Assembly: GCA_905480605.1 (NCBI GenBank)
Contig: CAJQRD010000034.1
Span: forward strand, 1 to 64,000
DNA length: 64,000 bases
Source of the DNA: an uncultured Saprospiraceae bacterium
Lineage (GTDB): Bacteria; Bacteroidota; Bacteroidia; Chitinophagales; Saprospiraceae
Reading direction: 5' to 3'
Shown piece by piece: positions 1-64,000 of the stretch (position 1 is the stretch's first letter; every line of letters begins with the position of its first letter). Both the position numbers and the translations under genes were made by a program. The notes under the pieces are model-generated. The model made no database searches and was not told the origin of the DNA. It worked only from the letters and a program-made list of their open reading frames with translations.

Positions 1-413
1 CTGTATTTTTTGCTTCAAGAGCAGCAATACCATATTTAAAAAAGGGAGAACATCCATCCATTATTAATTATACCTCTAATGCAGCTTGGACTGCCGGTGG
101 TCCAGGAGCAGGTGTTTACGGAACATCTAAAGCAGGTGTTCATGCAATAACTAGAGCTTTGGCAAAAGATTTAGCCGAATACAGAATTAGAGTTAACGCA
201 GTATCTCCAGGAACAATTGATACACCTTTTCATGCACAAATTAAAGCAACAAAACCTGAAGTATTTGCTTCTTGGGCAAATAATATTATGCTAGGAAGAC
301 TAGGTCAACCAGAAGATGTTGCTGGTGTTGTTTCTTTTTTAGCCAGCAAAGATGCTTCTTTTATTACAGCAGAAACGATCCAAATCGGAGGCGGTCAAGC
401 ATTAGGAATCTAG
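1..413 (+). CDS. SDR-family oxidoreductase, 5' end outside the window
   Basis: The frame is open from base 3 back to the window edge, so this is the C-terminal ~136 residues of a short-chain dehydrogenase/reductase of about 250 residues. Visible are the substrate-site stretch NYTSNAAW and the catalytic YGTSK pair (Tyr and Lys four apart), followed by the RVNAVSPGTIDTPF loop that closes over NAD(P)H and a typical C-terminus ending FITAETIQIGGGQ. It lies 24 bases before a second SDR and upstream of KDG kinase and KDPG aldolase, which suggests reduction of a keto-uronate such as 4-deoxy-5-erythro-hexoseulose uronate (DEH). The SDR fold is certain; the substrate is inferred from context. Confidence 0.88.
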   Translation, partial: VFFASRAAIPYLKKGEHPSIINYTSNAAWTAGGPGAGVYGTSKAGVHAITRALAKDLAEYRIRVNAVSPGTIDTPFHAQIKATKPEVFASWANNIMLGRLGQPEDVAGVVSFLASKDASFITAETIQIGGGQALGI

Positions 414-437
414 CTATAAGTTTATAAAAAAAATATA

Positions 438-1193
438 ATGAGTAAATTTTCAGGAAAAGTAGCTGTGGTAACAGGTGGTTCTAGAGATATTGGTAGAGCA
501 ATTTCTATTAAGCTAGCTAAAGAAGGAGCTAAAGTAGTTGTAAATTATAATAGTTCAGAAGCTGGAGCTTATGACACAGTTAACCAAATAAAAGCATTTG
601 GAGGTGAAGCAATTGCAGTTAAAGCTGATATTTCAAAATTAAGTGACATTAAGAATTTGAAAGCCAAAACTGTTGAAACTTTTGGAAATAAAGTTGATAT
701 TTTAGTTAATAATGCGGGTGGACTTTTTGCAAGAAAAACACTGCAAGAATTTGATGAGGAATTCTATAACTTGGTTATGGATGTTAACTTTAAAGCTACA
801 GTTTTTGTAATGCAAGCATTTGAGCCCTTAATGGGGCAAGGAAGTTCAATTATCAATCTTTCATCACAAGCATCAAGAGATGGGGGAGGTGGAGGTTCTT
901 CGCTTTACGGTTCTTCTAAAGGCGCTGTAACTACATTTACAAGAGCAATGGCAAAGGAATTAGGCCCTAAAGGTATTAGAGTAAATGCGGTTTGCCCAGG
1001 CTTAATTGGAACAAAATTCCATGATGATTTTACGAAGGATGAAATACGTGTAAAAGTAGCAGCAGGTACTCCTTTAAGAAGAGAAGGTAAAGCTGAAGAG
1101 GTAGCCGATTTAGTGTCTTACTTGGCATCTGATGAAGCTTCTTTTATAACTGGAAATAATTTAGACATTAATGGTGGTTTAGCATTTAGTTAA
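438..1193 (+). CDS. SDR-family oxidoreductase, probable DEH/keto-uronate reductase
   Basis: This is a 251-residue short-chain dehydrogenase of normal length. The cofactor motif TGGSRDIG is at residues 12-19, NNAG sits near residue 93, the catalytic Ser is in NLSSQAS near 144, and YGSSK gives Tyr157 and Lys161. The protein ends with the usual FITGNNLDINGG. SDRs of this type are found in alginate and pectin operons of marine Bacteroidota, where they reduce the unsaturated-uronate product DEH to 2-keto-3-deoxygluconate. The next two genes, KDG kinase and KDPG aldolase, consume exactly that product. FabG-like or KduD-like activity cannot be excluded from sequence alone. Confidence 0.87.
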   Translation: MSKFSGKVAVVTGGSRDIGRAISIKLAKEGAKVVVNYNSSEAGAYDTVNQIKAFGGEAIAVKADISKLSDIKNLKAKTVETFGNKVDILVNNAGGLFARKTLQEFDEEFYNLVMDVNFKATVFVMQAFEPLMGQGSSIINLSSQASRDGGGGGSSLYGSSKGAVTTFTRAMAKELGPKGIRVNAVCPGLIGTKFHDDFTKDEIRVKVAAGTPLRREGKAEEVADLVSYLASDEASFITGNNLDINGGLAFS

Positions 1194-1204
1194 AAAAATA
1201 AGTA

Positions 1205-2236
1205 ATGAAAGTAGTAACATTTGGAGAAATTATGTTGCGATTGTCTCCACCCAATTGGAATCGATTCAGTCAAGCTTCTCAGTTTGATGTGATCTATGGT
1301 GGAGGAGAAAGCAACGTTGCTCTCAGTTTGGCAAACTATGGAATGCCAGTTGATTTTATTACCCGCGTGCCTAAAAATGATATTGGTGAATGTGCATTGA
1401 TGCAAATGCGTAAATACAATGTAGGCGTCAATAATTGTGTTAGAGGTGGTGAACGATTGGGTATTTACTTTTTAGAAACTGGAGCTGTAGCAAGAGGTAG
1501 TAAGGTAGTTTATGATAGAGCACATTCTGCTATGTCGACAATTGAACCCGGCATGGTTGATTGGGACAAAGTATTTGAAGGTGTGACTTGGTTTCATTGG
1601 ACAGGTATTACGCCTGCAATTTCGCAGTCTGCCGCGGATACTTGTTTGGAAGCTTGTCAAGCAGCTAATAGATTGGGTATTACTGTATCCACAGATTTGA
1701 ATTATCGTAAAAAATTATGGAAATATGGTAAGAGACCACAAGAGGTTATGCCGGCTTTGGTTGAATGTTGCGATGTTATTTTGGGGAACGAGGAAGATGC
1801 TGAAAAGCATTTTGATATCCATCCAGAAGGTGTAGATGTAACTCAAGGAGGCTCAGTTGATGGAAATTCCTATCTATCCGTTTGCCAGCAACTTATGAAT
1901 AGGTTTTCAAGGACTAAAAAGGTTATTGTAACATTGAGGGATTCAATCAGTGCCTCTCATAACAATTGGTCTGGCGTTCTGTATAACGGTGAGAAATTAC
2001 ATGAATCTAAGCATTATCAAATTACACATATTGTGGATAGAGTAGGGGGCGGTGATAGTTTTATGGGTGGATTGATTTACGGTTTGAATACTTATGACAA
2101 TGATCAAGATGCCTTGGAATTTGCAGTGGCAGCTTCATGTTTGAAGCATACTATTTTTGGTGATGCCAATTTAGTAACGGTTGATGAGGTTGAAAAATTA
2201 ATGAACGGAGATGCTTCAGGACGTGTAAGCAGATAA
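1205..2236 (+). CDS. kdgK: 2-keto-3-deoxygluconate kinase, PfkB family
   Basis: This 343-residue protein is a ribokinase/PfkB-family sugar kinase. The N-terminal FGEIMLRLSP and the YGGGESNVALSLANYG stretch form the sugar-binding region. The C-terminal signature DRVGGGDSFMGG carries the catalytic base Asp284. It would phosphorylate 2-keto-3-deoxygluconate with ATP to KDPG in the cytoplasm. It starts 11 bases after the SDR stop and is followed 25 bases later by KDPG aldolase, so the three steps are probably one transcript. The family call is firm; KDG specificity rests on the neighbours. Confidence 0.9.
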   Translation: MKVVTFGEIMLRLSPPNWNRFSQASQFDVIYGGGESNVALSLANYGMPVDFITRVPKNDIGECALMQMRKYNVGVNNCVRGGERLGIYFLETGAVARGSKVVYDRAHSAMSTIEPGMVDWDKVFEGVTWFHWTGITPAISQSAADTCLEACQAANRLGITVSTDLNYRKKLWKYGKRPQEVMPALVECCDVILGNEEDAEKHFDIHPEGVDVTQGGSVDGNSYLSVCQQLMNRFSRTKKVIVTLRDSISASHNNWSGVLYNGEKLHESKHYQITHIVDRVGGGDSFMGGLIYGLNTYDNDQDALEFAVAASCLKHTIFGDANLVTVDEVEKLMNGDASGRVSR

Positions 2237-2261
2237 TCTGATAAGCATATAAAACAAAGTA

Positions 2262-2927
2262 ATGGCTAGATTTAAAAAAGAAAAAGTACTTGCTACAATG
2301 CGCACAACAGGTTTTGTGCCTTTGTTCTTTAACAGTAATCCCGACGTTTGTATCGAAGTTGTAAATGCTTGTTATAAAGGAGGCGCAAGATTGCTAGAGT
2401 TTACCAATCGTGGTGACTTTGCTCATGAAGTTTTTGGTGAAATCAATAAATATTGTGCAGCGAATTTACCAGAAATGATTTTGGGTGTTGGAAGTGTAAC
2501 GGACAGCGGAATGGCTTCTTTATATTTAAACCTGGGGGCGAACTTTGTTGTGACTCCTATATTTCGAGAAGATATTGCCATGGTATGTAACCGTAAAAAA
2601 GTGCCTTGGTCTCCGGGATGTGGCTCCCTTACAGAGATCTGTAAAGCAGAAGAATTGGGTTGTGACATCGTAAAATTATTTCCTGGGGGTATGTATGGGC
2701 CAGCATTTATAAAAGCTATAAAAGGCCCTCAGCCATGGACAGAGCTTATGCCAACCGGTGGTGTTGATATCACGAAAGAAAATTTAAAATCTTGGTTTGA
2801 TGCGGGAGCTACTTGTGTAGGCATCGGCTCCAAACTTATTTCAGAAGATATCTTACAATCAAAAGATTACAATAAACTACAACAAAATGTAGCAGATGTT
2901 TGTGCTACTATTAAAGCAATTAGATAG
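2262..2927 (+). CDS. eda: KDPG/KHG aldolase
   Basis: This 221-residue protein is a class I aldolase that splits 2-keto-3-deoxy-6-phosphogluconate into pyruvate and glyceraldehyde 3-phosphate. The Schiff-base lysine is Lys138 in DIVKLFPGG. LLEFTNRGD, the GVGSV glycine loop and the phosphate-binding PTGGVD and GIGSKL segments are all in place. Length is normal for the trimeric Eda family. It is the last gene of the catabolic cluster and links uronate degradation to lower glycolysis. About 240 bases of AT-rich sequence with no clear signal follow. Confidence 0.93.
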   Translation: MARFKKEKVLATMRTTGFVPLFFNSNPDVCIEVVNACYKGGARLLEFTNRGDFAHEVFGEINKYCAANLPEMILGVGSVTDSGMASLYLNLGANFVVTPIFREDIAMVCNRKKVPWSPGCGSLTEICKAEELGCDIVKLFPGGMYGPAFIKAIKGPQPWTELMPTGGVDITKENLKSWFDAGATCVGIGSKLISEDILQSKDYNKLQQNVADVCATIKAIR

Positions 2928-3170
2928 TTATTTATTCGTTTTATAATTATAGGGTAGGCGGATCTGTTTGCCCTTATTTTCCTTCTATTATAAATTCAAT
3001 GTTGCCTTTGACTTGGTTGGAGGAATTTATTTATTATGTTGATTTAGGATTATCAAAAATATTTATTACAATTTTTACATAAATTCAGCTGTTGTAAGAT
3101 TAGATGGTATTCAAATCGTTTCTGTTGTTTAAGATGGAGTTGAGAATCATTTTTTAATTACTTATAATAC

Positions 3171-3428
3171 CTATATGGCACAAGTATCAAAAGACTGAAA
3201 ATCTACATTGTCAATTGAGATGATATAATCAAACCTAATTTTAATTTCCTTTTCCTTGAGAACCACAAATTCTCCATTTCCAATGTTAATCCAATCCTTG
3301 ATGACTGATTTGATAAATTGTCTTTTACCGAAATCATCTAAATAGTGAATATCGACCAATTTGCGCAGGGTGGCAAAATGCTCAATGTGATCATGTAATT
3401 GACAAGCTATGGCTTTGTATTCTTTCAT
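3171..3428 (-). CDS. Rof-like (Rho-binding antiterminator family) small protein
   Basis: This 85-residue protein has the layout of the Rof/YaeO family: an opening YKAIACQLHDHIE (compare YxPIxCxxYDxLE), an SH3-like strand run, and a closing IRFDYIISIDNVDF that matches the xLRLDxIxSxD end of the family. E. coli Rof binds transcription terminator Rho and blocks RNA loading. That biochemistry is known for E. coli; for this protein it is inferred from the pattern only. It lies 82 bases downstream of pxpC on the same strand and may be co-transcribed with it. The sequence match is moderate, and the family also contains members of unknown role. Confidence 0.65.
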   Translation of the reverse strand: MKEYKAIACQLHDHIEHFATLRKLVDIHYLDDFGKRQFIKSVIKDWINIGNGEFVVLKEKEIKIRFDYIISIDNVDFQSFDTCAI

Positions 3429-3510
3429 TACTTATTATTAGTATTACAACGAAGGTCATTATACTTTGGTTCATTGGGTGATATTGCTAAATAAGTTGTT
3501 TTATAAAACC

Positions 3511-4368
3511 TTATAATTGTTTGAAAATTATCGTTTTTCCAATACCAACAACCTTTTCCAAATCTTGTATATTTATATAACCGATACGTGGATAGCCACC
3601 TGTTGTTTGTCCATCTTTGAGAACAATAATAGGTTGTCCTGATGGAGGTAGTTGAATAAATCCAGGTAATACTGGTACACTGTGCTCCAGTTGATAGTTT
3701 TTTGTAGTTAACCTTGATCCTTCAAGTCTTGCACCCATCCGATTGCTACTAGAACTAATTTTATATTCTGAGTTAAATAATATGCTAAGTGATTTATTGT
3801 CCAAGAATTTAAATTCTGGGCCTTTGTGAAATTGTATTATTTCTTTCGTCACTTCAGTCCAGTTTTCTTTAATTTTCCTATTTACATGACTTAGGTTCTT
3901 ATTGTCAATTGAGATAATATCACCTTCCTTTAGGAACATTCCATTTATCCCTCCTAGGTTGGCGTTGGCATAAGTTGATTGAGATGCATAATGCTTTTGA
4001 CCACCTAGTTTTCCTTGAAAGGCAATATATGCCAAGTGAGCATTTTTTTGTGGACTTCCTTTTAGCGTATCTCCTTTTTTTACGTATATAGTTTTATTAC
4101 GGCTAACTTTACTATCATTAACCATAAAATTGAAATCATCTCCTGTAATTGATAGACAATTGTCATCGATAAATTCCAATTGTGGTGGAATTAAAGTGCA
4201 TTCTAGAAGGGCATCATTCTTTTTATTTCCCACTAAGAAGTTAGCCAGTTCCGCCTTTGATGGTAACATGTAACCAGAATTTGGTATGGCGTAATATGAC
4301 AACCCAATTCTCCCTTTGTCCTGAATTGACGTCATCAATCCTGATTTTATAATTTTAACTCTTGGCAT
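3511..4368 (-). CDS. pxpC: 5-oxoprolinase subunit C (KipA/carboxyltransferase-like)
   Basis: This 285-residue protein belongs to the biotin-dependent carboxyltransferase-like family represented by KipA/PxpC. It has the N-terminal VKIIKSGLMTSIQDKGRIG, the middle SSNRMGARLEG and the late QLPPSGQPIIVLKDGQTTGGYPRIG, all hallmark stretches. With PxpA and PxpB it forms the prokaryotic ATP-dependent 5-oxoprolinase, which opens 5-oxoproline, a damage product of glutamine, to glutamate. Its start overlaps the end of pxpB by 14 bases, showing translational coupling. KipA also antagonises sporulation kinase control in Bacillus, which is not relevant here. Confidence 0.92.
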   Translation of the reverse strand: MPRVKIIKSGLMTSIQDKGRIGLSYYAIPNSGYMLPSKAELANFLVGNKKNDALLECTLIPPQLEFIDDNCLSITGDDFNFMVNDSKVSRNKTIYVKKGDTLKGSPQKNAHLAYIAFQGKLGGQKHYASQSTYANANLGGINGMFLKEGDIISIDNKNLSHVNRKIKENWTEVTKEIIQFHKGPEFKFLDNKSLSILFNSEYKISSSSNRMGARLEGSRLTTKNYQLEHSVPVLPGFIQLPPSGQPIIVLKDGQTTGGYPRIGYINIQDLEKVVGIGKTIIFKQL

Positions 4369-5080
4369 TATAACTTATTAAATTGTGATCAGATGACTGG
4401 AGAATAGTTAGTTCGTCCTGAGTAATTCTTTTAAGTTTTATTTTGTCACCGACCTTCAATAAGTTAGGCGGTAATTTGGGGACGTTAGAAACAGTAAAAG
4501 CTGATGAACCAATTATGTTCCAACCAGCTGGGCTTGGAATGCTATAGAGACCTAAGTATTGTGCACCAATGGCCAAACTGTTTGGTGGAATTATTTTGGT
4601 AGGTGATGACTTTCTTTTACATTGCATATGTGGTGGAAGTCCTGTCAAATATAAAAAGCCAGGAAGGAAACCATACATTGCTAGAGTAAATTCAATATTT
4701 AATATTTCGTTGATGTACTTTTCTGTTGTTGTTTTGCAATTGTCTTCTATCAAGTTCCAGTCAGTACCGCTTTCAAAACACACTGGGAGATTGTATGTTT
4801 TTCCTGGAGTTTGCTTATTTAAGTTTTTTTTGTCAAAAGCTTTTACGCTCATATTTATTATTTCATAAATTTCTTTTGAAGAATAATTTTGATTTAATTT
4901 TAAACATACTTCAGTTTCAGTACTAATGACTTCATCAGTAAATTTGAACTTTGCTTCAAACAAGGCCTGTCCTAATTGGGGTATGATTTTAGAAATACTG
5001 TTTGCTTCCTTTAAAATCAAGAAATCATTATTATAATTCTCAATGTATATTTTATGATTACCTAATTGGAAGTATTGCAA
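4355..5080 (-). CDS. pxpB: 5-oxoprolinase subunit B (KipI-like)
   Basis: This 241-residue protein of the allophanate-hydrolase subunit 1/KipI family is close to the usual length. Visible family stretches are LPVCFESGTDW, the central LAMYGFLPGFLYLTGLPPHMQCKR region and SPAGWNIIGSS near the C-terminus. It partners PxpC in 5-oxoproline hydrolysis. The start lies inside the end of pxpA with a 23-base overlap, and its own 3' end overlaps pxpC, so A-B-C is a tightly coupled operon on the minus strand. The call is well supported by both motif and order. Confidence 0.92.
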   Translation of the reverse strand: MQYFQLGNHKIYIENYNNDFLILKEANSISKIIPQLGQALFEAKFKFTDEVISTETEVCLKLNQNYSSKEIYEIINMSVKAFDKKNLNKQTPGKTYNLPVCFESGTDWNLIEDNCKTTTEKYINEILNIEFTLAMYGFLPGFLYLTGLPPHMQCKRKSSPTKIIPPNSLAIGAQYLGLYSIPSPAGWNIIGSSAFTVSNVPKLPPNLLKVGDKIKLKRITQDELTILQSSDHNLISYNAKS

Positions 5081-5828
5081 CGCCTTTGGATTTTAAATGT
5101 TCATTAATATGCTTAGCCAAAGCAATAGCACCTTCAGTATCACTGTGCAGACATATTGTGTCCGCGCAAACCTTATGTTGATTGCCTTCAAAGTCTATGA
5201 TCGTCCCATTAATTAAAGTATCTACTTGTTGTAATATTTCAGATTTTGAATGAATGACTGAGCCTTCATTTTGCCTTGAACGCAATTGATTACGTGTTGC
5301 GTAAGTACGGTCAGCAAACACTTCACTGACGAAGTTTATTTTGTTTTCTTGGCATGTTTTTTCGAAGATAGAATTAGCCATTCCATATACTTTAGTACTT
5401 GGACCAATCTCCTTTACAATATCAATAAACATTAATGATAAATTCTTATCCTTTGCCAGATCATTGTATAGTGCACCATGTGGTTTGATATGGTTTAAGG
5501 ATAAGCCAATATTTTCAGTCATTTTTTGAATTGATATAATTTGTTGTTTGAGTTCTTTTATAAGTGTTTCTAAATCAATTTTTGGTGTAATCCGCCCAAA
5601 GTTTTCTTTGTCATTATATGAAGGGTGTGCACCAATTGCAACCTTATGTTTATGTGCCAATCTTACAGTTTGCTCACTTAATAATAATGAACCAGAATGA
5701 AGTCCGCAACAAACATTGCAAGAGGAAATATATGGCATGATCTCTTCATCGAAATTAAGGCCAGTAATAGGGTGGAGTTCACCCATGTCGCAATTCAAAT
5801 CTATTTTCTGTAATGTTTCAGTCTCCAT
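5058..5828 (-). CDS. pxpA: 5-oxoprolinase subunit A (LamB/YcsF family)
   Basis: This 256-residue LamB/YcsF protein is the TIM-barrel-like subunit of 5-oxoprolinase. The N-terminal IDLNCDMGE, the VAIGAHPSYND strand and HIKPHGALYND are diagnostic. The segment usually written NIACGFHAGD appears here as NVCCGLHSGS, a divergent version of a conserved ligand loop. It is the first gene of pxpABC. The 236-base gap before the peroxidase gene should hold its promoter, but I see no clear TAnnTTTG box there. Confidence 0.92.
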   Translation of the reverse strand: METETLQKIDLNCDMGELHPITGLNFDEEIMPYISSCNVCCGLHSGSLLLSEQTVRLAHKHKVAIGAHPSYNDKENFGRITPKIDLETLIKELKQQIISIQKMTENIGLSLNHIKPHGALYNDLAKDKNLSLMFIDIVKEIGPSTKVYGMANSIFEKTCQENKINFVSEVFADRTYATRNQLRSRQNEGSVIHSKSEILQQVDTLINGTIIDFEGNQHKVCADTICLHSDTEGAIALAKHINEHLKSKGVAILPIR

Positions 5829-6000
5829 TTATTTAGTGAAGATAGCTAATTTGAAGTTTAAAGTTTACGATTATAGTATGCATTAAACGTACCCCAATTA
5901 ATTGCTTGTACTCTTAAATATAAGGCAAGCCAAATAGAAGGCTATTGGAATCATATTTGCTTGTGATTTTAATTGATAAGCAAGCATCTTACAAATGAAA

Positions 6001-6028
6001 AAGGTCAGCTGGATATCCAGCTGACCTT
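6001..6028 (-). terminator. Intrinsic terminator of the peroxidase gene
   Basis: A perfect 12-bp stem, AAGGTCAGCTGG paired with CCAGCTGACCTT, closes on a four-base ATAT loop. It is flanked by A-runs on one side and T-runs on the other. Read leftward, the stem is followed by a run of T and lies 37 bases past the stop of the gene at 6065, so it fits as that gene's terminator. The same hairpin could also work rightward, but no plus-strand gene ends here. Confidence 0.85.
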
Positions 6029-6064
6029 TTCTTCTTTTTTCTGTAATTGCTTTTCAAATAGTTG

Positions 6065-7504
6065 TTATTGAACAATCAATTTTTTCAATGATCTTGCTTC
6101 ACCTAGACTTACTTCAACAAAGTACATACCCGCACTGAATTTATTTTTATCTAAGGTGAAATATTCACCATTTAATTTTCGAGTCTCAATGAGTTGTCCC
6201 GAACTGCTAAGGATATTTACTTGAACTTGTTCATTGTTTGGATTATCAAATTCTATTGTTGCTTCACTAAGCATTGGATTAGGCTTTATAACAAATTGTA
6301 AGTCTGGAATCTGCGGCAAAGAAGACGAAGATTCAAATGGGTTCGACCATTTTTCATTTGTTTTAAATGACTCATCTGTTAGTGTTCCCAAAAATGAGAT
6401 TAATGCTTCCTTTTCTGAACTGGAAAAGTTAAAGCCGCCAGGAGGGAAGAAAAAGTTCCATTCATTTTCTTCAATATCTTCTGAATAGTGATTCAAAACC
6501 TCATCCAATGATTCAAATCTACCATCATGCATATATGGCGCAGTTAATGCTACATTTCTAAGACTCGGTATTTTGAATAAATTATTAAATTCAGCGTTCC
6601 AACCTCCTGCTCCATTGTCATCTTCATCTTCTGGTAATCCATTGTTGAAAATAAAAGGAAAACTTTCTAATTCAGACAATCCAATTGGTAGGAATATTTC
6701 TACTCCATTTCCAAAAAAACCAAATGGATTATGCGACCCCTGGCTGTGACAATTTGTACAATTTGCACTAAATAATTCTAAGCCGAGCATCTCTTGATTT
6801 GTAAAACTGTTAAATTGATCTGTACTAGCTCTATCAAATTTTGAATCAAAAGTCACCATTGAATTTATAAAATGAACAATGGCATCAACGATTCTTTCTT
6901 CATTAATTGTTGACGTCCCAAATGCTTTTGCAAATAATTCAGGATAGTACTCGGTTGAGGATAATTTTGTTTCTATATCTTCCATGTTGGCACCGATCTC
7001 ATTTTCATCAGTTAATGGCAAAACGATCATCTCATGGATATTGGTTTGACTCATGTCCCAAAAGAAATGAGATCTGTTGGACCATCCTAAATCATTAAGG
7101 GCCATTGAATTTCTTTTTGTCAAATCACTTATGCCCTCACTAAAAGCTTTATCATCGGCAAATGACTTTTCTTGTAAATGGCAGCTTGAACATGAGATAT
7201 TTTCAAGTGCTGATAATTTTTCATCATAGAAAAGCACTCTCCCTAATGTAGCAATGTCATTGTTTAAATTACTGATTGTTGATGTGTCAATTGGACCTGA
7301 TTCATAACCTGTCGGTATGTCTTCAGGAGGAGAAATTAGATGGTCAGGGAATACAACATTTCTGTAATCGAATGGTGTTTCGGGCAATATAGGTCCTTCG
7401 TTTACTGTGGTGATTACAAATGATTTGACTGATTTCGTTGTAAAGTTTGAAAGGAAAGCGATGAAAATAATGCATATTATCGCTGTGGCGAATGATTTTT
7501 TCAT
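6065..7504 (-). CDS. Di-haem cytochrome-c peroxidase/MauG-family protein with T9SS sorting domain
   Basis: This 479-residue secreted protein has an N-terminal signal segment (residues 1-20). Two haem-c attachment motifs follow, CSSCH at 105-109 and CTNCH at 249-253, as in bacterial di-haem peroxidases. APYMHDGRF is the usual late motif of this family. After about residue 400 comes an 80-residue beta-rich C-terminal domain with PNPMLSEATIEF and a GMYFVEV...KKLIVQ ending, the type A sorting domain cleaved during type IX secretion. It therefore probably acts at the cell surface or outside rather than in the periplasm, an uncommon place for this enzyme. The substrate is unknown: either H2O2 reduction or MauG-like oxidation. 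Confidence 0.88.
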   Translation of the reverse strand: MKKSFATAIICIIFIAFLSNFTTKSVKSFVITTVNEGPILPETPFDYRNVVFPDHLISPPEDIPTGYESGPIDTSTISNLNNDIATLGRVLFYDEKLSALENISCSSCHLQEKSFADDKAFSEGISDLTKRNSMALNDLGWSNRSHFFWDMSQTNIHEMIVLPLTDENEIGANMEDIETKLSSTEYYPELFAKAFGTSTINEERIVDAIVHFINSMVTFDSKFDRASTDQFNSFTNQEMLGLELFSANCTNCHSQGSHNPFGFFGNGVEIFLPIGLSELESFPFIFNNGLPEDEDDNGAGGWNAEFNNLFKIPSLRNVALTAPYMHDGRFESLDEVLNHYSEDIEENEWNFFFPPGGFNFSSSEKEALISFLGTLTDESFKTNEKWSNPFESSSSLPQIPDLQFVIKPNPMLSEATIEFDNPNNEQVQVNILSSSGQLIETRKLNGEYFTLDKNKFSAGMYFVEVSLGEARSLKKLIVQ

Positions 7505-7567
7505 GATTGTATAAATTTTATTATCATAAGTTAGGCAAAATGCTGAAATTAAAGAATAAAAAGTTGG

Positions 7568-7584
7568 CTTAGTTGTTAACTAAG
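7568..7584. promoter_or_regulatory. Inverted repeat in the peroxidase/murQ divergent region
   Basis: CTTAGTT and AACTAAG form a perfect 7-bp inverted repeat around a GTT centre. It lies between the divergent starts at 7504 and 7699. No T-run follows in either direction, so an operator is more likely than a terminator. No regulator is identified. Confidence 0.35.
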
Positions 7585-7651
7585 ACGTTTGATTTTTGAT
7601 TTTCGTTGGTAAAAAGTCTAATGTTTTTATTTTATTCCTTTAAGGTGTCAA

Positions 7652-7680
7652 TTGAAGATTATATCTTTTCGGTACATTTA
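7652..7680 (+). promoter_or_regulatory. Probable murQ promoter
   Basis: TTG at 7652-7654 and TACATTTA at 7673-7680 are 18 bases apart. This fits the Bacteroidota form TTG-N17-23-TAnnTTTG with one mismatch at the last base. The expected start of transcription is about 10 bases before the murQ ATG, giving a very short leader. Confidence 0.5.
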
Positions 7681-7698
7681 TAGAACATACTATCTCTT

Positions 7699-8511
7699 AT
7701 GCAAAAAATTACAGAAAAGGATTCTAAGCACAGGCATCTTGACAAAATGTCAACTTATGAATTGCTATCCAACATAAACAAAGAAGATCAAACAGTTCCT
7801 GATGCGATCAAGAAGATAATTCCTCAAATTGAAAAATTTGTAGATCAAGTGTATTCTAAAATGGCAGACGGTGGCAGACTTTTTTATATAGGTGCCGGTA
7901 CAAGTGGCAGGCTTGGAGTTGTTGATGCTTCAGAGTGTCCTCCTACATTTGGTGTGCCTCACGATTGGGTTGTTGGTATTATCGCTGGTGGTGATACCGC
8001 TATTAGAAATTCAGTTGAATACGCCGAGGATGATAAAAATCAGGCATTTGTTGATTTGAAAGAATATAATATCAATGGGACGGATATCGTATTGGGTATT
8101 GCCGCTTCTGGTACAACACCATATGTTATTGGTGGGTTAAATGCTTGCCAGGAAAATAGAATTACAACTGGGTGTTTAACTTGTAATCCAGGTGCTCCAA
8201 TGATAGAGTATGCTGATTATCCAATTGTATGCCCTGTTGGTCCTGAGTTTGTAACAGGTTCTACAAGAATGAAGGCAGGTACTTCTCAAAAATTAATTCT
8301 CAATATGATCTCAACTTCGGTGATGGTAAAGTTGGGCAGGGTAGTGGACAATAAAATGGTCGACATGCAATTGTCAAATGACAAATTGGTTGATCGTGGT
8401 GTAAAAATGGTTGTACAGCAAACAGGTTTGGATTATGAAAAAGCCAAAGCTATTCTTTTAGAACAATCGTCGGTAAGGAATGCGTTAGAATTTATCAATA
8501 ATAAAAGTTAA
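7699..8511 (+). CDS. murQ: N-acetylmuramic acid 6-phosphate etherase
   Basis: This 270-residue SIS-domain enzyme cleaves the lactyl ether of MurNAc 6-phosphate to give GlcNAc 6-phosphate and D-lactate in cell-wall recycling. The signature IGAGTSGRLGVVDASECPPTFG region is intact, as are GIAASGTTPYV and GSTRMKAGTSQKLILNM. It is somewhat shorter than the roughly 300-residue enteric enzyme, ending just after the SSVRNAL helix. It stands alone, with no adjacent MurNAc transporter or kinase. The 265-base gap to the next gene holds no clear feature. Confidence 0.95.
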   Translation: MQKITEKDSKHRHLDKMSTYELLSNINKEDQTVPDAIKKIIPQIEKFVDQVYSKMADGGRLFYIGAGTSGRLGVVDASECPPTFGVPHDWVVGIIAGGDTAIRNSVEYAEDDKNQAFVDLKEYNINGTDIVLGIAASGTTPYVIGGLNACQENRITTGCLTCNPGAPMIEYADYPIVCPVGPEFVTGSTRMKAGTSQKLILNMISTSVMVKLGRVVDNKMVDMQLSNDKLVDRGVKMVVQQTGLDYEKAKAILLEQSSVRNALEFINNKS

Positions 8512-8776
8512 ATCTTATGTCGCCAGCTTTAGGCACTGCCTTGATACTTGTAAGTTGGTAATGAAGTTTTTTCTGTAACAATTTTTTATTTAATCTATTT
8601 TAGAAACATAACTACCTTGGCAATATAACACTACCCATAGGTGTCTAAAATTTATCTTCGTTTGATTACGACAGGTAATAAACATAAACTCCAACAATAG
8701 CGTCCCTTTCGTTTATCTGACCATTTCAGCCATCTGATTCTTCATTTAAAACAGCACTATTTAGTGAGGTAATGCT

Positions 8777-9451
8777 TTACTCCTCTTCAAGCGACCTTTG
8801 TACTTTTGTTTTTTCGAAAACATCTCTCGGTAAATAATACTCTGTCGGTTCATCTATCTCATTTGCCCATGGGTCTCTAATTTCTTCATCTCGTTCTATC
8901 AAACTCTTAAGAAAAAACGCAACAAAAATACCTGCGATCGCTCCCAGTAAATGACTTTCCCAGGAAACACCTTCTTTCATTGGGACAATACCTTCCAAGT
9001 ATCCTGCATATAGGATTGTCATAATTAAAGCGAGGACTATCGATTTGATATTCCTTCTAAAAACGCCACTCCAAAAAATAAATGAAATCAAACCATATAC
9101 AACACCACTAGCTCCTATGTGGTAAACACTTCTACCAAGTAACCATACAGCTGCACCAGTTAGAAGGTATACCATAATAAACGATGATAGAGCTACACGT
9201 CTATAGAAATAATGGATTATTGTTAATGTTACAAACAGAGGAATGGAATTCGAGACTAAATGTCCCCAGCTTCCATGAATCAAAGGTGAAGTGAATATGC
9301 CAATGAGACCTTCAAATTCTCTAGGGTAGACTCCGAATTGGGTTAGGTATTGATCTGTAGCATATTTGTAAATGTGCACAATCCAAAGAACAATGACAAA
9401 AGATCCACTAAAGCGAACAGATGATAGTAATGTCTTGATTGAATTATCCAA
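8777..9451 (-). CDS. Rhomboid-family intramembrane serine protease
   Basis: This 224-residue membrane protein has about six hydrophobic segments. The catalytic dyad is Ser115 in HIGASGVVYG and His167 in ESHLLGAIAG. The HGSWGHLVSN loop (59-68), conserved in rhomboids, is present. It would cleave transmembrane helices within the inner membrane; the substrate is unknown. A charged cytoplasmic tail rich in Glu and Arg ends the protein. It is flanked by an unrelated coiled-coil gene on the same strand about 130 bases upstream, with no evident functional link. Confidence 0.93.
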   Translation of the reverse strand: MDNSIKTLLSSVRFSGSFVIVLWIVHIYKYATDQYLTQFGVYPREFEGLIGIFTSPLIHGSWGHLVSNSIPLFVTLTIIHYFYRRVALSSFIMVYLLTGAAVWLLGRSVYHIGASGVVYGLISFIFWSGVFRRNIKSIVLALIMTILYAGYLEGIVPMKEGVSWESHLLGAIAGIFVAFFLKSLIERDEEIRDPWANEIDEPTEYYLPRDVFEKTKVQRSLEEE

Positions 9452-9582
9452 TGCGTTAATTTAATATAGCTCTAACAAATAAAAGCCAAATACGTTTAGT
9501 CCTAACTTACAAAATATGAAAGTGCTATAAAATCAGATTAAAACTTCCTTTATATATTGTAGTATGAAATGCGCAGCAGTAA

Positions 9583-10314
9583 TTATTTAAATCTACGCTT
9601 TACCAATTTAATAAAGTTTTTAGCCTTTTTAAGTTTAGAACCTTCAGTCCAGTTGTATTTTTGAGCAACGCTGTTCATCAATACTGATTTTGCCTCTTCA
9701 AAATTGTCCAAACCATTTAGAGCGCAGAGCATATTATTCATTTCATCTTGCTTACCACCAAATAATTCATTGACGGTAAATATTTTCTCATTTATACCCA
9801 TAGCTTTTGTCAAATCGCTAATAGGAGCACTGGCTAATTTATCAGACAACTCCGAACTTTCATGCAGGTCAAATAATTCTATCAGCTCATTTGAGTATCC
9901 TGTTTTCGCTTTCTTAGGCTTAGGAGTTTCCTTTATTTTCCCCTTCACTTCTTCCTCTGCTTCTATCTCCTTCAATGCTTCTTTGACTTCCATCTCAATT
10001 TCTTCAACGATGTCATCATCCTCATCATCCTCTACTTCTTCTATCTCATCTTCAATTTTTTCAGCTTCTTTTTTATGAACTTTCTTCTTTATTTTCTTTT
10101 CAACTTTCTTCTGCTTCTTGATCTTCTGCTCCATTTCTTCTTTCTCCAAGTCTTCAACTTGAGCAATATCAGCCATAGCAACGGCTTCATATAAGTCAAT
10201 GACATATGCCTTTAGCAAATCAGTTTCAGTAGAACTGGCTTCTCCAATCGCATTTATCAAATAATGCAATCTATTTATCTTCTTGAGTATGATAGATGTT
10301 TTTTCCAAATTCAT
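9583..10314 (-). CDS. Conserved hypothetical protein with long charged coiled coil
   Basis: This 243-residue protein has three parts. Residues 1-55 form a helical head with IILKKINRLHYLINAIG. Residues 58-135 are an extremely charged stretch, Lys-rich then Glu/Asp-rich, predicted to be coiled coil or disordered. Residues 140-243 form a compact helical tail with KIFTVNELFGGKQDEMNN and a C-terminal run of Lys and Arg. The tail resembles a widespread Bacteroidota protein of unknown function. There is no signal peptide, so it is probably cytoplasmic, perhaps nucleic-acid or cell-pole associated. I cannot assign a role. Confidence 0.75.
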   Translation of the reverse strand: MNLEKTSIILKKINRLHYLINAIGEASSTETDLLKAYVIDLYEAVAMADIAQVEDLEKEEMEQKIKKQKKVEKKIKKKVHKKEAEKIEDEIEEVEDDEDDDIVEEIEMEVKEALKEIEAEEEVKGKIKETPKPKKAKTGYSNELIELFDLHESSELSDKLASAPISDLTKAMGINEKIFTVNELFGGKQDEMNNMLCALNGLDNFEEAKSVLMNSVAQKYNWTEGSKLKKAKNFIKLVKRRFK

Positions 10315-10513
10315 TGTATATAAAAGGTATGGTTATTAATAACTAATAGTTTATCAAAAATCAGTCCCATATTATGAATTTTTATAATATGTTCGACTTT
10401 TATTCATTTATTTCTTTATAAATACAAGTATAACTATTATCCACATTTTTTTATTATAAATAACATTTCCTTAAATAGAAAGATAGCCAAATAAAATATT
10501 CAACTCAAAAATA

Positions 10514-10665
10514 CGTAAGCGCAGCGATACGTATCTCGTAAGCACAGCCTTCCGTAAGCGCAGCGATACGTATCTCGTAAGCGCAGCGTTCCGTAAGCGG
10601 AGCGATACGTATCTCGTAAGCGCAGCCTTTCGTATCTCGTAAGCGCAGCCTTCCGTATCTCGTAA
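10514..10665. repeat. GC-rich mosaic tandem repeat, 16-nt and 7-nt modules
   Basis: Seven copies of a 16-base module (consensus CGTAAGCGCAGCGATA, last three bases variable: ATA, TTC or TTT) alternate with five copies of a 7-base module CGTATCT. The order 16-7-16 gives a 39-base super-unit repeated three times (10514-10552, 10553-10591, 10592-10630), then 7-16-7. The block is far richer in G and C than its surroundings. It lies in the 436-base gap between two divergent genes. The remaining 200 bases on the left are plain AT-rich DNA, and 10676-10750 presumably holds the tdk promoter. Confidence 0.95.
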
Positions 10666-10750
10666 AACAAAAAATGAGCAAAGCGAATAATTATGACATT
10701 AACCCAAAGTTTTGTTCTTTTGTGCAGAGTAGTATAATACTAGTATAAAT

Positions 10751-11341
10751 ATGTTTTTAGAACCAAATTTTAGAGCCCAGCGAAGTGGATGGATCGAAGT
10801 GGTTTGCGGTTCAATGTTTTCAGGCAAAACAGAAGAACTGATCAGACGTCTCAAACGTGCACGTATAGCCAAGCAGCACGTGCTCATATTTAAACCTAAA
10901 AAAGATACTAGATACGATGAAAATGCTGTCGTCTCACACAATGCTAATTCAGTCGATTCAATTGCTGTAGGGTCAAGTTCAGAAATATACAACTATATAG
11001 AAGGGGTTAATGTGGTTGCTATAGATGAAGCGCAGTTTTTTGATATGGAATTGGTAGAAGTATGCCAAAAGCTGGCGGTGCGGGGTATTAGAGTTATTGC
11101 TGCTGGATTAGATATGGATTTTAGAGGCAAACCCTTTGGGCCAATTCCTAATCTATTGGCGATTGCAGAATATATAACAAAAGTACATGCTATTTGTCCT
11201 CATTGTGGGAGTTTAGCAACCCACTCATATAGATTATCTGAAGAAACTGAAACTGTTGTTTTGGGAGAAAAAGATAAATATGAACCAAGGTGTCGTATTT
11301 GTTACGAAATGGGTAATATTCTAGATTTTAGGAATTCATAG
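10751..11341 (+). CDS. tdk: Thymidine kinase
   Basis: This 196-residue type II thymidine kinase phosphorylates deoxythymidine for salvage. The P-loop [16 protein letters not shown] is at residues 19-34, and the base-activating carboxylate is in AIDEAQFFD near residue 92. The lasso domain holds a structural zinc through CPHC and CRIC near the C-terminus. Length is normal. It is monocistronic, upstream of purH by 90 bases. The start at 10751 is the first ATG after a probable AT-rich promoter. Confidence 0.96.
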
Positions 11342-11404
11342 TTTTTTAACGCGAATCCTAGGTGTAATACGTCTTTTCTAAGCACGTATTTCATTAAAAA
11401 ATCC

Positions 11405-11412
11405 TACATTTG
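11405..11412 (+). promoter_or_regulatory. -7 box of the purH promoter
   Basis: TACATTTG matches the Bacteroidota -7 consensus TAnnTTTG exactly and lies 19 bases before the purH ATG. I see no convincing TTG at the right distance upstream, so the -33 element is weak or absent. Confidence 0.55.
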
Positions 11413-11431
11413 CGCCAAAATCAGCCTATAC

Positions 11432-12964
11432 ATGTCGACGAAAAAGATAAAATCTGCTCTGATCTCTGTATTTGACAAATCAGGATTGGAGAATATAATG
11501 GAGTCACTCAAGCAGTTAGACATCAAAATATACTCAACAGGTGGAACTTTTGATCACCTTGTTAAACATGGCTTAAGCCCAATCCAAGTTGAAGACATTA
11601 CTTCTTATCCTTCTATTTTAGATGGCCGTGTTAAAACATTGCATCCCAAAGTTTTTGGTGGTATTTTGGCAAGACGCCAGGATGACCACTTGTCGCAATT
11701 GGAAAAGTATGAGATTCCAGAAATTGATCTTGTAGTGGTAGACCTTTATCCTTTTGAAGATACAGTTATATCGACCAACGATGAAGCAACAATTATCGAG
11801 AAGATTGATATTGGTGGCATCGCACTAATTCGTGCTGCAGCTAAAAACTATAACGATGTATTGATTATTCCTTCTAAAGATCAATATGGATTCTTAGAAA
11901 CTGTTTTGGCCAATCAAAAAGGCGAAACATCTATTCAAGATCGTAAAAAAATGGCTTTGGAAGCTTTTGGGGTTTCTTCTCATTATGATACTGCCATTTT
12001 TAATTACTTCAACGATTCTAGTGAAGAAAAAGAAAATAGATTCAAACACAGTATTTCTAATGCCTCAGCATTGAGGTATGGTGAGAATCCACATCAACAA
12101 GGTATTTTCTTTGGGGAATTAAATAATGTTTTCGAAAAATTAAGTGGTAAAGACCTGTCCTTTAACAATTTGGTTGACGTCGATGCAGCGGTACAGTTGA
12201 TGGCTGAGTTTGAAAATGACGCACCAACTTTTGCAGTGTTAAAACATACCAATGCCTGCGGAGTTGCAACAAGATCAACTGTTTTCGATGCTTGGACTGA
12301 TGCTTTAGCAGGAGATCCCGTTTCTGCATTTGGAGGAATTCTTATTTCCAATACCAAAATAGATTTGAAAACGGCTGAAGAAATCAATAAACTTTTTTAC
12401 GAAGTTTTACTTGCTCCAGACTTTGATCAGGATGCTCAACAACTATTGACTAAAAAGAAAAAAAGAGTTCTATTAAAAGTAAATTCTTACTACAGACAAG
12501 ATAAAAATTTTAAGAGCATTCTGAATGGTGTAATCCAACAAGATATGGATCTTAAAATTGAATCAGCTGATGATTTTGAATGCAAAACCAAATCACAGCC
12601 AAGTCAAGATCAAATCAATGATTTAGTATTTGCCAATAAATTGGCTAAGCACTTAAAATCCAACACCATTGTTTTGGCTAGAAATAAACAATTGCTAGGA
12701 ATGGGTTGCGGACAAACATCCAGAGTTGATGCATGTAAGCAAGCTATTGTAAAAGCCAAGAGTTTTGGATTTGATTTGGAAGGGTCAGTAATGGCATCGG
12801 ATGCTTTTTTCCCTTTTCCGGATTGTGTAGAAATTGCACATGGCGAAGGCATAAAAGCTGTAATTCAACCTGGAGGCTCTATCAAAGATCAATTGAGTAT
12901 TGATTATTGTGATGAAAACAATCTTCCAATGGTATTTACAAGTACAAGACACTTTAAACATTAA
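11432..12964 (+). CDS. purH: Bifunctional AICAR formyltransferase/IMP cyclohydrolase
   Basis: This 510-residue enzyme carries out the last two steps of de novo purine synthesis. The N-terminal IMP cyclohydrolase domain (1-200) shows ALISVFDKSGLE, YSTGGT and GRVKTLHPKVFGGILARR. The C-terminal transformylase domain contains SALRYGENPHQ, VLKHTNACGVA and GQTSRVDACKQA. Length is normal for the family. It has its own promoter box and is followed 14 bases later by coaX, so the two may be co-transcribed. Confidence 0.97.
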   Translation: MSTKKIKSALISVFDKSGLENIMESLKQLDIKIYSTGGTFDHLVKHGLSPIQVEDITSYPSILDGRVKTLHPKVFGGILARRQDDHLSQLEKYEIPEIDLVVVDLYPFEDTVISTNDEATIIEKIDIGGIALIRAAAKNYNDVLIIPSKDQYGFLETVLANQKGETSIQDRKKMALEAFGVSSHYDTAIFNYFNDSSEEKENRFKHSISNASALRYGENPHQQGIFFGELNNVFEKLSGKDLSFNNLVDVDAAVQLMAEFENDAPTFAVLKHTNACGVATRSTVFDAWTDALAGDPVSAFGGILISNTKIDLKTAEEINKLFYEVLLAPDFDQDAQQLLTKKKKRVLLKVNSYYRQDKNFKSILNGVIQQDMDLKIESADDFECKTKSQPSQDQINDLVFANKLAKHLKSNTIVLARNKQLLGMGCGQTSRVDACKQAIVKAKSFGFDLEGSVMASDAFFPFPDCVEIAHGEGIKAVIQPGGSIKDQLSIDYCDENNLPMVFTSTRHFKH

Positions 12965-12978
12965 AAATTAATAGATAA

Positions 12979-13725
12979 GTGATACAATCTTGTAATCTTG
13001 TTGTAGATATCGGTAATTCGTTTATAAAACTGGCCATTTATAAAGGAAAAAAGATTGTATATAAAGAATCAAAGAAAGTAGTATTGGTCAGGGATATAAA
13101 AGCTATTCAAGAGAAGTATGGCTTTGAAAATGTGATTTTGTCTTCTGTTAGAGAAAAAAGTCAACGTTTTGTTCAACATTTAGTGAAGAATTATCATCTA
13201 TTGTTATTAAGTCATAAGACTAGAATTCCAATAGTCAATACTTATAAGACACCTAAAACGTTAGGTTTAGATCGATTGGCAAGTGCGGTAGGTGGGTATA
13301 AAGAATTCCCTAATAAAAATGTATTGATTGTAGATTTGGGTACTTGTGCAAAATATGATTTTGTTGATAAAGAAGGAGTTTATCTTGGTGGCAATATTGC
13401 GCCTGGTTTAGAAATGCGCCTGGAAAGTATGCATATCTTAACATCAAAATTACCAAGAGTAAAAAGAAATGATAAAAATAGTCTTCTAGGAAAAAGTACG
13501 ACTGAAGCTTTGCAAAACGGTGCAGTTTTAGGTCTAAAATCTGAAATTGAGGGTTTTATTAAAACTTTAACTAAAAAGAAGGGTAAAATAACGGTTATTT
13601 TAACTGGTGGAGACGCAGAATATTTTGGGAAGCTGGTAGAATCTAAGATATTTGTCATCCCTAACTTGGTCTTGAAAGGCCTGAATGAAATTCTATTGTA
13701 TAATCAGACATTAAAAACAGCTTAA
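12979..13725 (+). CDS. coaX: Type III pantothenate kinase
   Basis: This 248-residue ASKHA-fold kinase catalyses the first step of coenzyme A synthesis. It has the phosphate-1 motif VVDIGNSFIKLAIYK, the pantothenate-site LGLDRLASAVGGY, the LIVDLGTCAKYDFVD phosphate-2 motif and GGNIAPGLEMR. The start codon is GTG, 14 bases after the purH stop; no ATG in frame gives the complete N-terminal motif. In Bacteroidota coaX is commonly followed by an outer-membrane protein gene and a TPR gene, as here. Confidence 0.95.
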   Translation: MIQSCNLVVDIGNSFIKLAIYKGKKIVYKESKKVVLVRDIKAIQEKYGFENVILSSVREKSQRFVQHLVKNYHLLLLSHKTRIPIVNTYKTPKTLGLDRLASAVGGYKEFPNKNVLIVDLGTCAKYDFVDKEGVYLGGNIAPGLEMRLESMHILTSKLPRVKRNDKNSLLGKSTTEALQNGAVLGLKSEIEGFIKTLTKKKGKITVILTGGDAEYFGKLVESKIFVIPNLVLKGLNEILLYNQTLKTA

Positions 13726-13731
13726 TAGCTT

Positions 13732-15129
13732 TTGATAATGCGAACCTTAAAAGAGTTTATGCTTAAAAATATAGCATTTGTTTGCTTTCTCTTATTACCA
13801 TTTGTGGCATTTTGTCAACCACAAGATAATTCACCTTATTCCAGATTTGGAATAGGAGATATTGTGGATAGAAACTTCATGTCTTCTCAAATAATGGGAG
13901 GTTTGGGGGCATCCTTTTCTGATCCTTATCAAATTAACATTGTAAATCCAGCTTCTTTTGGCTCATTGGCAGCAACATCGTTTGATATAGGACTTTTTGC
14001 AGAAAATTCTAATTTGAGAGATGGTATCACAGATGAAAACCCTATCAGATCGCCATATCAGAGCCTTTGGAAAGGAAATTTATCTTACATATCACTGGCA
14101 ATTCCACTTCAAAATAAATTAAATGATCTCCTGGATCGTAAGAAATCTAACTATACAATGGCTACCGGTTTTACATTGATGCCATACAGTACAGTGGGGT
14201 ACAACGTAAAAATCGAGTCTTTTGATGATAATATTGGATTGATTAAAAAGAGATTTGAAGGAAATGGTGGAACATACCAGTTTTTATGGACTAACGGAAT
14301 CAAGGTAAAGGATTTTTCTTTTGGAGTCAATTTAGGTTATTTGTTTGGAAAATTAGAGAATAAAAGACGCGTTGAATTTGAACCATCAGAACCGTTCTTC
14401 ATAACTGAGTTGTCAGAGACGAATAGATTAAACGGATTTTTATGGAACGCTGGTGCAATGTATACATTGGCATTAAATAAAGCTCCTGAAGTTTCAAATT
14501 CTGATTTTGTTCCAAAAAGAATAACCTTTGGTATACATGGTAACTCAAGTACTGGATTCACCAATACAGCATCTTCATTTGCTGGTGCTGTATTATCTGG
14601 AACAGAAGAATTCTTGATTCCATTAAGAGATTCGCTCAACAGTACTAGTGAAGATATAGTGACTTCTGGTACTTTACCATCAGAAATAGGAATTGGTGCA
14701 ACATATTACTATGGCGAGAAATTTGCATTGGGTTTTAACTATTCCGCAACATCCTGGTCGCAATTAGAGGCCAGTTTTGTTAAGAATAAATTAAATAATA
14801 CTTCTAAGTTATCTTTTGGTGGTTTTTATCGTCCCAATTATAAGTCGATAGGAAGTTACTTTGAAAGAGTCTATTACCGATTCGGAGTTTTCTTAAATCA
14901 GGTACCTAACGAGATACCTTTAGAAGCTGACCAAATAATAAGAGATTATGGAATCAGTGTTGGTGTTGGTTTGCCGTTCTTTTACCAAAGAAAAATTTCA
15001 CATGCCAATCTGGGTTTAACTTATGGCTGGCTGGGACAAGGAACACCCGTTGAAGAAAGATATTTAAGATTGACATTCAGCTTCACTTTTAATGATGATG
15101 AATGGCTCTTAAAGAGAAAATATAATTAA
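13732..15129 (+). CDS. Outer-membrane beta-barrel protein of the SPYSRFG type
   Basis: This protein of about 465 residues has a signal peptide (hydrophobic KNIAFVCFLLLPFVAFC, cleavage near Cys-Gln). The mature start is DNSPYSRFGIGD, a very common opening of FadL/PorV-like barrel proteins in Bacteroidota. NPASFGSL follows, and alternating aromatic strands run to a last strand LRLTFSFTF. The called start is TTG at 13732; the ATG at 13738 gives an equally good signal peptide. It lies 6 bases after coaX and 19 before a TPR gene, forming an envelope operon. The transported ligand, if any, is unknown. Confidence 0.85.
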   Translation: MIMRTLKEFMLKNIAFVCFLLLPFVAFCQPQDNSPYSRFGIGDIVDRNFMSSQIMGGLGASFSDPYQINIVNPASFGSLAATSFDIGLFAENSNLRDGITDENPIRSPYQSLWKGNLSYISLAIPLQNKLNDLLDRKKSNYTMATGFTLMPYSTVGYNVKIESFDDNIGLIKKRFEGNGGTYQFLWTNGIKVKDFSFGVNLGYLFGKLENKRRVEFEPSEPFFITELSETNRLNGFLWNAGAMYTLALNKAPEVSNSDFVPKRITFGIHGNSSTGFTNTASSFAGAVLSGTEEFLIPLRDSLNSTSEDIVTSGTLPSEIGIGATYYYGEKFALGFNYSATSWSQLEASFVKNKLNNTSKLSFGGFYRPNYKSIGSYFERVYYRFGVFLNQVPNEIPLEADQIIRDYGISVGVGLPFFYQRKISHANLGLTYGWLGQGTPVEERYLRLTFSFTFNDDEWLLKRKYN

Positions 15130-15148
15130 AAATAATAAATTACTGAAG

Positions 15149-16573
15149 ATGGATATATTAAAGAAAACAGTATTTGGCCTTTTTATTTTTGTAGGATTAA
15201 CTCAAACTGCAGAAGCACAATTTCAAAGTTGGGTAGGTCAAAGTTTTGAAGAAGAAGCTACAGATGTACATTCAATATACAGACAAGCTCTTAAAGCTGA
15301 AGACTGGGGTGTTGCTTTTGAGAATTGGCAAAAGGCTTATGAATTTGCTCCTCTAGCTGATGGGAAAAGAGATTATCATTTTATTGATGGTGTAAAGCTA
15401 TACATACACAAGTTTAAGAATGAAGCAGATTCTGAGAAGAAGAAGGAATATGTAGCAAACATCAATAGATTGTATGCTGAAGCTATACAAGCTTATGAGC
15501 AAAAAGCCATTAGGCCTTCATCATGTGCTAATGATAATGCATGTTATCAAAAGAAAATTGGTTATGTATTAAATAGGAAAGCATACGATATGTTTTACTC
15601 TTTAAATTCTAATTATTCTGAAAACTTGGCAGTATATGACCAGGCGTTAGCAAAAGGTGGTAATGATATCGAATACACAGTATTTGATCCTCTAGCAACT
15701 ATAGTTGTTTACCAATTCCAAAAAGGGAAATTAACTAAAGAACAAGCAGTTGAATATCATTCAAAATTAAGTGCAATTGCTGAATATAACTTGGCAAATC
15801 ATCAAACTTTAGGTTCATACTACAATCAAGCATGGCAAGCGGCTAAATCAAAGTTTGGACCTATCGAAGCAGATATATTTGACTGTGACTACTTCAAGCC
15901 AAAATACAAGGAAATGTATGATGGGAATCCAGAGGACATGGATCAATTGAAGAACTTGGTTGCTCTTTTAAAGAAAAGAAACTGTGATCCTAGCGATGCT
16001 CTCTTGGTTGAATTGGAAGGAAAGTGGCAAGAGTATGCTGCTACAACCAATGCTGCAAGACAGGCAGAATTTGAAGCAAATAATCCTAGTTTTTTGGCTA
16101 AAAAAGCATATGACGCTGGCAATTTTAAAGAAGCTGTAAATAGATATGATGAAGCAATAGAAATGGAAACTGATATTGACAAAAAAGCCAGTTACTTATT
16201 CTCAAAAGCTTCTATCCAATTTAGAAAATTAAAGCAATATTCTTCTGCAAGAGCTACAGCATACGAAGCGGCAAAAGTAAAGCCTAACTATGGCAGACCT
16301 TATATGTTGATTGGCGATATGTACGGTGCATCTGCAAGAAATTGTGGTGATGACTGGAACCAAAGGTTAGCGATTATCGCTGCAATCGATAAGTACAATT
16401 ACGCAAAAAGTATTGACCCTGAAGTTGCTTCTGAAGCATCAGAGCGTGTAAGAAAATACAATGCTTCGCTTCCTGACAAATCTGAAGGACACATGAGAAG
16501 CGTTAAGAAAGGTGCTAAAGAAAAAGTAGGATGTTGGATTGGTGAAACAGTCAGCATAAGATTTAGAAACTAA
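15149..16573 (+). CDS. Secreted TPR-repeat protein
   Basis: This 474-residue protein has a signal peptide (1-23, ending AEAQ) and TPR-type helical repeats. The best-formed repeats are at about residues 316-400 (KAYDAGNFKEAVNRYDEAI and following). Conserved Cys residues occur as CANDNACYQK, FDCDYF, KKRNCDP and the C-terminal KVGCWIGETVSIRF. It is paralogous to the lipoprotein at 18394, sharing organisation and the same C-terminal KVGCWI motif. A periplasmic scaffold for the preceding barrel protein is a reasonable inference from gene order. A strong bidirectional terminator follows. Confidence 0.85.
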   Translation: MDILKKTVFGLFIFVGLTQTAEAQFQSWVGQSFEEEATDVHSIYRQALKAEDWGVAFENWQKAYEFAPLADGKRDYHFIDGVKLYIHKFKNEADSEKKKEYVANINRLYAEAIQAYEQKAIRPSSCANDNACYQKKIGYVLNRKAYDMFYSLNSNYSENLAVYDQALAKGGNDIEYTVFDPLATIVVYQFQKGKLTKEQAVEYHSKLSAIAEYNLANHQTLGSYYNQAWQAAKSKFGPIEADIFDCDYFKPKYKEMYDGNPEDMDQLKNLVALLKKRNCDPSDALLVELEGKWQEYAATTNAARQAEFEANNPSFLAKKAYDAGNFKEAVNRYDEAIEMETDIDKKASYLFSKASIQFRKLKQYSSARATAYEAAKVKPNYGRPYMLIGDMYGASARNCGDDWNQRLAIIAAIDKYNYAKSIDPEVASEASERVRKYNASLPDKSEGHMRSVKKGAKEKVGCWIGETVSIRFRN

Positions 16574-16613
16574 ACTAAGAATTTTAAGACTTCGTTTAAG
16601 ACATCGTGACGAT

Positions 16614-16650
16614 AAAAAAAGCCTTTCGATTAATTTCGAAAGGCTTTTTC
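16614..16650. terminator. Bidirectional intrinsic terminator
   Basis: GCCTTTCGA (16621-16629) pairs with TCGAAAGGC (16636-16644) around a six-base loop. The stem has seven A before it and five T after it. It sits between two convergent genes, 15149-16573 and 16673-17098, and can end transcription from both. Confidence 0.92.
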
Positions 16651-16672
16651 TTTATATGTTAACTAGTTTTTA

Positions 16673-17098
16673 TTAAAAATAATAACCTGCATTTATTCCG
16701 ATATCACTTCCCCCGTCAAATAAGTTTCTCCAGAATAGTTCAGCATAAATATTTTCGTTAATATCTATACCTCCACCAAGAGTTAATGAAAGACTACTAC
16801 TAGAAAAGCCATTACTTGAAACTCGGTAATAACCTAAACCACCAATTCCATAAATTGGCATATCTTCAACTTCTGCAAAATTATATCCTGCGTGTGCATC
16901 TAGTGAAATTTGAGTTCCATTGCCAAAATATAAATTTACATTGGGCATTGCTGTTATCTCATCAGTTAAAGCAAATTTTGCACGACCCTGAACACCTAGA
17001 TCTCCAAAATAAGTACCACCAACGCCAAATTTTACCTGTGCTGTTGATGTAAATGCCAAGCCTGTAAAAAATAATGATAGTATTAGAATCTTTTTCAT
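16673..17098 (-). CDS. Small outer-membrane beta-barrel protein
   Basis: This 141-residue protein has a clear signal peptide (MKKILILSLFFTGLAFTSTAQ). Alternating amphipathic strands follow, rich in Gly, Tyr and Ser, ending in the C-terminal aromatic INAGYYF, the usual end signal for barrel insertion. At this length it would form an eight-strand barrel, like OmpX/OmpW-sized proteins. It is convergent with the TPR gene and shares a terminator with it. There is no functional clue beyond membrane location. Confidence 0.82.
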   Translation of the reverse strand: MKKILILSLFFTGLAFTSTAQVKFGVGGTYFGDLGVQGRAKFALTDEITAMPNVNLYFGNGTQISLDAHAGYNFAEVEDMPIYGIGGLGYYRVSSNGFSSSSLSLTLGGGIDINENIYAELFWRNLFDGGSDIGINAGYYF

Positions 17099-17188
17099 AT
17101 TGACTGTTTTTTAATTAATTGAATGGCTAAATTTATCAAAAAATAACAGAAAACGTATACCCATAAAAGGGGATTTATAAATTTTAGC

Positions 17189-18295
17189 TTATTTAGAATC
17201 ATTCGATTCACCAAACGAGATACCTATTGAACGTGCAGTATTTATTAAAAAGTGATCCAAACCAACATGATTGTATTCACTGATTGCTGACTTTAGGCTT
17301 GTAGAAACGATTTTATTGTTTTGTAAGGCCACCATTTGTCCAAATTCAGAATTGTTAACCAATTCAAAGGCTTTTACCCCAAATGCAGTCGCTATTATTC
17401 TATCGTAAGCAATAGGAGTGCCACCTCTTTGTATATGCCCCAAAACGGCTACTCGAATGTCAGCTTTACATTTTTTAGCTTCTAAAGCATGTCGAAGTGC
17501 ATTACCAATTCCTCCAAGTTTAAAGTTTTGATCACCTTCTACATTTTTGCCAAGTGTTTTTCCTCCTATTTTAGCACCTTCCGCGACTACGATATTTACA
17601 AATCCCTTCCCTTTGGTGTATCGCTTATTAATGGTTTTTAAAATGGAATCAAGGTCAAACGGAATTTCTGGTATCAAGCAAATTTCTGCGCCACCTGCGA
17701 TGGCTGTATGTAAAGCAATCCAACCGGCATCTCTTCCCATGACTTCTAAAATCATAACACGATTGTGGCTTGCCGCAGTTGTTACCAATTTGTCAAAAGC
17801 GTCAGTCGCTATTTGAACAGCTGTACTAAATCCAAATGTAATATCTGTTGCATTCAAATCATTGTCAATAGTTTTGGGAACGCCAACTATATTAAGGCCT
17901 TGCTTATGCAATGCTTCTGAAATTGCTTGCGACCCATCCCCACCAATGTTGATGACAGCATCAAAGCCAAGGTTTTTAATTTTTTCTATTAACGCTTTGC
18001 TTATATCCTTATATATTATATTCCCTTCTTTATCCTTTGACGGAAACAATATTGGATTGCCTTTATTCGTAGTCTTTATTATTGTTCCTCCTTTTACATG
18101 GATGCCGCTTACCTTAGATTTTGTAAGTTTTACAATTTCAACAGGTTCCTTTATTACACCATTGAAAGCTTCAATACTTCCATAACAATCCCAATTACCA
18201 TTTTTTTTTGCAGATTTTACAATTCCTCTGATAACTGCATTTAATCCAGGACAATCTCCACCTCCTGTTAAAATTAATAATTTCTTCTTTGACAT
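17189..18295 (-). CDS. pfkA: ATP-dependent 6-phosphofructokinase
   Basis: This protein of about 368 residues phosphorylates fructose 6-phosphate in glycolysis. It has GGGDCPGLNAVIRG at the N-terminus, INIGGDGSQA (Gly rather than Asp after GGD, the pattern of ATP users instead of pyrophosphate users) and catalytic PKTIDNDL. MGRDAGW and GHIQRGG complete the active site. I start it at the ATG at 18295 (MSKKKLL); a GTG four codons earlier is possible. It interrupts the envelope block and is read opposite to its neighbours. Confidence 0.95.
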   Translation of the reverse strand: MSKKKLLILTGGGDCPGLNAVIRGIVKSAKKNGNWDCYGSIEAFNGVIKEPVEIVKLTKSKVSGIHVKGGTIIKTTNKGNPILFPSKDKEGNIIYKDISKALIEKIKNLGFDAVINIGGDGSQAISEALHKQGLNIVGVPKTIDNDLNATDITFGFSTAVQIATDAFDKLVTTAASHNRVMILEVMGRDAGWIALHTAIAGGAEICLIPEIPFDLDSILKTINKRYTKGKGFVNIVVAEGAKIGGKTLGKNVEGDQNFKLGGIGNALRHALEAKKCKADIRVAVLGHIQRGGTPIAYDRIIATAFGVKAFELVNNSEFGQMVALQNNKIVSTSLKSAISEYNHVGLDHFLINTARSIGISFGESNDSK

Positions 18296-18393
18296 TTTTT
18301 TAAGCACTTCTAAGTATAAAAAAAACTAAATTACCTTTTTATCATGGTTTCCTTATTTTTATGCAACCATTTATAGTTTTCAATTGATATTTT

Positions 18394-19827
18394 ATGTACA
18401 GATTTTTGCTAAATTTTATTATTCTGATTTTTATTGTTTTTCTGGGGTGTACTCCAAAAGCAACTGAACCAATTGTTCAAGAAAAAGAAAGAGAAGTTGA
18501 AATTATCGAACCCGAAATGCCTGAAAACCCTTGCATGACACTGAGTAAGCTTGGTGGTTATGATCGTGAGCAAGTAGAGACTGGTTATGTTTTATACAAG
18601 GATTTGTTCAAAGTTAAAAAGTACGACCAGGCATTGGGATATTGGAAAATAGCTTATTATGGCGCGCCTGCGGCAAATGGCTCTATTAAATATCAATTTG
18701 AAGATGGTATCACTATGTACAAGCATTTTTACAATCAAGCTTCTGATCTTGATTTGAAAAGTGCTTATGTAGATACAGTTATGATGATTTATGACAAGAG
18801 GGTAGAGTGCTTTGGTGAGCCTGCTTATATTGAGGGAAGGAAAGCTTTTGATTATTACTATTATTTTCAAAATCAAATTTCTGATGAGCTTATTTACAAT
18901 ATGTTTAAGACTACATTGGATATCAAGAAGGAAAAGGTTAATTATTTTGTTATTAATCCATTTACAAAAATATTATCTGATCGAATTTTAAATAAAGAAA
19001 TCTCAGTTGAAGAAGGAGGTAAGTACGCACAATTGTTACTAGATGCCGTAGATTATGGAACAAAATCTGGTAAAAACAAAGAAGCTTGGTCAATTATAAA
19101 TGATTATGCACCCAGCAGATTAGAAAATTTGGAAGGGGTAAAAGGGTTATACAGTTGTGAATACTATGAAAAGAAATACATGGCTTTATTTAATGAGAAT
19201 CCGCAAGACTGTGAAGGTATAAATACGGCTTACCGAAGATTGGCCTGGGGTGGATGTAACAAAGAAGGGATTGCTATGAATTCCTTGGTAAGTGCTAAAA
19301 AAGAGAACTGTTACACGCCTCCACCGCCTCCTGGAATATTAAGGCTGGCTTTTGATGCTTATCAAGATGGAAATTATTCAGAAGCTGTAGGGTTGTTTTC
19401 TCAGTACGTTGATGAAAGTGATGACATTGACAAAAAATTTAAATACAATCTTTTGATTGCTAAGATTTATTATGGAGATATAAAGAACTTTCCAAAATCA
19501 AGGCAATTTGCTATGAAGGCAGCAGAAAATAAGCCCAATTCAGGAGAGCCTTATTTACTGATAGGGAAACTATATGCATCCAGTGGACCATTGTGCGGAC
19601 CAGGAAGAGGATGGGATAGTCAAATAGTTACATGGCCTGCAATTGATATGTTTGAGAAAGCAAAAAAAGATCCTTTGGTAGCTCAAGAAGCTCAGAAATT
19701 TATTCGAACGTATTGGCAATACATGCCCAAAAAAGAAGATATTTTTCAACGTACAATAAAAGCAGGTAGCAGCTTTAAAGTTGGTTGTTGGATTAACCGT
19801 ACTACTACCGTTAGGACAGCGGATTGA
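18394..19827 (+). CDS. TPR-repeat lipoprotein, paralogue of the 15149 gene
   Basis: This 477-residue protein has a lipoprotein signal (hydrophobic stretch then VFLGC, Cys19). A Glu-rich linker follows, then helical TPR repeats, most evident at about 315-400 (AFDAYQDGNYSEAVGLFSQYV and PNSGEPYLLIGKLYAS). The C-terminus, FKVGCWINRTTTVRTAD, mirrors KVGCWIGETVSIRF of the other TPR protein, and both share a tandem Cys pattern. The two probably arose by duplication, one staying soluble and this one gaining a lipid anchor. Function unknown; an envelope scaffold is likely. Confidence 0.83.
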   Translation: MYRFLLNFIILIFIVFLGCTPKATEPIVQEKEREVEIIEPEMPENPCMTLSKLGGYDREQVETGYVLYKDLFKVKKYDQALGYWKIAYYGAPAANGSIKYQFEDGITMYKHFYNQASDLDLKSAYVDTVMMIYDKRVECFGEPAYIEGRKAFDYYYYFQNQISDELIYNMFKTTLDIKKEKVNYFVINPFTKILSDRILNKEISVEEGGKYAQLLLDAVDYGTKSGKNKEAWSIINDYAPSRLENLEGVKGLYSCEYYEKKYMALFNENPQDCEGINTAYRRLAWGGCNKEGIAMNSLVSAKKENCYTPPPPPGILRLAFDAYQDGNYSEAVGLFSQYVDESDDIDKKFKYNLLIAKIYYGDIKNFPKSRQFAMKAAENKPNSGEPYLLIGKLYASSGPLCGPGRGWDSQIVTWPAIDMFEKAKKDPLVAQEAQKFIRTYWQYMPKKEDIFQRTIKAGSSFKVGCWINRTTTVRTAD

Positions 19828-19855
19828 TTCTACTAAAATAAGAAAGCAACATAAT

Positions 19856-19888
19856 AAAAAGGTAAAGCTCAATTGGTCTTCCTTTTTT
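19856..19888 (+). terminator. Possible intrinsic terminator after the TPR lipoprotein
   Basis: An imperfect hairpin AAAAAGG...CCTTTTTT with a short internal bulge and a T-run lies about 30 bases after the stop at 19827. The stem is mostly A-T, so the call is weak. The rest of the 250-base gap shows nothing else clear. Confidence 0.4.
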
Positions 19889-20077
19889 ATAAGTTTTGTG
19901 TACAAATAAGTCTTTTATACTATTCCATACATTTTGTAATCTGTAATCTAAAAAATGGATGAGACTGATTAGAAATATTATTGATTGTGAATAAAAATTT
20001 TATATTTTGCTTTTCTAAGACAAACAATCTCCTTTAGAACTATGTTTTTTACCTCAGATACCACTATATTTAACCAT

Positions 20078-20872
20078 ATGACATTAAAATCCTTTTTTAT
20101 TTCCCTCTTATTCATCAGTTCTTTTGCTCTGTCAGGCCAGAGAATAATAACTCCTAAGTTGATTGAAGTGGATTGGAAGGGTATTATTTATAAAAAAGAA
20201 TGGGCACTTGATCTTAGATTACATGAAAATGGAGCTGCTATTGCCTATAATACAGGTAAAATCAAATCTTACAATCGTACCAATTACTATCAAATTGAGT
20301 TAGGGTACACCAATGATCCACGTGAACGAAATCAATCTAAAATCTCATCTAGAGGAAGATCAGGATCGTTTTCATATGGTAAAGTCAATAATTTAATTAA
20401 CCTAAGGATTGGAGCTGGTGTTAAAAAATACCTATCTGAAAAAGAAAAGCGAAAAGGACTGGCGGTCGGGTATACTTATGAAATTGGTCCTTCTATTGCT
20501 CTTCTTAAACCTTACCATTTAAATTTGATTTATACAACTGAAGAGGGAGGTCAATTGACAGCATTCACCGTTAGTGAAAAATTTACTGAGGAAAACGCTG
20601 AAAGATTTCTAAATGTCAATGCAGTTGATGATAAGTCTTCTTTCTTTAAAGGCTTTGATGATCTATCCATAAGAGCTGGCTTACAGGGTAAAATTGGTGC
20701 TCATTTAGCGTGGGGGGCTTTTGATAAAAACGTAAAAGCACTTGAAACTGGGATAATGTTTGATATTTTCCCTTCTAAAATTCCAATTCTTATCGAAACA
20801 GAAGAAATTTCCAACAATCGTTACTTTTTACGGTTATATCTAAACATACATTTGGGTACCAGAAGAAATTAG
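20078..20872 (+). CDS. Conserved hypothetical outer-membrane protein
   Basis: I start this gene at the ATG at 20078, because it opens directly into a signal peptide (MTLKSFFISLLFISSFALSG); an upstream in-frame ATG at 20042 would add 12 unhelpful residues. The mature 245 residues begin with repeated IEVDWKGIIYKKEWALDLRLHENG-type beta strands and end LRLYLNIHLGTRRN. The pattern is an outer-membrane barrel of about 8-12 strands with no known domain. It lies about 70 bases before lipA, which has its own promoter. Confidence 0.72.
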   Translation: MTLKSFFISLLFISSFALSGQRIITPKLIEVDWKGIIYKKEWALDLRLHENGAAIAYNTGKIKSYNRTNYYQIELGYTNDPRERNQSKISSRGRSGSFSYGKVNNLINLRIGAGVKKYLSEKEKRKGLAVGYTYEIGPSIALLKPYHLNLIYTTEEGGQLTAFTVSEKFTEENAERFLNVNAVDDKSSFFKGFDDLSIRAGLQGKIGAHLAWGAFDKNVKALETGIMFDIFPSKIPILIETEEISNNRYFLRLYLNIHLGTRRN

Positions 20873-20881
20873 TAACAATTC

Positions 20882-20912
20882 TTTGTTACTGAAGTGAACT
20901 AACCTAAATTTG
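20882..20912 (+). promoter_or_regulatory. lipA promoter, perfect Bacteroidota consensus
   Basis: TTTG (20882-20885), 19 bases, then TAAATTTG (20905-20912): an exact match to TTTG-N19-21-TAnnTTTG. The lipA ATG follows 30 bases later. Confidence 0.85.
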
Positions 20913-20942
20913 TATTACTTTATTCAGTTAATATTGATGTAA

Positions 20943-21815
20943 ATGCTAGAATTACCTGTTGTTTCAAATACACCAAAAAGAGCAAAAAAACCAGATTGGT
21001 TACGAGTCAAACTACCTATTGGTGAGGACTATAAACGTGTCCGAAGGTTGGTTGATGAATACAGCCTAAATACCATATGTCAAAGTGGGAATTGTCCCAA
21101 TATGGGAGAATGTTGGGGTGCAGGTACTGCTACATTTATGATTCTTGGAGATGTATGTACAAGAAGTTGTTCTTTTTGCGCAGTCAAGACAGGAAGACCA
21201 CCTGAATATGATGAAGATGAACCAAGACGTGTTGCTGAAGCGATTCGTTTGATGGAGGTGAAGCATGCTGTACTGACTTCAGTCAATAGAGATGAACTGA
21301 AAGACAGAGGTGCAGAAATTTGGTATCAAACAGTTGTTCAAGTCAAAGAACAAAGCCCATCCACTACTATCGAGACGTTAATTCCAGATGTACGTGCCAA
21401 TTGGGATGCTTTGGATAGAATGATTGAAGGTGGCCAAGAAGTTGTTTCTCATAACATGGAAACGGTCAAACGCCTTTATAGAAAAGTTAGGCCTCAAGCC
21501 AAATATGATAGAAGTTTAGAACAAATTAAGCGTACTAAAGACCAGGGTATACGTACAAAGTCTGGATTTATGGTGGGTCTTGGAGAAACCAAAGAAGAAG
21601 TTTTGGAAATTATGAATGACCTTTATCAGAATGGTTGTGACGTGGTTACTATTGGCCAATATCTTCAGCCTACAAAAATGCACCTAGCTGTTGATGAATT
21701 TGTGCATCCTGATGTTTTTGCTTTTTATAAGGAAGAAGGATTAAAAATGGGAATTGATTTTGTTGAAAGCGGTCCATTGGTTCGTTCAAGTTATCACGCT
21801 GAAAGACATCTCTAA
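20943..21815 (+). CDS. lipA: Lipoyl synthase
   Basis: This 290-residue radical SAM enzyme inserts two sulfurs into octanoyl-protein to make lipoyl groups for pyruvate and 2-oxoglutarate dehydrogenases. Both iron-sulfur clusters are visible: [12 protein letters not shown] binds the auxiliary sulfur-donating cluster and CTRSCSFC binds the SAM cluster. The C-terminal serine contact lies in [12 protein letters not shown]. Length is normal. It is followed 8 bases later by a degenerate oxidoreductase gene, so the two are likely co-transcribed from the strong promoter just upstream. Confidence 0.97.
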
Positions 21816-21823
21816 AATAAATT

Positions 21824-22792
21824 ATGCTGTATAATGTAAAGGCCGGAATTATTGGCCTAGAAGATTTAGGAAGACAATTTGCCCATCTGATTAATGATCA
21901 TGTTAAAAATCTTAACCTGATTGCAGCATGTGGGCGTTCACAAAATGAGTTGTTGTTTGCTAAAAATGATCTGTCATTGGAATACGTATACTCTGATGAA
22001 AAATCCCTTTTTGAAAATCATGATATTGATGTTGTTTTCGTTTGCTCGCAAGCACACCTGCGGCCACACCAAGCGATTCAAGCTATAGAGGCCGGAAAAC
22101 ATGTCTATATCATTAGCCCAACTGCCCTAAATGTCGAAGATGCAAAAGCTGTGTTTAAGGCAGCTGATTCCAAACCAAGCCAACGTGTAATGGTAAGTTC
22201 AAAGGTGAGGTTCACTCCATTGTTTCAGCTTCTTAAACAAACGGTCGAAAGTCAAGCCATAGGAAAAATTAGACACATTACAGTTGATTCTGATTTGATC
22301 CAAAGTCTTAACCAGCAATATGACAAACCCACAGGTAGTTTGTTTCTAGACAGCACTCTCAATGAGATAGAATTGTGTTTGTGGTTAATTGATAAACCTT
22401 TCAATTCAGTTAATGTCAAAGTAAACGGAGATACTTTAATTTGTCAAGCAGAGTCTAATAACAACACAACTCTGGACTTGATTTTACAGCCTCAATTTTC
22501 TAAAAAAGAAAGTTATTTTTCAATATATGGCGATAAAGGACACATTACATTATCTAACAATAATGAACGTTCTTTTTATCTAATAAATAACGAAGGTGAT
22601 AAATCAGAAGTCTCCATAAAAGATAACCTAAAATTCGTATATGCAGAATACTTACAACTTCATCATTTTGTAGAAGTAATTATGGGCAAACAAAAATTTA
22701 CCAGCAAATTATCGAACTCAGTCTCAACAATGGAGTTAGCATTAGCCTTCGAAAAATCAAAAGTACTAGGTGAACCAATAGTGTTAATTTAA
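21824..22792 (+). CDS. Gfo/Idh/MocA-family protein lacking catalytic motifs
   Basis: This 322-residue protein has the two-domain layout of Gfo/Idh/MocA oxidoreductases: an N-terminal Rossmann fold, then an open-faced sheet ending with LALAFEKSKVLGEPIVL. Two hallmark sites are altered. The nucleotide loop GxGxxG reads GLEDLG, losing the middle glycine. The catalytic EKP motif after GKHV reads ISP (residues 97-99), so the essential lysine is missing. The protein may bind a ligand or act as a scaffold rather than a dehydrogenase. It shares a transcript with lipA, but no functional link is known. Confidence 0.82.
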   Translation: MLYNVKAGIIGLEDLGRQFAHLINDHVKNLNLIAACGRSQNELLFAKNDLSLEYVYSDEKSLFENHDIDVVFVCSQAHLRPHQAIQAIEAGKHVYIISPTALNVEDAKAVFKAADSKPSQRVMVSSKVRFTPLFQLLKQTVESQAIGKIRHITVDSDLIQSLNQQYDKPTGSLFLDSTLNEIELCLWLIDKPFNSVNVKVNGDTLICQAESNNNTTLDLILQPQFSKKESYFSIYGDKGHITLSNNNERSFYLINNEGDKSEVSIKDNLKFVYAEYLQLHHFVEVIMGKQKFTSKLSNSVSTMELALAFEKSKVLGEPIVLI

Positions 22793-22822
22793 AATCGTTG
22801 TATTCAACACATTTCACCCCAA

Positions 22823-22976
22823 CCGTAAAGGAAGCGAAAGCGACGACAGTAAAGAGCGCGCAGCGACCGACCGTAAAGGAGCGAAAGCGACGACCGTAAA
22901 GAGCGCGCAGCGACCGACCGTAAAGGAGCGAAAGCGACGACCGTAAAGAGAGCAAAGCGACCGACCGTAAACCTTA
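22823..22976. repeat. GC-rich tandem repeat, alternating 23/24-nt units
   Basis: Six full units each open with CCGTAAAG (one CAGTAAAG). They alternate between an AGCGAAAGCGACGA type (22823, 22871, 22918) and an AGCGCGCAGCGACCGA type (22847, 22894; 22941 is a variant), giving a 47-48 base dimer repeated three times. Two truncated units (22965 and 22977) follow. The block fills the gap between convergent genes, and its last truncated unit supplies the final codons and stop of the lycopene cyclase gene. Confidence 0.95.
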
Positions 22977-24110
22977 CCGTAAAACCCTAAAAAAAGATTT
23001 TAAAAAAGGCCAGGTAGGCGGTGCCGTAAATATCTTCAAATCATTAAAGAATGAGCCTTTCTCATCTAAAAATTTAAATATTGTTTGTGGCTTCAAATTC
23101 TTAAATAGCTTCGTAAAAACTGTCTCTCCAGTAGTACTTCCAGAAAGTATAGCGTCTAACATAATCTTATCATAGAATAGAAACCTGTTGTTTCTTGGAT
23201 TGTATTTCTTAATCTTGTTTTGCTCTATCAATGAAACCAATAAATCAGTATCCTCCTGAATACGTTTAAAAGCATAACCAGAAGATGCTTTCACCGACCC
23301 ACCATTGGTGCCTATACGTATGATCCTATCTTGAGTCTTTTTTTGAAAATTATGAGTGGTCATAGGTATAGCACCCAGTTCTTCCTCTATAACTTCATAT
23401 GTACTGATGCCTAATGTATCATTGATATATTTTTTGATAAAGGGATCATAAAAAGAAGGATCAGGTATGCTAGAAGAGAAAACTGCAATTTCAATTAATG
23501 CTTCTCGCTTGTTGATTGGCAGAACATAAAAAAACCTTGTTTCACCATCTTGCTCAACCCTAAAATCCATGAAATGTGCATTGTTAGGATCGAAAGTATC
23601 TGTTGGTGTTTGTACTATAATGCCCTTAAAGTGCTGCCAAACAAATATGTCTTTGCTAAAATCAATGTTTTCATAATAACTTTTAAATGCGTGATTCGAA
23701 GTGATTTTATGATTGTCGGTTTCAAGAATAGCTTTCTTATGATCAGAGTTTAAACTTTTAATATTATCAAATAGGAAATCCACACCATCTTTTTCTTTTA
23801 GGTAAGCTATCGTATGCTTGTAGAAATCGATACCTCGAATCATTTTATAAGCATAGGGTTTTATATCAAATTCCTTTTCAATAGATGGGGAGGCATAAGT
23901 GATTTTAGACCATTTCTTGTGAACGATACTTTCAAATAGCTCATTTTCATTACTCCAAAAGCACCAAGTACGATCGTTTTTTTGCTTTGTATCTCTATCT
24001 ACCAATAATATTGACTTACCAGCCAGTATTGGTGAAGACTTTATCTTAAAAGCAAGGCTTAATCCCGCAAGACCAGCTCCTGCTATAATATAATCATAAT
24101 GTTTATGCAT
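22974..24110 (-). CDS. crtY: Lycopene beta-cyclase
   Basis: This FAD-dependent cyclase of about 378 residues makes beta-rings on lycopene in carotenoid synthesis. The N-terminal dinucleotide motif is DYIIAGAGLAGLSLAFKI, with a second strand ILLVDRD, and DRTWCFW is the CrtY signature. The region around FYVLPINKREALIE and GTNGGSVKASSGYAF completes the family pattern. I start it at 24110 (MHKHYDY), which places the motif as usual; a longer start at 24137 is possible. No other carotenoid gene is nearby. The last codons, RVLR and stop, fall in the adjoining repeat. Confidence 0.93.
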   Translation of the reverse strand: MHKHYDYIIAGAGLAGLSLAFKIKSSPILAGKSILLVDRDTKQKNDRTWCFWSNENELFESIVHKKWSKITYASPSIEKEFDIKPYAYKMIRGIDFYKHTIAYLKEKDGVDFLFDNIKSLNSDHKKAILETDNHKITSNHAFKSYYENIDFSKDIFVWQHFKGIIVQTPTDTFDPNNAHFMDFRVEQDGETRFFYVLPINKREALIEIAVFSSSIPDPSFYDPFIKKYINDTLGISTYEVIEEELGAIPMTTHNFQKKTQDRIIRIGTNGGSVKASSGYAFKRIQEDTDLLVSLIEQNKIKKYNPRNNRFLFYDKIMLDAILSGSTTGETVFTKLFKNLKPQTIFKFLDEKGSFFNDLKIFTAPPTWPFLKSFFRVLR

Positions 24111-24130
24111 CAAATACTCTCTGTTAATGA

Positions 24131-24163
24131 TTGACAATTTTCAAATTTGATAGCTTATATTTG
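24131..24163 (+). promoter_or_regulatory. folC promoter
   Basis: TTG (24131-24133), 22 bases, TATATTTG (24156-24163). Transcription would start about at the folC ATG (24170), implying an almost leaderless mRNA. This rules out the longer TTG-initiated reading frame that begins inside the promoter. Confidence 0.65.
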
Positions 24164-24169
24164 TCGCCA

Positions 24170-25408
24170 ATGAATAAGCTTACAAAGTACAAAGAAATTG
24201 AGTCATTTTTGTTCAGACAATTGCCAATGTTTCAGCGCGTCGGAGCAAAAGCATTTAAGACGAACCTTGACAATATTAAGCAATTGTCTAAGGTTACAGG
24301 GCAATCACATAAGCATTTTAAGTCCATTCATATCGCAGGTACCAATGGCAAAGGCTCAACATCTTACTTCTTGGCAACAGCCTTGCAAGCACAAGGATAC
24401 AAAGTGGGATTGTATACTTCACCTCATTACAAAGATTATAGAGAACGAATTAAAATAGATGGCAAAATGATCTCTAAGTCATTTGTCAAGCAATTTGTTA
24501 ATCAATTGATTGAAGATAAGGTTTTGGAAGGTGAACTCAAACCTTCATTTTTTGAAATTACAGTGGCGATGGCTTTCAGTTACTTTAAAGAGGAGCGTGT
24601 AGATATTGCGATCATTGAAACAGGGCTAGGTGGTCGATTGGATTCGACAAATATTATTACACCAGTGCTGAGTGTAATTACAAATATTGGGCTAGATCAT
24701 ACAGCATTTTTAGGTGATACCTTACCTAAAATCGCCAAAGAAAAAGCAGGTATCATCAAAAAGAACGTTCCTGTTATTATTGGGAGAAGGCAAAAAGAAA
24801 CCTTGCCAGTGTTCAAGAAAAAAGCAGAACAAAAGAAAACAAAATTGATATTTGCTCAAGCAGGGAAATGGCCGGAAGCGCTTGATAAGCTTTTGAAGAA
24901 ATTCCCAAAATATCAACATGAAAATCTAAAAACAGCATTTACAACACTTAAGAGATTCGATAAGTCAATTGCAGTAGAAACATTGATTTCTGCTTGGACA
25001 AAAGGCTTGAAAGAATGGGAGTTTATAGGTCGGTATATGCAGGTGAATAAATCACCAACTATCATATTTGACAGCGCCCACAACCCTGCAGGAATCAAAG
25101 TATTATTTAATCAGCTGGAGAATGAAAATTATAAATATCTGCATATTATATTAGCAGTGGTCAATGACAAAGATCTGGAAAAAGTATTGCCATTATTTCC
25201 GAAAGAGGCTAAATATTATTTTTCTCAAGCTAAAATTCCTAGAGCGTTAAATAAAGAAATACTTAGGTCAGTTTCTGGAAATTTTAACCTTAATGGAAAA
25301 GTATATTCAAGTGTTAGTCGAGCATTTAGCGCTGCAAAGAGATCGGCAGATAAAAAAGATTTGATTTTGGTCGCTGGAAGTATATTTACTGTTGCTGAGG
25401 TTGTTTGA
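24170..25408 (+). CDS. folC: Dihydrofolate/folylpolyglutamate synthase
   Basis: This 412-residue ATP-dependent ligase adds glutamate to dihydropteroate and folates. The P-loop IAGTNGKGSTSYFLATAL, the TSPHYKDYRERI segment, ETGLGGRLDSTN and TNIGLDHTAFLGDTLPKIAKEKAGI are all classic. FDSAHNPAG marks the second domain. The start at 24170 is preferred because the promoter box ends at 24163 and the frame upstream begins with a TTG inside that promoter. It is divergent from crtY, with only 59 bases between the two starts. Confidence 0.95.
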   Translation: MNKLTKYKEIESFLFRQLPMFQRVGAKAFKTNLDNIKQLSKVTGQSHKHFKSIHIAGTNGKGSTSYFLATALQAQGYKVGLYTSPHYKDYRERIKIDGKMISKSFVKQFVNQLIEDKVLEGELKPSFFEITVAMAFSYFKEERVDIAIIETGLGGRLDSTNIITPVLSVITNIGLDHTAFLGDTLPKIAKEKAGIIKKNVPVIIGRRQKETLPVFKKKAEQKKTKLIFAQAGKWPEALDKLLKKFPKYQHENLKTAFTTLKRFDKSIAVETLISAWTKGLKEWEFIGRYMQVNKSPTIIFDSAHNPAGIKVLFNQLENENYKYLHIILAVVNDKDLEKVLPLFPKEAKYYFSQAKIPRALNKEILRSVSGNFNLNGKVYSSVSRAFSAAKRSADKKDLILVAGSIFTVAEVV

Positions 25409-25424
25409 TAAATTTAATATTAAA

Positions 25425-25946
25425 TCACTCCACGAGAGTAATCAAGCAACCAATTGCTTTGGTTTTTGATTTTACTAATTCGCTTCCTTTGTTGATATTA
25501 TCTAGCACTACACTTAATTCATGTTCTGTTACAACCCGTCTGCGTTTTCCCAATTTAGCATAGCTGTTGTCAATACGGCCTTGATAGATTATTTTATCTG
25601 TTGTTTCGTTGTAAACCACAACCTCAGGTGTAACGGTTACATTGTATTTTTGCGTTCTGGTCTGGAAGAACTCTTTTTTTAATTTAAAGGGAATTTTGTA
25701 TTTTTCTTTGAAAGTTGCAATGTCTTTTTCTGACGAATATCTATTGGGGAAATACCCAATAAATGTGATATGCTCGTTGTCGTAGTCATCATACAGTTGT
25801 TGGATAGTTGGTGCGTAATACTGACAAATTTTACAATCTTCAAGAAGGAAAAAATTAACAGTAATTGAATCTTTTGATTGGGCAAAATTCGTGCTACTAC
25901 CAAGCAGTACAAATAAGAAAAGAACAATTGCCTTTTTAATTACCAT
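25425..25946 (-). CDS. Secreted thioredoxin-fold protein (redoxin-like)
   Basis: This 173-residue protein has a signal peptide (ending NFAQ at about 23) and a thioredoxin fold. The redox pair is CKIC (Cys38, Cys41), the cis-proline is in VTPEVVVY, and the late segment YQGRIDNSYAKLGKRRR with a terminal KAIGCLI is typical of a periplasmic redoxin family often found with cytochrome or copper systems. It probably reduces or delivers thiols in the periplasm. It converges with folC with a 16-base gap. Partner unknown. Confidence 0.8.
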   Translation of the reverse strand: MVIKKAIVLFLFVLLGSSTNFAQSKDSITVNFFLLEDCKICQYYAPTIQQLYDDYDNEHITFIGYFPNRYSSEKDIATFKEKYKIPFKLKKEFFQTRTQKYNVTVTPEVVVYNETTDKIIYQGRIDNSYAKLGKRRRVVTEHELSVVLDNINKGSELVKSKTKAIGCLITLVE

Positions 25947-26049
25947 TCTGAAAAGTTAGAAAATTGGTGTGATAATTCCAAGTGAAAAAAGTTAAACTAA
26001 TGTCAAGAATACTATAGATTAGAAATAGAAAGTATATTATCAATAGAAT

Positions 26050-26991
26050 TTACTGTTCCTCATCCTCCTTGGCTCTTAATTGAAGAAGCATTTTTGATTT
26101 GTTAACAGCAATTGCGGCATTCAATTCGAAACCAATAAGAACAATCAAGGCATTAATTTGAATCCATACCAAAAGGACAATAAGAGCTCCAATAGATCCA
26201 TATATTTCATTGTATCGGCCAAAGCTATTTATAAAGAAAGAAAATACTATAGATGACAATAAAGAGATTATTGTTGCTAATATGGCTCCAGTATTCAGCC
26301 ATTTTAATTTTTTTCGCATTGCTGATCCATATCGGTATATAATTGTGATTCCCAGATATACAACCAATAAAACAATAAGCCATTTGAAAACGTTGAAAAC
26401 ACCTGTTGAGTGACCTGTTATGTTCAGTTTGTTGATAGCAAGTTCTACCAAGGGTTGCCCAAGAATAATCAAAAAAATTGAAATCATAAAAATTGAACCC
26501 ACCATCGCGGTTAAGATCATTGCAACCAATCTACTCTTGAGAAATGAACGCTTTTTAAAAACTCTTTCATAACTCTTGTTGAATCCATACATTAAGGTGA
26601 CCATACCAGAACTTGAAAACACAATGGCAAAAATAAATCCTACTGACTGCAAACCGCCTCGCTTGATTGATGCAACACTTTCAATGACCCCAAATAAATA
26701 GTTGTGTGCCTCTAAGGGTAAAATGTCTTGGGTTGAAGTCTTAAATAGAGCAATATAATCTGCCGTAATCGGAAACATCGGCATCAAAGTAAATAAAAAT
26801 ATAAGTGCAGGAAACAAAGACAAAAAGAAACTAAAAGCTACTGAATTGGCGCGAGTGATTATATCATCTCGCATGGCTTCCTGGTAAATAAAACCTATCA
26901 CATCATAAACCGGCACGCCAGAAAAACCTGGTAAAGAATATTCTTTACTAAAATCTAATATTTTACTAAATGTACTTTTTATGCCTAGCAT
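26050..26991 (-). CDS. YihY/BrkB-family inner-membrane protein
   Basis: This 313-residue integral membrane protein has about six transmembrane segments. The early RANSVAFSFFLSLFPALIFLF and the late YGSIGALIVLLVWIQINALIVLIGFELNAA stretch are the family signature. The family was once called ribonuclease BN by mistake; its real function is unknown, with a transporter or virulence-linked role proposed. The C-terminus is a charged tail. It is the third gene of an operon with a thioesterase and a deaminase remnant. Confidence 0.9.
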   Translation of the reverse strand: MLGIKSTFSKILDFSKEYSLPGFSGVPVYDVIGFIYQEAMRDDIITRANSVAFSFFLSLFPALIFLFTLMPMFPITADYIALFKTSTQDILPLEAHNYLFGVIESVASIKRGGLQSVGFIFAIVFSSSGMVTLMYGFNKSYERVFKKRSFLKSRLVAMILTAMVGSIFMISIFLIILGQPLVELAINKLNITGHSTGVFNVFKWLIVLLVVYLGITIIYRYGSAMRKKLKWLNTGAILATIISLLSSIVFSFFINSFGRYNEIYGSIGALIVLLVWIQINALIVLIGFELNAAIAVNKSKMLLQLRAKEDEEQ

Positions 26992-27007
26992 ACCCCAAGA
27001 TAGTTAA

Positions 27008-27418
27008 TTACTCAAAGAAAGGTGAAAGATTTTCTGTAAGCAACACAGGACATGATGTGCGCTTACCAGTTTTCATATCTACAAAAAAGAGTTTTACTTC
27101 TGCCTTATTAATAACTTTACCATCTTCATTTACCAGTTCATGGTTGAATGTTATCATCTTATTTGGAAGATTTTTTAATATCGTTTTTATTTCAATATTA
27201 TCATCATAATAAGCTGGAGCTAAATAACGGCTTTCCATACTTACAACAGGTAGCATAATGCCTTGGCTGTCTTCCATTGTTTTATAGGACAATCCTAAAT
27301 GTCGTAATGTCTCAACTCTGCCTATTTCGTAGTATTTGGCATAATGCCCATAATACAAATAACCCATTTTGTCGGTTTCTGCGTATCTGACGCGCTTGTG
27401 AAAAGAGAAACTAAACAT
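27008..27418 (-). CDS. Acyl-CoA thioesterase, hotdog fold (YbgC/FadM type)
   Basis: This 136-residue 4HBT-family thioesterase has RVRYAETDKMGYLYYGHYAKYYEIGR, in which the Asp after Thr is the catalytic residue and the Gly-Tyr-Leu-Tyr helix start is typical. It would hydrolyse acyl-CoA in the cytoplasm. It starts one base after the stop of the arginine-deiminase-like gene and ends 16 bases before the YihY gene, so all three are one transcript. The acyl chain preference cannot be read from sequence. Confidence 0.9.
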   Translation of the reverse strand: MFSFSFHKRVRYAETDKMGYLYYGHYAKYYEIGRVETLRHLGLSYKTMEDSQGIMLPVVSMESRYLAPAYYDDNIEIKTILKNLPNKMITFNHELVNEDGKVINKAEVKLFFVDMKTGKRTSCPVLLTENLSPFFE

Positions 27419-27419
27419 A

Positions 27420-28022
27420 TTAAAGGATAGCTTTTTTGATTGGACAAGTCATACAGTGACTTCCTCCTCTAGCTCTTGACAGTTCACCTGACGGTGTGGT
27501 AATAATTGTTTTTTCTAATGAAGAAGCAAAACTATCATTTTCTGATTGTTTAGCTAAAAAATATTTAGAACTTAATATTGAATATCCAGATTTTTCAAAT
27601 GCATATCCTATATGCAAATTTCGATCATAAGTATTATCAATACCTGGTTTTACCGCTACCAAATTACACCCATCAGTCCATTGCTCTCTTTCTTGATATG
27701 GAGACTCACCATCGCCTGAAAAGATAAAATTCATGTTTGGATTGATCTCATTTATAAAGAAATCCCCAGTAGAAGCATATGTTGCCTTTAGACTTTCTTT
27801 TGTATGTACGATTACGTTTGACGCCAGTCCATCATAAACTATTGGTTTGAAATAAACCAAATCGTTTTGACTCACACGGGGCTCTTCAATCATTTGTGGC
27901 AAGTGTACAATATCATCAAAAAGCAATTTTTCTGCTCTTTTAGGTTTAATCCTACCAATTCCACTATCAGGCCTATTTATTAAAACGCGTTCAAGCTTAT
28001 TTATTTCTGAATCTGCTAACAT
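27420..28022 (-). CDS. Arginine deiminase-like protein with large internal deletion
   Basis: At 200 residues this is about half the usual size of the roughly 410-residue arginine deiminase. Residues 1-47 match the family N-terminus (KLERVLINRPDSGIGRIKPK, LFDDIVHLPQM). Residues 49-200 match the C-terminal third (FKPIVYDGLASNV, GESPYQEREQWTDGCNLVAVKPG, ending ARGGSHCMTCPIK). The reading frame is intact across the join at about base 27882. The nucleophile region HCMTCP is kept (Cys190), but the middle part that carries FTRD, EGGD and HIDTVF is gone, so the guanidinium-binding Asp/Glu and catalytic His are missing. Catalysis is very unlikely. It could be a remnant or a repurposed binding protein. 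Confidence 0.75.
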   Translation of the reverse strand: MLADSEINKLERVLINRPDSGIGRIKPKRAEKLLFDDIVHLPQMIEEPRVSQNDLVYFKPIVYDGLASNVIVHTKESLKATYASTGDFFINEINPNMNFIFSGDGESPYQEREQWTDGCNLVAVKPGIDNTYDRNLHIGYAFEKSGYSILSSKYFLAKQSENDSFASSLEKTIITTPSGELSRARGGSHCMTCPIKKAIL

Positions 28023-28139
28023 TTAACTCTTAATTAGACACGCAAGTTAAGTATTTTGCCTAAAATCATGCTTGCAAAACGGATAGACATTACGATATCG
28101 CTAGTTTTTTTATAAATTTATCCTATAACAAAATAATTT

Positions 28140-28826
28140 ATGTTAAAAAAATTGAAGTCTTTCTTTATTGTTGATGATAATCCTCAGGCAGAGGCTAAGT
28201 CTAAGGGTGCAGAATCTGGGGCATCTTCTTCTCCAAAAACAGCTGATTCTAAAAAACCAGTTATAAAGTTAGAAAAGCCTGTATATGATAAAAATAATCC
28301 ACCAAAAGGAAAACCAAATGAAAAATTTGTCGATATACTATTGGGTGCCATTGAAAGTAATAATGTTGAAGGATTTGATTACCTAGAGTTTAAACAAGCA
28401 CTTCAAAACTTAAGTGGTGTAGAAATGGATGAGGCTACTATGTTTAAGTCGGCCTTGGCGATGGCTAAAACAATGGGCGCGAGTAAGAAAGTGTTATTCA
28501 GCAGTGCTGATTTGTATTTGAGTGTGTTGTCAAAAGAGGAGTCAAAATTTATGGAATCCTTTAGCAAGCAAGTCAACATGCAGGTTAATAACAGGAATGA
28601 AGATATCATCAATATTGAAAAAGGTATTGCATTGAAAAATAAGCAAATTAAACAATTGCAAGGCGAAATTGAGGCTGAAGAAAAGGCATTGAATAAAAAG
28701 AAAACCAATGCCGATCAAGCAAGTGCAAAAGTAAAAGCAACTAAAGATAGTTTTTACCACTCTTATCATATTGTCTCGGAGCAAATCAAAGCAGACATTG
28801 AAAAAATGAAAAAATACCTAGGTTAA
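28140..28826 (+). CDS. Conserved hypothetical protein with coiled-coil C-terminus
   Basis: This 228-residue protein without a signal peptide has three parts: residues 1-60 are low-complexity (Ala, Ser, Lys, Pro-rich); 60-130 form a helical domain (FVDILLGAIESNNVEGFDYLEFKQALQNL); 130-228 form a long coiled coil (IALKNKQIKQLQGEIEAEEKAL). It resembles a Bacteroidota family of unknown function. It is followed 16 bases later by a small secreted protein gene. A structural or membrane-stress role is possible given the PspA-like gene nearby, but nothing in the sequence proves it. Confidence 0.72.
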   Translation: MLKKLKSFFIVDDNPQAEAKSKGAESGASSSPKTADSKKPVIKLEKPVYDKNNPPKGKPNEKFVDILLGAIESNNVEGFDYLEFKQALQNLSGVEMDEATMFKSALAMAKTMGASKKVLFSSADLYLSVLSKEESKFMESFSKQVNMQVNNRNEDIINIEKGIALKNKQIKQLQGEIEAEEKALNKKKTNADQASAKVKATKDSFYHSYHIVSEQIKADIEKMKKYLG

Positions 28827-28842
28827 CAGATAAATAACTATT

Positions 28843-29298
28843 ATGAGATACTATACTTTATTCATTATATTATTTATTTCTTTTTCAATATCAACAATTA
28901 GTTCTGCTCAATTAAAACTAAAGAAATTGGATAAAGTAGTTGTATCAATGAGCCAAGGTGAGTCTATTGACAAATACACCAATTATTTAACTGGGTATTT
29001 TGGAAGGATTGATCTGACCGAATCGCTAAGGAGCAAAGGAAATTATGCTTTGATATCTGTGGATGGCAAGCAATTTTTGCAAGGCGAAGGCGTAAATGAT
29101 AAAGAGCAAAAAGTAGTCTTCCGTATTGAAGTCTCAACAAGTAATGATGGTTTAACAATAACAAAGGCAGAGAGCGAGTATAGAGCTCAGGCATGTGTAG
29201 CTAATGGCTGTTCAAATTGTTCCTTCAAAGATGCCAAAAGTTGTTCTTGTGCAGAAGAAGGGGAGTGCAATCATTCCATAAACGCAGTATCAAAATAA
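28843..29298 (+). CDS. Small secreted protein with Cys-rich tail
   Basis: This 151-residue protein has a signal peptide (1-22, ending SSAQ). The mature part has a short beta region (VVVSMSQGESIDKYTNYLTGYFG, FRIEVSTSNDGLTI). A tail from about residue 116 contains six Cys in about 25 residues, in the pattern C-x5-C-x2-C-x8-C-x1-C-x6-C, followed by a His. Such spacing suggests metal binding or disulfides. No family is recognised. It is probably co-transcribed with the preceding coiled-coil gene. Confidence 0.68.
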   Translation: MRYYTLFIILFISFSISTISSAQLKLKKLDKVVVSMSQGESIDKYTNYLTGYFGRIDLTESLRSKGNYALISVDGKQFLQGEGVNDKEQKVVFRIEVSTSNDGLTITKAESEYRAQACVANGCSNCSFKDAKSCSCAEEGECNHSINAVSK

Positions 29299-29313
29299 AT
29301 TCCTTGAAAGCAT

Positions 29314-29335
29314 CTTAAACGAAGCCTTCGTTAAG
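29314..29335. terminator. Hairpin between convergent genes
   Basis: CTTAAACGAA and TTCGTTAAG pair with one bulged A around a GCC loop, 16 bases after the stop at 29298. There is no T-run, so termination is uncertain; it may serve both convergent genes or be part of the adjoining repeat element. Confidence 0.35.
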
Positions 29336-29348
29336 AGAATGCAATAAA

Positions 29349-29370
29349 CGACCTTAAGGAAGCGAAAGCG
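29349..29370. repeat. Single dispersed unit of the 22823 repeat family
   Basis: This 22-base segment begins CGACCTTAAGGA and continues AGCGAAAGCG. It matches the unit at 22821-22842 with one substitution and one missing A. Like the longer array, it lies between two convergent genes. Confidence 0.7.
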
Positions 29371-29378
29371 CCCAAAAG

Positions 29379-30890
29379 TTAAAAAATAGACATAATCTCT
29401 TCCCACAATTGCTCATAAGGAATAATCTCAATACTAAGAGCATGTTCAGAAAAGTCAGAAGGGTTATCTAGTAATGCTTGGTAATGCTTTTTTGCTTTTG
29501 CTCTGATTTTAGCTGGTTCATAATCTCCTTCTGGAATCTTCAACAACATCTTGATAAAATTACTGGAACGCGCATACTCAGGCCGTTTGAGATATCGGAA
29601 GTTATATTGCCTTAATGATGAAAGTTTGTCAAGCGCATCATCAAATCTTTCGTCGACAATATAAAATAACATTTGAATGATATTGATGGTTATGTTCAAT
29701 CCACGTTTGTCATTTGAGAAAGTAGAAACTTCATTCATAAAACGAGCTAATCTGAAAGGTCTTAATTTCTGAGCATCTGAATCTTCTATGTTTACTTTAC
29801 CAATTTTAATTAGGAAGTGAATGAAAGCTTCCTTGAGATACCAAGGTTCACGATATGTTTCGTTTATTTTAGTAAATGATTTATTATTGGTAACATCACT
29901 TATTAGTGAATAAGCCGAATTATAATCTTTTCTTAGAATGTGAATTTGAAAGAAATAACTTCTTACATACATCCATGGTAAGCTTCCTTCAGGTAATTTA
30001 AATTCCATGCAATACTTAAAGCATTCCATTGCTTTTATGTAATTCTTTTTTGATAGGTATGAAATACCAATTTTTTGCGTAAATGAAAATAAACCTATTT
30101 TTTTAAAGCCTTCTTTTTCTTGGAAATAATTAATAGCTCTCTTTGCAACTAGGATTTGCATATCTAAATCCTTTTTCACCAAATAACCGAAGTATGATGC
30201 ATTGTAGGTATAGTATCTTAAATAAAAGGAATCAATATCTTCAACTGATTTTCTTAAAACCTCGACCTCTTCTAAGTGTTTTTGAACATGGGTATCAAAA
30301 TCATATGCTTTCGATTTACTGATTAATTGACCAAAATAAATATAATAATATTCAGCTTGGTCCTTTAGGTCATAGATGTGTTTGATCTCAGTATATTTCT
30401 TACTATGTTTTTCAAATTTATACTTGTTATCAATAAATAGACCATATGCTAATCTTAAGTCTTTAAGGATTAATAATGACAGTTCAATAATATCGTACTT
30501 TATTGATGTTTTTAAAATCTGTTCAAAGAGTTCAATTGATACTTTGTTTTGACCTTTATCTTGAAGTATTTTTGCTGCGGCCCAATTTTTAAAACTTCTA
30601 TTTAAAGCTTTTTGATATTCAGATTTTGAATAAGATTGGATATCAATAAAAAATAAAGTATTTAAAAGCCGCTGAGTTAACCTATACTTTAATTTTTTAT
30701 AACTAGAGTTTTTTGAATTTGAATCATAAATTTTTCTTGCTGCTTCGTCATCATCATTAAACTCTCCATTTAGTATTCCATCATATAATAATTTGGTTTT
30801 AGAAGATAATTTGACGTCTTCAGTTATAATTTCTATTTGTTTTAATTTTTGCTTAGAAAGCAATTTCACAAGAGCGACTAATGTGTCCAA
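29379..30890 (-). CDS. Large helical-repeat protein of unknown function
   Basis: This 503-residue protein is almost entirely helical, with TPR-like pairs, for example around residues 115-200 and 265-320 (KKNYIKAMECFKYCMEF). The N-terminus shows a conserved-looking block: EIITEDVKLSSKTKLLYDG, then DEEAARKIYD and YKKLKYRLTQRLLNTLFFI. I recall this block from multi-copy unknown proteins in Bacteroidota, but I cannot name a family. There is no signal peptide, membrane segment or DNA-binding motif. Its upstream region holds the first of three copies of a 10-mer repeat, 54 bases from its start, which suggests shared regulation with the small transcripts to the right. Confidence 0.7.
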   Translation of the reverse strand: MDTLVALVKLLSKQKLKQIEIITEDVKLSSKTKLLYDGILNGEFNDDDEAARKIYDSNSKNSSYKKLKYRLTQRLLNTLFFIDIQSYSKSEYQKALNRSFKNWAAAKILQDKGQNKVSIELFEQILKTSIKYDIIELSLLILKDLRLAYGLFIDNKYKFEKHSKKYTEIKHIYDLKDQAEYYYIYFGQLISKSKAYDFDTHVQKHLEEVEVLRKSVEDIDSFYLRYYTYNASYFGYLVKKDLDMQILVAKRAINYFQEKEGFKKIGLFSFTQKIGISYLSKKNYIKAMECFKYCMEFKLPEGSLPWMYVRSYFFQIHILRKDYNSAYSLISDVTNNKSFTKINETYREPWYLKEAFIHFLIKIGKVNIEDSDAQKLRPFRLARFMNEVSTFSNDKRGLNITINIIQMLFYIVDERFDDALDKLSSLRQYNFRYLKRPEYARSSNFIKMLLKIPEGDYEPAKIRAKAKKHYQALLDNPSDFSEHALSIEIIPYEQLWEEIMSIF

Positions 30891-31182
30891 ATATAATTTT
30901 TTAAGATATAGTTAATTTCCAAAGTTACTTTTTATTTGTAATATGCATGTCCTCTTTTTTTTATATTTTTTTGGAACGTATTATTTGTGTTATATATAAA
31001 TAATTGAATAATAGTAACTTGTATTCAGTTAATATTTAAATAATGTAAAAATGTAAGCTACTTTACAGTTTTTTGCCTTAATTGCATGTCCTCATTTAGT
31101 GTTTTTTGTCAACTACTTGGCATGGTTTTGTTTATAAATTTATATCGAAATTCATTCTATCATTATCTAAATTTAATCTATC

Positions 31183-31245
31183 ATGCAATTATTGTTAGAG
31201 TTACTAATAATTTTGGGAATTATCGAAGACGATGGTTCTTTCTAA
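31183..31245 (+). CDS. Possible 20-codon peptide gene
   Basis: ATG to TAA encodes MQLLLELLIILGIIEDDGSF: a 14-residue hydrophobic helix followed by an acidic tail. It lies 100 bases after a TGCATGTCCT copy and 28 bases before an intrinsic terminator, so it would sit in a transcript of about 150 bases. TAAATTTA at 31135-31142 is a near-match to the -7 box. Short ORFs arise by chance; the composition and placement make this one worth noting. It could be a membrane peptide or signal. Confidence 0.35.
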   Translation: MQLLLELLIILGIIEDDGSF

Positions 31246-31273
31246 ATGCTAAGAATTGAAGACGTTAAACGTG

Positions 31274-31301
31274 AGCTCTTGTTAATTCAAGGGCTTTTTT
31301 T
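31274..31301 (+). terminator. Intrinsic terminator after the 20-codon ORF
   Basis: AGCTCTTG pairs with CAAGGGCT (one G-T wobble) around TTAATT, followed directly by seven T. It is oriented rightward and ends a plus-strand transcript that has no conventional gene. Confidence 0.75.
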
Positions 31302-31359
31302 ATGCAAATGCATGTCCTGAATGGGACTAGTATAATTCAAATTTTATATATGTTAAACC

Positions 31360-31476
31360 TATATTTGTATCAAATTCATTATCAAGCGTTTTACGCGATC
31401 GCCTGATCTCGTAAACAAAAAATTCAGTAAGAGTGTTAAGCAAGTCCTTGTAGAAGTTACAAGGACTTTCTTTTTT
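31360..31476 (+). ncRNA. Candidate small RNA with two hairpins
   Basis: TATATTTG at 31360-31367 is an exact -7 box, so transcription should begin near 31374. About 100 bases later lies a strong terminator (31442-31475). Between them TTTACGCGATC (31390-31400) pairs with GATCTCGTAAA (31405-31415) with one mismatch and a GCCT loop. I see no good ORF. The 5' hairpin shares ATCTCGTAAA and the following A-run with the end of the 10514 repeat. There is no clear -33 box. Confidence 0.5.
31442..31475 (+). terminator. Strong intrinsic terminator
   Basis: AAGTCCTTGTA (31442-31452) and TACAAGGACTT (31458-31468) form a perfect 11-bp stem with a GAAGT loop, followed by TCTTTTTT. No ordinary gene precedes it on the plus strand, which implies a short non-coding transcript. 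Confidence 0.9.
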
Positions 31477-31566
31477 ATACCCTATTCTACTTTATACGTC
31501 TATAAAACCAAGGTATTAAACGAAAAAATGTAACCTAAGGAATTAAAAACTGCTCACATAGGTTAA

Positions 31567-31582
31567 AATACTGTACAGTATT
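31567..31582. promoter_or_regulatory. 16-bp perfect palindrome, probable operator
   Basis: AATACTGTACAGTATT is self-complementary over all 16 bases and is not followed by a T-run. It lies about 80 bases upstream of the -7 box of the PspA-like gene. TAACCTA (31531) and TAGGTTA (31559) form a second, wider inverted repeat just before it. A dimeric regulator is likely. Confidence 0.55.
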
Positions 31583-31658
31583 ATGGTGCAAACCATATTT
31601 TTTATACACAAACCTCATGATAACTTGCTTTCTCGTGGGCAATACGCCTACGAAATTG

Positions 31659-31666
31659 TATTTTTG
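31659..31666 (+). promoter_or_regulatory. -7 box of the PspA-like gene
   Basis: TATTTTTG matches TAnnTTTG and lies 25 bases before the ATG at 31691. It decides the start: the longer frame that begins at 31583 would start upstream of the promoter. Confidence 0.55.
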
Positions 31667-31690
31667 TGCCATAACTTGACTTATTTATAC

Positions 31691-32710
31691 ATGACTGACA
31701 ATTACAAGAAAAAATCTTTTTGGAGAAAACCTGAAGGTGTAACAGGTGCTATATTTTTAATAGTTGGTTTGGTGCTAGGTGGAACGTTGATTGTAAAGTC
31801 GATAGCTGGAATTGTTGCTTTTGCTTCTACTCCTGTAGGATTGGGTGTTACTCTAGGGGTTTTAGGTATGATAATTTTCATGGCTCTAGACAATAAAGCC
31901 CGAACTTTATTGTCTTATATGTATAAATCGGCTATGCGCTGGATCACAGGTATCTTTGTTCAAATTGATCCTATTGGTATTCTTAAAAGTTATATCCAAG
32001 ACCTTAAAGGCAATCTTAAGAAAATGCGAAAGCAAATTGGTATGCTCAGAGGACAAATGCATAAGCTTAAAGAAATGATTGTCAAGAATCAAAAAGAAAT
32101 TAAAACCAATATGCTTTTGGCATCTAAAGCCAAAGAGACTCAGCAAAAATCTGTTATGATTCTAAAAAGCCGAAAAGCTGGCCGTCTTAAAGAATCAAAT
32201 ATGAAGCTTGATGATCTTTATAAAAGAATGGAAGTTCTTTATAGAGTTTTGTCCAAGATGTATGAAAATTCATTCATTCTGGCTGAAGATATTGAAGATC
32301 AAGTCAAACTTAAAGAACAGGAACGTAAAGCTATGTTAGCTGGGCATTCAGCAATGAAGTCTGCTATGTCAATAATTAAAGGTGATTCTGATAAAAAAGC
32401 AATGTTTGATCAAGCCTTGGAAGTTATAGCTGATGATGTAAGTTCTAAGGTTGGAGAAATGGAAAGGTTTATGGAGATGTCAGAAAACTTTATGTCTTCT
32501 ATAGATCTTCAAAATGGTATTTTCGAGGAAAAGGGAATGCAAATGCTAGAAGATTGGGAGAAAAAATCAACTTCACTCTTATTAGGTGAATCAAAAGAAG
32601 ATTTAATTTCTAATGCCAATGATGAAGGAAATATCTTGGACTTGAATCAACCCATCGCTCAGCCTCAAAAAGCAGATCGTTCAAATCAGTACGATAACTT
32701 TTTTGAATAA
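31691..32710 (+). CDS. PspA-like membrane protein with N-terminal transmembrane pair
   Basis: This 339-residue protein has two hydrophobic segments (GAIFLIVGLVLGGTLIV and PVGLGVTLGVLGMIIFMAL, residues 16-60). Long helices follow, with IGILKSYIQDLKGNLKKMRKQIGMLRG, resembling the PspA/IM30 hairpin. A flexible tail ends in QYDNFFE. PspA proteins sense and repair inner-membrane stress; here the helices appear to be anchored directly rather than peripheral. I start it at 31691, supported by the promoter box. It is separated by 116 bases from the binding-protein/OmpA fusion gene and may support that transporter. Similarity is structural only. Confidence 0.6.
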   Translation: MTDNYKKKSFWRKPEGVTGAIFLIVGLVLGGTLIVKSIAGIVAFASTPVGLGVTLGVLGMIIFMALDNKARTLLSYMYKSAMRWITGIFVQIDPIGILKSYIQDLKGNLKKMRKQIGMLRGQMHKLKEMIVKNQKEIKTNMLLASKAKETQQKSVMILKSRKAGRLKESNMKLDDLYKRMEVLYRVLSKMYENSFILAEDIEDQVKLKEQERKAMLAGHSAMKSAMSIIKGDSDKKAMFDQALEVIADDVSSKVGEMERFMEMSENFMSSIDLQNGIFEEKGMQMLEDWEKKSTSLLLGESKEDLISNANDEGNILDLNQPIAQPQKADRSNQYDNFFE

Positions 32711-32826
32711 CAAGAAACGAATACTGAGGTCTAATAAGTTTAGATCTTAACATTATAATATTATCTGGACATCAGATCACAATTAATTAACTAACGATCG
32801 TTTAAGATCATTTTACTTTTTATATT

Positions 32827-34470
32827 ATGGCAAAGAGATTAACAATGTTTTCAAAACTGCTGATTGTATTTCTTATACTATTGGCAATTGGTTTTGGAGG
32901 TAAATGGGTATTAAACAATACTGCATTTGGCAAAAATCTTCAGGAGAAAGCTGAGCAAGAAAGAATTGACCAAAGTGAAGAAGAAAAGCAAGAAAGCAAC
33001 AACTCCTCTAATGCTAAAACTGAAACAAACTCTAAGAACGGAGGGCTTTTCAATAATAGCAATCGAAAAGATGACAACACCTTACGTGTTCAATTGGTAA
33101 CATGGCCAGGGTACACACCGGGATTATATTTCAATGAAGGTGCTTTGGCAAATACCAGAAGTAGATTCTATAAAGACTATGGTTTTAAAGTGGAGTTTGT
33201 TAAAGAAGACGATCTTTTAAATGCAGCGGATGCTTGGGCAGCAGATGAGTTTGATATCTTGGTGCAAACTGCGGATGCATTTCCATTATATACAGCTCCA
33301 GATGAAATGGCTAGTTTAAACCCAACTGCTTTTATGCAAGTAGATTGGTCTAGAGGTGGTGATGCAATTATTGCAAAGAGAGGTATTAATTCTATCAATG
33401 ATTTGAGAGGTAAAAAAATTGCCTTAGCAGTACCTGCACCAGCACAAACAATGTTGATTACAGCATTGGAATCTGCTGGCATGTCAATAAATGATGTAAA
33501 AGTTGTAAAGACAACAGACAATATAGCTGCAGCAGAATTGTTCAATTCCCCAGATATTGATGCAGCTGTTGTTTGGAGCCCTTTTGATATTGAAGCAACG
33601 TCTAAGGTTCCTGGCTCTAAAATTCTTTTGACTACAGTTGAGCAATCTCATATCATCGGTGATATTATGTTCGCTAAAAAAGAAGTTATCCAAGCTAAAA
33701 GAGAAATGTTTAATGGGTTTTACGAAGGTTGGATGAAGGGTGTTGCAGAATTAAAAGATCCAGGTAATAGAAGAAAAGGAGTGAAATACTTGGCTGAATT
33801 TTTACAATTTCCGGAAGCAGATGCTGAAGCGATGATGTCTACAGTTCACTTGGCATCTCATGGTGACAACATGAATTTCTTTGGTATAAATAAATCCTTT
33901 AGAGGAATGACAGGTGGTGACCTTTACAATAAAATGAATAAGAAGTTTTTCCAGATGAAGGACAATCCTAAGTTGGCACCAAATTGGAAAAAAGTGATTG
34001 CAACTGGTCCAATTATTAATGCAGACTCTAAACTTAGAGGCGCTGCTTATGCTGCAGAAGGTGCTAAAGAATTTGAGCCAGCGACTGCAAAAGAGAAATC
34101 GGCCCCCGCTTTGGCATCAAAGCCAATCAGTATCAATTTTGCATCAGGGCAATACAAATTATCAGAAAATGCTAAAACAATAATTGATATTCAATTTGCA
34201 GAGGTTGCTAAATCATTTGGTAATGTACGTGTAAGAGTTGAAGGTAACACAGATAATGTTGGGGGCAGGCAAATGAATATGAACTTGTCTCAAAAAAGAG
34301 CACAATCGGTTGCTGATTATTTGAGAATGACTTATAATATGAGTGCCAATAGATTTGTAGTGGTAGGTAACGGTCCAGATAAGCCTGTTAAAGGTTGTGA
34401 AACAAACAGTACTGCAAATTGTAAAGCACAAAATCGAAGAACTGAATTTCAATTGTTAGCAGTCCAATAA
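32827..34470 (+). CDS. Membrane-anchored ABC substrate-binding protein fused to OmpA domain
   Basis: This 547-residue protein has: a transmembrane anchor at 8-27 with no lipobox; a Glu/Ser/Asn-rich linker at 40-85; and an NMT1/SsuA-type periplasmic binding domain at about 86-400, with TWPGYTPGLYFNEG, FDILVQTADAFPLY, INDLRGKKIALAVPAP and DIDAAVVWSPFDIEA. An OmpA-like peptidoglycan-binding domain follows at about 430-547, with INFASGQYKL, VRVEGNTDNVGG and NLSQKRAQSVADYL, where the Asp and Arg contact diaminopimelate. A Cys pair sits in the last loop. The next two genes are the matching permease and ATPase. The design would hold the binding protein between membrane and cell wall. Substrate unknown; nitrate, sulfonate and riboflavin-precursor families share this fold. 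Confidence 0.88.
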   Translation: MAKRLTMFSKLLIVFLILLAIGFGGKWVLNNTAFGKNLQEKAEQERIDQSEEEKQESNNSSNAKTETNSKNGGLFNNSNRKDDNTLRVQLVTWPGYTPGLYFNEGALANTRSRFYKDYGFKVEFVKEDDLLNAADAWAADEFDILVQTADAFPLYTAPDEMASLNPTAFMQVDWSRGGDAIIAKRGINSINDLRGKKIALAVPAPAQTMLITALESAGMSINDVKVVKTTDNIAAAELFNSPDIDAAVVWSPFDIEATSKVPGSKILLTTVEQSHIIGDIMFAKKEVIQAKREMFNGFYEGWMKGVAELKDPGNRRKGVKYLAEFLQFPEADAEAMMSTVHLASHGDNMNFFGINKSFRGMTGGDLYNKMNKKFFQMKDNPKLAPNWKKVIATGPIINADSKLRGAAYAAEGAKEFEPATAKEKSAPALASKPISINFASGQYKLSENAKTIIDIQFAEVAKSFGNVRVRVEGNTDNVGGRQMNMNLSQKRAQSVADYLRMTYNMSANRFVVVGNGPDKPVKGCETNSTANCKAQNRRTEFQLLAVQ

Positions 34471-34478
34471 TTTAAGTA

Positions 34479-35564
34479 GTGAATTGGCTATTTAAATTAA
34501 GAGGTGAAATACCATCGCAATGGAAACTTCCTTTGACGCTAATTGGATTAGGAATTATTATTGCTATTTGGATACTTTTAACAGCAGGGGAGTCACCATT
34601 AACACCTAGTAAAATTTTACCAAAGCCCGGTGATGTATTAGGAGCCTTTGGCGAGATGTATAATGAGAATGACCTTGTTAAAAATATGTTTAGATCTCTT
34701 GGTTTAAATTTAGCTGGTTATGTTAAAGCGGTATTGTGGACTATTCCAATTGGTTTTTTAATTGGCCTTTTTCCTATAATCCGGGGAATGTTTCAAAAAC
34801 CCTTGGATGCCATACGATTTGTTCCAATCGCTGCAGCATTGGGTTTGTTTATTGGCTGGTTTGGTATTGGAGCAGATATGAAGGTTAACTTTTTGGCCTT
34901 TGGTATCTTTATATTTCTCACACCAATTGTCGTTCAGAGAATTTTTGAAGTAAAAGATGTTTACTTGAAAACAGTTTATACAATTGGTGCTACTGATTGG
35001 CAAACTATCAAGACGGTATATTTTCCTTCAGTGTTTTCAAAACTGATTGATGACATCAGAATTCTTACAGCGATTTCATGGACATATATCGTAGTAATAG
35101 AAACTATTAATTCTGAGCAAGGAGGTTTAGGTGCTCTGACATATATGATGAGAAGAACAAGTCAGCCAGACAAAATGTATGCTGCATTCTTACTCATTAT
35201 TTTAATTGGGATTATTCAGGATCGAATTTTTGTACGTCTTGACAATGAGTTATTTCCTCATAAATTCCAATTGAAAAATCATAACAAATACGGACAAATA
35301 AAGGCCACAAGCATTTTTGAAGCGATTGCTGATTTTGCGTTTACGGCATTCACTTGGACAATTCTTGGGGTATATATTTTGGTCGCGATTAATGAAGTGA
35401 CTGGTGTTTTATCTGATATCAAAATTTTGGATTACTTATTTGGAGATACATGTTGGGCTTTTCATTTCCTTATGATTTCGATTATATTTTATAAGGCATA
35501 TAATTTTATCACAAAGCACAAATCCAAACTTTCTTCACCACCTAAAGAAGTAGAAAATGTTTGA
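34479..35564 (+). CDS. ABC transporter permease (SsuC/TauC family) with C-terminal extension
   Basis: This 361-residue permease starts with GTG 8 bases after the binding-protein stop. The BPD_transp_1 core spans about residues 70-255, with the ATPase-docking loop around IGATDWQTIKTVYFPSVFSKLIDDIR. Unlike the usual 250-280-residue permease, it continues with about 90 residues carrying two more membrane helices (FAFTAFTWTILGVYILVAI, CWAFHFLMISIIFYKAY). These could contact the anchor helix of the partner protein. It overlaps the ATPase start by 8 bases. Confidence 0.9.
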   Translation: MNWLFKLRGEIPSQWKLPLTLIGLGIIIAIWILLTAGESPLTPSKILPKPGDVLGAFGEMYNENDLVKNMFRSLGLNLAGYVKAVLWTIPIGFLIGLFPIIRGMFQKPLDAIRFVPIAAALGLFIGWFGIGADMKVNFLAFGIFIFLTPIVVQRIFEVKDVYLKTVYTIGATDWQTIKTVYFPSVFSKLIDDIRILTAISWTYIVVIETINSEQGGLGALTYMMRRTSQPDKMYAAFLLIILIGIIQDRIFVRLDNELFPHKFQLKNHNKYGQIKATSIFEAIADFAFTAFTWTILGVYILVAINEVTGVLSDIKILDYLFGDTCWAFHFLMISIIFYKAYNFITKHKSKLSSPPKEVENV

Positions 35565-36357
35565 AGATAATCCAAATCAAAAGAATATTGTTGAGCTTCG
35601 TGGCATCAGTCAGAGTTATGATGGTGGTAAGAACTGGATCATGAAGGATTGTGAATTTATAATTGAAGACAAACCTGATCAAGGTCAATTTGTTGTTGTA
35701 CTTGGAATGTCAGGAAGTGGTAAATCTACGCTCTTAAGATATATTGCAGGTTTACAACAACCTACAAAAGGGACTGTAATGGTCAATGGAAATCCAGTGG
35801 GTAAGAAAGAACGTGTCAGCATGGTTTTTCAACAATACTCATCTTTGCCTTGGTATACTGTTTTGGAAAACGTGGGTTTGGCATTGGAATTCCAAGGTGT
35901 ATCAAAAGCCGAGAGAGACGAACGGGCCATGGAATTGATCAAGATGGTTGGACTGGAAGGACACGAGCATAAGTTCGCTCAATATCCTACATTAAGTGGC
36001 GGTCAATTGCAACGTGTAGCTATTGCAAGAAGTCTCTTAGCCAACCCAAAAATATTGTTGATGGATGAACCATTCGGAGCGTTGGACATTAAAACTAGGT
36101 TGACTATGCAAGATCTTTTAACTTCAATCTGGCATAAATTTCAGTCTACAATAATCTTTGTTACTCATGATATTTCAGAAGCAGTTTACTTGGCAGATGA
36201 TATTTATATTCTTAAATCTCCACCTTCAAGATTTGTAGAACATATTCATGTTGATTTGCCTTTAGTTCGAGATCGGATGACAAAGAGAGATCCTAAGTAT
36301 ACAGAATTTGTACATCTTGTTGAAGATAAAATGATAGAAGTCGCTGATTTAAAATAA
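35557..36357 (+). CDS. ABC transporter ATP-binding protein (SsuB/TauB family)
   Basis: This 266-residue ATPase has Walker A GMSGSGKSTLL, a Q-loop (MVFQQYSSLPW), the signature LSGGQLQRVAIARSLL, Walker B ILLMDEPFGALD and the switch histidine in FVTHDISEA. The Q-loop and overall length match nitrate/sulfonate/taurine importers. It energises the permease at 34479 and should be its only ATPase, as a homodimer. The start overlaps the permease stop. MeaB follows with a gap of 8 bases. Confidence 0.95.
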   Translation: MFEDNPNQKNIVELRGISQSYDGGKNWIMKDCEFIIEDKPDQGQFVVVLGMSGSGKSTLLRYIAGLQQPTKGTVMVNGNPVGKKERVSMVFQQYSSLPWYTVLENVGLALEFQGVSKAERDERAMELIKMVGLEGHEHKFAQYPTLSGGQLQRVAIARSLLANPKILLMDEPFGALDIKTRLTMQDLLTSIWHKFQSTIIFVTHDISEAVYLADDIYILKSPPSRFVEHIHVDLPLVRDRMTKRDPKYTEFVHLVEDKMIEVADLK

Positions 36358-36365
36358 AAAGCTCT

Positions 36366-37397
36366 TTGGCAAAATCACCTTCAAATATAAATCCAAATTA
36401 TAAAAGGAAACCTATTCCAGAGTATTCAAAAAACGAATGCCTAGAAGGAATAGCTAATGGAAATACTAAGCTGTTAAGCTATGTTATTTCTAAGGCAGAA
36501 AGTTATCATGCCAATGATCAACAATTTGTGCGAGACATTATAATAGAATTAAAGCCTAATACCAATGTTCGGAAATTGGCAATTTCAGGTTCACCAGGTG
36601 TCGGGAAAAGTACATTTATCAATTCCTTCGGAGCGCATTTAATCAGAAATAAAAAGAAAATAGCTATTCTACCAGTTGATCCCAGTAGCCATATAAGCCA
36701 TGGAAGTATTTTAGGTGATAAGACAAGAATGGAAGATTTGGTAAATCTGGATGGTGCATATATCAAACCAATGGCATCAGCTTTAGCTCTCGGGGGGTTG
36801 GCTCCTTCAACTGCTGTGGCTTCAATGTTGTGCGAACGATCCCATTTTGATTACATAATAATGGAAACGGTAGGAGTAGGGCAGTCCGAATACGAAGCAC
36901 GTCACTTAGTCGATATGTTTATTTTACTATTGCAACCAGGTGGAGGAGATGACTTACAAGGCATAAAGAGGGGTATCATGGAAATGGCTGATATGATGAT
37001 TATTACCAAAGCCGATGGTTCGCTTTTGAGCAATGCCGAATTTAGTTTTAAGGCATATAAAAATGCTATGAAATTGATGTTGCCAAATAGTTATAATTGG
37101 TCACCAGAAGTTTTTATATATTCCTCGTTGACTGGAGATGGTAATGATGATGTGTTGGAGGGAATTGAAAACTACTATAAGTTTATGACTAAAGATGACT
37201 CACTGTTAAAATTAAGACACAAGCAAAGTCAATATCATTTTAATAAAGAGTATAAGAATTTAATGCTCAGCCAGCTTCTTCAAAAGAAGGATTTTAAACT
37301 ATTGATTGATGAATTACAAGCCCAACTCAATAGCAAAGAAATTATACCTTTGCAGGCTTTAAATATATTAAGGAAGAAACTTGAAGAACTTTTATAA
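36366..37397 (+). CDS. meaB: MeaB/ArgK-family GTPase (methylmalonyl-CoA mutase chaperone)
   Basis: This 343-residue G3E-family GTPase protects and reloads adenosylcobalamin in methylmalonyl-CoA mutase. It has the P-loop SGSPGVGKSTFINS, the switch region VDPSSHISHGSILGDKTRM, the METVGVGQSE switch and the guanine motif TKAD. The start codon is TTG, 8 bases after the ATPase stop; no better start lies nearby. No mutase gene is seen here. Co-transcription with a transporter is unusual; it may be incidental, or it may link to cobalamin-dependent metabolism of the imported compound. Confidence 0.9.
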   Translation: MAKSPSNINPNYKRKPIPEYSKNECLEGIANGNTKLLSYVISKAESYHANDQQFVRDIIIELKPNTNVRKLAISGSPGVGKSTFINSFGAHLIRNKKKIAILPVDPSSHISHGSILGDKTRMEDLVNLDGAYIKPMASALALGGLAPSTAVASMLCERSHFDYIIMETVGVGQSEYEARHLVDMFILLLQPGGGDDLQGIKRGIMEMADMMIITKADGSLLSNAEFSFKAYKNAMKLMLPNSYNWSPEVFIYSSLTGDGNDDVLEGIENYYKFMTKDDSLLKLRHKQSQYHFNKEYKNLMLSQLLQKKDFKLLIDELQAQLNSKEIIPLQALNILRKKLEELL

Positions 37398-39081
37398 TTA
37401 TATATTTTTTCTGTTGATATCAGCTCAGGTTGCTTTTGGTAACAGTGCAGATACTTTAGGATTCGTATCTCCTGTTGATCACCAAATTCGTTTGACTGGT
37501 AATTTTATGGAGCTTCGTACCAATCATTTCCATTCTGGAATAGATATCAAATCATCAAAAGGAGTCGTTGGAGATAACATTAAGTCCGTGCAAGATGGTT
37601 ATGTTTCTAGAATTAAATTACAATCTGGAAGTTACGGACAATCGATCTATATTGACCATCCTAATGGTTACACAAGTGTCTATGCGCATTTAAATGAGTA
37701 CATTCCAGAAATAGATGATTATATCAAATCTATTCAATATGAGTTGGAATCTTTTGCTGTGGATATTTATTTGCCTGACAGTATAATTATGATCAAGAAA
37801 GGTCAGTTGATTGGTCAAATGGGGAATACAGGAAGATCTTTTGGCCCTCACCTTCATTTTGAATTGAGACATACAGATACTGAGATTCCGGTTAACCCTG
37901 AGCTTCTTGGCCTTGGACCCAAAGACAGTGTAGATCCTACTTTTGAGTCATTGAGTATTTATACAATTGGTTCTGATAACTCAGTTGAAAATACTGAAAC
38001 TAAGTACTTTAAACGAATAAATGAACACTACTATTTGTTTAGTGATATCGTAAAAGTTAACGGCAATAAGGTTGCTTTTGGAATACAGGCATTTGATCAA
38101 ATGAATGGTTCTTCAAATAAAAATGGTATTTATAGTTTGAATGTTAATGTTGATAATGAAAACTATTACAGATGGACAGCTTCTGATTTTTCGTTTGAAG
38201 AGTCAAAAAAAATAAATGGTTTTATAGATTACAATAAGAAAGTTACTTTGGGGCAAAAAGTTTATAAATTGTATGAGCCATATTGTTCTGCGATGTCAAA
38301 CATTAAAACTAGAAATCAAGGTATAGTAGATCTGAGCGATGGGAAAGTTAAGCGTATTGCAATAAAGGCCATAGATATATTTGGCAATGAGGCCAACTTG
38401 TATTTCAAAGTAAGTGGATTAGCTAATAATAGTAATAATAATTCTTCACCTGCTTTTCTATGTGATACAACAAGCATTGAAAAAGCCGGAATGTTTACTG
38501 TTACTTTTCAGCCTAATACTTTATTCGAAAAATTAAGCCAGCCTTTGGCTGCATCTACAAGAGAAATTAAAGGTCAAAAATGTCATGAGATTGCTATTGG
38601 GAGTGGGACTAATGCTGTAAGTAAGTATTATAAAGTAGAAACACCTATTCCAAATTCTTATAATGAAAACTGGACGTTTGTGGCTTTCGATAAAAAATCA
38701 AGATTGGTTAATTTTGGGTGTGATACTCTCAATAGTAAAATGGTTTCATATGTTGATCAATTGGGTAACTTTTATACCTTTAAAGATTTAGAAGCTCCAA
38801 CATATCAAGTTATAAACCTAGAAGCCTCACAGAAAAGTCCTTGGAAGGTAGTCATTAAAGACAATTTGATTCCAGATGGACGTACTCCAGATCTATTTTA
38901 CAGAGCTACGGTAAATGGTAATTGGATTTGTATGAAGTATGATTTGAAAAATGATATTTTAATATTTGATGATTTTGTCAGATTGCCAAAAGGTAATTTG
39001 GTTTTTGAATTAATTATTGCTGACTCTCAAGGGAATTCCACCAAATTGCGAAGGGTGATTTTATCTCCTGAAATCAATTAA
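37381..39081 (+). CDS. M23-family peptidoglycan peptidase
   Basis: This 566-residue protein has a signal peptide (1-20, ending VAFG) and an N-terminal LytM/M23 domain (about 28-175). The zinc ligands are in NHFHSGIDIK (His, Asp) and PHLHFELRH. The remaining 390 residues are beta-rich repeats without an assigned domain, ending in SKLRRVILSPEIN-like strands. The start is TTG inside the 3' end of meaB, a 17-base overlap, so translation is coupled. It should cut peptide cross-links in the cell wall. Its pairing with a wall-binding OmpA transporter may be meaningful. Confidence 0.9.
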   Translation: MKNFYNYIFFLLISAQVAFGNSADTLGFVSPVDHQIRLTGNFMELRTNHFHSGIDIKSSKGVVGDNIKSVQDGYVSRIKLQSGSYGQSIYIDHPNGYTSVYAHLNEYIPEIDDYIKSIQYELESFAVDIYLPDSIIMIKKGQLIGQMGNTGRSFGPHLHFELRHTDTEIPVNPELLGLGPKDSVDPTFESLSIYTIGSDNSVENTETKYFKRINEHYYLFSDIVKVNGNKVAFGIQAFDQMNGSSNKNGIYSLNVNVDNENYYRWTASDFSFEESKKINGFIDYNKKVTLGQKVYKLYEPYCSAMSNIKTRNQGIVDLSDGKVKRIAIKAIDIFGNEANLYFKVSGLANNSNNNSSPAFLCDTTSIEKAGMFTVTFQPNTLFEKLSQPLAASTREIKGQKCHEIAIGSGTNAVSKYYKVETPIPNSYNENWTFVAFDKKSRLVNFGCDTLNSKMVSYVDQLGNFYTFKDLEAPTYQVINLEASQKSPWKVVIKDNLIPDGRTPDLFYRATVNGNWICMKYDLKNDILIFDDFVRLPKGNLVFELIIADSQGNSTKLRRVILSPEIN

Positions 39082-39209
39082 TTTTCAAAAATTAATAACT
39101 CCTATCGAAGTTGCCTTTATTGTTTGATGGAATGAAAGTTTTGTTTTACATTTTTTCAAATATCTTAAACAAAAACATTGTTTTGGCGTTTATTACCAAA
39201 ACATTGTTT

Positions 39210-39692
39210 ATGCTAGTATCAATAGGTCAAAAAGTGCCTTTCTTCAGTTTGCAAAATGAAAAAGAAGAGCAAATTTCATCTGAAAGTTTAATTGGTGAGA
39301 AGTATATATTATTCTTTTATCCAAAAGACGACTCACCTGGTTGCACCAAGGAAGCCTGTAGTATTCGTGATAACTATAGGGCTTTAGAAAAGCTAGATTA
39401 TAAAGTATTTGGTGTCAGTCCTGATAAAGCTAAAAAACATCAAAAATTCATAGATAAGTACGAGTTTCAATATTCTTTGTTAGCTGATACGGAAAAGGAG
39501 ATGATCAATGCCTTTGGTTTATGGGGACCTAAGAAATTTATGGGTAGAGAAATTGTAGGGGTTTATAGAAAAACGATTATAGTAAATGAAGAAGGTATCA
39601 TTTCACACATTATTGATAAAGTGATAACAAAAGCTCATGGCAATCAAATTCTTGATGTACTGGCCAGTTCAAATCTAAAAGCTACAGCTTAA
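39210..39692 (+). CDS. bcp: Thioredoxin-dependent peroxiredoxin (BCP/PrxQ)
   Basis: This 160-residue peroxidase is counted from the ATG at 39210 (MLVSIGQKVP); the frame extends to 39111, but that stretch has no family match. The peroxidatic Cys is in SPGCTKEACSIRD with the resolving Cys five residues on, the atypical two-Cys BCP pattern. GLWGPKKFMGREIVGVYRKT is the typical late segment. It reduces peroxides using thioredoxin. It is 128 bases after the M23 gene and may be a separate transcript. Confidence 0.94.
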   Translation: MLVSIGQKVPFFSLQNEKEEQISSESLIGEKYILFFYPKDDSPGCTKEACSIRDNYRALEKLDYKVFGVSPDKAKKHQKFIDKYEFQYSLLADTEKEMINAFGLWGPKKFMGREIVGVYRKTIIVNEEGIISHIIDKVITKAHGNQILDVLASSNLKATA

Positions 39693-39750
39693 TTTTTTAT
39701 TAATCACAGTGTAAACAAGAATTGGTAATTAATCCTATGCTGTAATCAAT

Positions 39751-39767
39751 ACCTAAAGTAGGTTTTT
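39751..39767 (+). terminator. Weak hairpin with T-run
   Basis: ACCTA and TAGGT with an AAG loop are followed by five T, between the convergent stops at 39692 and 39766. The stem is only five bases, so the call is tentative. Confidence 0.35.
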
Positions 39768-40353
39768 ACACACCTCCATTTGCCAAAATAACAGAAATTA
39801 ATATCATGGCTAGTTTTATTTCATCAGGAACATCTGGTGCTTGGTCATCAATTTCCCAGTCTCTAGAATCTCCTTCATAGGTTGTCCACATTTCCATAAA
39901 TCCAAACTCTTTATCTTCAAAATACCATTGGCTAATATCATTACCAAAATCGGTAGTCCATTTTAGTTTGATATCTTCATAACTCACATTCCATTCTGTA
40001 ATATCATTTCGCCATTTCTGCTTGATCGATACATTACCATAGTCAGTTTCTAAAAACCAGTGTTGGGGATTGGTCTGGTATCTCAAAGACATACCCCAGA
40101 AATATTCTAAATGATCAAATTGCCATTCTGTCCAGCTAGATTTGTATGGCCATTTTGCCCTTACGGACGAGTATATTTCATTATTTGAGCTATCAATACT
40201 TATGATTTGCCATTCGACGGCTGTATTGTCATACTCACTTGAGATATTGAAGAATTTCGATTGTGCATGATTTAGGGAGGGGTATAAAGAAATAAAGCTT
40301 ATTGCGATAACAATAAGCTTTATTTGTATAGTTTGAATTAATGATATTAACAT
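39766..40353 (-). CDS. Secreted protein with 22-residue tryptophan repeats
   Basis: This 195-residue protein has a signal segment (1-30, ending NHAQ) and 12 tryptophans. The repeat-closing Trp are at 77, 99, 121, 143 and 166: spacing 22, 22, 22, 23. A second, less regular Trp or aromatic sits about 8-13 before each (68, 86, 114, 132, 156). Units read approximately KxKWxxDxxxW, then charged beta residues. This is a regular beta-repeat, possibly a barrel or propeller-like stack. The C-terminus (LAMILISVILANGG) is a hydrophobic helix, so it may stay membrane-bound. It lies 14 bases after DUF3127 on the same strand. No family is recognised. Confidence 0.7.
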   Translation of the reverse strand: MLISLIQTIQIKLIVIAISFISLYPSLNHAQSKFFNISSEYDNTAVEWQIISIDSSNNEIYSSVRAKWPYKSSWTEWQFDHLEYFWGMSLRYQTNPQHWFLETDYGNVSIKQKWRNDITEWNVSYEDIKLKWTTDFGNDISQWYFEDKEFGFMEMWTTYEGDSRDWEIDDQAPDVPDEIKLAMILISVILANGGV

Positions 40354-40367
40354 TAAGTCTCTTTAAA

Positions 40368-40757
40368 TTAAAATGGTAAATCACCAAAATCTTCAGCCTG
40401 AATAGTATCAGAACCTTTAGAAGAAACTTCAAAAGAGCTGTCAATTGGACTGAACTCTTGCGGTGGCCCCGATGCTTCTACAGCTGCTTCTTGAGCTACT
40501 GTTTCCACCTTCCATGCATTTAGGTTTGTGAAATACTTATCATTCCATTCTCTTCCTCTCAAATCAAAATGAACTTTAATTTTATCTCCTTCTTTATAGT
40601 TAGAAATAATATCACATTTATCTTGAGTCAATTGAAATTTGATAAACTGAGGGTAATTTCCTTCTAGTTTAATAACAAATTCTCTTGCTTGGAATGATGC
40701 TGTTTTGTTTTCTGTTTCAAATACTCTATGTACGATACCCTCTGTTGCGAATGCCAT
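40368..40757 (-). CDS. DUF3127-domain protein (single-strand DNA-binding-like fold)
   Basis: This 129-residue protein matches DUF3127 over residues 1-92 (GIVHRVFETENKTASFQAREFVIKLEG, YPQFIKFQLTQDKCDII, YKEGDKIKVHFDLRGREWNDKYFTNLNAWKV). The fold is an OB-like barrel related to single-strand DNA-binding proteins. The C-terminal 35 residues are acidic and end DFGDLPF. That acidic tail with a terminal Phe resembles the SSB protein-interaction tip (DDDIPF), supporting a role at single-stranded DNA. Two genes with signal peptides flank it within 15 bases. Confidence 0.88.
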   Translation of the reverse strand: MAFATEGIVHRVFETENKTASFQAREFVIKLEGNYPQFIKFQLTQDKCDIISNYKEGDKIKVHFDLRGREWNDKYFTNLNAWKVETVAQEAAVEASGPPQEFSPIDSSFEVSSKGSDTIQAEDFGDLPF

Positions 40758-40759
40758 AT

Positions 40760-41320
40760 TTACTTTTCTGCTAAACTTGTGTTAATTATTGTATTAATTT
40801 TCCTTGCGTGAGAAAGAATCTCAGCTACAAATATAATGTTTTGTTCAGCTTTTTGAGTATTGCCATCAAATGAATATTTTGTATTTTTTAAAGCATCTCT
40901 TAACTCGATAATCTTATCGCTATTTTCTTTGAATTCAGATAGCTTTTTGTCATTGATACGAATTTCTTCAAGCTTTTTATTCTCCTTTTGTTTATTATAG
41001 TAATAATTAGGTGTATCAGGTGTTTCTCTTCTTTTTCTTGACTCAGTACTGAAGGAGTACTCAATTTTATCATGGGTGCTTTTGCAATTAGTTGCTAATC
41101 TGTTGACAGACTTCATAACTGCTGTTTTGTTAGCTGCAATGAGATTATTGTCACCAGAAGTCATTGCTGACTTCATTTTGGCATAAGTAGCGTCCAAATC
41201 AGATATTTCTTTATTTAACCATTCAATTTCTGAATCAGATATAAAAGAAGATTGGATAGATTGAGCATTAATTAATGTCATTGTACAAAACACAAATAGA
41301 ACAGTTAGTATACTTCTCAT
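40760..41320 (-). CDS. Secreted helical protein, unknown function
   Basis: This 186-residue protein has a signal peptide (1-19, ending INAQ). The rest is predicted helical: EIEWLNKEISDLDATYAKMKSAM, an ANKTAVMKSVNRLATNC stretch with one Cys, a Lys/Glu-rich middle, and a final helix NIIFVAEILSHARKINTIIN. It ends 2 bases before the DUF3127 start and is probably co-transcribed with it. No known domain. Confidence 0.68.
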   Translation of the reverse strand: MRSILTVLFVFCTMTLINAQSIQSSFISDSEIEWLNKEISDLDATYAKMKSAMTSGDNNLIAANKTAVMKSVNRLATNCKSTHDKIEYSFSTESRKRRETPDTPNYYYNKQKENKKLEEIRINDKKLSEFKENSDKIIELRDALKNTKYSFDGNTQKAEQNIIFVAEILSHARKINTIINTSLAEK

Positions 41321-41466
41321 GATTAATTTTTAAAATTAGGCTAAATATAAGGTATTGTAAGTTTATAATAAACTTAGAATGGCTATAAATATATATGAAT
41401 AGTCTATGTTAAGATACTTTTAAGTGAAATTGTGTTGCCTGAAGCTTTAATTTTCATTAAAAATAT

Positions 41467-42147
41467 TTATTTTTTTGTGATTGCTTTCAATTCCCTGATC
41501 AATTGATCTGGTTTTTTATAGCCTGGAGATGCTGTGATTTTATTCAGGTTTTCATCTAAATAAACCAAAGTTGGATAGGACATTCTATTGCCGAGCAATT
41601 CTATGGCCAATTGGTTTATACCTTTTCTACCTCCATTGACCCAGTTGTATTCTTTATCCTTGAATTTAACCATTTCTTTTTGCTCAGCATCAAACTTTAC
41701 AATGTGAAAATTTTCTTCGAGATATTTTTTAATTTCTGGATCTGTAAATGTCTTTTTATCCATTACCTTGCACCATCCGCACCATTCTGTATAGACATCG
41801 ACCAAATACTTTTTATTACCTTCATTCTTTCCTGACCTGGCAATTTTATCGAATGTTGTCCATTTCATTCCTCCAACATTTAAGTGCTGAGCTCTTTTTT
41901 GTCTTTCATCTTGTATTTGCTGTTGCTTGATTTGATCACCAACAGTTCCACCTCGGGCATCAATTTTTATATGCTTATTTTCTTGCTTTACTGGTTTAGT
42001 TTGTGCTGGATGAGAAACTTTGGTAATCTCTGATGGCTGATTTGAAGATCCTGCTGGCCTATCTGTTTTTTCATTTGTACATGATATGATACTGATAACC
42101 ATACAAGCCATTAAAATAACAGGCTTTAAATAATTGACAATTTTCAT
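41467..42147 (-). CDS. Thioredoxin-domain lipoprotein
   Basis: This 226-residue protein has a lipoprotein signal (MVISIISC, Cys23). A low-complexity linker follows, then a C-terminal thioredoxin fold with CGWC in VYTEWCGWCKVMDKKTF and cis-Pro in MSYPTLVY. It resembles the DsbD-gamma/thioredoxin-7 type, with a reducing or isomerase role at the periplasmic face. A 35-residue insertion before MSYP (about 165-190) is a Bacteroidota trait. Partner unknown. Confidence 0.88.
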   Translation of the reverse strand: MKIVNYLKPVILMACMVISIISCTNEKTDRPAGSSNQPSEITKVSHPAQTKPVKQENKHIKIDARGGTVGDQIKQQQIQDERQKRAQHLNVGGMKWTTFDKIARSGKNEGNKKYLVDVYTEWCGWCKVMDKKTFTDPEIKKYLEENFHIVKFDAEQKEMVKFKDKEYNWVNGGRKGINQLAIELLGNRMSYPTLVYLDENLNKITASPGYKKPDQLIRELKAITKK

Positions 42148-42217
42148 TTTAGTGTTGTTTTGTTAAACAATTAAAATTCTTTGATTAAACGAAATTATTC
42201 GTAGAAGTATTACAAAA

Positions 42218-42571
42218 CTAGCGATTTTTGTTTTTTAACTTTATTTTAAATGTGTTATCTGTAATCTTAAAATACCCCACATCATAACAATATTTACATT
42301 CATAACCTTTTTTTAGTAAATCAATTGACGTAAAAAAACCGAAATTGAAGCCTAATTCAAGTAAATGTTGTAACGTAATATTAGTAAGGCCAGAATCTAA
42401 TGTTGAAATCAATATTTGTCGATTTCTTTTTAGAATGACATTGATTCTCCTTACTGTCTTACGTTCAATTTGGTATTTCTTATTATGCCATGTGGATCTA
42501 CAATAAGGTCCGCAAAACCTCTTGTCAGATCTACCCAACATTGGTTCTTTACACTCGTTGCACTTTGTCAT
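42218..42571 (-). CDS. Small zinc-ribbon protein
   Basis: This protein of about 117 residues is started at MTKCNEC. The N-terminus has CNEC and, 15 residues later, FCGPYC, together a four-Cys zinc ribbon of the DUF2116 type. SDKRFCGPYCRSTWHNK is a conserved block. Further on lies CKYC near the C-terminus, perhaps a second half-site. A basic helix (KTVRRINVILKRNRQIL) follows the ribbon. A nucleic-acid or protein-binding role is plausible. The 247-base gap upstream has no clear feature. Confidence 0.75.
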   Translation of the reverse strand: MTKCNECKEPMLGRSDKRFCGPYCRSTWHNKKYQIERKTVRRINVILKRNRQILISTLDSGLTNITLQHLLELGFNFGFFTSIDLLKKGYECKYCYDVGYFKITDNTFKIKLKNKNR

Positions 42572-42833
42572 CATGATAGTAAACATTCATTGTTCTACTA
42601 TACATATATATAATTTTGTAAAAAGTAATCACTTGAAAAGCGGAATAATGACTTTTATAAGTTTCTTTTTTCTAACAGACTAAAACAAAGTATCATGTGA
42701 AGCTGCACAGAGTTAACATCAGGGGAATGAAATACTTAGCAATTCACATTCTATTGGACTTTGGTTAACTTAGATGTTGGTATTGAAGCATTCAAGCTTT
42801 GTATAAAACGGTGGTGAATAAAGTTTATCCAGG

Positions 42834-43493
42834 CTAAGGTTTTTTCTTCTTTTTACGTTTATAGTCTCCTCTTTTCCAAGCCTTGATGAATTGTGCCCAT
42901 GCAGCTACGTTAAATATATTCTGTGGTTTATATTGACCAGAATACTTGAATTCCTGTACTCTATTTTCCATAGATAAAGCGAATGCTTCAGTTCCGTCGA
43001 CAGCCACAGAATGTTTAAGACGACTTAAAACTTCTTGCGCTAAATTTTCTTCTGCTCTTTGTCTTAATTCATCACTTACATCTAGAGCTAAAAACTCTAT
43101 TTTGTAATGCTCTCTACTCGGCCAAGGGTAGATAACTGCTTCTGGAAGCAAGACATTATCACGACTCATAATTTGGTACCAAGAATAATAATTGGATTCC
43201 AATGTATCTGAAATTTCATGCCTTACTTCAGCAAATCCAACTCTCGTAAATACTATTGTATCTCCAACTTCTGCCACCACTGAAAAGAAACCGTCAATTT
43301 CAGCATACGTACCACGCGAAGTACCAAATACAGAAATTGAAGTGTAGGGGAGAGGTACCATTTCACCAAATTCATCTTGGGTGACTACAACTCCTGAAAA
43401 CTGAATAACTCTGCTACTATCTTGGTCAGCTTGAGCTTTAACAGAATTGCTAAGCATTAAAAACAACCCTAGAAATCCGAAAATTTTATACAT
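42834..43493 (-). CDS. Secreted protein with carboxypeptidase-regulatory-like domain
   Basis: I start this at the ATG at 43493 (MYKIFGFLG). A signal peptide ends near NSVKAQ. Residues 30-100 form a beta-sandwich of the CarboxypepD_reg-like type: IQFSGVVVTQDEFGEMVPLPYTSISVFGTSRGTYAEIDGFFSV. The rest includes YYSWYQIMSRDNVLLPEAVIYPWPSREHYK, a typical linker after this domain in Bacteroidota proteins. It ends in a Lys-rich tail. No TonB-receptor barrel follows, so it is a free-standing protein. Confidence 0.8.
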   Translation of the reverse strand: MYKIFGFLGLFLMLSNSVKAQADQDSSRVIQFSGVVVTQDEFGEMVPLPYTSISVFGTSRGTYAEIDGFFSVVAEVGDTIVFTRVGFAEVRHEISDTLESNYYSWYQIMSRDNVLLPEAVIYPWPSREHYKIEFLALDVSDELRQRAEENLAQEVLSRLKHSVAVDGTEAFALSMENRVQEFKYSGQYKPQNIFNVAAWAQFIKAWKRGDYKRKKKKKP

Positions 43494-43692
43494 ATTACAA
43501 ATTAGCATTAACGTGTTAACTGATAAACGAGTGATAAATTATATAAAAACTTAGTCCTAATTATTATTCCATCATAATAATAGCATGAAACGCTTACAAA
43601 AAGATCCTTTTATTTCTTTTTTAACGGCAATTTAACCCGATTTTGAATTTAGGTACAGATTAATGACTCAATTTACTGTTTTTATACAAAAC

Positions 43693-46110
43693 CTATTCGA
43701 TATTAATACCTAATACAGCTTTTAGAACTTCTTGCATTTTATCAACATAGATGAATTTCATATCCTTGACATACTCTGGTTTTATTTTGATTATATCTTT
43801 TTCGTTTTCTTGACACAAAACAATGGTTTTAAGTCCAGATCTCTTTGCTGCCAGTACTTTTTCTTTAATTCCTCCAACTGGAAGTACTTTTCCTCTTAGA
43901 GTAATTTCACCAGACATGGCTAAACCGTTCTTCACTTTCTTCCCTGTGAAAGCGGAAACGATTGCGCTCATCATGGTAATACCAGCACTTGGGCCATCTT
44001 TAGGTATAGCACCTTGAGGCACGTGGATGTGAATGTCATATAAATCAAAATGTTCAGTGTCTATCCCAATTTTTTCAGCATTTGCTTTGATCAAACTCAA
44101 TGCAGTAGTGGCAGATTCCTTCATTACGTCACCTAAGTTACCTGTCAGCGTCAATTTACCCTTTCCCTTACTTAGACTTGTTTCTATATACAGAATGTCA
44201 CCACCTACTCGTGTCCATGCTAGACCAACCGCGACTCCTGGACTATAAATTTTTGCGTGGCTATCTGGTGGAAATTTATAAGGCCCTAGAATGGCAGTAA
44301 TATCTTCTTCTGTTAAACTGGTGTTGTATTTTTCTTCTAATGCTTTCTTTTTGGCAATGTTCCTCATAACAGCAGCAATCTCTCTGTCTAAACTTCTTAC
44401 ACCCGATTCTCTGGTATATTCACGTGTCAATTTCATCAGTACCTTTTTATTCATCTTTAAATCAGATGCCTTCAAACCGTGAGCTTTCAATTGTTTTGGT
44501 AAAAGATGTTTTTTTGCTATTTCTATTTTTTCTTCTGAAGAATATCCACTTATATGAATAACCTCCATTCTATCTAATAACGCAGGTTGGATCGAATTCA
44601 GTGAATTGGCCGTTGCTATAAACAAAACCTTTGAAAGATCATAATCCAATTCAAGATAGTTGTCGTAGAATGTTGAATTTTGCTCAGGATCTAAAACTTC
44701 AAGCAAAGCGGACGATGGATCACCTCTAAAGTCTTTGCCAATCTTATCTATCTCATCTAAAATAAAAACAGGATTAGATGAGCCAGTTTTTTTAATAGAC
44801 TGTAATATACGGCCCGGCATTGCACCGATGTATGTTTTTCTGTGACCTCTAATTTCACTTTCATCATGTAAACCACCTAAAGACATACGTATAAAGTTAC
44901 GTTTTAATGCTGTGGCAATTGATTTCCCTAGACTTGTTTTACCTACTCCAGGAGGGCCAACCAATAAAATAATAGGTGATTTCATATCACCTTTTAATTT
45001 TAAAACGGCCAAATGTTCAAGAATTCTTTCCTTAACATCTTCTAACCCATGATGATCTTCATCAAGAACTTTCTTTACTGAATTTAAATCAAAATTATCA
45101 TCTGTAAAGTTGTCCCAAGGTAAATCCAGCATCAATTCTAAGTAATTGAGTGTGACTGAATATTCAGCCATTTGAGGATTGATTCTTTGCAGTTTGCTAA
45201 GTTGTTTTTCAAAATGTTTGGCTACGTATTCTGGCCATTTTTTATCCTTAGCTTTTATTTCCAAATCTGATACTTGTTCAGTTACAGGATTTTGTCCAAG
45301 TTCATCTTGGATTGTTTTTAATTGCTGATTTAAGAAATAATCCCTTTGTTGTCTTTCTATATCCCCTCGAACTTTTGATTCAATTTGACCTTTGACTTCA
45401 ACCATCTGAAGTTCAGAATTGATTTTGGCTAAAATTTTATTCGCCTTTTCTGAAATATCATTGATGTTAAGAATTTCTTGTTTTTGTTTAACTTTTGCAT
45501 TAAGGTTTGATGCAATAAAGTTAAGTAAGAAGCCATCGTTAGAAATGTTATTTAACATCATTGCGGCATCTTGTGGAATTTGGGGCGATAGGTCAATAAT
45601 CTTTTTCGCCATATCCTTGATAGAAGATATAGTGGCTTTGAATTCTAAACTGTCATTGGAGTTCATTGGTAGTTGTGCGATTTCACCTTTTAAAAAAGGA
45701 TTATCCTGACTTAAATTTACCAATTGACATCTTTGTCTTCCTTGTAAAATTGCTGTTGTACTGCCATCAGGCATTTTTAAGATCTTGATTATCCGAGCAA
45801 CAGATCCAATTTTATACAATTCGCCCTCTGTCGGATCTTCTATTTGAATGTCTTTCTGAGAAAATACAGCGATTAGTTTATCAGATTCAAAAGCTTCATT
45901 TACTGCTTTTACAGAGCGAGATCTTCCTACAGTAATTGGAATTACAACACCTGGGAAAAGCACTGTGTTTTTCAAAGCAAGAATAGGGAGCTCTGAAGGA
46001 ATATCATCTTTTATGTTTTGATCATTTTCATCATCACTAGCTGAAAATATTGGAATAATTTCGGTTTCATTTGCATCCATCTGATGCGTTATCACTAAGT
46101 TTTTAAACAT
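43693..46110 (-). CDS. lon: ATP-dependent Lon protease
   Basis: This 805-residue protein has all three Lon parts: an N-terminal substrate-binding domain ([19 protein letters not shown]), an AAA module with Walker [16 protein letters not shown] and Walker [11 protein letters not shown], and a C-terminal protease domain with the catalytic Ser in [12 protein letters not shown] and Lys in [14 protein letters not shown]. Length is normal. It degrades misfolded and regulatory proteins. The start could also be the Met ten codons later. It stands alone, with 330 bases upstream. Confidence 0.97.
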
Positions 46111-46440
46111 CTCTACTTTTTCTATTGATTAAGATAGTGTCAATACTTGTACCATTTCATAAATGCTGTATTTATCTGCCATATTGTACGCTATTATAGT
46201 TATTAAGTGTCAAAACGGCAGAAATCACCTAGCAAGTGTGAGATAGATACTTTTCAGTGTCAGAACTCAGTACTATATTCATGTAAATAAGTAACTGTTT
46301 GATTATCAATTGGTTGGAGGAATTGTTGTCATCGCTGCTTGGACATGGCATGTCTTAAGACATGCCATGTCCTTTTTAAACGTTTAACTGACGCTTAATA
46401 CCCTTAAATGTCGGTAAACCGACCTATGTAAATGAGAGCT
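46111..46440. other. 330-base gap upstream of lon, with a palindrome
   Basis: Apart from the palindrome at 46341-46372 I see no gene, RNA or clear -7 box. The region presumably contains the lon promoter. A 12-codon frame beginning TTG at 46324 and running into the palindrome is too short to support. Confidence 0.5.
46341..46377 (+). terminator. 32-bp perfect palindrome with T-run
   Basis: GGACATGGCATGTCTT and AAGACATGCCATGTCC are exact reverse complements, giving 32 self-complementary bases followed by five T. It looks like a rightward intrinsic terminator, but both neighbouring genes run leftward. The heptamer GCATGTC inside it also occurs in the TGCATGTCCT repeats at 30944-31318. Confidence 0.6.
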
Positions 46441-47595
46441 TTAAGTCTGAGCCTTATAGCTCATTTTTCGTGTAACTTTCAGCAATAAGATTATGATGGC
46501 GATAATACTTACATAATGGATGTCTTGGTAGAAAGTACTTCCAATAAGTGTTAATATTAGGCAAGCTATTGCTATGAGATTTGCCCATTTATTTTCTTTA
46601 AACAGTAGAAAAAGGAAAATAGGATTTAACCACATTAAATTGAGATTGTTTTTTGTTGCAATATGGTCTGTGCCGAACCACATAAAGGTTATCAATAGAC
46701 TGCTAACACCAGCTATGAAATACCACAATTTATCGTAATTTCTTATAAGCTTTGAGGTGTTATGGCATCTGTGTTTTACAAATAAATATAACTCAAGAAT
46801 CAAAAGAAGTAAGAATAAATAAAATGGTTTGAAAATTGTTGATTTTTTTCTTGTTCCAATTTGGGATTCATGATCCACTATCAACTTAGAGGAAGCAACC
46901 AATTGCTTATCTCCTAAACTAATTTTACCCATTTGAGAATATAAGAGCTCAGGTAAAAACATCTGATCAGAAAATGTAGATTTTCTATCGGCTAAAGATC
47001 CGACTATTAAATCTACGCCAAAATCTACCCATGGTTGGTGCAGAATATATTTATCCAATAAATTCCTAAAAGTAATATCTGTTTCTTCTTGGATATTTGT
47101 TTCTAAGCTAAGATTATCTAAAATAATATCGCGTGGCCTTGTGGCACAATTGTCGAAGAAAAAATCGTAGTAATATTTTCTGTTTTCTGGTTTGAGATTG
47201 TTATTCAACGCTTGGAATACTTTGTTTTTTTGTGATTCAGTGTAATTAAGTTTTTGTTCAATTACTGATCTTTTTTCTAAATTGTACTTGTAGTAGAAAC
47301 TATCGAAATTTTCTGTGTCTACCCAATACAATAACTTACCTCTAAGGAATTTTCTTAAAAAGCCAGGTTCATTAAAGCTGAACATACCATAATTAAATAT
47401 ATGGTCTATTTTGTTTTCTTTATCGACAACTCTGATTCCGGTATGTCCCCAAGTATTGAATATTTCATCTCCTGGTCGGCAAGTGATTAATGAGATGTAG
47501 GCATCTTCAGATAACTGCGCAGAAACATTTTGTATTAGACTTAGAGAAGCTAATAAAATATAGAATACGATAGTAAGTCTAAAATGGTGAATCAT
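46441..47595 (-). CDS. DUF4105-domain membrane protein
   Basis: This 384-residue protein has an N-terminal signal segment (ending VSAQ). The DUF4105 domain (about 30-190) has YISLITCRPGDEIFNTWGHTGIRVVD, IFNYGMFSF, and FFDNCATRPRD with a conserved Cys, resembling a papain-like or NlpC-related active site. Four or five membrane helices follow from about residue 255. The family is common in Bacteroidota and of unknown function, but the Cys, His and Asn positions suggest hydrolysis. Topology places the domain in the periplasm. Confidence 0.88.
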   Translation of the reverse strand: MIHHFRLTIVFYILLASLSLIQNVSAQLSEDAYISLITCRPGDEIFNTWGHTGIRVVDKENKIDHIFNYGMFSFNEPGFLRKFLRGKLLYWVDTENFDSFYYKYNLEKRSVIEQKLNYTESQKNKVFQALNNNLKPENRKYYYDFFFDNCATRPRDIILDNLSLETNIQEETDITFRNLLDKYILHQPWVDFGVDLIVGSLADRKSTFSDQMFLPELLYSQMGKISLGDKQLVASSKLIVDHESQIGTRKKSTIFKPFYLFLLLLILELYLFVKHRCHNTSKLIRNYDKLWYFIAGVSSLLITFMWFGTDHIATKNNLNLMWLNPIFLFLLFKENKWANLIAIACLILTLIGSTFYQDIHYVSIIAIIILLLKVTRKMSYKAQT

Positions 47596-47818
47596 ATAAT
47601 TTAATATTCTGAACGTAATTTAAACATTTCTATTGTGATTATTCATTCCTAGATATTGATTGAAGCCACTCACTATTCATTAATAGTGAAGTTTAGTAAT
47701 GCAAGTGATTAGATGTAATCGAGTCTTCTTGTTTAATTTGTTGAATTAGTATATTTTTTTTTAAATTAGAAGATCAGATTTTCTCAAACTGAATTGCCTT
47801 TACTTTAGAAAACGAAAG

Positions 47819-48556
47819 ATGAATACACCACAACTAACAATTGTCTTTTTTGTATTGTTAATATCCCAAAGTTGCAGACCACTTTATGTGCCAAATATTC
47901 ATAATGTTCCTTTATTAAAGGAAAAAAAAGATGTGAGTATCACATTGAGTCCAAATGATTTACAGGGTGCTTATGCAGTCTCTGATAATATTGGAATCAT
48001 GCTAAACCTTTATAGAAACAATGTTAACCAGGCATTTGATTTTGAAGAGGATGTGTCTCGATCTTTTTGTGATTTTGGAGTTGGGTATTTTAAGGAATTT
48101 GGAAAATTTGGTGTATTTGAAATATATGGAGGATACGGAATTGGTGGATTAAAATTTGAAGAAAGTGGAGGTGCTCGTAATTATTATTCAGCAAGTACTT
48201 CAAAGTTTTTTGTGCAACCTAATCTTGCTTTTTCTTACAAAATAGTAGACTTTGTTTTTTCAACAAGGCTTGTTAGTTTGAATTTAAATAATCCCGATCT
48301 AACGAGATACGGAGGACGTAATGTTTTTGAAACTGATTTGTCGGAAGTACATGAATATAGCCATCAATTTATAGAACCAGGAGTTACCTTAAAGATAGGT
48401 TGGAAACAAGTAAAAGTTTTTTGGCAGACAATTTTAACTATACCACTACAAGAGAAAAATAATATTGTTGAATCAGTTCCTATGATGTATTTAGGTGTTC
48501 ATCTCAATTTCTCAAAAAGATTAAAAGATGATATACCTAAGCGATTGATAGATTAA
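47819..48556 (+). CDS. Lipid-anchored or outer-membrane beta-barrel protein
   Basis: This 245-residue protein has a signal peptide ending in LLISQSC, a plausible lipobox (Cys19), then RPLYVPNIHNVPLL. Beta strands with alternating aromatic residues follow (ITLSPNDLQGAYAVSDNIGIMLN, FCDFGVGYFKEFG, FEIYGGYGIGGL), ending LGVHLNFSKR. The SCRPLYVPN opening is found on barrel-like proteins in Bacteroidota. Function unknown. It converges with metG with a 30-base gap. Confidence 0.75.
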   Translation: MNTPQLTIVFFVLLISQSCRPLYVPNIHNVPLLKEKKDVSITLSPNDLQGAYAVSDNIGIMLNLYRNNVNQAFDFEEDVSRSFCDFGVGYFKEFGKFGVFEIYGGYGIGGLKFEESGGARNYYSASTSKFFVQPNLAFSYKIVDFVFSTRLVSLNLNNPDLTRYGGRNVFETDLSEVHEYSHQFIEPGVTLKIGWKQVKVFWQTILTIPLQEKNNIVESVPMMYLGVHLNFSKRLKDDIPKRLID

Positions 48557-48586
48557 AAGAATTTTTTAATTATAATCTTACTCTAA

Positions 48587-50725
48587 TTATGATATGGTAG
48601 TACCATTTTCGCAACCATTTTGTGGTTCGATAAACATAAGAGTGCCGTCTGAATTTTCTCCCATTAAGATCATGCCTTGAGATTCAACACCTCTGATCTT
48701 TCGTGGGGCTAAATTAGCTAGCAAAGTCACTTTTTGTCCTATAATATCTTCCGGGTCAAAATCTTTGGCTATACCAGAAACAACAGTTCTTTTTTCAAAA
48801 CCTAGATCTATAGTTAACTGAAGTAATTTATCAGCTTTCTTAACTTTTTGAGCTTCAATGATTGTTGCAGAACGAAGATCCATTTTTTGGAAATCCTCAA
48901 AATTAATCGTTGGTTTTATATCTGTTGTACTAGTTTCTACCTCTGTGGCAACTGCTTTGGTAGCCATCAACTTGTCAACTTGTTTAGCAATCACATCATC
49001 ATCAATTCTTGAAAACAAATGTGTCGGTTCTGCAATTTTGTGACCCGCTTTTACTGGTAGTTCTCCTTCAGCAAGCATATTACATATGTCAAGCAATTCT
49101 CCTTCTTCTTTTATTGCATCAAGGTTAAGTAAGTTTCTTAATTTGTCTGAAGTAAAAGGTAAGAAAGGTCTCATTACAACACTCATCACTGCAAGATATT
49201 GTATCAGTAAGTTCATTACAACTTTTACAGGTTCTTCATCTACTTTGATCGTTTTCCAAGGTTCATTAAACTGTAACAATTGATTTCCTTGACTGCTAAT
49301 TTCCATCAATTTGCTTAACCCACCTCTAAAATCAAAGGCTCTCATACAAGCACAAAGAGCGTCAATATTATCAAACAATCTCAGTATTTCCCCGTCATGA
49401 TATGTCAACTCGTCTTCATCATCACAACCTACAATATCTATGTCTTCATCAAACTCTGGTACTACACCATCGTAATATTTATTAATAAGAACTACAACTC
49501 TATTTACAAAATTGGCAAAATTATTAACGAGTTCATTGTTGTTAGCATCTTGGAATGACTTCCAAGTGAACTCGCTGTCTTTTAATTCTGGCATATTTTT
49601 GATCATGCAATATCTCAACTCATCTTCTCTTCCTCCAAATTCCTCAAGATATTCATGTACCCAAACAGCCCAATTTCTAGATGTTGATATTTTATCTCCT
49701 TCCAGATTCATAAATTGATTGGCTGGTACATTCATTGGCAACTGATATCCACCATGTGCTTTCAAAATAGAAGGAAATATAATACAATGAAACACAATGT
49801 TGTCTTTGCCTATAAAATGAACAATGGCAGAATCATCATCTTTCCAATATGTTTCCCAATCTTTACCATTGATTTCAGCCCATTTTTTAGTAGCAGAGAT
49901 ATAACCAATTGGTGCATCAAGCCACACATAAAGTTTTTTACCTAATGAGCCAGGAATTTCTTGTGGAACATCTACACCCCAGTTTAGATCTCTCGTCATT
50001 GATCTTGGCAGTAACCCACTCTCTATCCATGAGTTGCATTGTCCCAATACGTGTTTTTTCCAATCTTCCGGATAGTGTAATTTATAACCATCAACTTCAC
50101 CGGTATTGATCCATTCTTTTAACCAGTCTTCGTATTTATCGAGTGGTAAGAACCAATGAGATGTTTTCTTTAGTTCTGGCTTTTCACCAGTAATTGTACT
50201 GACAGGATCGATTAATTCTGTTGGGCTAAGTGCACTTCCACAATTTTCACATTGATCTCCGTAAGCATTATCATAATTACACTTTGGGCAAGTACCCTTA
50301 ATATATCGGTCTGCTAAAAATTGTTCTGCTTTACTATCATAGAATTGTTCAGATTCCTTTTCAATAAACTCTCCTTTGTTGTAAAGAGTTCTGAAAAATT
50401 CCTGAGATGTTTCATGATGATGAGGGGCAGTTGTTCTATCGTAATAATCAAATGATACACCCATTTTCTCAAATGTATCTTTAAACTGCTCATGATATTG
50501 ATCAACAATTTCTTGAGGTTCTTTATTTTCCTTTAACGCTTTGATTGTAATGGCTGCACCATGTTCATCAGATCCACAGACAAAGACAACATCTTTACCA
50601 TAAAGTCTTAAAAACCTTGCATATACATCAGAAGATAAATATGCTCCTGCAAGATGACCTATATGTAATGGTCCATTCGCATAGGGTAGGGCAGCTGTGA
50701 TTAAATACCTTTTATATTGTTTCAT
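48587..50725 (-). CDS. metG: Methionyl-tRNA synthetase
   Basis: This 712-residue class I synthetase has HIGH as PLHIGHLAG (21-24) and the KMSKS loop as KISTSR near residue 344. A zinc knuckle is formed by CPKC and CENC near residue 150. After the anticodon domain there is a C-terminal tRNA-binding (EMAP-like) domain, seen in MDLRSATIIEAQKVKKADKLLQLTIDLG and ANLAPRKIRGVESQGMIL. Length is normal for the form with the fused domain. It charges tRNA-Met and initiator tRNA. Confidence 0.97.
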   Translation of the reverse strand: MKQYKRYLITAALPYANGPLHIGHLAGAYLSSDVYARFLRLYGKDVVFVCGSDEHGAAITIKALKENKEPQEIVDQYHEQFKDTFEKMGVSFDYYDRTTAPHHHETSQEFFRTLYNKGEFIEKESEQFYDSKAEQFLADRYIKGTCPKCNYDNAYGDQCENCGSALSPTELIDPVSTITGEKPELKKTSHWFLPLDKYEDWLKEWINTGEVDGYKLHYPEDWKKHVLGQCNSWIESGLLPRSMTRDLNWGVDVPQEIPGSLGKKLYVWLDAPIGYISATKKWAEINGKDWETYWKDDDSAIVHFIGKDNIVFHCIIFPSILKAHGGYQLPMNVPANQFMNLEGDKISTSRNWAVWVHEYLEEFGGREDELRYCMIKNMPELKDSEFTWKSFQDANNNELVNNFANFVNRVVVLINKYYDGVVPEFDEDIDIVGCDDEDELTYHDGEILRLFDNIDALCACMRAFDFRGGLSKLMEISSQGNQLLQFNEPWKTIKVDEEPVKVVMNLLIQYLAVMSVVMRPFLPFTSDKLRNLLNLDAIKEEGELLDICNMLAEGELPVKAGHKIAEPTHLFSRIDDDVIAKQVDKLMATKAVATEVETSTTDIKPTINFEDFQKMDLRSATIIEAQKVKKADKLLQLTIDLGFEKRTVVSGIAKDFDPEDIIGQKVTLLANLAPRKIRGVESQGMILMGENSDGTLMFIEPQNGCENGTTIS

Positions 50726-50913
50726 TAATTATTACAGTGATAGTTGGTTTTATAATCACAAGGATTAATAATAATTTTATGAGCGTCCCTTAAATTCAGT
50801 AATCTCGTTTTACAAAAAGGTAATGGGTATTGTTAGCGAAGATATTGTTTAAATTCAATATTCTTACCTTTATTTGGAAAAAATATATATAAGTTTTTAT
50901 AATTTGTTTCTTT

Positions 50914-51444
50914 ATGATGTTTTTAGATGAAATTAAGTGTCTTTTAGAGGAAGACCACTCGAGAAAACAAACCAACACTATCGTAAATTTTGTTGGTGAT
51001 GATAAGAAGAAGATGAAAGCTTTGATGTCATTCTTTTTAGATAATAAATGGGAGTGGAGATTTAATCAATGGGCGGCATGGCCTGTTGGATATATCGGAA
51101 GAAAATATCCAAAATTAATTATACCATATTTTGAAGACCTGATAAGGGTTATGGACAACCCAAGCCATAATGCAGTACTTCGCAATACGATTAGAATTTT
51201 AGAAGATATAGAGGTGCCAGAAAAATATGAAGGTGAGATATATCAAAGATGTTTTGTTTTTCTGAATGATCCAGATCAACCAATTGCTATCAGATGCTTT
51301 TCTATGTCAGTGGTTTTTAATATTGCAAAGAAATACCCTGACCTCAAAAATGAATTGATTGCCTCTTTAGAATTGCATATGCCTTATGGCTCGGCAGGAT
51401 TTAAAAGTCGCGGAAATAAGATCTTGAATTATCTTAGTAAGTAG
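50914..51444 (+). CDS. HEAT-like repeat protein, unknown function
   Basis: This 176-residue cytoplasmic protein has helical pairs reminiscent of HEAT repeats: FNQWAAWPVGYIGRKYPKLIIPYFEDLIRVM, AVLRNTIRILEDIEVP, IAIRCFSMSVVFNIAKKYPDLKNELIASLE. Similar short proteins occur in many Bacteroidota, usually unannotated. A protein-protein interaction role is likely. It is divergent from metG and convergent with a hydrolase, so it is probably expressed on its own. Confidence 0.75.
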   Translation: MMFLDEIKCLLEEDHSRKQTNTIVNFVGDDKKKMKALMSFFLDNKWEWRFNQWAAWPVGYIGRKYPKLIIPYFEDLIRVMDNPSHNAVLRNTIRILEDIEVPEKYEGEIYQRCFVFLNDPDQPIAIRCFSMSVVFNIAKKYPDLKNELIASLELHMPYGSAGFKSRGNKILNYLSK

Positions 51445-51517
51445 TAATGACCTAATTATTTTATATTTTTAATTCATATTAATCATTAGAATACGGTAAA
51501 TCTATAATCCATAATCA

Positions 51518-52357
51518 TTAATCCTTAATTCTGCCTTCCATCCATTTCCCAAAATTATCACGGACAACTTCAAAATCAAGGTCTCTTGTTATCTCATGTT
51601 TATATCCATCTAACGGAATGAATGTTTTATCAGTTGATTGTGAATTGTCATACAAACATTGACTTCCTTGGAATTCTGCCAATTGATCAATAGTACCATG
51701 TTGTATTATGAAAGGATCTTTGAATGTATTGAAGAATGGTTTAATACTCTTCATTTGTTTGAGTAGTGATGCGCCTGTTTTGGCGTAGATACCGTCATGA
51801 TAATTGAGAGGGTCATTTATGTAGGATTGCTGCTCTTTAGGATCTCTTGAAATCTCCTTAGCATCTATCTTTACAGTTTTTAGTTTAGGAGCGAAAATAG
51901 CAACTATCCCTGCTATCTTTTGAAGTAACGGTGCTGTATCTTTATTGGGCATTAAAAATGGAGATGAAAAAGCACATCCTAAGTAGTTGGGTTTTCTATC
52001 CTTGGAATTTAGTAAAAAACTTAATAAGACCAATCCTCCCATACTGTGGGACATTAAATAGAATGGTCTTTTTTTACCATAATCAAAATGTTGTAAGAAT
52101 TCACCAAATTCATTTATATACATATCGAAATCATCGATATACGCTCTGATTTTTCCATCAGATTCGCCATGTGTTCTTTGGTCGTAGGCATAAAAGTTAT
52201 AACCAAGAGAATTAAAATACTGAGCTTCAGCAAAGTATCTTTTTGAGTGTTCCCCAAATCCATGTACGAAAAATATATCTGCTTTGGCATTGTCGATTAA
52301 CCAAGTATTGGTTCTAAGTTGTATTCCTTTAGAGCTTTTAAAAAAATCAGACACCAT
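51518..52357 (-). CDS. Alpha/beta hydrolase, monoacylglycerol-lipase-like
   Basis: This 279-residue protein is a serine hydrolase. The nucleophile elbow is SHSMGG, the oxyanion region FFVHGFGEHSKRY is typical of monoacylglycerol lipases and lysophospholipases, the acid is in IQHGTIDQLA and the His in GYKHEIT. FYAYDQRTHGESDG fits the family. It is the last gene of the six-gene minus-strand operon starting at 56115 and follows gmhA with one base between. It probably acts on lipids or esters; the substrate is not predictable. Confidence 0.9.
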   Translation of the reverse strand: MVSDFFKSSKGIQLRTNTWLIDNAKADIFFVHGFGEHSKRYFAEAQYFNSLGYNFYAYDQRTHGESDGKIRAYIDDFDMYINEFGEFLQHFDYGKKRPFYLMSHSMGGLVLLSFLLNSKDRKPNYLGCAFSSPFLMPNKDTAPLLQKIAGIVAIFAPKLKTVKIDAKEISRDPKEQQSYINDPLNYHDGIYAKTGASLLKQMKSIKPFFNTFKDPFIIQHGTIDQLAEFQGSQCLYDNSQSTDKTFIPLDGYKHEITRDLDFEVVRDNFGKWMEGRIKD

Positions 52358-52358
52358 G

Positions 52359-52940
52359 TTATTGATTTTGAAAGATTCGTTTTTCTACTTCTTCGCAGAT
52401 TATATGGCCAAGAACCATATAGGCTTCTTGGATTCTTGGAGTATTTGTTGATGGAATCGAAATGGTTATATTGGAAATTAACTCCATTTCTGATGTATTG
52501 CTTCCACATATAGAAATGACAATGACGCCCATGTTTTTAGCTTTCTCAATAGCTTTGATTACATTTCTTGAAGTTCCAGATGTGCTGATTGCAATAAGAA
52601 TATCTCCAGTATAAGCCTTGGCTTGCAGAATTCTAGCATAGGCGTCTTCAAAACTGTAGTCGTTAGAGATTGCTGTTAGAGCAGCACTGTTGACATGTAG
52701 AGCCTCAGCATTTAGTGGATCCCTTTCTAACTTGAATCGTCCACTTAATTCACCTGCTAGGTGTTCCGCATCTGCAGCACTTCCCCCATTTCCGCAAAGT
52801 AGAATTTTATGATTTTGTTTGTAGCATTTTACAATTGCTTCGATTGTAGATTCTACCTTTTTCTGAATCGCAATATTATGCAGGATAGAATTCAAACATT
52901 TTAAATGTTCATTTATAATAGAATCAAATTGAGTAGCCAT
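52359..52940 (-). CDS. gmhA: Sedoheptulose 7-phosphate isomerase (SIS domain)
   Basis: This 193-residue SIS-domain protein has ILLCGNGGSAADAEHLAGELSGRF, the sugar-phosphate loop ISTSGTSRNVIKAIEKAK and a late QEAYMVLGHIICEEVE with conserved His and Glu. This is the GmhA pattern: it makes D-glycero-D-manno-heptose 7-phosphate for the lipopolysaccharide core. Its start overlaps the end of a glycosyltransferase gene by 17 bases, which strengthens an envelope-sugar role. Confidence 0.92.
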   Translation of the reverse strand: MATQFDSIINEHLKCLNSILHNIAIQKKVESTIEAIVKCYKQNHKILLCGNGGSAADAEHLAGELSGRFKLERDPLNAEALHVNSAALTAISNDYSFEDAYARILQAKAYTGDILIAISTSGTSRNVIKAIEKAKNMGVIVISICGSNTSEMELISNITISIPSTNTPRIQEAYMVLGHIICEEVEKRIFQNQ

Positions 52941-54066
52941 TGATTTTTAATTGATCCATAAAGTTATCAAAAAATGTCTGCCATGACAGCACTTTGCGAA
53001 TATTGTCAAAATCGGGATTTAGTAAAATTTTTTCATCGAGAAATTTATCAATGTTTTCTGCTATAGATTCTGGATTAGAATCAGCGATCAATCCGATTTC
53101 ATATTTTTTAATCAACTGTGTCAGACCTCCAACTTCGGTAACAATTACAGGTTTTTCGAAATGGATAGCAATAGGTACCACACCACTTTGAGTTGCAGAC
53201 TTATAGGGTAAAACAATGGCATCGGCAGCACAAAAGTATAGAGGTATCTGTTCGTTAGGAATGTATTGATTGTTGATGACAACCTGGTCTTCAAGATTTA
53301 AATCCTTAATAATTTTTAAGTACTTATTCTCTGATTCGTAAAACTCACCAGCGATTATCAGCTTGTACTTTTTATCAGTTTTTAGCAAAGCCAAAGCTTC
53401 AATGAGGTGGTCAAGTCCTTTGTATGCTCTGATCAAACCAAAAAATAAAAGATATTTATACGAAGGATCAAGATGTAATTTTTGTTGAGCTTCATGTTGA
53501 TCAATTTTTTCACCATAATGATCATAGATAGGGTGGAAGAGTGTAGAGACCTTACCATCTTTTATTGATAATTTAATATCCGAGCTAACGCTTTCAGAAA
53601 GACCGATCATTAAATCAGTTCTGTTGGCGATATATAAATTTAATTGCTTGTCACCAATTCTGCTTTCATGTGGTTTGAAATTATGAACAATAGTTACACA
53701 TTTTGCAGCTTTATGTCCTTTTTTAATTCCTCTTAAAATGGTCCCAAATGCAGGAGCCATGAAGGGCATCCAATACTGTGTTATAACCAAGTCCGGTTTT
53801 TCTTCAACTATTTGTCGAGATATCTTTAACCAATTAAGAGGGTTTGTGCTGTAGATGCCTCTTTTAATGCTCAAGTTTGGGGCTGAGTCCTCAGTAGTCA
53901 ACTGATTTTTACCTGGAAATAGAAAATTGGGATATTGCTGAGTAAAAGTTATCATCTTGCAATTCCAACCATTGGATTGAAAAGTGGAAGCTAAATTTTC
54001 ATTGAATGCGGCGATACCACCCCTATATGGATAAGCGGGACCTAAAAAAATAGCTTTTTTACTCAT
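52924..54066 (-). CDS. Family 4 glycosyltransferase
   Basis: This 380-residue GT-B enzyme has the N-terminal GPAYPYRGGIAAFNENLA and the donor-site segment FFGLIRAYKGLDHLIEALALL in domain two. LPYKSATQSGVVPIAIHFEKPVIVTEVGG near the C-terminus is the usual acidic/glycine-rich donor loop region of GT4 enzymes. It transfers a sugar from a nucleotide donor to an envelope glycan or lipid. It is the fourth gene of the operon; the next upstream gene is a GT2 enzyme 27 bases away. Confidence 0.92.
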   Translation of the reverse strand: MSKKAIFLGPAYPYRGGIAAFNENLASTFQSNGWNCKMITFTQQYPNFLFPGKNQLTTEDSAPNLSIKRGIYSTNPLNWLKISRQIVEEKPDLVITQYWMPFMAPAFGTILRGIKKGHKAAKCVTIVHNFKPHESRIGDKQLNLYIANRTDLMIGLSESVSSDIKLSIKDGKVSTLFHPIYDHYGEKIDQHEAQQKLHLDPSYKYLLFFGLIRAYKGLDHLIEALALLKTDKKYKLIIAGEFYESENKYLKIIKDLNLEDQVVINNQYIPNEQIPLYFCAADAIVLPYKSATQSGVVPIAIHFEKPVIVTEVGGLTQLIKKYEIGLIADSNPESIAENIDKFLDEKILLNPDFDNIRKVLSWQTFFDNFMDQLKINGYSI

Positions 54067-54093
54067 GTAATATACTTATGTTTTGAGCTAGTT

Positions 54094-55026
54094 TTAAATA
54101 GTTTCTTTAACACTATACTCGTTTCTTAAAGGGTTGTTTCTTGAAATCATTTCTGCTAAAAAACCTGCAATAAAAAGTTGTACTCCAATAATAATACTCA
54201 ACATTCCAAGAAAGAACAGAGGTCGATCAGAAATGCCTGGAATATTAAAAAATAATTTCATAAAGGAAAGATATACTAACATTATGATGCCGATAAAACT
54301 CAATAAGGTGCCCATAGCTCCGAAAAAGTGCATTGGTCTTTTACTGAATTTGGTCATAAATGTGATGGAAATCAAATCTAAGTACCCACGTAGAACACGT
54401 TCTAATCCGAATTTTGTAACACCAAATTTTCGGGCTTGGTGTTCGACTACTTTTTCTCCGATTTTAGCAAAGCCTGCATTTTTTGCGATAACAGGAATAT
54501 ACCTATGCATTTCTCCATAGACCTCAATAGACTTTACAACGTCTTTGGAGTAGGCTTTCAATCCACAATTGAAATCGTTAAGTTCGATGCCACTCAACCA
54601 TCTTGTTGTTTTGTTAAATAGTTTTGATGGCAATCTTTTTGAAAGAGGGTCATGACGTTTCCTTTTCCACCCAGAAACAAGGTCATAGCCCTCTTCTTTT
54701 ATCATTTTATATAAATGAGGGATTTCTTCAGGCGAATCTTGAAGATCTGCATCCATTGTAATTACAACATTCCCTTCTATAGCTTTGAATCCTGTATTTA
54801 ATGCAGCAGACTTGCCATAGTTTCTTCTAAATCTCAAACCTTTTACAAAATGAAACTTCTGCTTTAAAGCAATAAGAGTTTCCCACGAGTTATCAGTACT
54901 TCCATCATCAACCATGACGACTTCGTATTTGATATTCATTTTAGAAACTACTTTGTCTATCCAAGATATCAATTCTCCGATAGATTCATCTTCATTAAAT
55001 AAAGGAATTACAATGCTTAAATCCAT
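54094..55026 (-). CDS. Family 2 glycosyltransferase (DPM1/GtrB-like)
   Basis: This 310-residue GT-A enzyme has IVIPLFNEDESI at the start, VVMVDDGSTDNSWETL for nucleotide binding, and ITMDADLQDSPEEI, the DXD-type metal site. Two membrane helices follow at about 230-290 (FFGAMGTLLSFIGIIMLVYL and FFLGMLSIIIGVQLFIAGFL). The family puts a sugar on a polyprenyl phosphate carrier. In Bacteroidota this form often follows DUF4199 genes, exactly the order here. Confidence 0.93.
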   Translation of the reverse strand: MDLSIVIPLFNEDESIGELISWIDKVVSKMNIKYEVVMVDDGSTDNSWETLIALKQKFHFVKGLRFRRNYGKSAALNTGFKAIEGNVVITMDADLQDSPEEIPHLYKMIKEEGYDLVSGWKRKRHDPLSKRLPSKLFNKTTRWLSGIELNDFNCGLKAYSKDVVKSIEVYGEMHRYIPVIAKNAGFAKIGEKVVEHQARKFGVTKFGLERVLRGYLDLISITFMTKFSKRPMHFFGAMGTLLSFIGIIMLVYLSFMKLFFNIPGISDRPLFFLGMLSIIIGVQLFIAGFLAEMISRNNPLRNEYSVKETI

Positions 55027-55041
55027 TCTAATAAATAATTA

Positions 55042-55578
55042 TCAAGTTAAGTCAGGGTATTCTTCTTTGCTATTTTTCATGATTAAACCTGCAATTAATC
55101 CTACGATAAGACCCAAGAAAAATTTCATAACTACAACCATAAGTGCCATGAATGCAGGTGAAGTAACAGCACCCAACATGCCTTCAACCATTTCAGCTTG
55201 ATCCGCATCCATTCCTTCTGTATTGGCTGAAGCAAGAGTTTGGTCTTTGATTGCATCTATTGTAGAAGGGTCAATAAATGAAACGAATATATAAGTATAA
55301 ATTCCCACTAGTATTCCACCAACCAATGCAATTAAGATCCCTAAAACAACACCATCTCCAACACTTAAATTATTCGCGTTGCCTTGTTTATAAGCACTGA
55401 TTCCCATTACCAAGGCACCAATTGAGATGACATATGACAATAGAGTGTTTATTAAACTTGATGCTCCTGAAGGTTCAGACATGCCCATTAAATAGAACAA
55501 TAGTGAAACTAATATTAGGCCCCCGGCCATAATTCCACCCCATTTGAGAGCGATTTGCATTTTGCTTGTTTGTGCCAT
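55042..55578 (-). CDS. DUF4199-domain membrane protein
   Basis: This 178-residue protein has four hydrophobic segments (ALKWGGIMAGGLILVSLLFYLMG; LLSYVISIGALVMGISAYKQG; GVVLGILIALVGGILVGIYTYIF; AFMALMVVVMKFFLGLIVGLIAGLIM) and the conserved FGDGxxxG-like step NLSVGDGVVLG. DUF4199 proteins are of unknown function and lie next to GT2 genes in most Bacteroidota. It probably assists the membrane glycosyltransferase. It begins 15 bases after the stop of its paralogue. Confidence 0.87.
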   Translation of the reverse strand: MAQTSKMQIALKWGGIMAGGLILVSLLFYLMGMSEPSGASSLINTLLSYVISIGALVMGISAYKQGNANNLSVGDGVVLGILIALVGGILVGIYTYIFVSFIDPSTIDAIKDQTLASANTEGMDADQAEMVEGMLGAVTSPAFMALMVVVMKFFLGLIVGLIAGLIMKNSKEEYPDLT

Positions 55579-55593
55579 AGTTTTTTAATTTCG

Positions 55594-56115
55594 TTAAGTA
55601 ATTTGATTTTGTTTTTTTCTTCTTAAAATTAGACTTAATACCAATGAAAAAAGAGCTGATGGAGTGAAGAATCTTAAGGTCATTGTACTTAGAGATTGCG
55701 TCATGGAATGCATGTCACTTTCCTCTAATATTTTCTTTTGAACTTCATACATTGATTCACCTAAGATACTCTTTGCTTTTTCTATTGCATCAAGATTTAC
55801 TGCTTTTTCTACTTCTATTAATTCGGGATTTAAATAATTAAATAGCATAAATTCAAAAAGACTACAGATTATTACGGCTATTGCTCCACAAAAGAATGTG
55901 ATATTGAACAATTCTCCAAACGTAGCTTCTCCATCATTACCTCTTCTAAATTCTCGTCCTGCCTTTATCAATATAAGTATAAATGGCATGCTTAAGAATA
56001 TCGATTTTGAGGTAAGAAACATCATAGGATTTGAATAGCTTAAGATCCATGTAAAGGATATTAAAATCACACCTAGGAATAAACCATTATTGATACTTAT
56101 AGGACTTATTTTCAT
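55594..56115 (-). CDS. DUF4199-domain membrane protein, divergent paralogue
   Basis: This 173-residue protein shares the four-helix layout and the GREFRRGNDGEATFGELF turn with its neighbour but is less typical, so I call it a divergent DUF4199 member. It is the first gene of the operon that runs through two glycosyltransferases, gmhA and the hydrolase. The promoter must lie in 56116-56300, where I see no exact TAnnTTTG. Confidence 0.78.
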   Translation of the reverse strand: MKISPISINNGLFLGVILISFTWILSYSNPMMFLTSKSIFLSMPFILILIKAGREFRRGNDGEATFGELFNITFFCGAIAVIICSLFEFMLFNYLNPELIEVEKAVNLDAIEKAKSILGESMYEVQKKILEESDMHSMTQSLSTMTLRFFTPSALFSLVLSLILRRKKQNQIT

Positions 56116-56349
56116 TCATCTTTATTAAAACAGGAGGAATGCAACTCAAAAACAATTACATCTCTAAATAAACGACTCAATAAACCTCATTGGGTCAAGG
56201 CGAAATATAGTAAATTTATTTAATATCACTCTGCTCATATATATAAATATGAGATCTAAAGCCATTAAGCTGCAAATGAAAAATAGAAAAACTCAATTTT
56301 TATGATATTTAATGGAATAATGTTCAAATTTGAATTAAATATAGAAGTA

Positions 56350-56910
56350 ATGAAATTTATTATTATTGGAATTCTTTGTTCACTTTTGGTTCTTTCTTGT
56401 AAAACAGAACCTAAAAAAGGAAAAACTGAAGTTATAAAAGAGGAGGTGAAAGTGAAAAAGCCACTCAGCGCTCTGGCAGAAAGATTATACGTTAATTATA
56501 CAGCTGAACCGCAAACTCAGTTTCAAAAAGACGAGAATGCATTGATTGATTACGCAGTTGATAACGAAATTGATGTTACACGAACTGCGACTGGATTATA
56601 TTATGCAATTGAGAAAGAGGGTGTTGGTCCCAATTATATTCATGGACAACCTTGTAAAGCACATTATTCTGGATATTTTTTGGATGGAAAGGTTTTTGAC
56701 TCAAGTTATAACAAGGGTAAGCCTTTGTTCTTTTCTGTTGGTCAAATGAATGCTGCTTGGAATGAAGCATTGAAATTGATGAATACAGGAACAAAAGCCA
56801 AGTTATTGATTCCTAGTAAATTGGCATATGGAGAAAGGGGTTTTCCTGGATACGTAGCGCCTAACACGCCATTAATTTTTGATTTAGAAATATTGCCCTT
56901 AGAAGAGTAA
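56350..56910 (+). CDS. FKBP-type peptidyl-prolyl isomerase lipoprotein
   Basis: I start this at the ATG at 56350, which opens a lipoprotein signal ending VLSC (Cys17); the longer frame from 56302 only adds a poor leader. The FKBP domain covers about residues 90-186, with GQPCKAHYSGYFLDGKVFDSSYNKGKPLFFSVG, NEALKLMNTGTKAKLLIPSKLAYG and the closing PNTPLIFDLEILPL. It catalyses proline isomerisation in the periplasm, attached to a membrane. The protein is small for a MIP/FklB chaperone and lacks the dimer helix pair. Confidence 0.92.
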   Translation: MKFIIIGILCSLLVLSCKTEPKKGKTEVIKEEVKVKKPLSALAERLYVNYTAEPQTQFQKDENALIDYAVDNEIDVTRTATGLYYAIEKEGVGPNYIHGQPCKAHYSGYFLDGKVFDSSYNKGKPLFFSVGQMNAAWNEALKLMNTGTKAKLLIPSKLAYGERGFPGYVAPNTPLIFDLEILPLEE

Positions 56911-57589
56911 TCCAAATTGGTTGTATTAACTCAGTTGATTTTCCTATTTGTATTACTTTTTCTATTGAACGCGAAAATATTTCCTTCTTACTGATTATCT
57001 AATGCAGGATAAGAACGTTTTACGGTTTTGGTAAACGGTTGTTCTTTTACAAAATAATTGACCTTCATTTTTAGCGCTTTATTCCTAATCATTAAAAAGA
57101 ACTTTAAGGTTAGGATGTTTTTTAAATTCCTTTTTATTGGAATGTGTCAAATCCAATTTATGGCCATTGTCTTTATTTGTTTTGCTAAGAAGCCCGTATT
57201 TAGTATTACAATTTTTGATAAGATCTATCCCTTTGAATCATCATTATTGTTTTCAAAATAAGAATGCTCTAATTTATTTAATTCACCTAGATCATCAGAA
57301 TTAATCTGTATTTGTGACAGAATTGATAAGCTAAATACCGGAGATAACTATAACGTGATAAATACATTTATAACGTTATAAATAATTTCATGTTTTTTTA
57401 AAGTACGGAAAATAAGATTTTTAAAAGGTTTTCAAACTTGTAAAGACAAGTAGCCTAGTAATGCACATTTTTCTATTTCTTTTAGTAAAATTCTAAATAA
57501 CGGTACTCTATGGCTATAAAAAATGCATGTGTCAATTATTCTAAGTAATATTTATAAGCCAGAAAAGTATTTACATAAATATCCTTTAA
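56911..57589. other. 679-base convergent gap without a supported gene
   Basis: The region lies downstream of both flanking genes. It contains a 67-codon frame at 57058-57261 with no start signal, no family and biased hydrophobic composition, which I do not accept as a gene. A palindrome with direct repeats at 57349-57383 is the only structured element. There are no tRNA features or hairpins with T-runs. Confidence 0.6.
57349..57383. promoter_or_regulatory. Palindrome and 20-base-period direct repeat
   Basis: TATAACGTGATAAAT (57349) and TATAACGTTATAAAT (57369) repeat with one mismatch, 20 bases apart. The second sits in the exact 18-bp palindrome ATTTATAACGTTATAAAT (57366-57383). Two helical turns between copies suit cooperative binding of a dimeric protein. 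No gene begins nearby, so its target is unclear. Confidence 0.45.
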
Positions 57590-58534
57590 CTACTTTAAAA
57601 TTTGGATCAATTGCTCAGCCAATTCAATCCCGATTTTTTCTTGAGCTTCACTTGTAGATGCACCAATATGTGGAGTGCAGGATACATTTGGATGTTGAAT
57701 TAGATCCTCTCTTGGAGTAGGTTCATTAATAAAAACATCAAGACCTGCAGCTGCAACTTTATCGCTGTTTAATGCATTCAGTAAGGCATCTTCATCAACA
57801 GTACCACCTCTAGAGGCATTGATTAAAATAACTCCGTCTTTCATTTGTGCAAATTCACCCAAACCCAATGCTGGCGTTCCTGTAAATGGAATGTGTAAGC
57901 TGATAACATCTGCTTTAGGAAGCATGGATGAAAGTGACTCTGTTTTTAATGAAACATCAATATTTGTGTGATGTACAGCCATGTTGAAATTGACCTGATC
58001 TATAAATGGATCAACAAAAATAACTTTCATTCCAAGACCTAGAGCAATCTTGGCAGTGGCTTGACCGATGCGACCGCCACCAATTATGCCGAGAGTCTTA
58101 CCATTCAATTCAAATCCCTTAGAAAACGATTTTTTCAATGCTTTAAATTCTGAATTTCCATCACTTGGCATGTGACGATTAGATTTATATAAGAATCGAG
58201 ATATTGAAAATAAATGAGCAAATGCCAATTCTGCAACAGACTGAGAAGAAGCTGCTGGCGTATTTATAACTTTAATGTCTTTAGATCTTGCATATTCAAC
58301 ATCGATATTGTCTAATCCAACACCACCTCTACCTATTACCTTAAGATTAGGGCATGCATCAATCAGTTCAGTTCTTACTTTTGTGGCACTTCGGACACAG
58401 ATAGCATCATATTCTGGCAATTTTTCAGAAAGTTGATCTTGAGCAATTGTTTCAGTTATTACCTCAAATCCAACAGATTTAAGCATTTCTAAACCTGTGT
58501 TGTGAATACCGTCGTTGATTAATATTTTAGCCAT
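57590..58534 (-). CDS. serA: D-2-hydroxyacid dehydrogenase, phosphoglycerate dehydrogenase-like
   Basis: This 314-residue NAD enzyme has the Rossmann motif GIIGGGRIGQATAKIA, the arginine in INASRGGTVDE, the Glu in INEPTP and the catalytic His in CTPHIGASTSEAQ. This matches the short form of SerA without the ACT regulatory domain, which oxidises 3-phosphoglycerate in serine synthesis. No serC is adjacent, so another 2-hydroxyacid substrate is possible. It is a single gene. Confidence 0.88.
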   Translation of the reverse strand: MAKILINDGIHNTGLEMLKSVGFEVITETIAQDQLSEKLPEYDAICVRSATKVRTELIDACPNLKVIGRGGVGLDNIDVEYARSKDIKVINTPAASSQSVAELAFAHLFSISRFLYKSNRHMPSDGNSEFKALKKSFSKGFELNGKTLGIIGGGRIGQATAKIALGLGMKVIFVDPFIDQVNFNMAVHHTNIDVSLKTESLSSMLPKADVISLHIPFTGTPALGLGEFAQMKDGVILINASRGGTVDEDALLNALNSDKVAAAGLDVFINEPTPREDLIQHPNVSCTPHIGASTSEAQEKIGIELAEQLIQILK

Positions 58535-58669
58535 TATTCATTTGTTTTAATTAGAAGGACAAAAAACGACATTTTAATATTAAATCTCAACTAATATATA
58601 AGAGTATTATTTTAAATTTTACTGCTAGAATGCTTAATTTAGATGATTTTATCAAGCAAATGATAAAAA

Positions 58670-58700
58670 TTTGTAATATGTTTAATTATGACTAAATTTG
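58670..58700 (+). promoter_or_regulatory. exbB promoter, perfect Bacteroidota consensus
   Basis: TTTG (58670-58673), 19 bases, then TAAATTTG (58693-58700). This is an exact consensus, identical in boxes and spacing to the lipA promoter. The exbB ATG follows at 58758, leaving a leader of about 50 bases. Confidence 0.85.
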
Positions 58701-58757
58701 CATTAAACATACTTTCGCGTTCTTTTAAATCGTTTATCAACAAATTAAACAAAACAC

Positions 58758-59435
58758 ATGTACTTTCTAGGCATATTTTTACAAGCAGACACTGACACTT
58801 CACTTTCTCAAAATATACTTTCTGTAATAAAGCAGGGTGGACCTTTAGGGATTGGTATTAATGTAGTATTGGTATTACTTTCAATATTAGCAGTTATAAT
58901 TTTTTCTGAAAGATATTTGACGATTAAAAAAGCAGGCGCTATCGATGATAATTTTATGAATAACATCAGAGCTGCTGTAACTTCTGGAAATATTGAAGGT
59001 GCAAAAGCAATGTTGGCAAATGTCGATTCTCCATATGCCAGAATGGTTGAGAAGGGTATTGCTAGAATTGGTAAGCCACTAAGGGATATTGATACTGCAA
59101 TTGAAAATGTAGGAAATCTTGAAATATTTAAATTGGAGAAAAACCTTTCTTCTTTGGCAAGTATTTCTGGAGCAGCACCAATGATTGGTTTTTTTGGTAC
59201 AGTAACAGGAATGATATTGGCCTTTTACAAAATGGCAAGTGAGCAAAATGTAACTCCTGATGTTTTGGCTGGTGGTATTTATACAGCATTAATTACCACA
59301 GCTATCGGATTGTTTATTGGTATATTCTCTTTTGTGGGATATAATTATTTGGTAGCATCTGTTGATAAAGTCATTAACAAAATGGAAGCAACTGCTGTTG
59401 ATTTTATGGATTTATTACAAGAGCCAACTTCTTAA
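58758..59435 (+). CDS. exbB: ExbB/TolQ/MotA-family proton channel protein
   Basis: This 225-residue protein has three membrane segments (about 30-50, 125-150 and 170-190). The MotA_TolQ_ExbB signature covers SLASISGAAPMIGFFGTVTGMILAFYKMA and the late GIYTALITTAIGLFIGIFSFVGYNYL. With the two ExbD proteins it forms the proton channel that drives outer-membrane transport or tethering. The three genes are contiguous (17 and 6 bases apart). No tonB gene follows in this window. Confidence 0.94.
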   Translation: MYFLGIFLQADTDTSLSQNILSVIKQGGPLGIGINVVLVLLSILAVIIFSERYLTIKKAGAIDDNFMNNIRAAVTSGNIEGAKAMLANVDSPYARMVEKGIARIGKPLRDIDTAIENVGNLEIFKLEKNLSSLASISGAAPMIGFFGTVTGMILAFYKMASEQNVTPDVLAGGIYTALITTAIGLFIGIFSFVGYNYLVASVDKVINKMEATAVDFMDLLQEPTS

Positions 59436-59452
59436 ATTAAACTTCGTTAGGA

Positions 59453-59842
59453 ATGAAAAAAAGAAGTAAAGTAAGTGCAGAATTTAGTATGTCATCTTTG
59501 ACAGATATCATCTTTTTGTTATTGATATTTTTCATGCTTACATCCAAAATGGTTCAAATCAACTATCAGTTGCCTGAATCAGACAGTAAAACTGTGGCAC
59601 CTAGTGATTTAGTGGTTGAGATTTTGGGGGAAGGAACTTATAAGTTTAATGGTAAGCTTATTAAGAAAAATAAGATCAAATCAAGAATCAAAAAGGAACT
59701 TGCAAAAATGAGCAATAAAGAAAATGCATCTTTAGCTATTGCTGCAGAAGTCGCGGTGCCATGGTCCAAGGTAAATGATGTTATGAAAATTGCGATGTCT
59801 CTTAAAATGAAAGCACATATTGCTACTCAACCTAGAAAATAG
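59453..59842 (+). CDS. exbD: ExbD/TolR-family protein, first copy
   Basis: This 129-residue protein has one membrane helix with the proton-carrying Asp in SSLTDIIFLLLIFFMLTS, then a small periplasmic domain ending in KMKAHIATQPRK. It forms the motor with ExbB. The periplasmic part differs from the second ExbD, although the first 30 residues are nearly the same, so they are paralogues with separate partners or a heterodimer, as in other Bacteroidota. Confidence 0.93.
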   Translation: MKKRSKVSAEFSMSSLTDIIFLLLIFFMLTSKMVQINYQLPESDSKTVAPSDLVVEILGEGTYKFNGKLIKKNKIKSRIKKELAKMSNKENASLAIAAEVAVPWSKVNDVMKIAMSLKMKAHIATQPRK

Positions 59843-59848
59843 ATTGTC

Positions 59849-60247
59849 ATGGGAATGAAAAAAAGAATGAAAGTAAGCGCTGAGTTTAGCATGTCATCTT
59901 TGACGGATATCATCTTTCTATTGTTGATTTTCTTTATGTTGACCTCTTCAATGGTAGTGCCTAATGCCTTGAATCTAAGATTGCCAGGCAAGTCAAGCAA
60001 ACAAACAAATCAACCTAAATATCCTCCAACAGAGGTGAAAATAACCAAAAAAGGGACGTTCTATTTTAATGGACGACAAGCAACTAGAACGACTATCGAA
60101 AAGAATATCAATAAATTAAGAAAAGAGCGTTCGAAGTTTTCAATGATCGTAATTCCTGATGACAAAGCACCAACTGAAAAAGTTGTTGCTATATTAGATA
60201 TTGCTTTCAGGTACAAAGTTGATGCTATAATGACTGACCCTAAGTAA
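59849..60247 (+). CDS. exbD: ExbD/TolR-family protein, second copy
   Basis: This 132-residue paralogue of the previous gene starts 6 bases later. It repeats the KRMKVSAEFSMSSLTDIIFLL opening, including the proton-carrying Asp, and differs in the periplasmic domain (RLPGKSSKQTNQPKYPPTEVKITKKG, closing YKVDAIMTDPK). Together with ExbB and the first ExbD it makes the usual Bacteroidota BDD set. No terminator is visible before the next gene. Confidence 0.92.
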   Translation: MGMKKRMKVSAEFSMSSLTDIIFLLLIFFMLTSSMVVPNALNLRLPGKSSKQTNQPKYPPTEVKITKKGTFYFNGRQATRTTIEKNINKLRKERSKFSMIVIPDDKAPTEKVVAILDIAFRYKVDAIMTDPK

Positions 60248-60305
60248 AGTATTTAGCCTCTTTAATTCATATAGGTTTATCTTTCTTTTAAAATTTTGTA
60301 ATTAG

Positions 60306-60313
60306 TATATTTG
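60306..60313 (+). promoter_or_regulatory. -7 box for the PSD1 cytochrome gene
   Basis: TATATTTG matches the consensus. It overlaps the TTG at 60311 that would start the longer frame, so translation must begin later, at the ATG at 60335. No good -33 TTTG is present. Confidence 0.5.
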
Positions 60314-60334
60314 GTTGAAATTGTTCGATCATAT

Positions 60335-62668
60335 ATGGTAAAGTATGTAGCTATATTTTTATTAGCACTTATTTTAATTGGTGCTTGTGTAAATGATAAG
60401 TCATTAATTGATCAAGACTGTATTATTTCATCTCAATTTGCCTCTATTCCAGAAGCTATAGATTTTAATTTTCATGTCCGCCCTATTTTATCTGACAAAT
60501 GCTTTAAGTGTCATGGTCCCGATAAGTCTAAGGTTGAGTCAGGCTTAAGTTTTGCTACCGAGGAAGAAGCATTTAAGGCTTTGCAATCAGACTTATCCAA
60601 ACATGCTATCGTTCCAGGTGATACTTTGAATAGTATGCTGGTCAAAAGAATTAAATCAACAGATGGGAGCTTTATGATGCCCCCTCCTGGTTCTTACTTA
60701 GCCTTAAGTGATTATGAAAAAAAAGTTCTTATCAAATGGATCGATCAAGGTGCTCAATGGAAGAAGCACTGGTCATTTATTCCTTTAAATGAAGTCGTTG
60801 ATGTTCCAGAGGTAGAAGGTGAAGTTTCCAACGAAATCGATAATTTTATTTTATCGAAACTGGAAGAACAATCATTGGAGTTTTCTAACCCTGCAAGTAA
60901 AAATTACCTCATACGAAGAATCTCATTTGATCTTACTGGATTGCCACCAAGTATCAAAGATATTGAGCATTATGTAAACAGTTCCAGCCCGTCATCAATT
61001 GAAGATCTTGTTGATAAGTATTTAAGTTCTATTTCCTATGCAGAAAATATGACCTCGCAATGGTTGGATGTGGCCCGTTATGCTGACACGCATGGTTATC
61101 AAGATGATCTTGAGAGAATTATGTGGCCTTGGCGTGATTGGGTAATTCATGCCTTTAATTCTAATATGAGATATGATGATTTTGTATCTCTTCAACTAAG
61201 TGGCGACTTGTTGCCCAATGCAACAAAAGAGCAAATCATAGCGACGGCATTCAACCGAAACCATAAAATAACCCAAGAAGGTGGCGTGATTCCTGAAGAG
61301 TATCGCGTAGAATATGTGGCTGATCGAACATTGACATTTGGCAAAGCTTTCTTAGGATTGTCAATGGAATGTGCAAGGTGCCATGATCACAAATATGACC
61401 CAGTAAGTCAAGAAGACTACTTCAGCTTATTCGCGTTTTTTAACAACGTGCCTGAAAAAGGTTTGATATCTGAATATGGTGGAATACCTGAACCATATAT
61501 CAAATTGACAAAGAAAGAAATTGATGAGCAATTGACTTTTATAAACAACTTAGATACGCTAGAAGAAATTCCATTGATGATAATGAAGGATCAAAACAAA
61601 GTTAGAAAAACTTATATTTTGAATCGAGGTGAATATGATAAACCAACACGAGAAGTATTTGCAAAACCTCCTTCCTCTTTGAATTCTTTTGCGGCATATA
61701 AACCCAATAGAAAAGGATTAAGTGATTGGTTGTTTGACAGATCAAATCCACTTACCTCAAGAGTTATTGTAAATAGGTTGTGGCAAATTTGCTTTGGTAA
61801 CGGTATTGTAGCCACAGCAGATGACTTTGGCAATCAAGGAGCTTTACCAACACACCCAGAATTGTTAGATTTCCTTGCTGTTAAATTTATGGACGATGGA
61901 TGGGATATTAAAAAAATGCTGAAATTTATCATAATGTCTAAAACCTATCAGCAAACATCTAGAACAACTCCTGAATTTATAGAATGGGATCCTGAAAATA
62001 GATTTTTCGCTCGCGCTCCAAGATTAAGACTAAGTGCTGAGAAGATAATTGATCATATGTTGGCTACAAGCGAATTGTTGGTAGAGACTGTTGGTGGTCC
62101 TAGTGTAAAACCGTTTCAACCTGAAGGACTTTGGCAAGAAACTACTGGTGGTGGTGGAGGCAGTACTGCCAAGTATGTAAAAGACAAAGGAGACAAGCAA
62201 TACAGAAGAAGTTTGTATACTTTTTGGAAAAGAACCGTCCCTCCTCCTGGTATGTTAACTTTTGATGCTGTGACACGTGATTTCTGTATGGTAAAAAGAG
62301 AAGTGACAAGTACGCCGTTGCAAGCGTTGATTATGATGAATAATCCTAGAATGATTGAGGCCAGCAGAAATTTGGCTTATATAGCATTTGAAAGTAAAGA
62401 TGATTTAGAATCACAGATCGTATATATGTTTTACAAAGCAACTTCTCGATTGCCTAATGAAGAAGAGCGTAATATTTTAACAAAATTCTTTAAGGAGGAA
62501 AAAGAAAGATTCACCATTAACGATGAAGATGCCAAAGCATTAATAGATATAGGTGACTTGAAGCAAAGGGATATGGCCTCAGATGCAATTACAGATGCAG
62601 ATGTTGCAGCTTTAACAATGGTAGCAAATGCTATTTTTAACTTAGATGAGTCAATAACAAGATCATAA
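60335..62668 (+). CDS. Planctomycete-type cytochrome c, DUF1549/DUF1553 (PSD1) lipoprotein
   Basis: This protein of about 777 residues has a lipoprotein signal (ALILIGAC). A PSCyt1 haem domain follows with CFKCHGPD and a distal MMPPPG methionine. Then comes DUF1549 with SWLDVARYADTHGYQDD-like residues (here QWLDVARYADTHGYQ) and CARCHDHKYDP, then DUF1553 with NRLWQICFGNGIVATADDFG and TSTPLQALIMMNNP. Such proteins occur next to DUF1501 in Planctomycetes, Verrucomicrobia and Saprospiria. They are thought to act in surface electron transfer or polysaccharide breakdown, but function is unproven. I start at 60335 because of the promoter box. The DUF1501 gene begins at the next base. Confidence 0.92.
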   Translation: MVKYVAIFLLALILIGACVNDKSLIDQDCIISSQFASIPEAIDFNFHVRPILSDKCFKCHGPDKSKVESGLSFATEEEAFKALQSDLSKHAIVPGDTLNSMLVKRIKSTDGSFMMPPPGSYLALSDYEKKVLIKWIDQGAQWKKHWSFIPLNEVVDVPEVEGEVSNEIDNFILSKLEEQSLEFSNPASKNYLIRRISFDLTGLPPSIKDIEHYVNSSSPSSIEDLVDKYLSSISYAENMTSQWLDVARYADTHGYQDDLERIMWPWRDWVIHAFNSNMRYDDFVSLQLSGDLLPNATKEQIIATAFNRNHKITQEGGVIPEEYRVEYVADRTLTFGKAFLGLSMECARCHDHKYDPVSQEDYFSLFAFFNNVPEKGLISEYGGIPEPYIKLTKKEIDEQLTFINNLDTLEEIPLMIMKDQNKVRKTYILNRGEYDKPTREVFAKPPSSLNSFAAYKPNRKGLSDWLFDRSNPLTSRVIVNRLWQICFGNGIVATADDFGNQGALPTHPELLDFLAVKFMDDGWDIKKMLKFIIMSKTYQQTSRTTPEFIEWDPENRFFARAPRLRLSAEKIIDHMLATSELLVETVGGPSVKPFQPEGLWQETTGGGGGSTAKYVKDKGDKQYRRSLYTFWKRTVPPPGMLTFDAVTRDFCMVKREVTSTPLQALIMMNNPRMIEASRNLAYIAFESKDDLESQIVYMFYKATSRLPNEEERNILTKFFKEEKERFTINDEDAKALIDIGDLKQRDMASDAITDADVAALTMVANAIFNLDESITRS

Positions 62669-64000
62669 ATGAAAGGTCCAATAAAAGAAATTGAAGAGCG
62701 AAAGTTATCGATGAACAGAAGAGCGTTCTTAGGTAAATCTTGCCTTGGAATTGGTACTGCAGCTTTGGGGTCTTTGTTGGGTTGTCAGCCTGGTGACTTA
62801 GATAACAACAATCCTGCTACTAATGCAATGCTAAAAGGTGTTATTGACAATTTACACTTAGCACCAAAAGCAAAACGAATTATCTATTTATTCCAAAGTG
62901 GAGGACCTTCCCAATTTGAGTTATTTGAAAATAAACCCCTGCTTAATAAATTGAGAGGAACGGAACTTCCAAGTGAAATTAGAAATGGGCAAAGGCTAAC
63001 GGGAATGTCATCGGGACAGGATTCATTTCCACTGGTTGGTTCACCTTTTGGTTTTAACAAGTATGGTCAGAGTGGAACGGAATTCAGTGATTTGTTGCCG
63101 CATACAAGTAAGATCGCGGATGAGATTTGTGTTATAAAAAGTATGCACACAGAAGCTATAAATCATGATCCAGCAATAACCTTTTTCCAAACTGGCTCTC
63201 AGCAACCAGGCAGGCCAAGTATGGGATCTTGGTTGAGTTACGGGTTGGGAAGCATGAATGAGAATCTTCCAACTTTTACCGTTCTTTTATCAAGAGGGAC
63301 AGGAAGGAAATTTGGCCAACCTCTATACTCGCGACTGTGGGGAAATGGATTTTTACATTCCTTGCATCAAGGTGTACAATTTAGAGCTGCAAAAGATCCG
63401 GTGCTTTATCTTAAAGACCCACAAGGCATCAATTCTATGTCTAGAAGAAAGATGATCGATAAGATTGCATCCTTAAATGAGATGCAGTTGAGGAAGTTTG
63501 GTGATCCAGAAATTTCAAGTAGAATTTCTCAATATGAGATGGCCTATAAAATGCAAACTTCAGTTCCTGATATCATGAATGTTGAAAATGAACCAGACCA
63601 TATTTATAAAATGTATGGACCTGAATCAATGAAACCAGGAACGTTTGCAGCCAATGCACTGCTTGCAAGACGTTTGGCTGAAAAAGGCGTTCGTTTTATT
63701 CAGTTGTATCACATGGGCTGGGACCATCATTTCAATTTGCCGCTGGCTGTAAAAAATCAAGCAAAGGATGTTGATCAAGCATCAGCAGCATTGGTAATGG
63801 ATTTGAAACAAAGGGGAATGCTAGAAGATACCCTGGTGATTTGGGGTGGTGAGTTTGGCCGAACAAATTATTCTCAAGGTACCTTAACAGATAAAGATTT
63901 TGGTCGCGATCATCATCCACGATGCTTTACAATTTGGATGGCTGGTGGAGGAATCAAGCCAGGTATTTCGTATGGAGAGACTGATGAGTATGGGTATAAT
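62669..64000 (+). CDS. DUF1501-domain protein, Tat-exported, 3' end outside the window
   Basis: The ATG at 62669 immediately follows the PSD1 stop, and the frame stays open for 444 codons to the window edge. The start has a twin-arginine signal (MNRRAFLGKSCLGIGTAALGSLLG) that also includes a Cys, so the mature form may be lipid-anchored. DUF1501 features are FQSGGPSQFELFENKP, AINHDPAITFFQTG, QLYHMGWDHHF, VIWGGEFGRT and RDHHPRCFTIWMAGGGIKPG. The last two resemble the metal-binding ends of alkaline-phosphatase/sulfatase-fold enzymes. It pairs with the previous cytochrome, likely as one complex. About 30-40 residues are missing at the C-terminus. Confidence 0.92.
   Translation, partial: MKGPIKEIEERKLSMNRRAFLGKSCLGIGTAALGSLLGCQPGDLDNNNPATNAMLKGVIDNLHLAPKAKRIIYLFQSGGPSQFELFENKPLLNKLRGTELPSEIRNGQRLTGMSSGQDSFPLVGSPFGFNKYGQSGTEFSDLLPHTSKIADEICVIKSMHTEAINHDPAITFFQTGSQQPGRPSMGSWLSYGLGSMNENLPTFTVLLSRGTGRKFGQPLYSRLWGNGFLHSLHQGVQFRAAKDPVLYLKDPQGINSMSRRKMIDKIASLNEMQLRKFGDPEISSRISQYEMAYKMQTSVPDIMNVENEPDHIYKMYGPESMKPGTFAANALLARRLAEKGVRFIQLYHMGWDHHFNLPLAVKNQAKDVDQASAALVMDLKQRGMLEDTLVIWGGEFGRTNYSQGTLTDKDFGRDHHPRCFTIWMAGGGIKPGISYGETDEYGYN

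Follow-up and report, generated by a model that had tools for sequence, protein, structure and literature searches.

The NMT1/SsuA/TauT-type ABC importers of bacteria work with receptors that are either soluble or lipid-anchored. A locus in a 64,000-nt stretch of Saprospiraceae DNA (hereafter the window) brings together the same families of substrate-binding protein (SBP), permease and ATPase, with a receptor built into a longer chain between a membrane helix and an OmpA domain, and with a gene for a PspA-like protein immediately upstream. What kind of machine is encoded here, and is it found beyond this genome? We favor a reading, with a probability of about 0.55, in which the locus is a five-gene envelope cassette that couples a type I importer, anchored to the wall, with a scaffold of the PspA/ESCRT-III-like kind.

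Organization and conservation of the locus

An earlier note on this DNA had described a four-gene set, comprising the PspA-like gene, the receptor fusion, its permease and its ATPase. An ORF check placed all four open frames at their claimed positions (Table 1), and all four genes recur elsewhere; what had been overlooked is a fifth gene, c4, the recurrent first gene of the cassette, which in the window is separated from the PspA-like gene by two other genes. Intergenic gaps amount to 116 nt before the fusion and 8 nt between fusion and permease, and the last 8 nt of the permease frame also belong to the ATPase, matching the overlapping order first described. Terminator-like sites numbered 9 in the stretch scanned, against a mean of 4.7 (sd 2.2) in shuffled sequences, while promoter-like sites showed no excess (36 against 38.3) and no Rfam family was found within positions 27000-40000.

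Table 1. Features of the cassette in the 64,000-nt window
Feature	Position	Strand	Description
c4 gene	28140..28826	+	228 aa; recurrent first gene of the cassette; cluster in 70/81 loci
Terminator-like stem with T-run	31442..31468	+	upstream of PspA-like gene; consensus match only; 12 pairs
PspA-like gene	31691..32710	+	339 aa; open frame begins at 31583, family start matches 31691
Anchor-SBP-OmpA fusion gene	32827..34470	+	547 aa; Pfam OmpA and NMT1 above cut-off; alignments
N-terminal membrane helix of fusion	32839..32895	+	residues 5-23; hydropathy; only N-terminal hydrophobic helix
Variable linker of fusion	32911..33078	+	residues 29-84; Ser/Asn/Gly/Asp-rich
Substrate-binding domain, NMT1/SsuA type	33079..34035	+	residues ~85-403; Pfam NMT1 114-309
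OmpA domain	34126..34467	+	residues 434-547; Pfam OmpA 438-528
OmpA Asp476	34252-34254	+	in-window codon
OmpA Arg491	34297-34299	+	in-window codon
Permease gene, type I importer family	34479..35564	+	361 aa; GTG start; BPD_transp_1 4.6e-10
Permease C-terminal two-helix tail	35265..35561	+	residues 263-361; hydrophobic helices
ABC ATPase gene	35557..36357	+	266 aa; ABC_tran 2.2e-31

The make-up of the fusion, read at first sight as a transmembrane helix, a linker, an NMT1/SsuA-type SBP and an OmpA domain, is borne out by a single N-terminal helix and by Pfam scores above the gathering cut-offs for both domains (OmpA, 60.8 bits against 27.2; NMT1, 42.9 against 20.5). Only the linker had been overestimated: instead of 80 residues, it spans about 56 in the window and 25-64 (median 49) over 79 aligned rows. 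In these rows the most common residue has a mean frequency of 0.31 for the linker, as opposed to 0.72 (SBP) and 0.76 (OmpA domain), and invariant SBP positions include W93, D173-G177, D179, W250 and P252. SBP identities among aligned fusions range from 43 to 85 percent, a deep divergence. Every RLT-start fusion (73/73) has the N-terminal helix, with a lipobox in none and an AxA motif in one over the stretch examined; the count leaves aside 8 of the 81 rows, 2 being truncated and 6 having KLT or QLT starts. The helix is thus probably uncleaved, and would serve as a membrane anchor.

Asp476 and Arg491 of the OmpA domain, which we take from OmpA structures to be the diaminopimelate-contacting pair, had been noticed earlier as retained. 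Both are kept in 81/81 aligned bacterial fusions, window included, these having been gathered by two patterns (one of them DWSRGGDA), one of which included Asp476 without Arg491. The pair is also kept in 19/19 fusions gathered by a plain protein search, and in 19/19 IMG/VR fusions found through patterns outside the OmpA part. With a score above cut-off and this pair conserved, the domain qualifies as an OmpA-like peptidoglycan-binding domain by family (PF00691).

For the bacterial comparison, the 80 top-ranked loci out of 535 candidates were taken together with the window, making 81; they are therefore close relatives, biased toward full-length fusions. Within this set, window counted, the PspA-like gene is kept in 75 of the 76 loci with contig room, c4 in 48 of the 49 with room upstream, and the permease and ATPase in 63 and 62, respectively, of 67 loci with contig room. 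In three loci the fusion lacks a nearby permease and ATPase, which lie together elsewhere in the same genome. The gene order thus recurs beyond the genome in which it was noticed, and the view of the anchored receptor, permease, ATPase and PspA-like protein as a conserved unit is supported. With the SBP part as sole query, the domain was detected in 131 of 199 Saprospiraceae genomes, mostly in fusion-length frames, a result against the two domains being always encoded separately. In a phylum sample, the same search matched 2 of 395 genomes, the second match being partial; the full fusion profile, with three candidates scored per genome shown, matched 1 of 395, its own, and was probably crowded by OmpA matches.

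The remaining transporter parts also score above their Pfam cut-offs (BPD_transp_1, 40 bits against 26.4; ABC_tran, 109.7 against 25), and the ATPase sequence has Walker A, LSGGQ, Walker B and THD motifs. With SBP, permease and ATPase all above threshold, the set classifies as a type I ABC importer of the NMT1/SsuA/TauT group. No equivalog cut-off was reached among the NCBIfam taurine, sulfonate and urea models that could have named a substrate: TauC scored 71 of 342 bits and the taurine ATPase model 203.7 of 357, and the best SBP model, the urea-type TIGR03427, was rejected as a guide to the cargo at 79.8 of 333.9. In 11 loci an enzyme gene lies between permease and ATPase. The extra two-helix tail of the permease, another feature already pointed out for this locus, is seen in the window, and at least two hydrophobic helices follow residue 262 in 67 of 69 usable rows out of 74 (two in 55, three in 12). 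Among 13 distinct viral permeases, 12 measure only 260-286 aa; the tail is missing from most phage versions and is therefore outside the core mechanism.

The PspA-like protein and c4

The protein encoded upstream of the fusion had been called PspA-like and two-helix, and its position and two hydrophobic membrane helices (17-35 and 48-66, followed by a predicted long helical hairpin) agree with this description; the assignment to PspA itself falls under the Pfam cut-off. At E<=0.01 the window protein matches no Pfam family. PF04012 (PspA/IM30; gathering score 33.9 bits) matches 3 of 14 family members, with a best E-value of 0.0041. A paralogue in the same genome reaches 28.8 bits (E 1.8e-6, profile 22-186), under the cut-off, and two of three phage members match at E-values of 5.2e-6 and 3.7e-4, from profile positions 21 and 23, the scores of this pair being 20.6 and 26.7 bits; the third is without match. 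In the paralogue and these phage members the PF04012 matches begin at profile positions 21-23, leaving unmatched the N-terminal amphipathic helix of PspA (about 1-21), in whose place stand the two hydrophobic helices.

The predicted model, with helices at 94-149 and 153-222 and a mean pLDDT of 72.2, has VIPP1 as top Foldseek match at a probability of 1.00 but an E-value of 0.18. In comparison with true PspA, DPIGILKSYIQDL aligned to the start of the PspA hairpin, with an hhalign value of only 15 percent. In structural comparison BAR domains outscore VIPP1 (Z 11.5 versus 9.6), and the family profile retrieved from the PDB only unrelated coiled-coil or helical chains, at E-values of 1.7 and above. 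Because BAR domains score higher, the hhalign result is weak and Pfam scores stay below cut-off, the hairpin could represent a widespread arrangement. Sequence and model are weakly indicative of a remote PspA/IM30 relative in which membrane helices would replace the first amphipathic helix.

The c4 protein is laid out as a short N-terminal helix, a disordered stretch, three short helices and a 112-residue helix (AlphaFold model, mean pLDDT 81.5), with no membrane helix seen by eye. No Pfam family scored above cut-off and a fold search returned nothing, at a best E-value of 3.3. As a candidate PspA relative c4 was rejected, hhalign with either PspA or the PspA-like profile giving nothing convincing; since no real relation between c4 and PspA is detected, it is gene order that points to a partnership of c4 with the PspA-like protein. 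The two genes also occur as a pair without a transporter, at the paralogue locus of the same genome and in other genomes.

Carriage on phage contigs and relation to known systems

PspA is the classic 'phage shock' protein, and phages are known to encode PstS-like binding proteins, which are likewise virus-borne SBPs. The present cassette goes further than the latter, comprising a complete importer and scaffold genes that belong to it. Searching IMG/VR by binding domain yielded 16 distinct viral contigs, of which 12 have all five genes in the order of the window; a c4 profile matches 14 of 19 viral contigs, many viral contigs being fragments. Flanking genes differ from those of the bacterial loci. 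Terminase genes occur on four distinct cassette-bearing contigs, three of which also carry capsid or portal genes, and the contigs with both kinds of hallmark measure 223-435 kb. One of the contigs (G639) has a transposase gene between portal and terminase.

The hallmark search covered 17 of the 19 IMG/VR contigs, two having been dropped as identical to another over the fetched stretch, together with LR756511.1. The terminase model PF03237 was found in 4 of these 18 and Gp23 above cut-off in 2, with short stretches under the cut-off on two more contigs, G628 and G631; phrog_675, also a terminase model, was found in 4 of 20, a set that includes two bacterial genomes, both without match. Among 14 cellular control genomes, PF03237 matched 6, phrog_675 3 and Gp23 none. 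As terminase models match cellular controls, which prophages would cause, terminase alone is no proof of a phage contig. A 452-kb contig (G637) yielded no phage hallmark; in a 20-kb stretch of it, genes run in both directions and the coding fraction is 0.75. In a tree of the fusions, phage and bacterial sequences formed one split in only 60 percent of bootstrap trees.

What is new here is the whole five-gene set in large phages. The finding suggests an exchange of entire envelope-maintenance machines between viruses and bacteria, it adds a complete importer to known viral borrowings, and it would turn phages into bearers of an envelope-protection system that takes its name from phage-inflicted damage.

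Resemblances extend to Vibrio plasmids, where a 'phosphate ABC transporter substrate-binding/OmpA family protein' likewise has anchor, SBP and OmpA domain in one chain (26 percent identity over 420 aligned positions in both domains), and where the operon also has a permease, an ATPase and a two-helix coiled-coil protein. TelA and vWA genes take the place of the PspA-like gene and c4, and a single permease and a single ATPase are accompanied by three receptors, two of them SBP-OmpA proteins and the third a plain SBP. The SBP part is at or below the Pfam cut-off in both fusions, and in one of the two a Ser stands where the OmpA Asp would be. The Vibrio coiled-coil protein, considered as a relative of the PspA-like protein, has no detectable relation to it, and no match came up among the viral sequences scanned with the Vibrio fusion.

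We would put at somewhat short of even odds a broader scenario in which large and huge phages carry a complete wall-anchored importer with an ESCRT-III-like scaffold and use it during infection so that the inner membrane of the host stays sealed and supplied. The cassette would have been exchanged as one piece between Saprospiraceae and phages, and would form one branch of a wider class (TelA/vWA on Vibrio plasmids, vWA in a 595-kb phage) that couples a wall-gripping receptor to a membrane-bound helical scaffold.

The earlier note knew of no functional description of such a set, and here it needs correction in part: the main text of Ravi et al. 2024 (PMC11237479) reports PspA operons with an ABC ATPase, a permease and a PBPB-OmpA protein (for example OGG56892.1), and suggests the same link between solute transport and membrane remodelling. 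The likeness in gene set is drawn from the published description, with a PspA assignment that is below threshold in our case. Their examples are PspA / TM-Snf7 / AAA+ operons with ABC parts, whereas no AAA+ gene was recognized here by sequence among neighbor clusters as frequent as c4 (five genes upstream and six downstream). In their Bacteroidetes example a third coiled-coil gene, possibly c4, is also present. The same text (PMC11237479) regards as unknown how PspA homologues lacking an associated AAA ATPase regulate assembly, a question for which a two-helix PspA relative, c4 and a wall-gripping importer would provide concrete candidate partners. The main text of PMC11237479 has no mention of bacteriophage, virus, phage genome, prophage or jumbo; a figure legend states that viral lineages were included, and the supplements may hold phage cases. 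It was the only article recognized as treating this gene association in a survey with preprints and most subscription papers outside its scope, and on the phage side 'huge phages' or 'jumbo phage' appeared in none of the matches listed.

Proposed working of the cassette and competing readings

Gene set and order, domain make-up, conservation and carriage on phage contigs are direct observations; for import direction, peptidoglycan binding, scaffold formation and protein-protein contacts, we infer the following. The fusion would be held in the inner membrane by its uncleaved N-terminal helix, with the flexible linker carrying the ligand-binding domain, and its OmpA domain would grip peptidoglycan in the manner of MotB-type stator proteins, which combine a membrane anchor with such a grip. 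Anchor and wall grip would thus keep the receptor beside permease and ATPase at fixed wall positions, where it would pass a small ligand to them through the usual type I import cycle. Uptake might depend on wall position or tension, as the earlier note supposed. On the inner face, the two-helix-anchored PspA-like protein would form an ESCRT-III-like scaffold surrounding the importer, and the helical c4 protein would partner it; this pair can exist without the transporter. Saprospiraceae-type bacteria and large phages have the cassette in common.

The same genes could instead form a sensor or remodelling machine, a reading we consider unlikely though worth weighing, in which the SBP reports ligand or wall state and the ATPase drives a conformational signal to the PspA-like scaffold. 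FtsEX-type ABC proteins, which drive wall enzymes, offer an analogy, and the constant pairing with the PspA-like protein and c4, the extra helices of the bacterial permease and the surplus of receptors over permeases on Vibrio plasmids would all be in keeping with it. However, permease and ATPase resemble standard components of a type I importer, many residues of the binding domain are invariant, and the enzyme gene inserted in 11 loci fits an imported cargo.

We consider it quite improbable that the locus encodes a conventional nutrient importer, its receptor simply kept in place by anchors, with the PspA-like and c4 genes being neighbors through regulation only. Such independence would explain why c4 and the PspA-like gene are found without a transporter, at the paralogue locus and elsewhere, and why permease and ATPase lie apart from the fusion in three loci, but the neighborhood is kept across deep divergence, with SBP identities of 43-85 percent, and in phage contigs with other flanks. 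Least credible is a cleaved signal in place of the anchor, which would make the fusion a free periplasmic wall-bound receptor and could be combined with the other readings: by eye, the window offers a loosely acceptable Ala-Phe-Gly site near residue 35, against which stand the AxA and lipobox counts given above and the IMG/VR fusions, which keep the N-terminal helix and the linker.

A recurring five-gene cassette

The fusion joins a substrate-binding domain (SBP) to an OmpA domain. When 84,980 species genomes were scanned once, 567 pattern matches resulted, of which 535 are relatives; record titles mention Saprospiraceae, Lewinellaceae, Saprospirales, Chitinophagales, Aureispira, or merely Bacteroidota or Bacteroidia. 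Clustering of all frames around the best 80 of these 535 relatives and the window (81 loci) yields a recurring gene order: c4, PspA-like gene, fusion, permease and ATPase. All five occur together in 59 of the 81 loci. Among loci with room on the contig, the window counted, the PspA-like gene is kept in 75/76, c4 in 48/49, the permease in 63/67 and the ATPase in 62/67. Most loci are tightly spaced. Less than 400 nt lies between the PspA-like gene and the fusion start in 75 of 76 pairs, between the fusion and the permease start in 70 of 74, and between c4 and the PspA-like gene in 63 of 70; in the window, two other genes separate these last two. Exceptions on contigs with room are L108, which lacks the PspA-like gene, and L092, which lacks c4. 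Permease and ATPase are missing near the fusion at L103, L105, L118 and L128, and the ATPase alone at L144. The genomes of L103, L118 and L128 carry a permease elsewhere with an adjoining ATPase, the distant permease frame of L128 being interrupted.

A plain protein search matched the fusion in 28 of 60 relatives. Searched by itself, the binding domain turns up in 131 of 199 family genomes (E<=1e-10). Judged by eye, matches that span the whole domain sit almost always in open frames some 490 to 585 aa long, as long as the fusion. Since a phylum sample gave only 2 of 395 genomes, the window's own and one partial match, this form of the fusion looks like a trait of the family rather than of the phylum.

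Upstream of c4, on the opposite strand, the window holds a gene of what we take to be a deiminase family; at 200 aa, against about 415-440 aa in intact relatives, it lacks the central part of the protein and so looks like a decayed copy.

Coordinates of features in the window and in compared loci
Feature	Sequence	Position	Strand
Deiminase-like gene	window	27420-28022	-
c4	window	28140-28826	+
PspA-like gene	window	31691-32710	+
NQYDx[FL]F peptide	window	32681-32707	+
Fusion	window	32827-34470	+
Cys524 and Cys532	window	34396-34422	+
Permease	window	34479-35564	+
ATPase	window	35557-36357	+
Gene between permease and ATPase	L132	5102-5782	
Second c4/PspA-like pair	L148 (contig C114, window's own genome)	125-5756	
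Vibrio operon	L215 (Vibrio rotiferianus pAM7)	4742-16304	
Parallel gene row	L218 (LR756511.1)	7135-15697	

A proposed importer between wall and membrane

The positions assigned in the earlier note to the PspA-like, fusion, permease and ATPase genes hold in the window. The fusion opens with a hydrophobic helix and continues through a variable linker rich in Ser, Asn, Gly and Asp to an NMT1-type binding domain and then an OmpA domain; each of these two domains exceeds its curated Pfam cut-off. The linker, previously put at 80 residues, measures about 56 in the window and 25 to 64 across 79 rows. The permease, a member of BPD_transp_1, has some 100 additional residues holding two hydrophobic helices (at least two in 67 of 69 usable permeases, from 74 aligned), and the ATPase shows Walker A, signature, Walker B and switch-histidine motifs. 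Two cysteines of an OmpA loop, Cys524 and Cys532, occur in all 79 of 79 rows of named loci and are missing from several other relatives; a disulfide between them is possible.

Our preferred reading, with a probability of about 0.55, is that an importer anchored to the wall is coupled to a PspA-like scaffold. As a separate, speculative possibility, uptake might depend on wall tension. The earlier note knew of no functional description of such a set; however, passages in Ravi et al. 2024 (PMC11237479) report PspA operons with an ABC transporter and an SBP/OmpA protein and propose a link between transport and membrane remodelling, so that the central idea is already in print as a prediction.

Less probably, the set could instead be a sensor or a remodelling machine.

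A second c4/PspA-like pair, present in the window's own genome and in relatives, lies next to other genes, followed at L148 by an ApbE-like and then an outer-membrane-type gene (names assigned by eye), in the same order in L160 and L161; the pair therefore needs no transporter. As to the partner itself, neither the window protein nor its family members match Pfam above cut-off; for the paralogue on C114, PF04012 reaches E 1.8e-6, which is short of the gathering score. PspA above cut-off was found in 0 of 20 genomes, the window's own among these, and in 59 of 148 across the phylum. Profile positions 21 to 23 are where the PF04012 matches begin; two membrane helices thus occupy the site of PspA's first helix. 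Against 17 above-cut-off PspA sequences, hhalign pairs DPIGILKSYIQDL with DPxKMxEQxIREM at the hairpin start, at a probability of only 15 percent (E 0.0018). The predicted model (pLDDT 72) has VIPP1 as top Foldseek match, with probability 1.00 but E 0.18, and a VIA structure comparison ranks BAR domains above VIPP1. These comparisons partly support PspA as the partner's identity; we call it a divergent PspA/ESCRT-III-like protein rather than a PspA of Pfam grade. The C-terminal NQYDx[FL]F peptide of the PspA-like protein, conserved in 65 of 76 bacterial rows, may serve for docking; among viral members, several likewise terminate near aromatic residues.

A plain importer with incidental neighbours appears unlikely, set beside the recurrence of c4 and the PspA-like gene. 

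A hint at the cargo comes from 11 loci (L132 and ten others) with a gene between permease and ATPase; all are among those least similar to the window, at 45 to 52 percent identity in the fusion. The two members scanned belong to the Haem_oxygenas_2/TENA families, and the nearest solved structures for one are 4-aminobenzoate synthase and CT610 (CADD-like). All 11 carry ENxWEEHG and HxxxDxxHY motifs, whose residues are presumably metal ligands. Such an enzyme fits import of its substrate, naming none.

Both ends of the fusion bear on anchoring. OmpA residues D476 and R491 are identical in 81/81 aligned fusions, D476 lying inside one of the two scan patterns behind this set; both are also kept in the 19 rows of A1, a fusion alignment gathered by plain protein search. 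Among the 73 fusions with an RLT start (two truncated rows and six with slightly different starts excluded), every one begins with a strong hydrophobic helix, a lipobox is absent throughout and an AxA motif occurs once. We infer an uncleaved anchor; cleavage of the N-terminus, which could be combined with any other reading, is unlikely given a single AxA.

Relatives on plasmids and phage contigs

A wider class occurs on Vibrio plasmids, where three viewed records (L215, L216, L217) of six with matches share an operon of two SBP-OmpA fusions, vWA, TelA, a two-helix coiled coil, plain SBP, permease and ATPase. One protein in these records is already titled 'phosphate ABC transporter substrate-binding/OmpA family protein', and the SBP-OmpA fusion as such is therefore not new. 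By tblastn, a Vibrio plasmid relative matched the 595-kb uncultured phage LR756511.1, which holds a parallel row: two SBP-OmpA fusions, vWA, two-helix coiled coil, PspA-like candidate, SBP, permease and ATPase. The candidate, a 277-aa protein at TelA's place, scores weakly against the PspA profile (E 3.6e-4, small set searched). Among the plasmid and LR756511.1 relatives, the Asp of OmpA is not retained throughout. The plain SBP of LR756511.1 has a possible lipobox, by eye.

An IMG/VR scan with the binding-domain alignment gave 19 contigs. Three pairs were identical over the fetched stretch, and merging them leaves 16 distinct contigs. All five genes follow one another on one strand as they do in the window in 12 of these; L225 has the first four, without the ATPase, while in L232, L234 and L237 the fusion is more distant and no PspA-like match was found. 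At L232, RtcB and a weak AAA_5 match lie close by. All 19 viral fusions retain Asp and Arg in OmpA, outside of which the scan patterns lay; conservation of DWSRGGDA in this set, itself one of the scan patterns, is partly by construction. A term search of the main text of PMC11237479, a figure legend of which states that viral lineages were included, and the literature searched gave no phage-borne cassette.

Phage hallmarks were found on 5 of 14 cassette-bearing contigs (4 of 13 distinct): terminase and portal on G629 (L221, 223 kb) and G639 (L231, 435 kb), major head protein and terminase on G634 (L226, 362 kb), and terminase alone on G638 and G642 (L230 and L236; 216 and 392 kb, sharing an identical 16.9-kb stretch). 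The remaining nine have no hallmark above cut-off. Terminase by itself is weak proof, because among 14 cellular control genomes PF03237 matched 6 and phrog_675 matched 3 (Gp23, 0); the phage claim is carried by the three contigs with two head genes. In their loci, 7 of 10 scanned cassette neighbours match PHROGs families (RtcB, tRNA nucleotidyltransferase, tRNA-His guanylyltransferase, nicotinamide phosphoribosyltransferase, Ku-like, metal-dependent hydrolase, ADP-ribosylglycohydrolase); this is supportive only, since such genes occur in cells too. Residues 78 to 501 of the 509 in the L226 fusion match phrog_25518 (526 positions, function not named), so such fusions are already in phage collections, unnamed.

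Beside the PspA-like gene, 12 of 13 distinct viral permeases have 260 to 286 aa; the L226 frame is longer (329 aa), its permease domain extending nearly to the C-terminus. The tail of the bacterial permeases is therefore not core. The fusion tree did not resolve phage and bacterial groups. In that of the PspA-like proteins, a single branch (96/95) separates the 13 phage loci from the 18 chosen bacterial ones.
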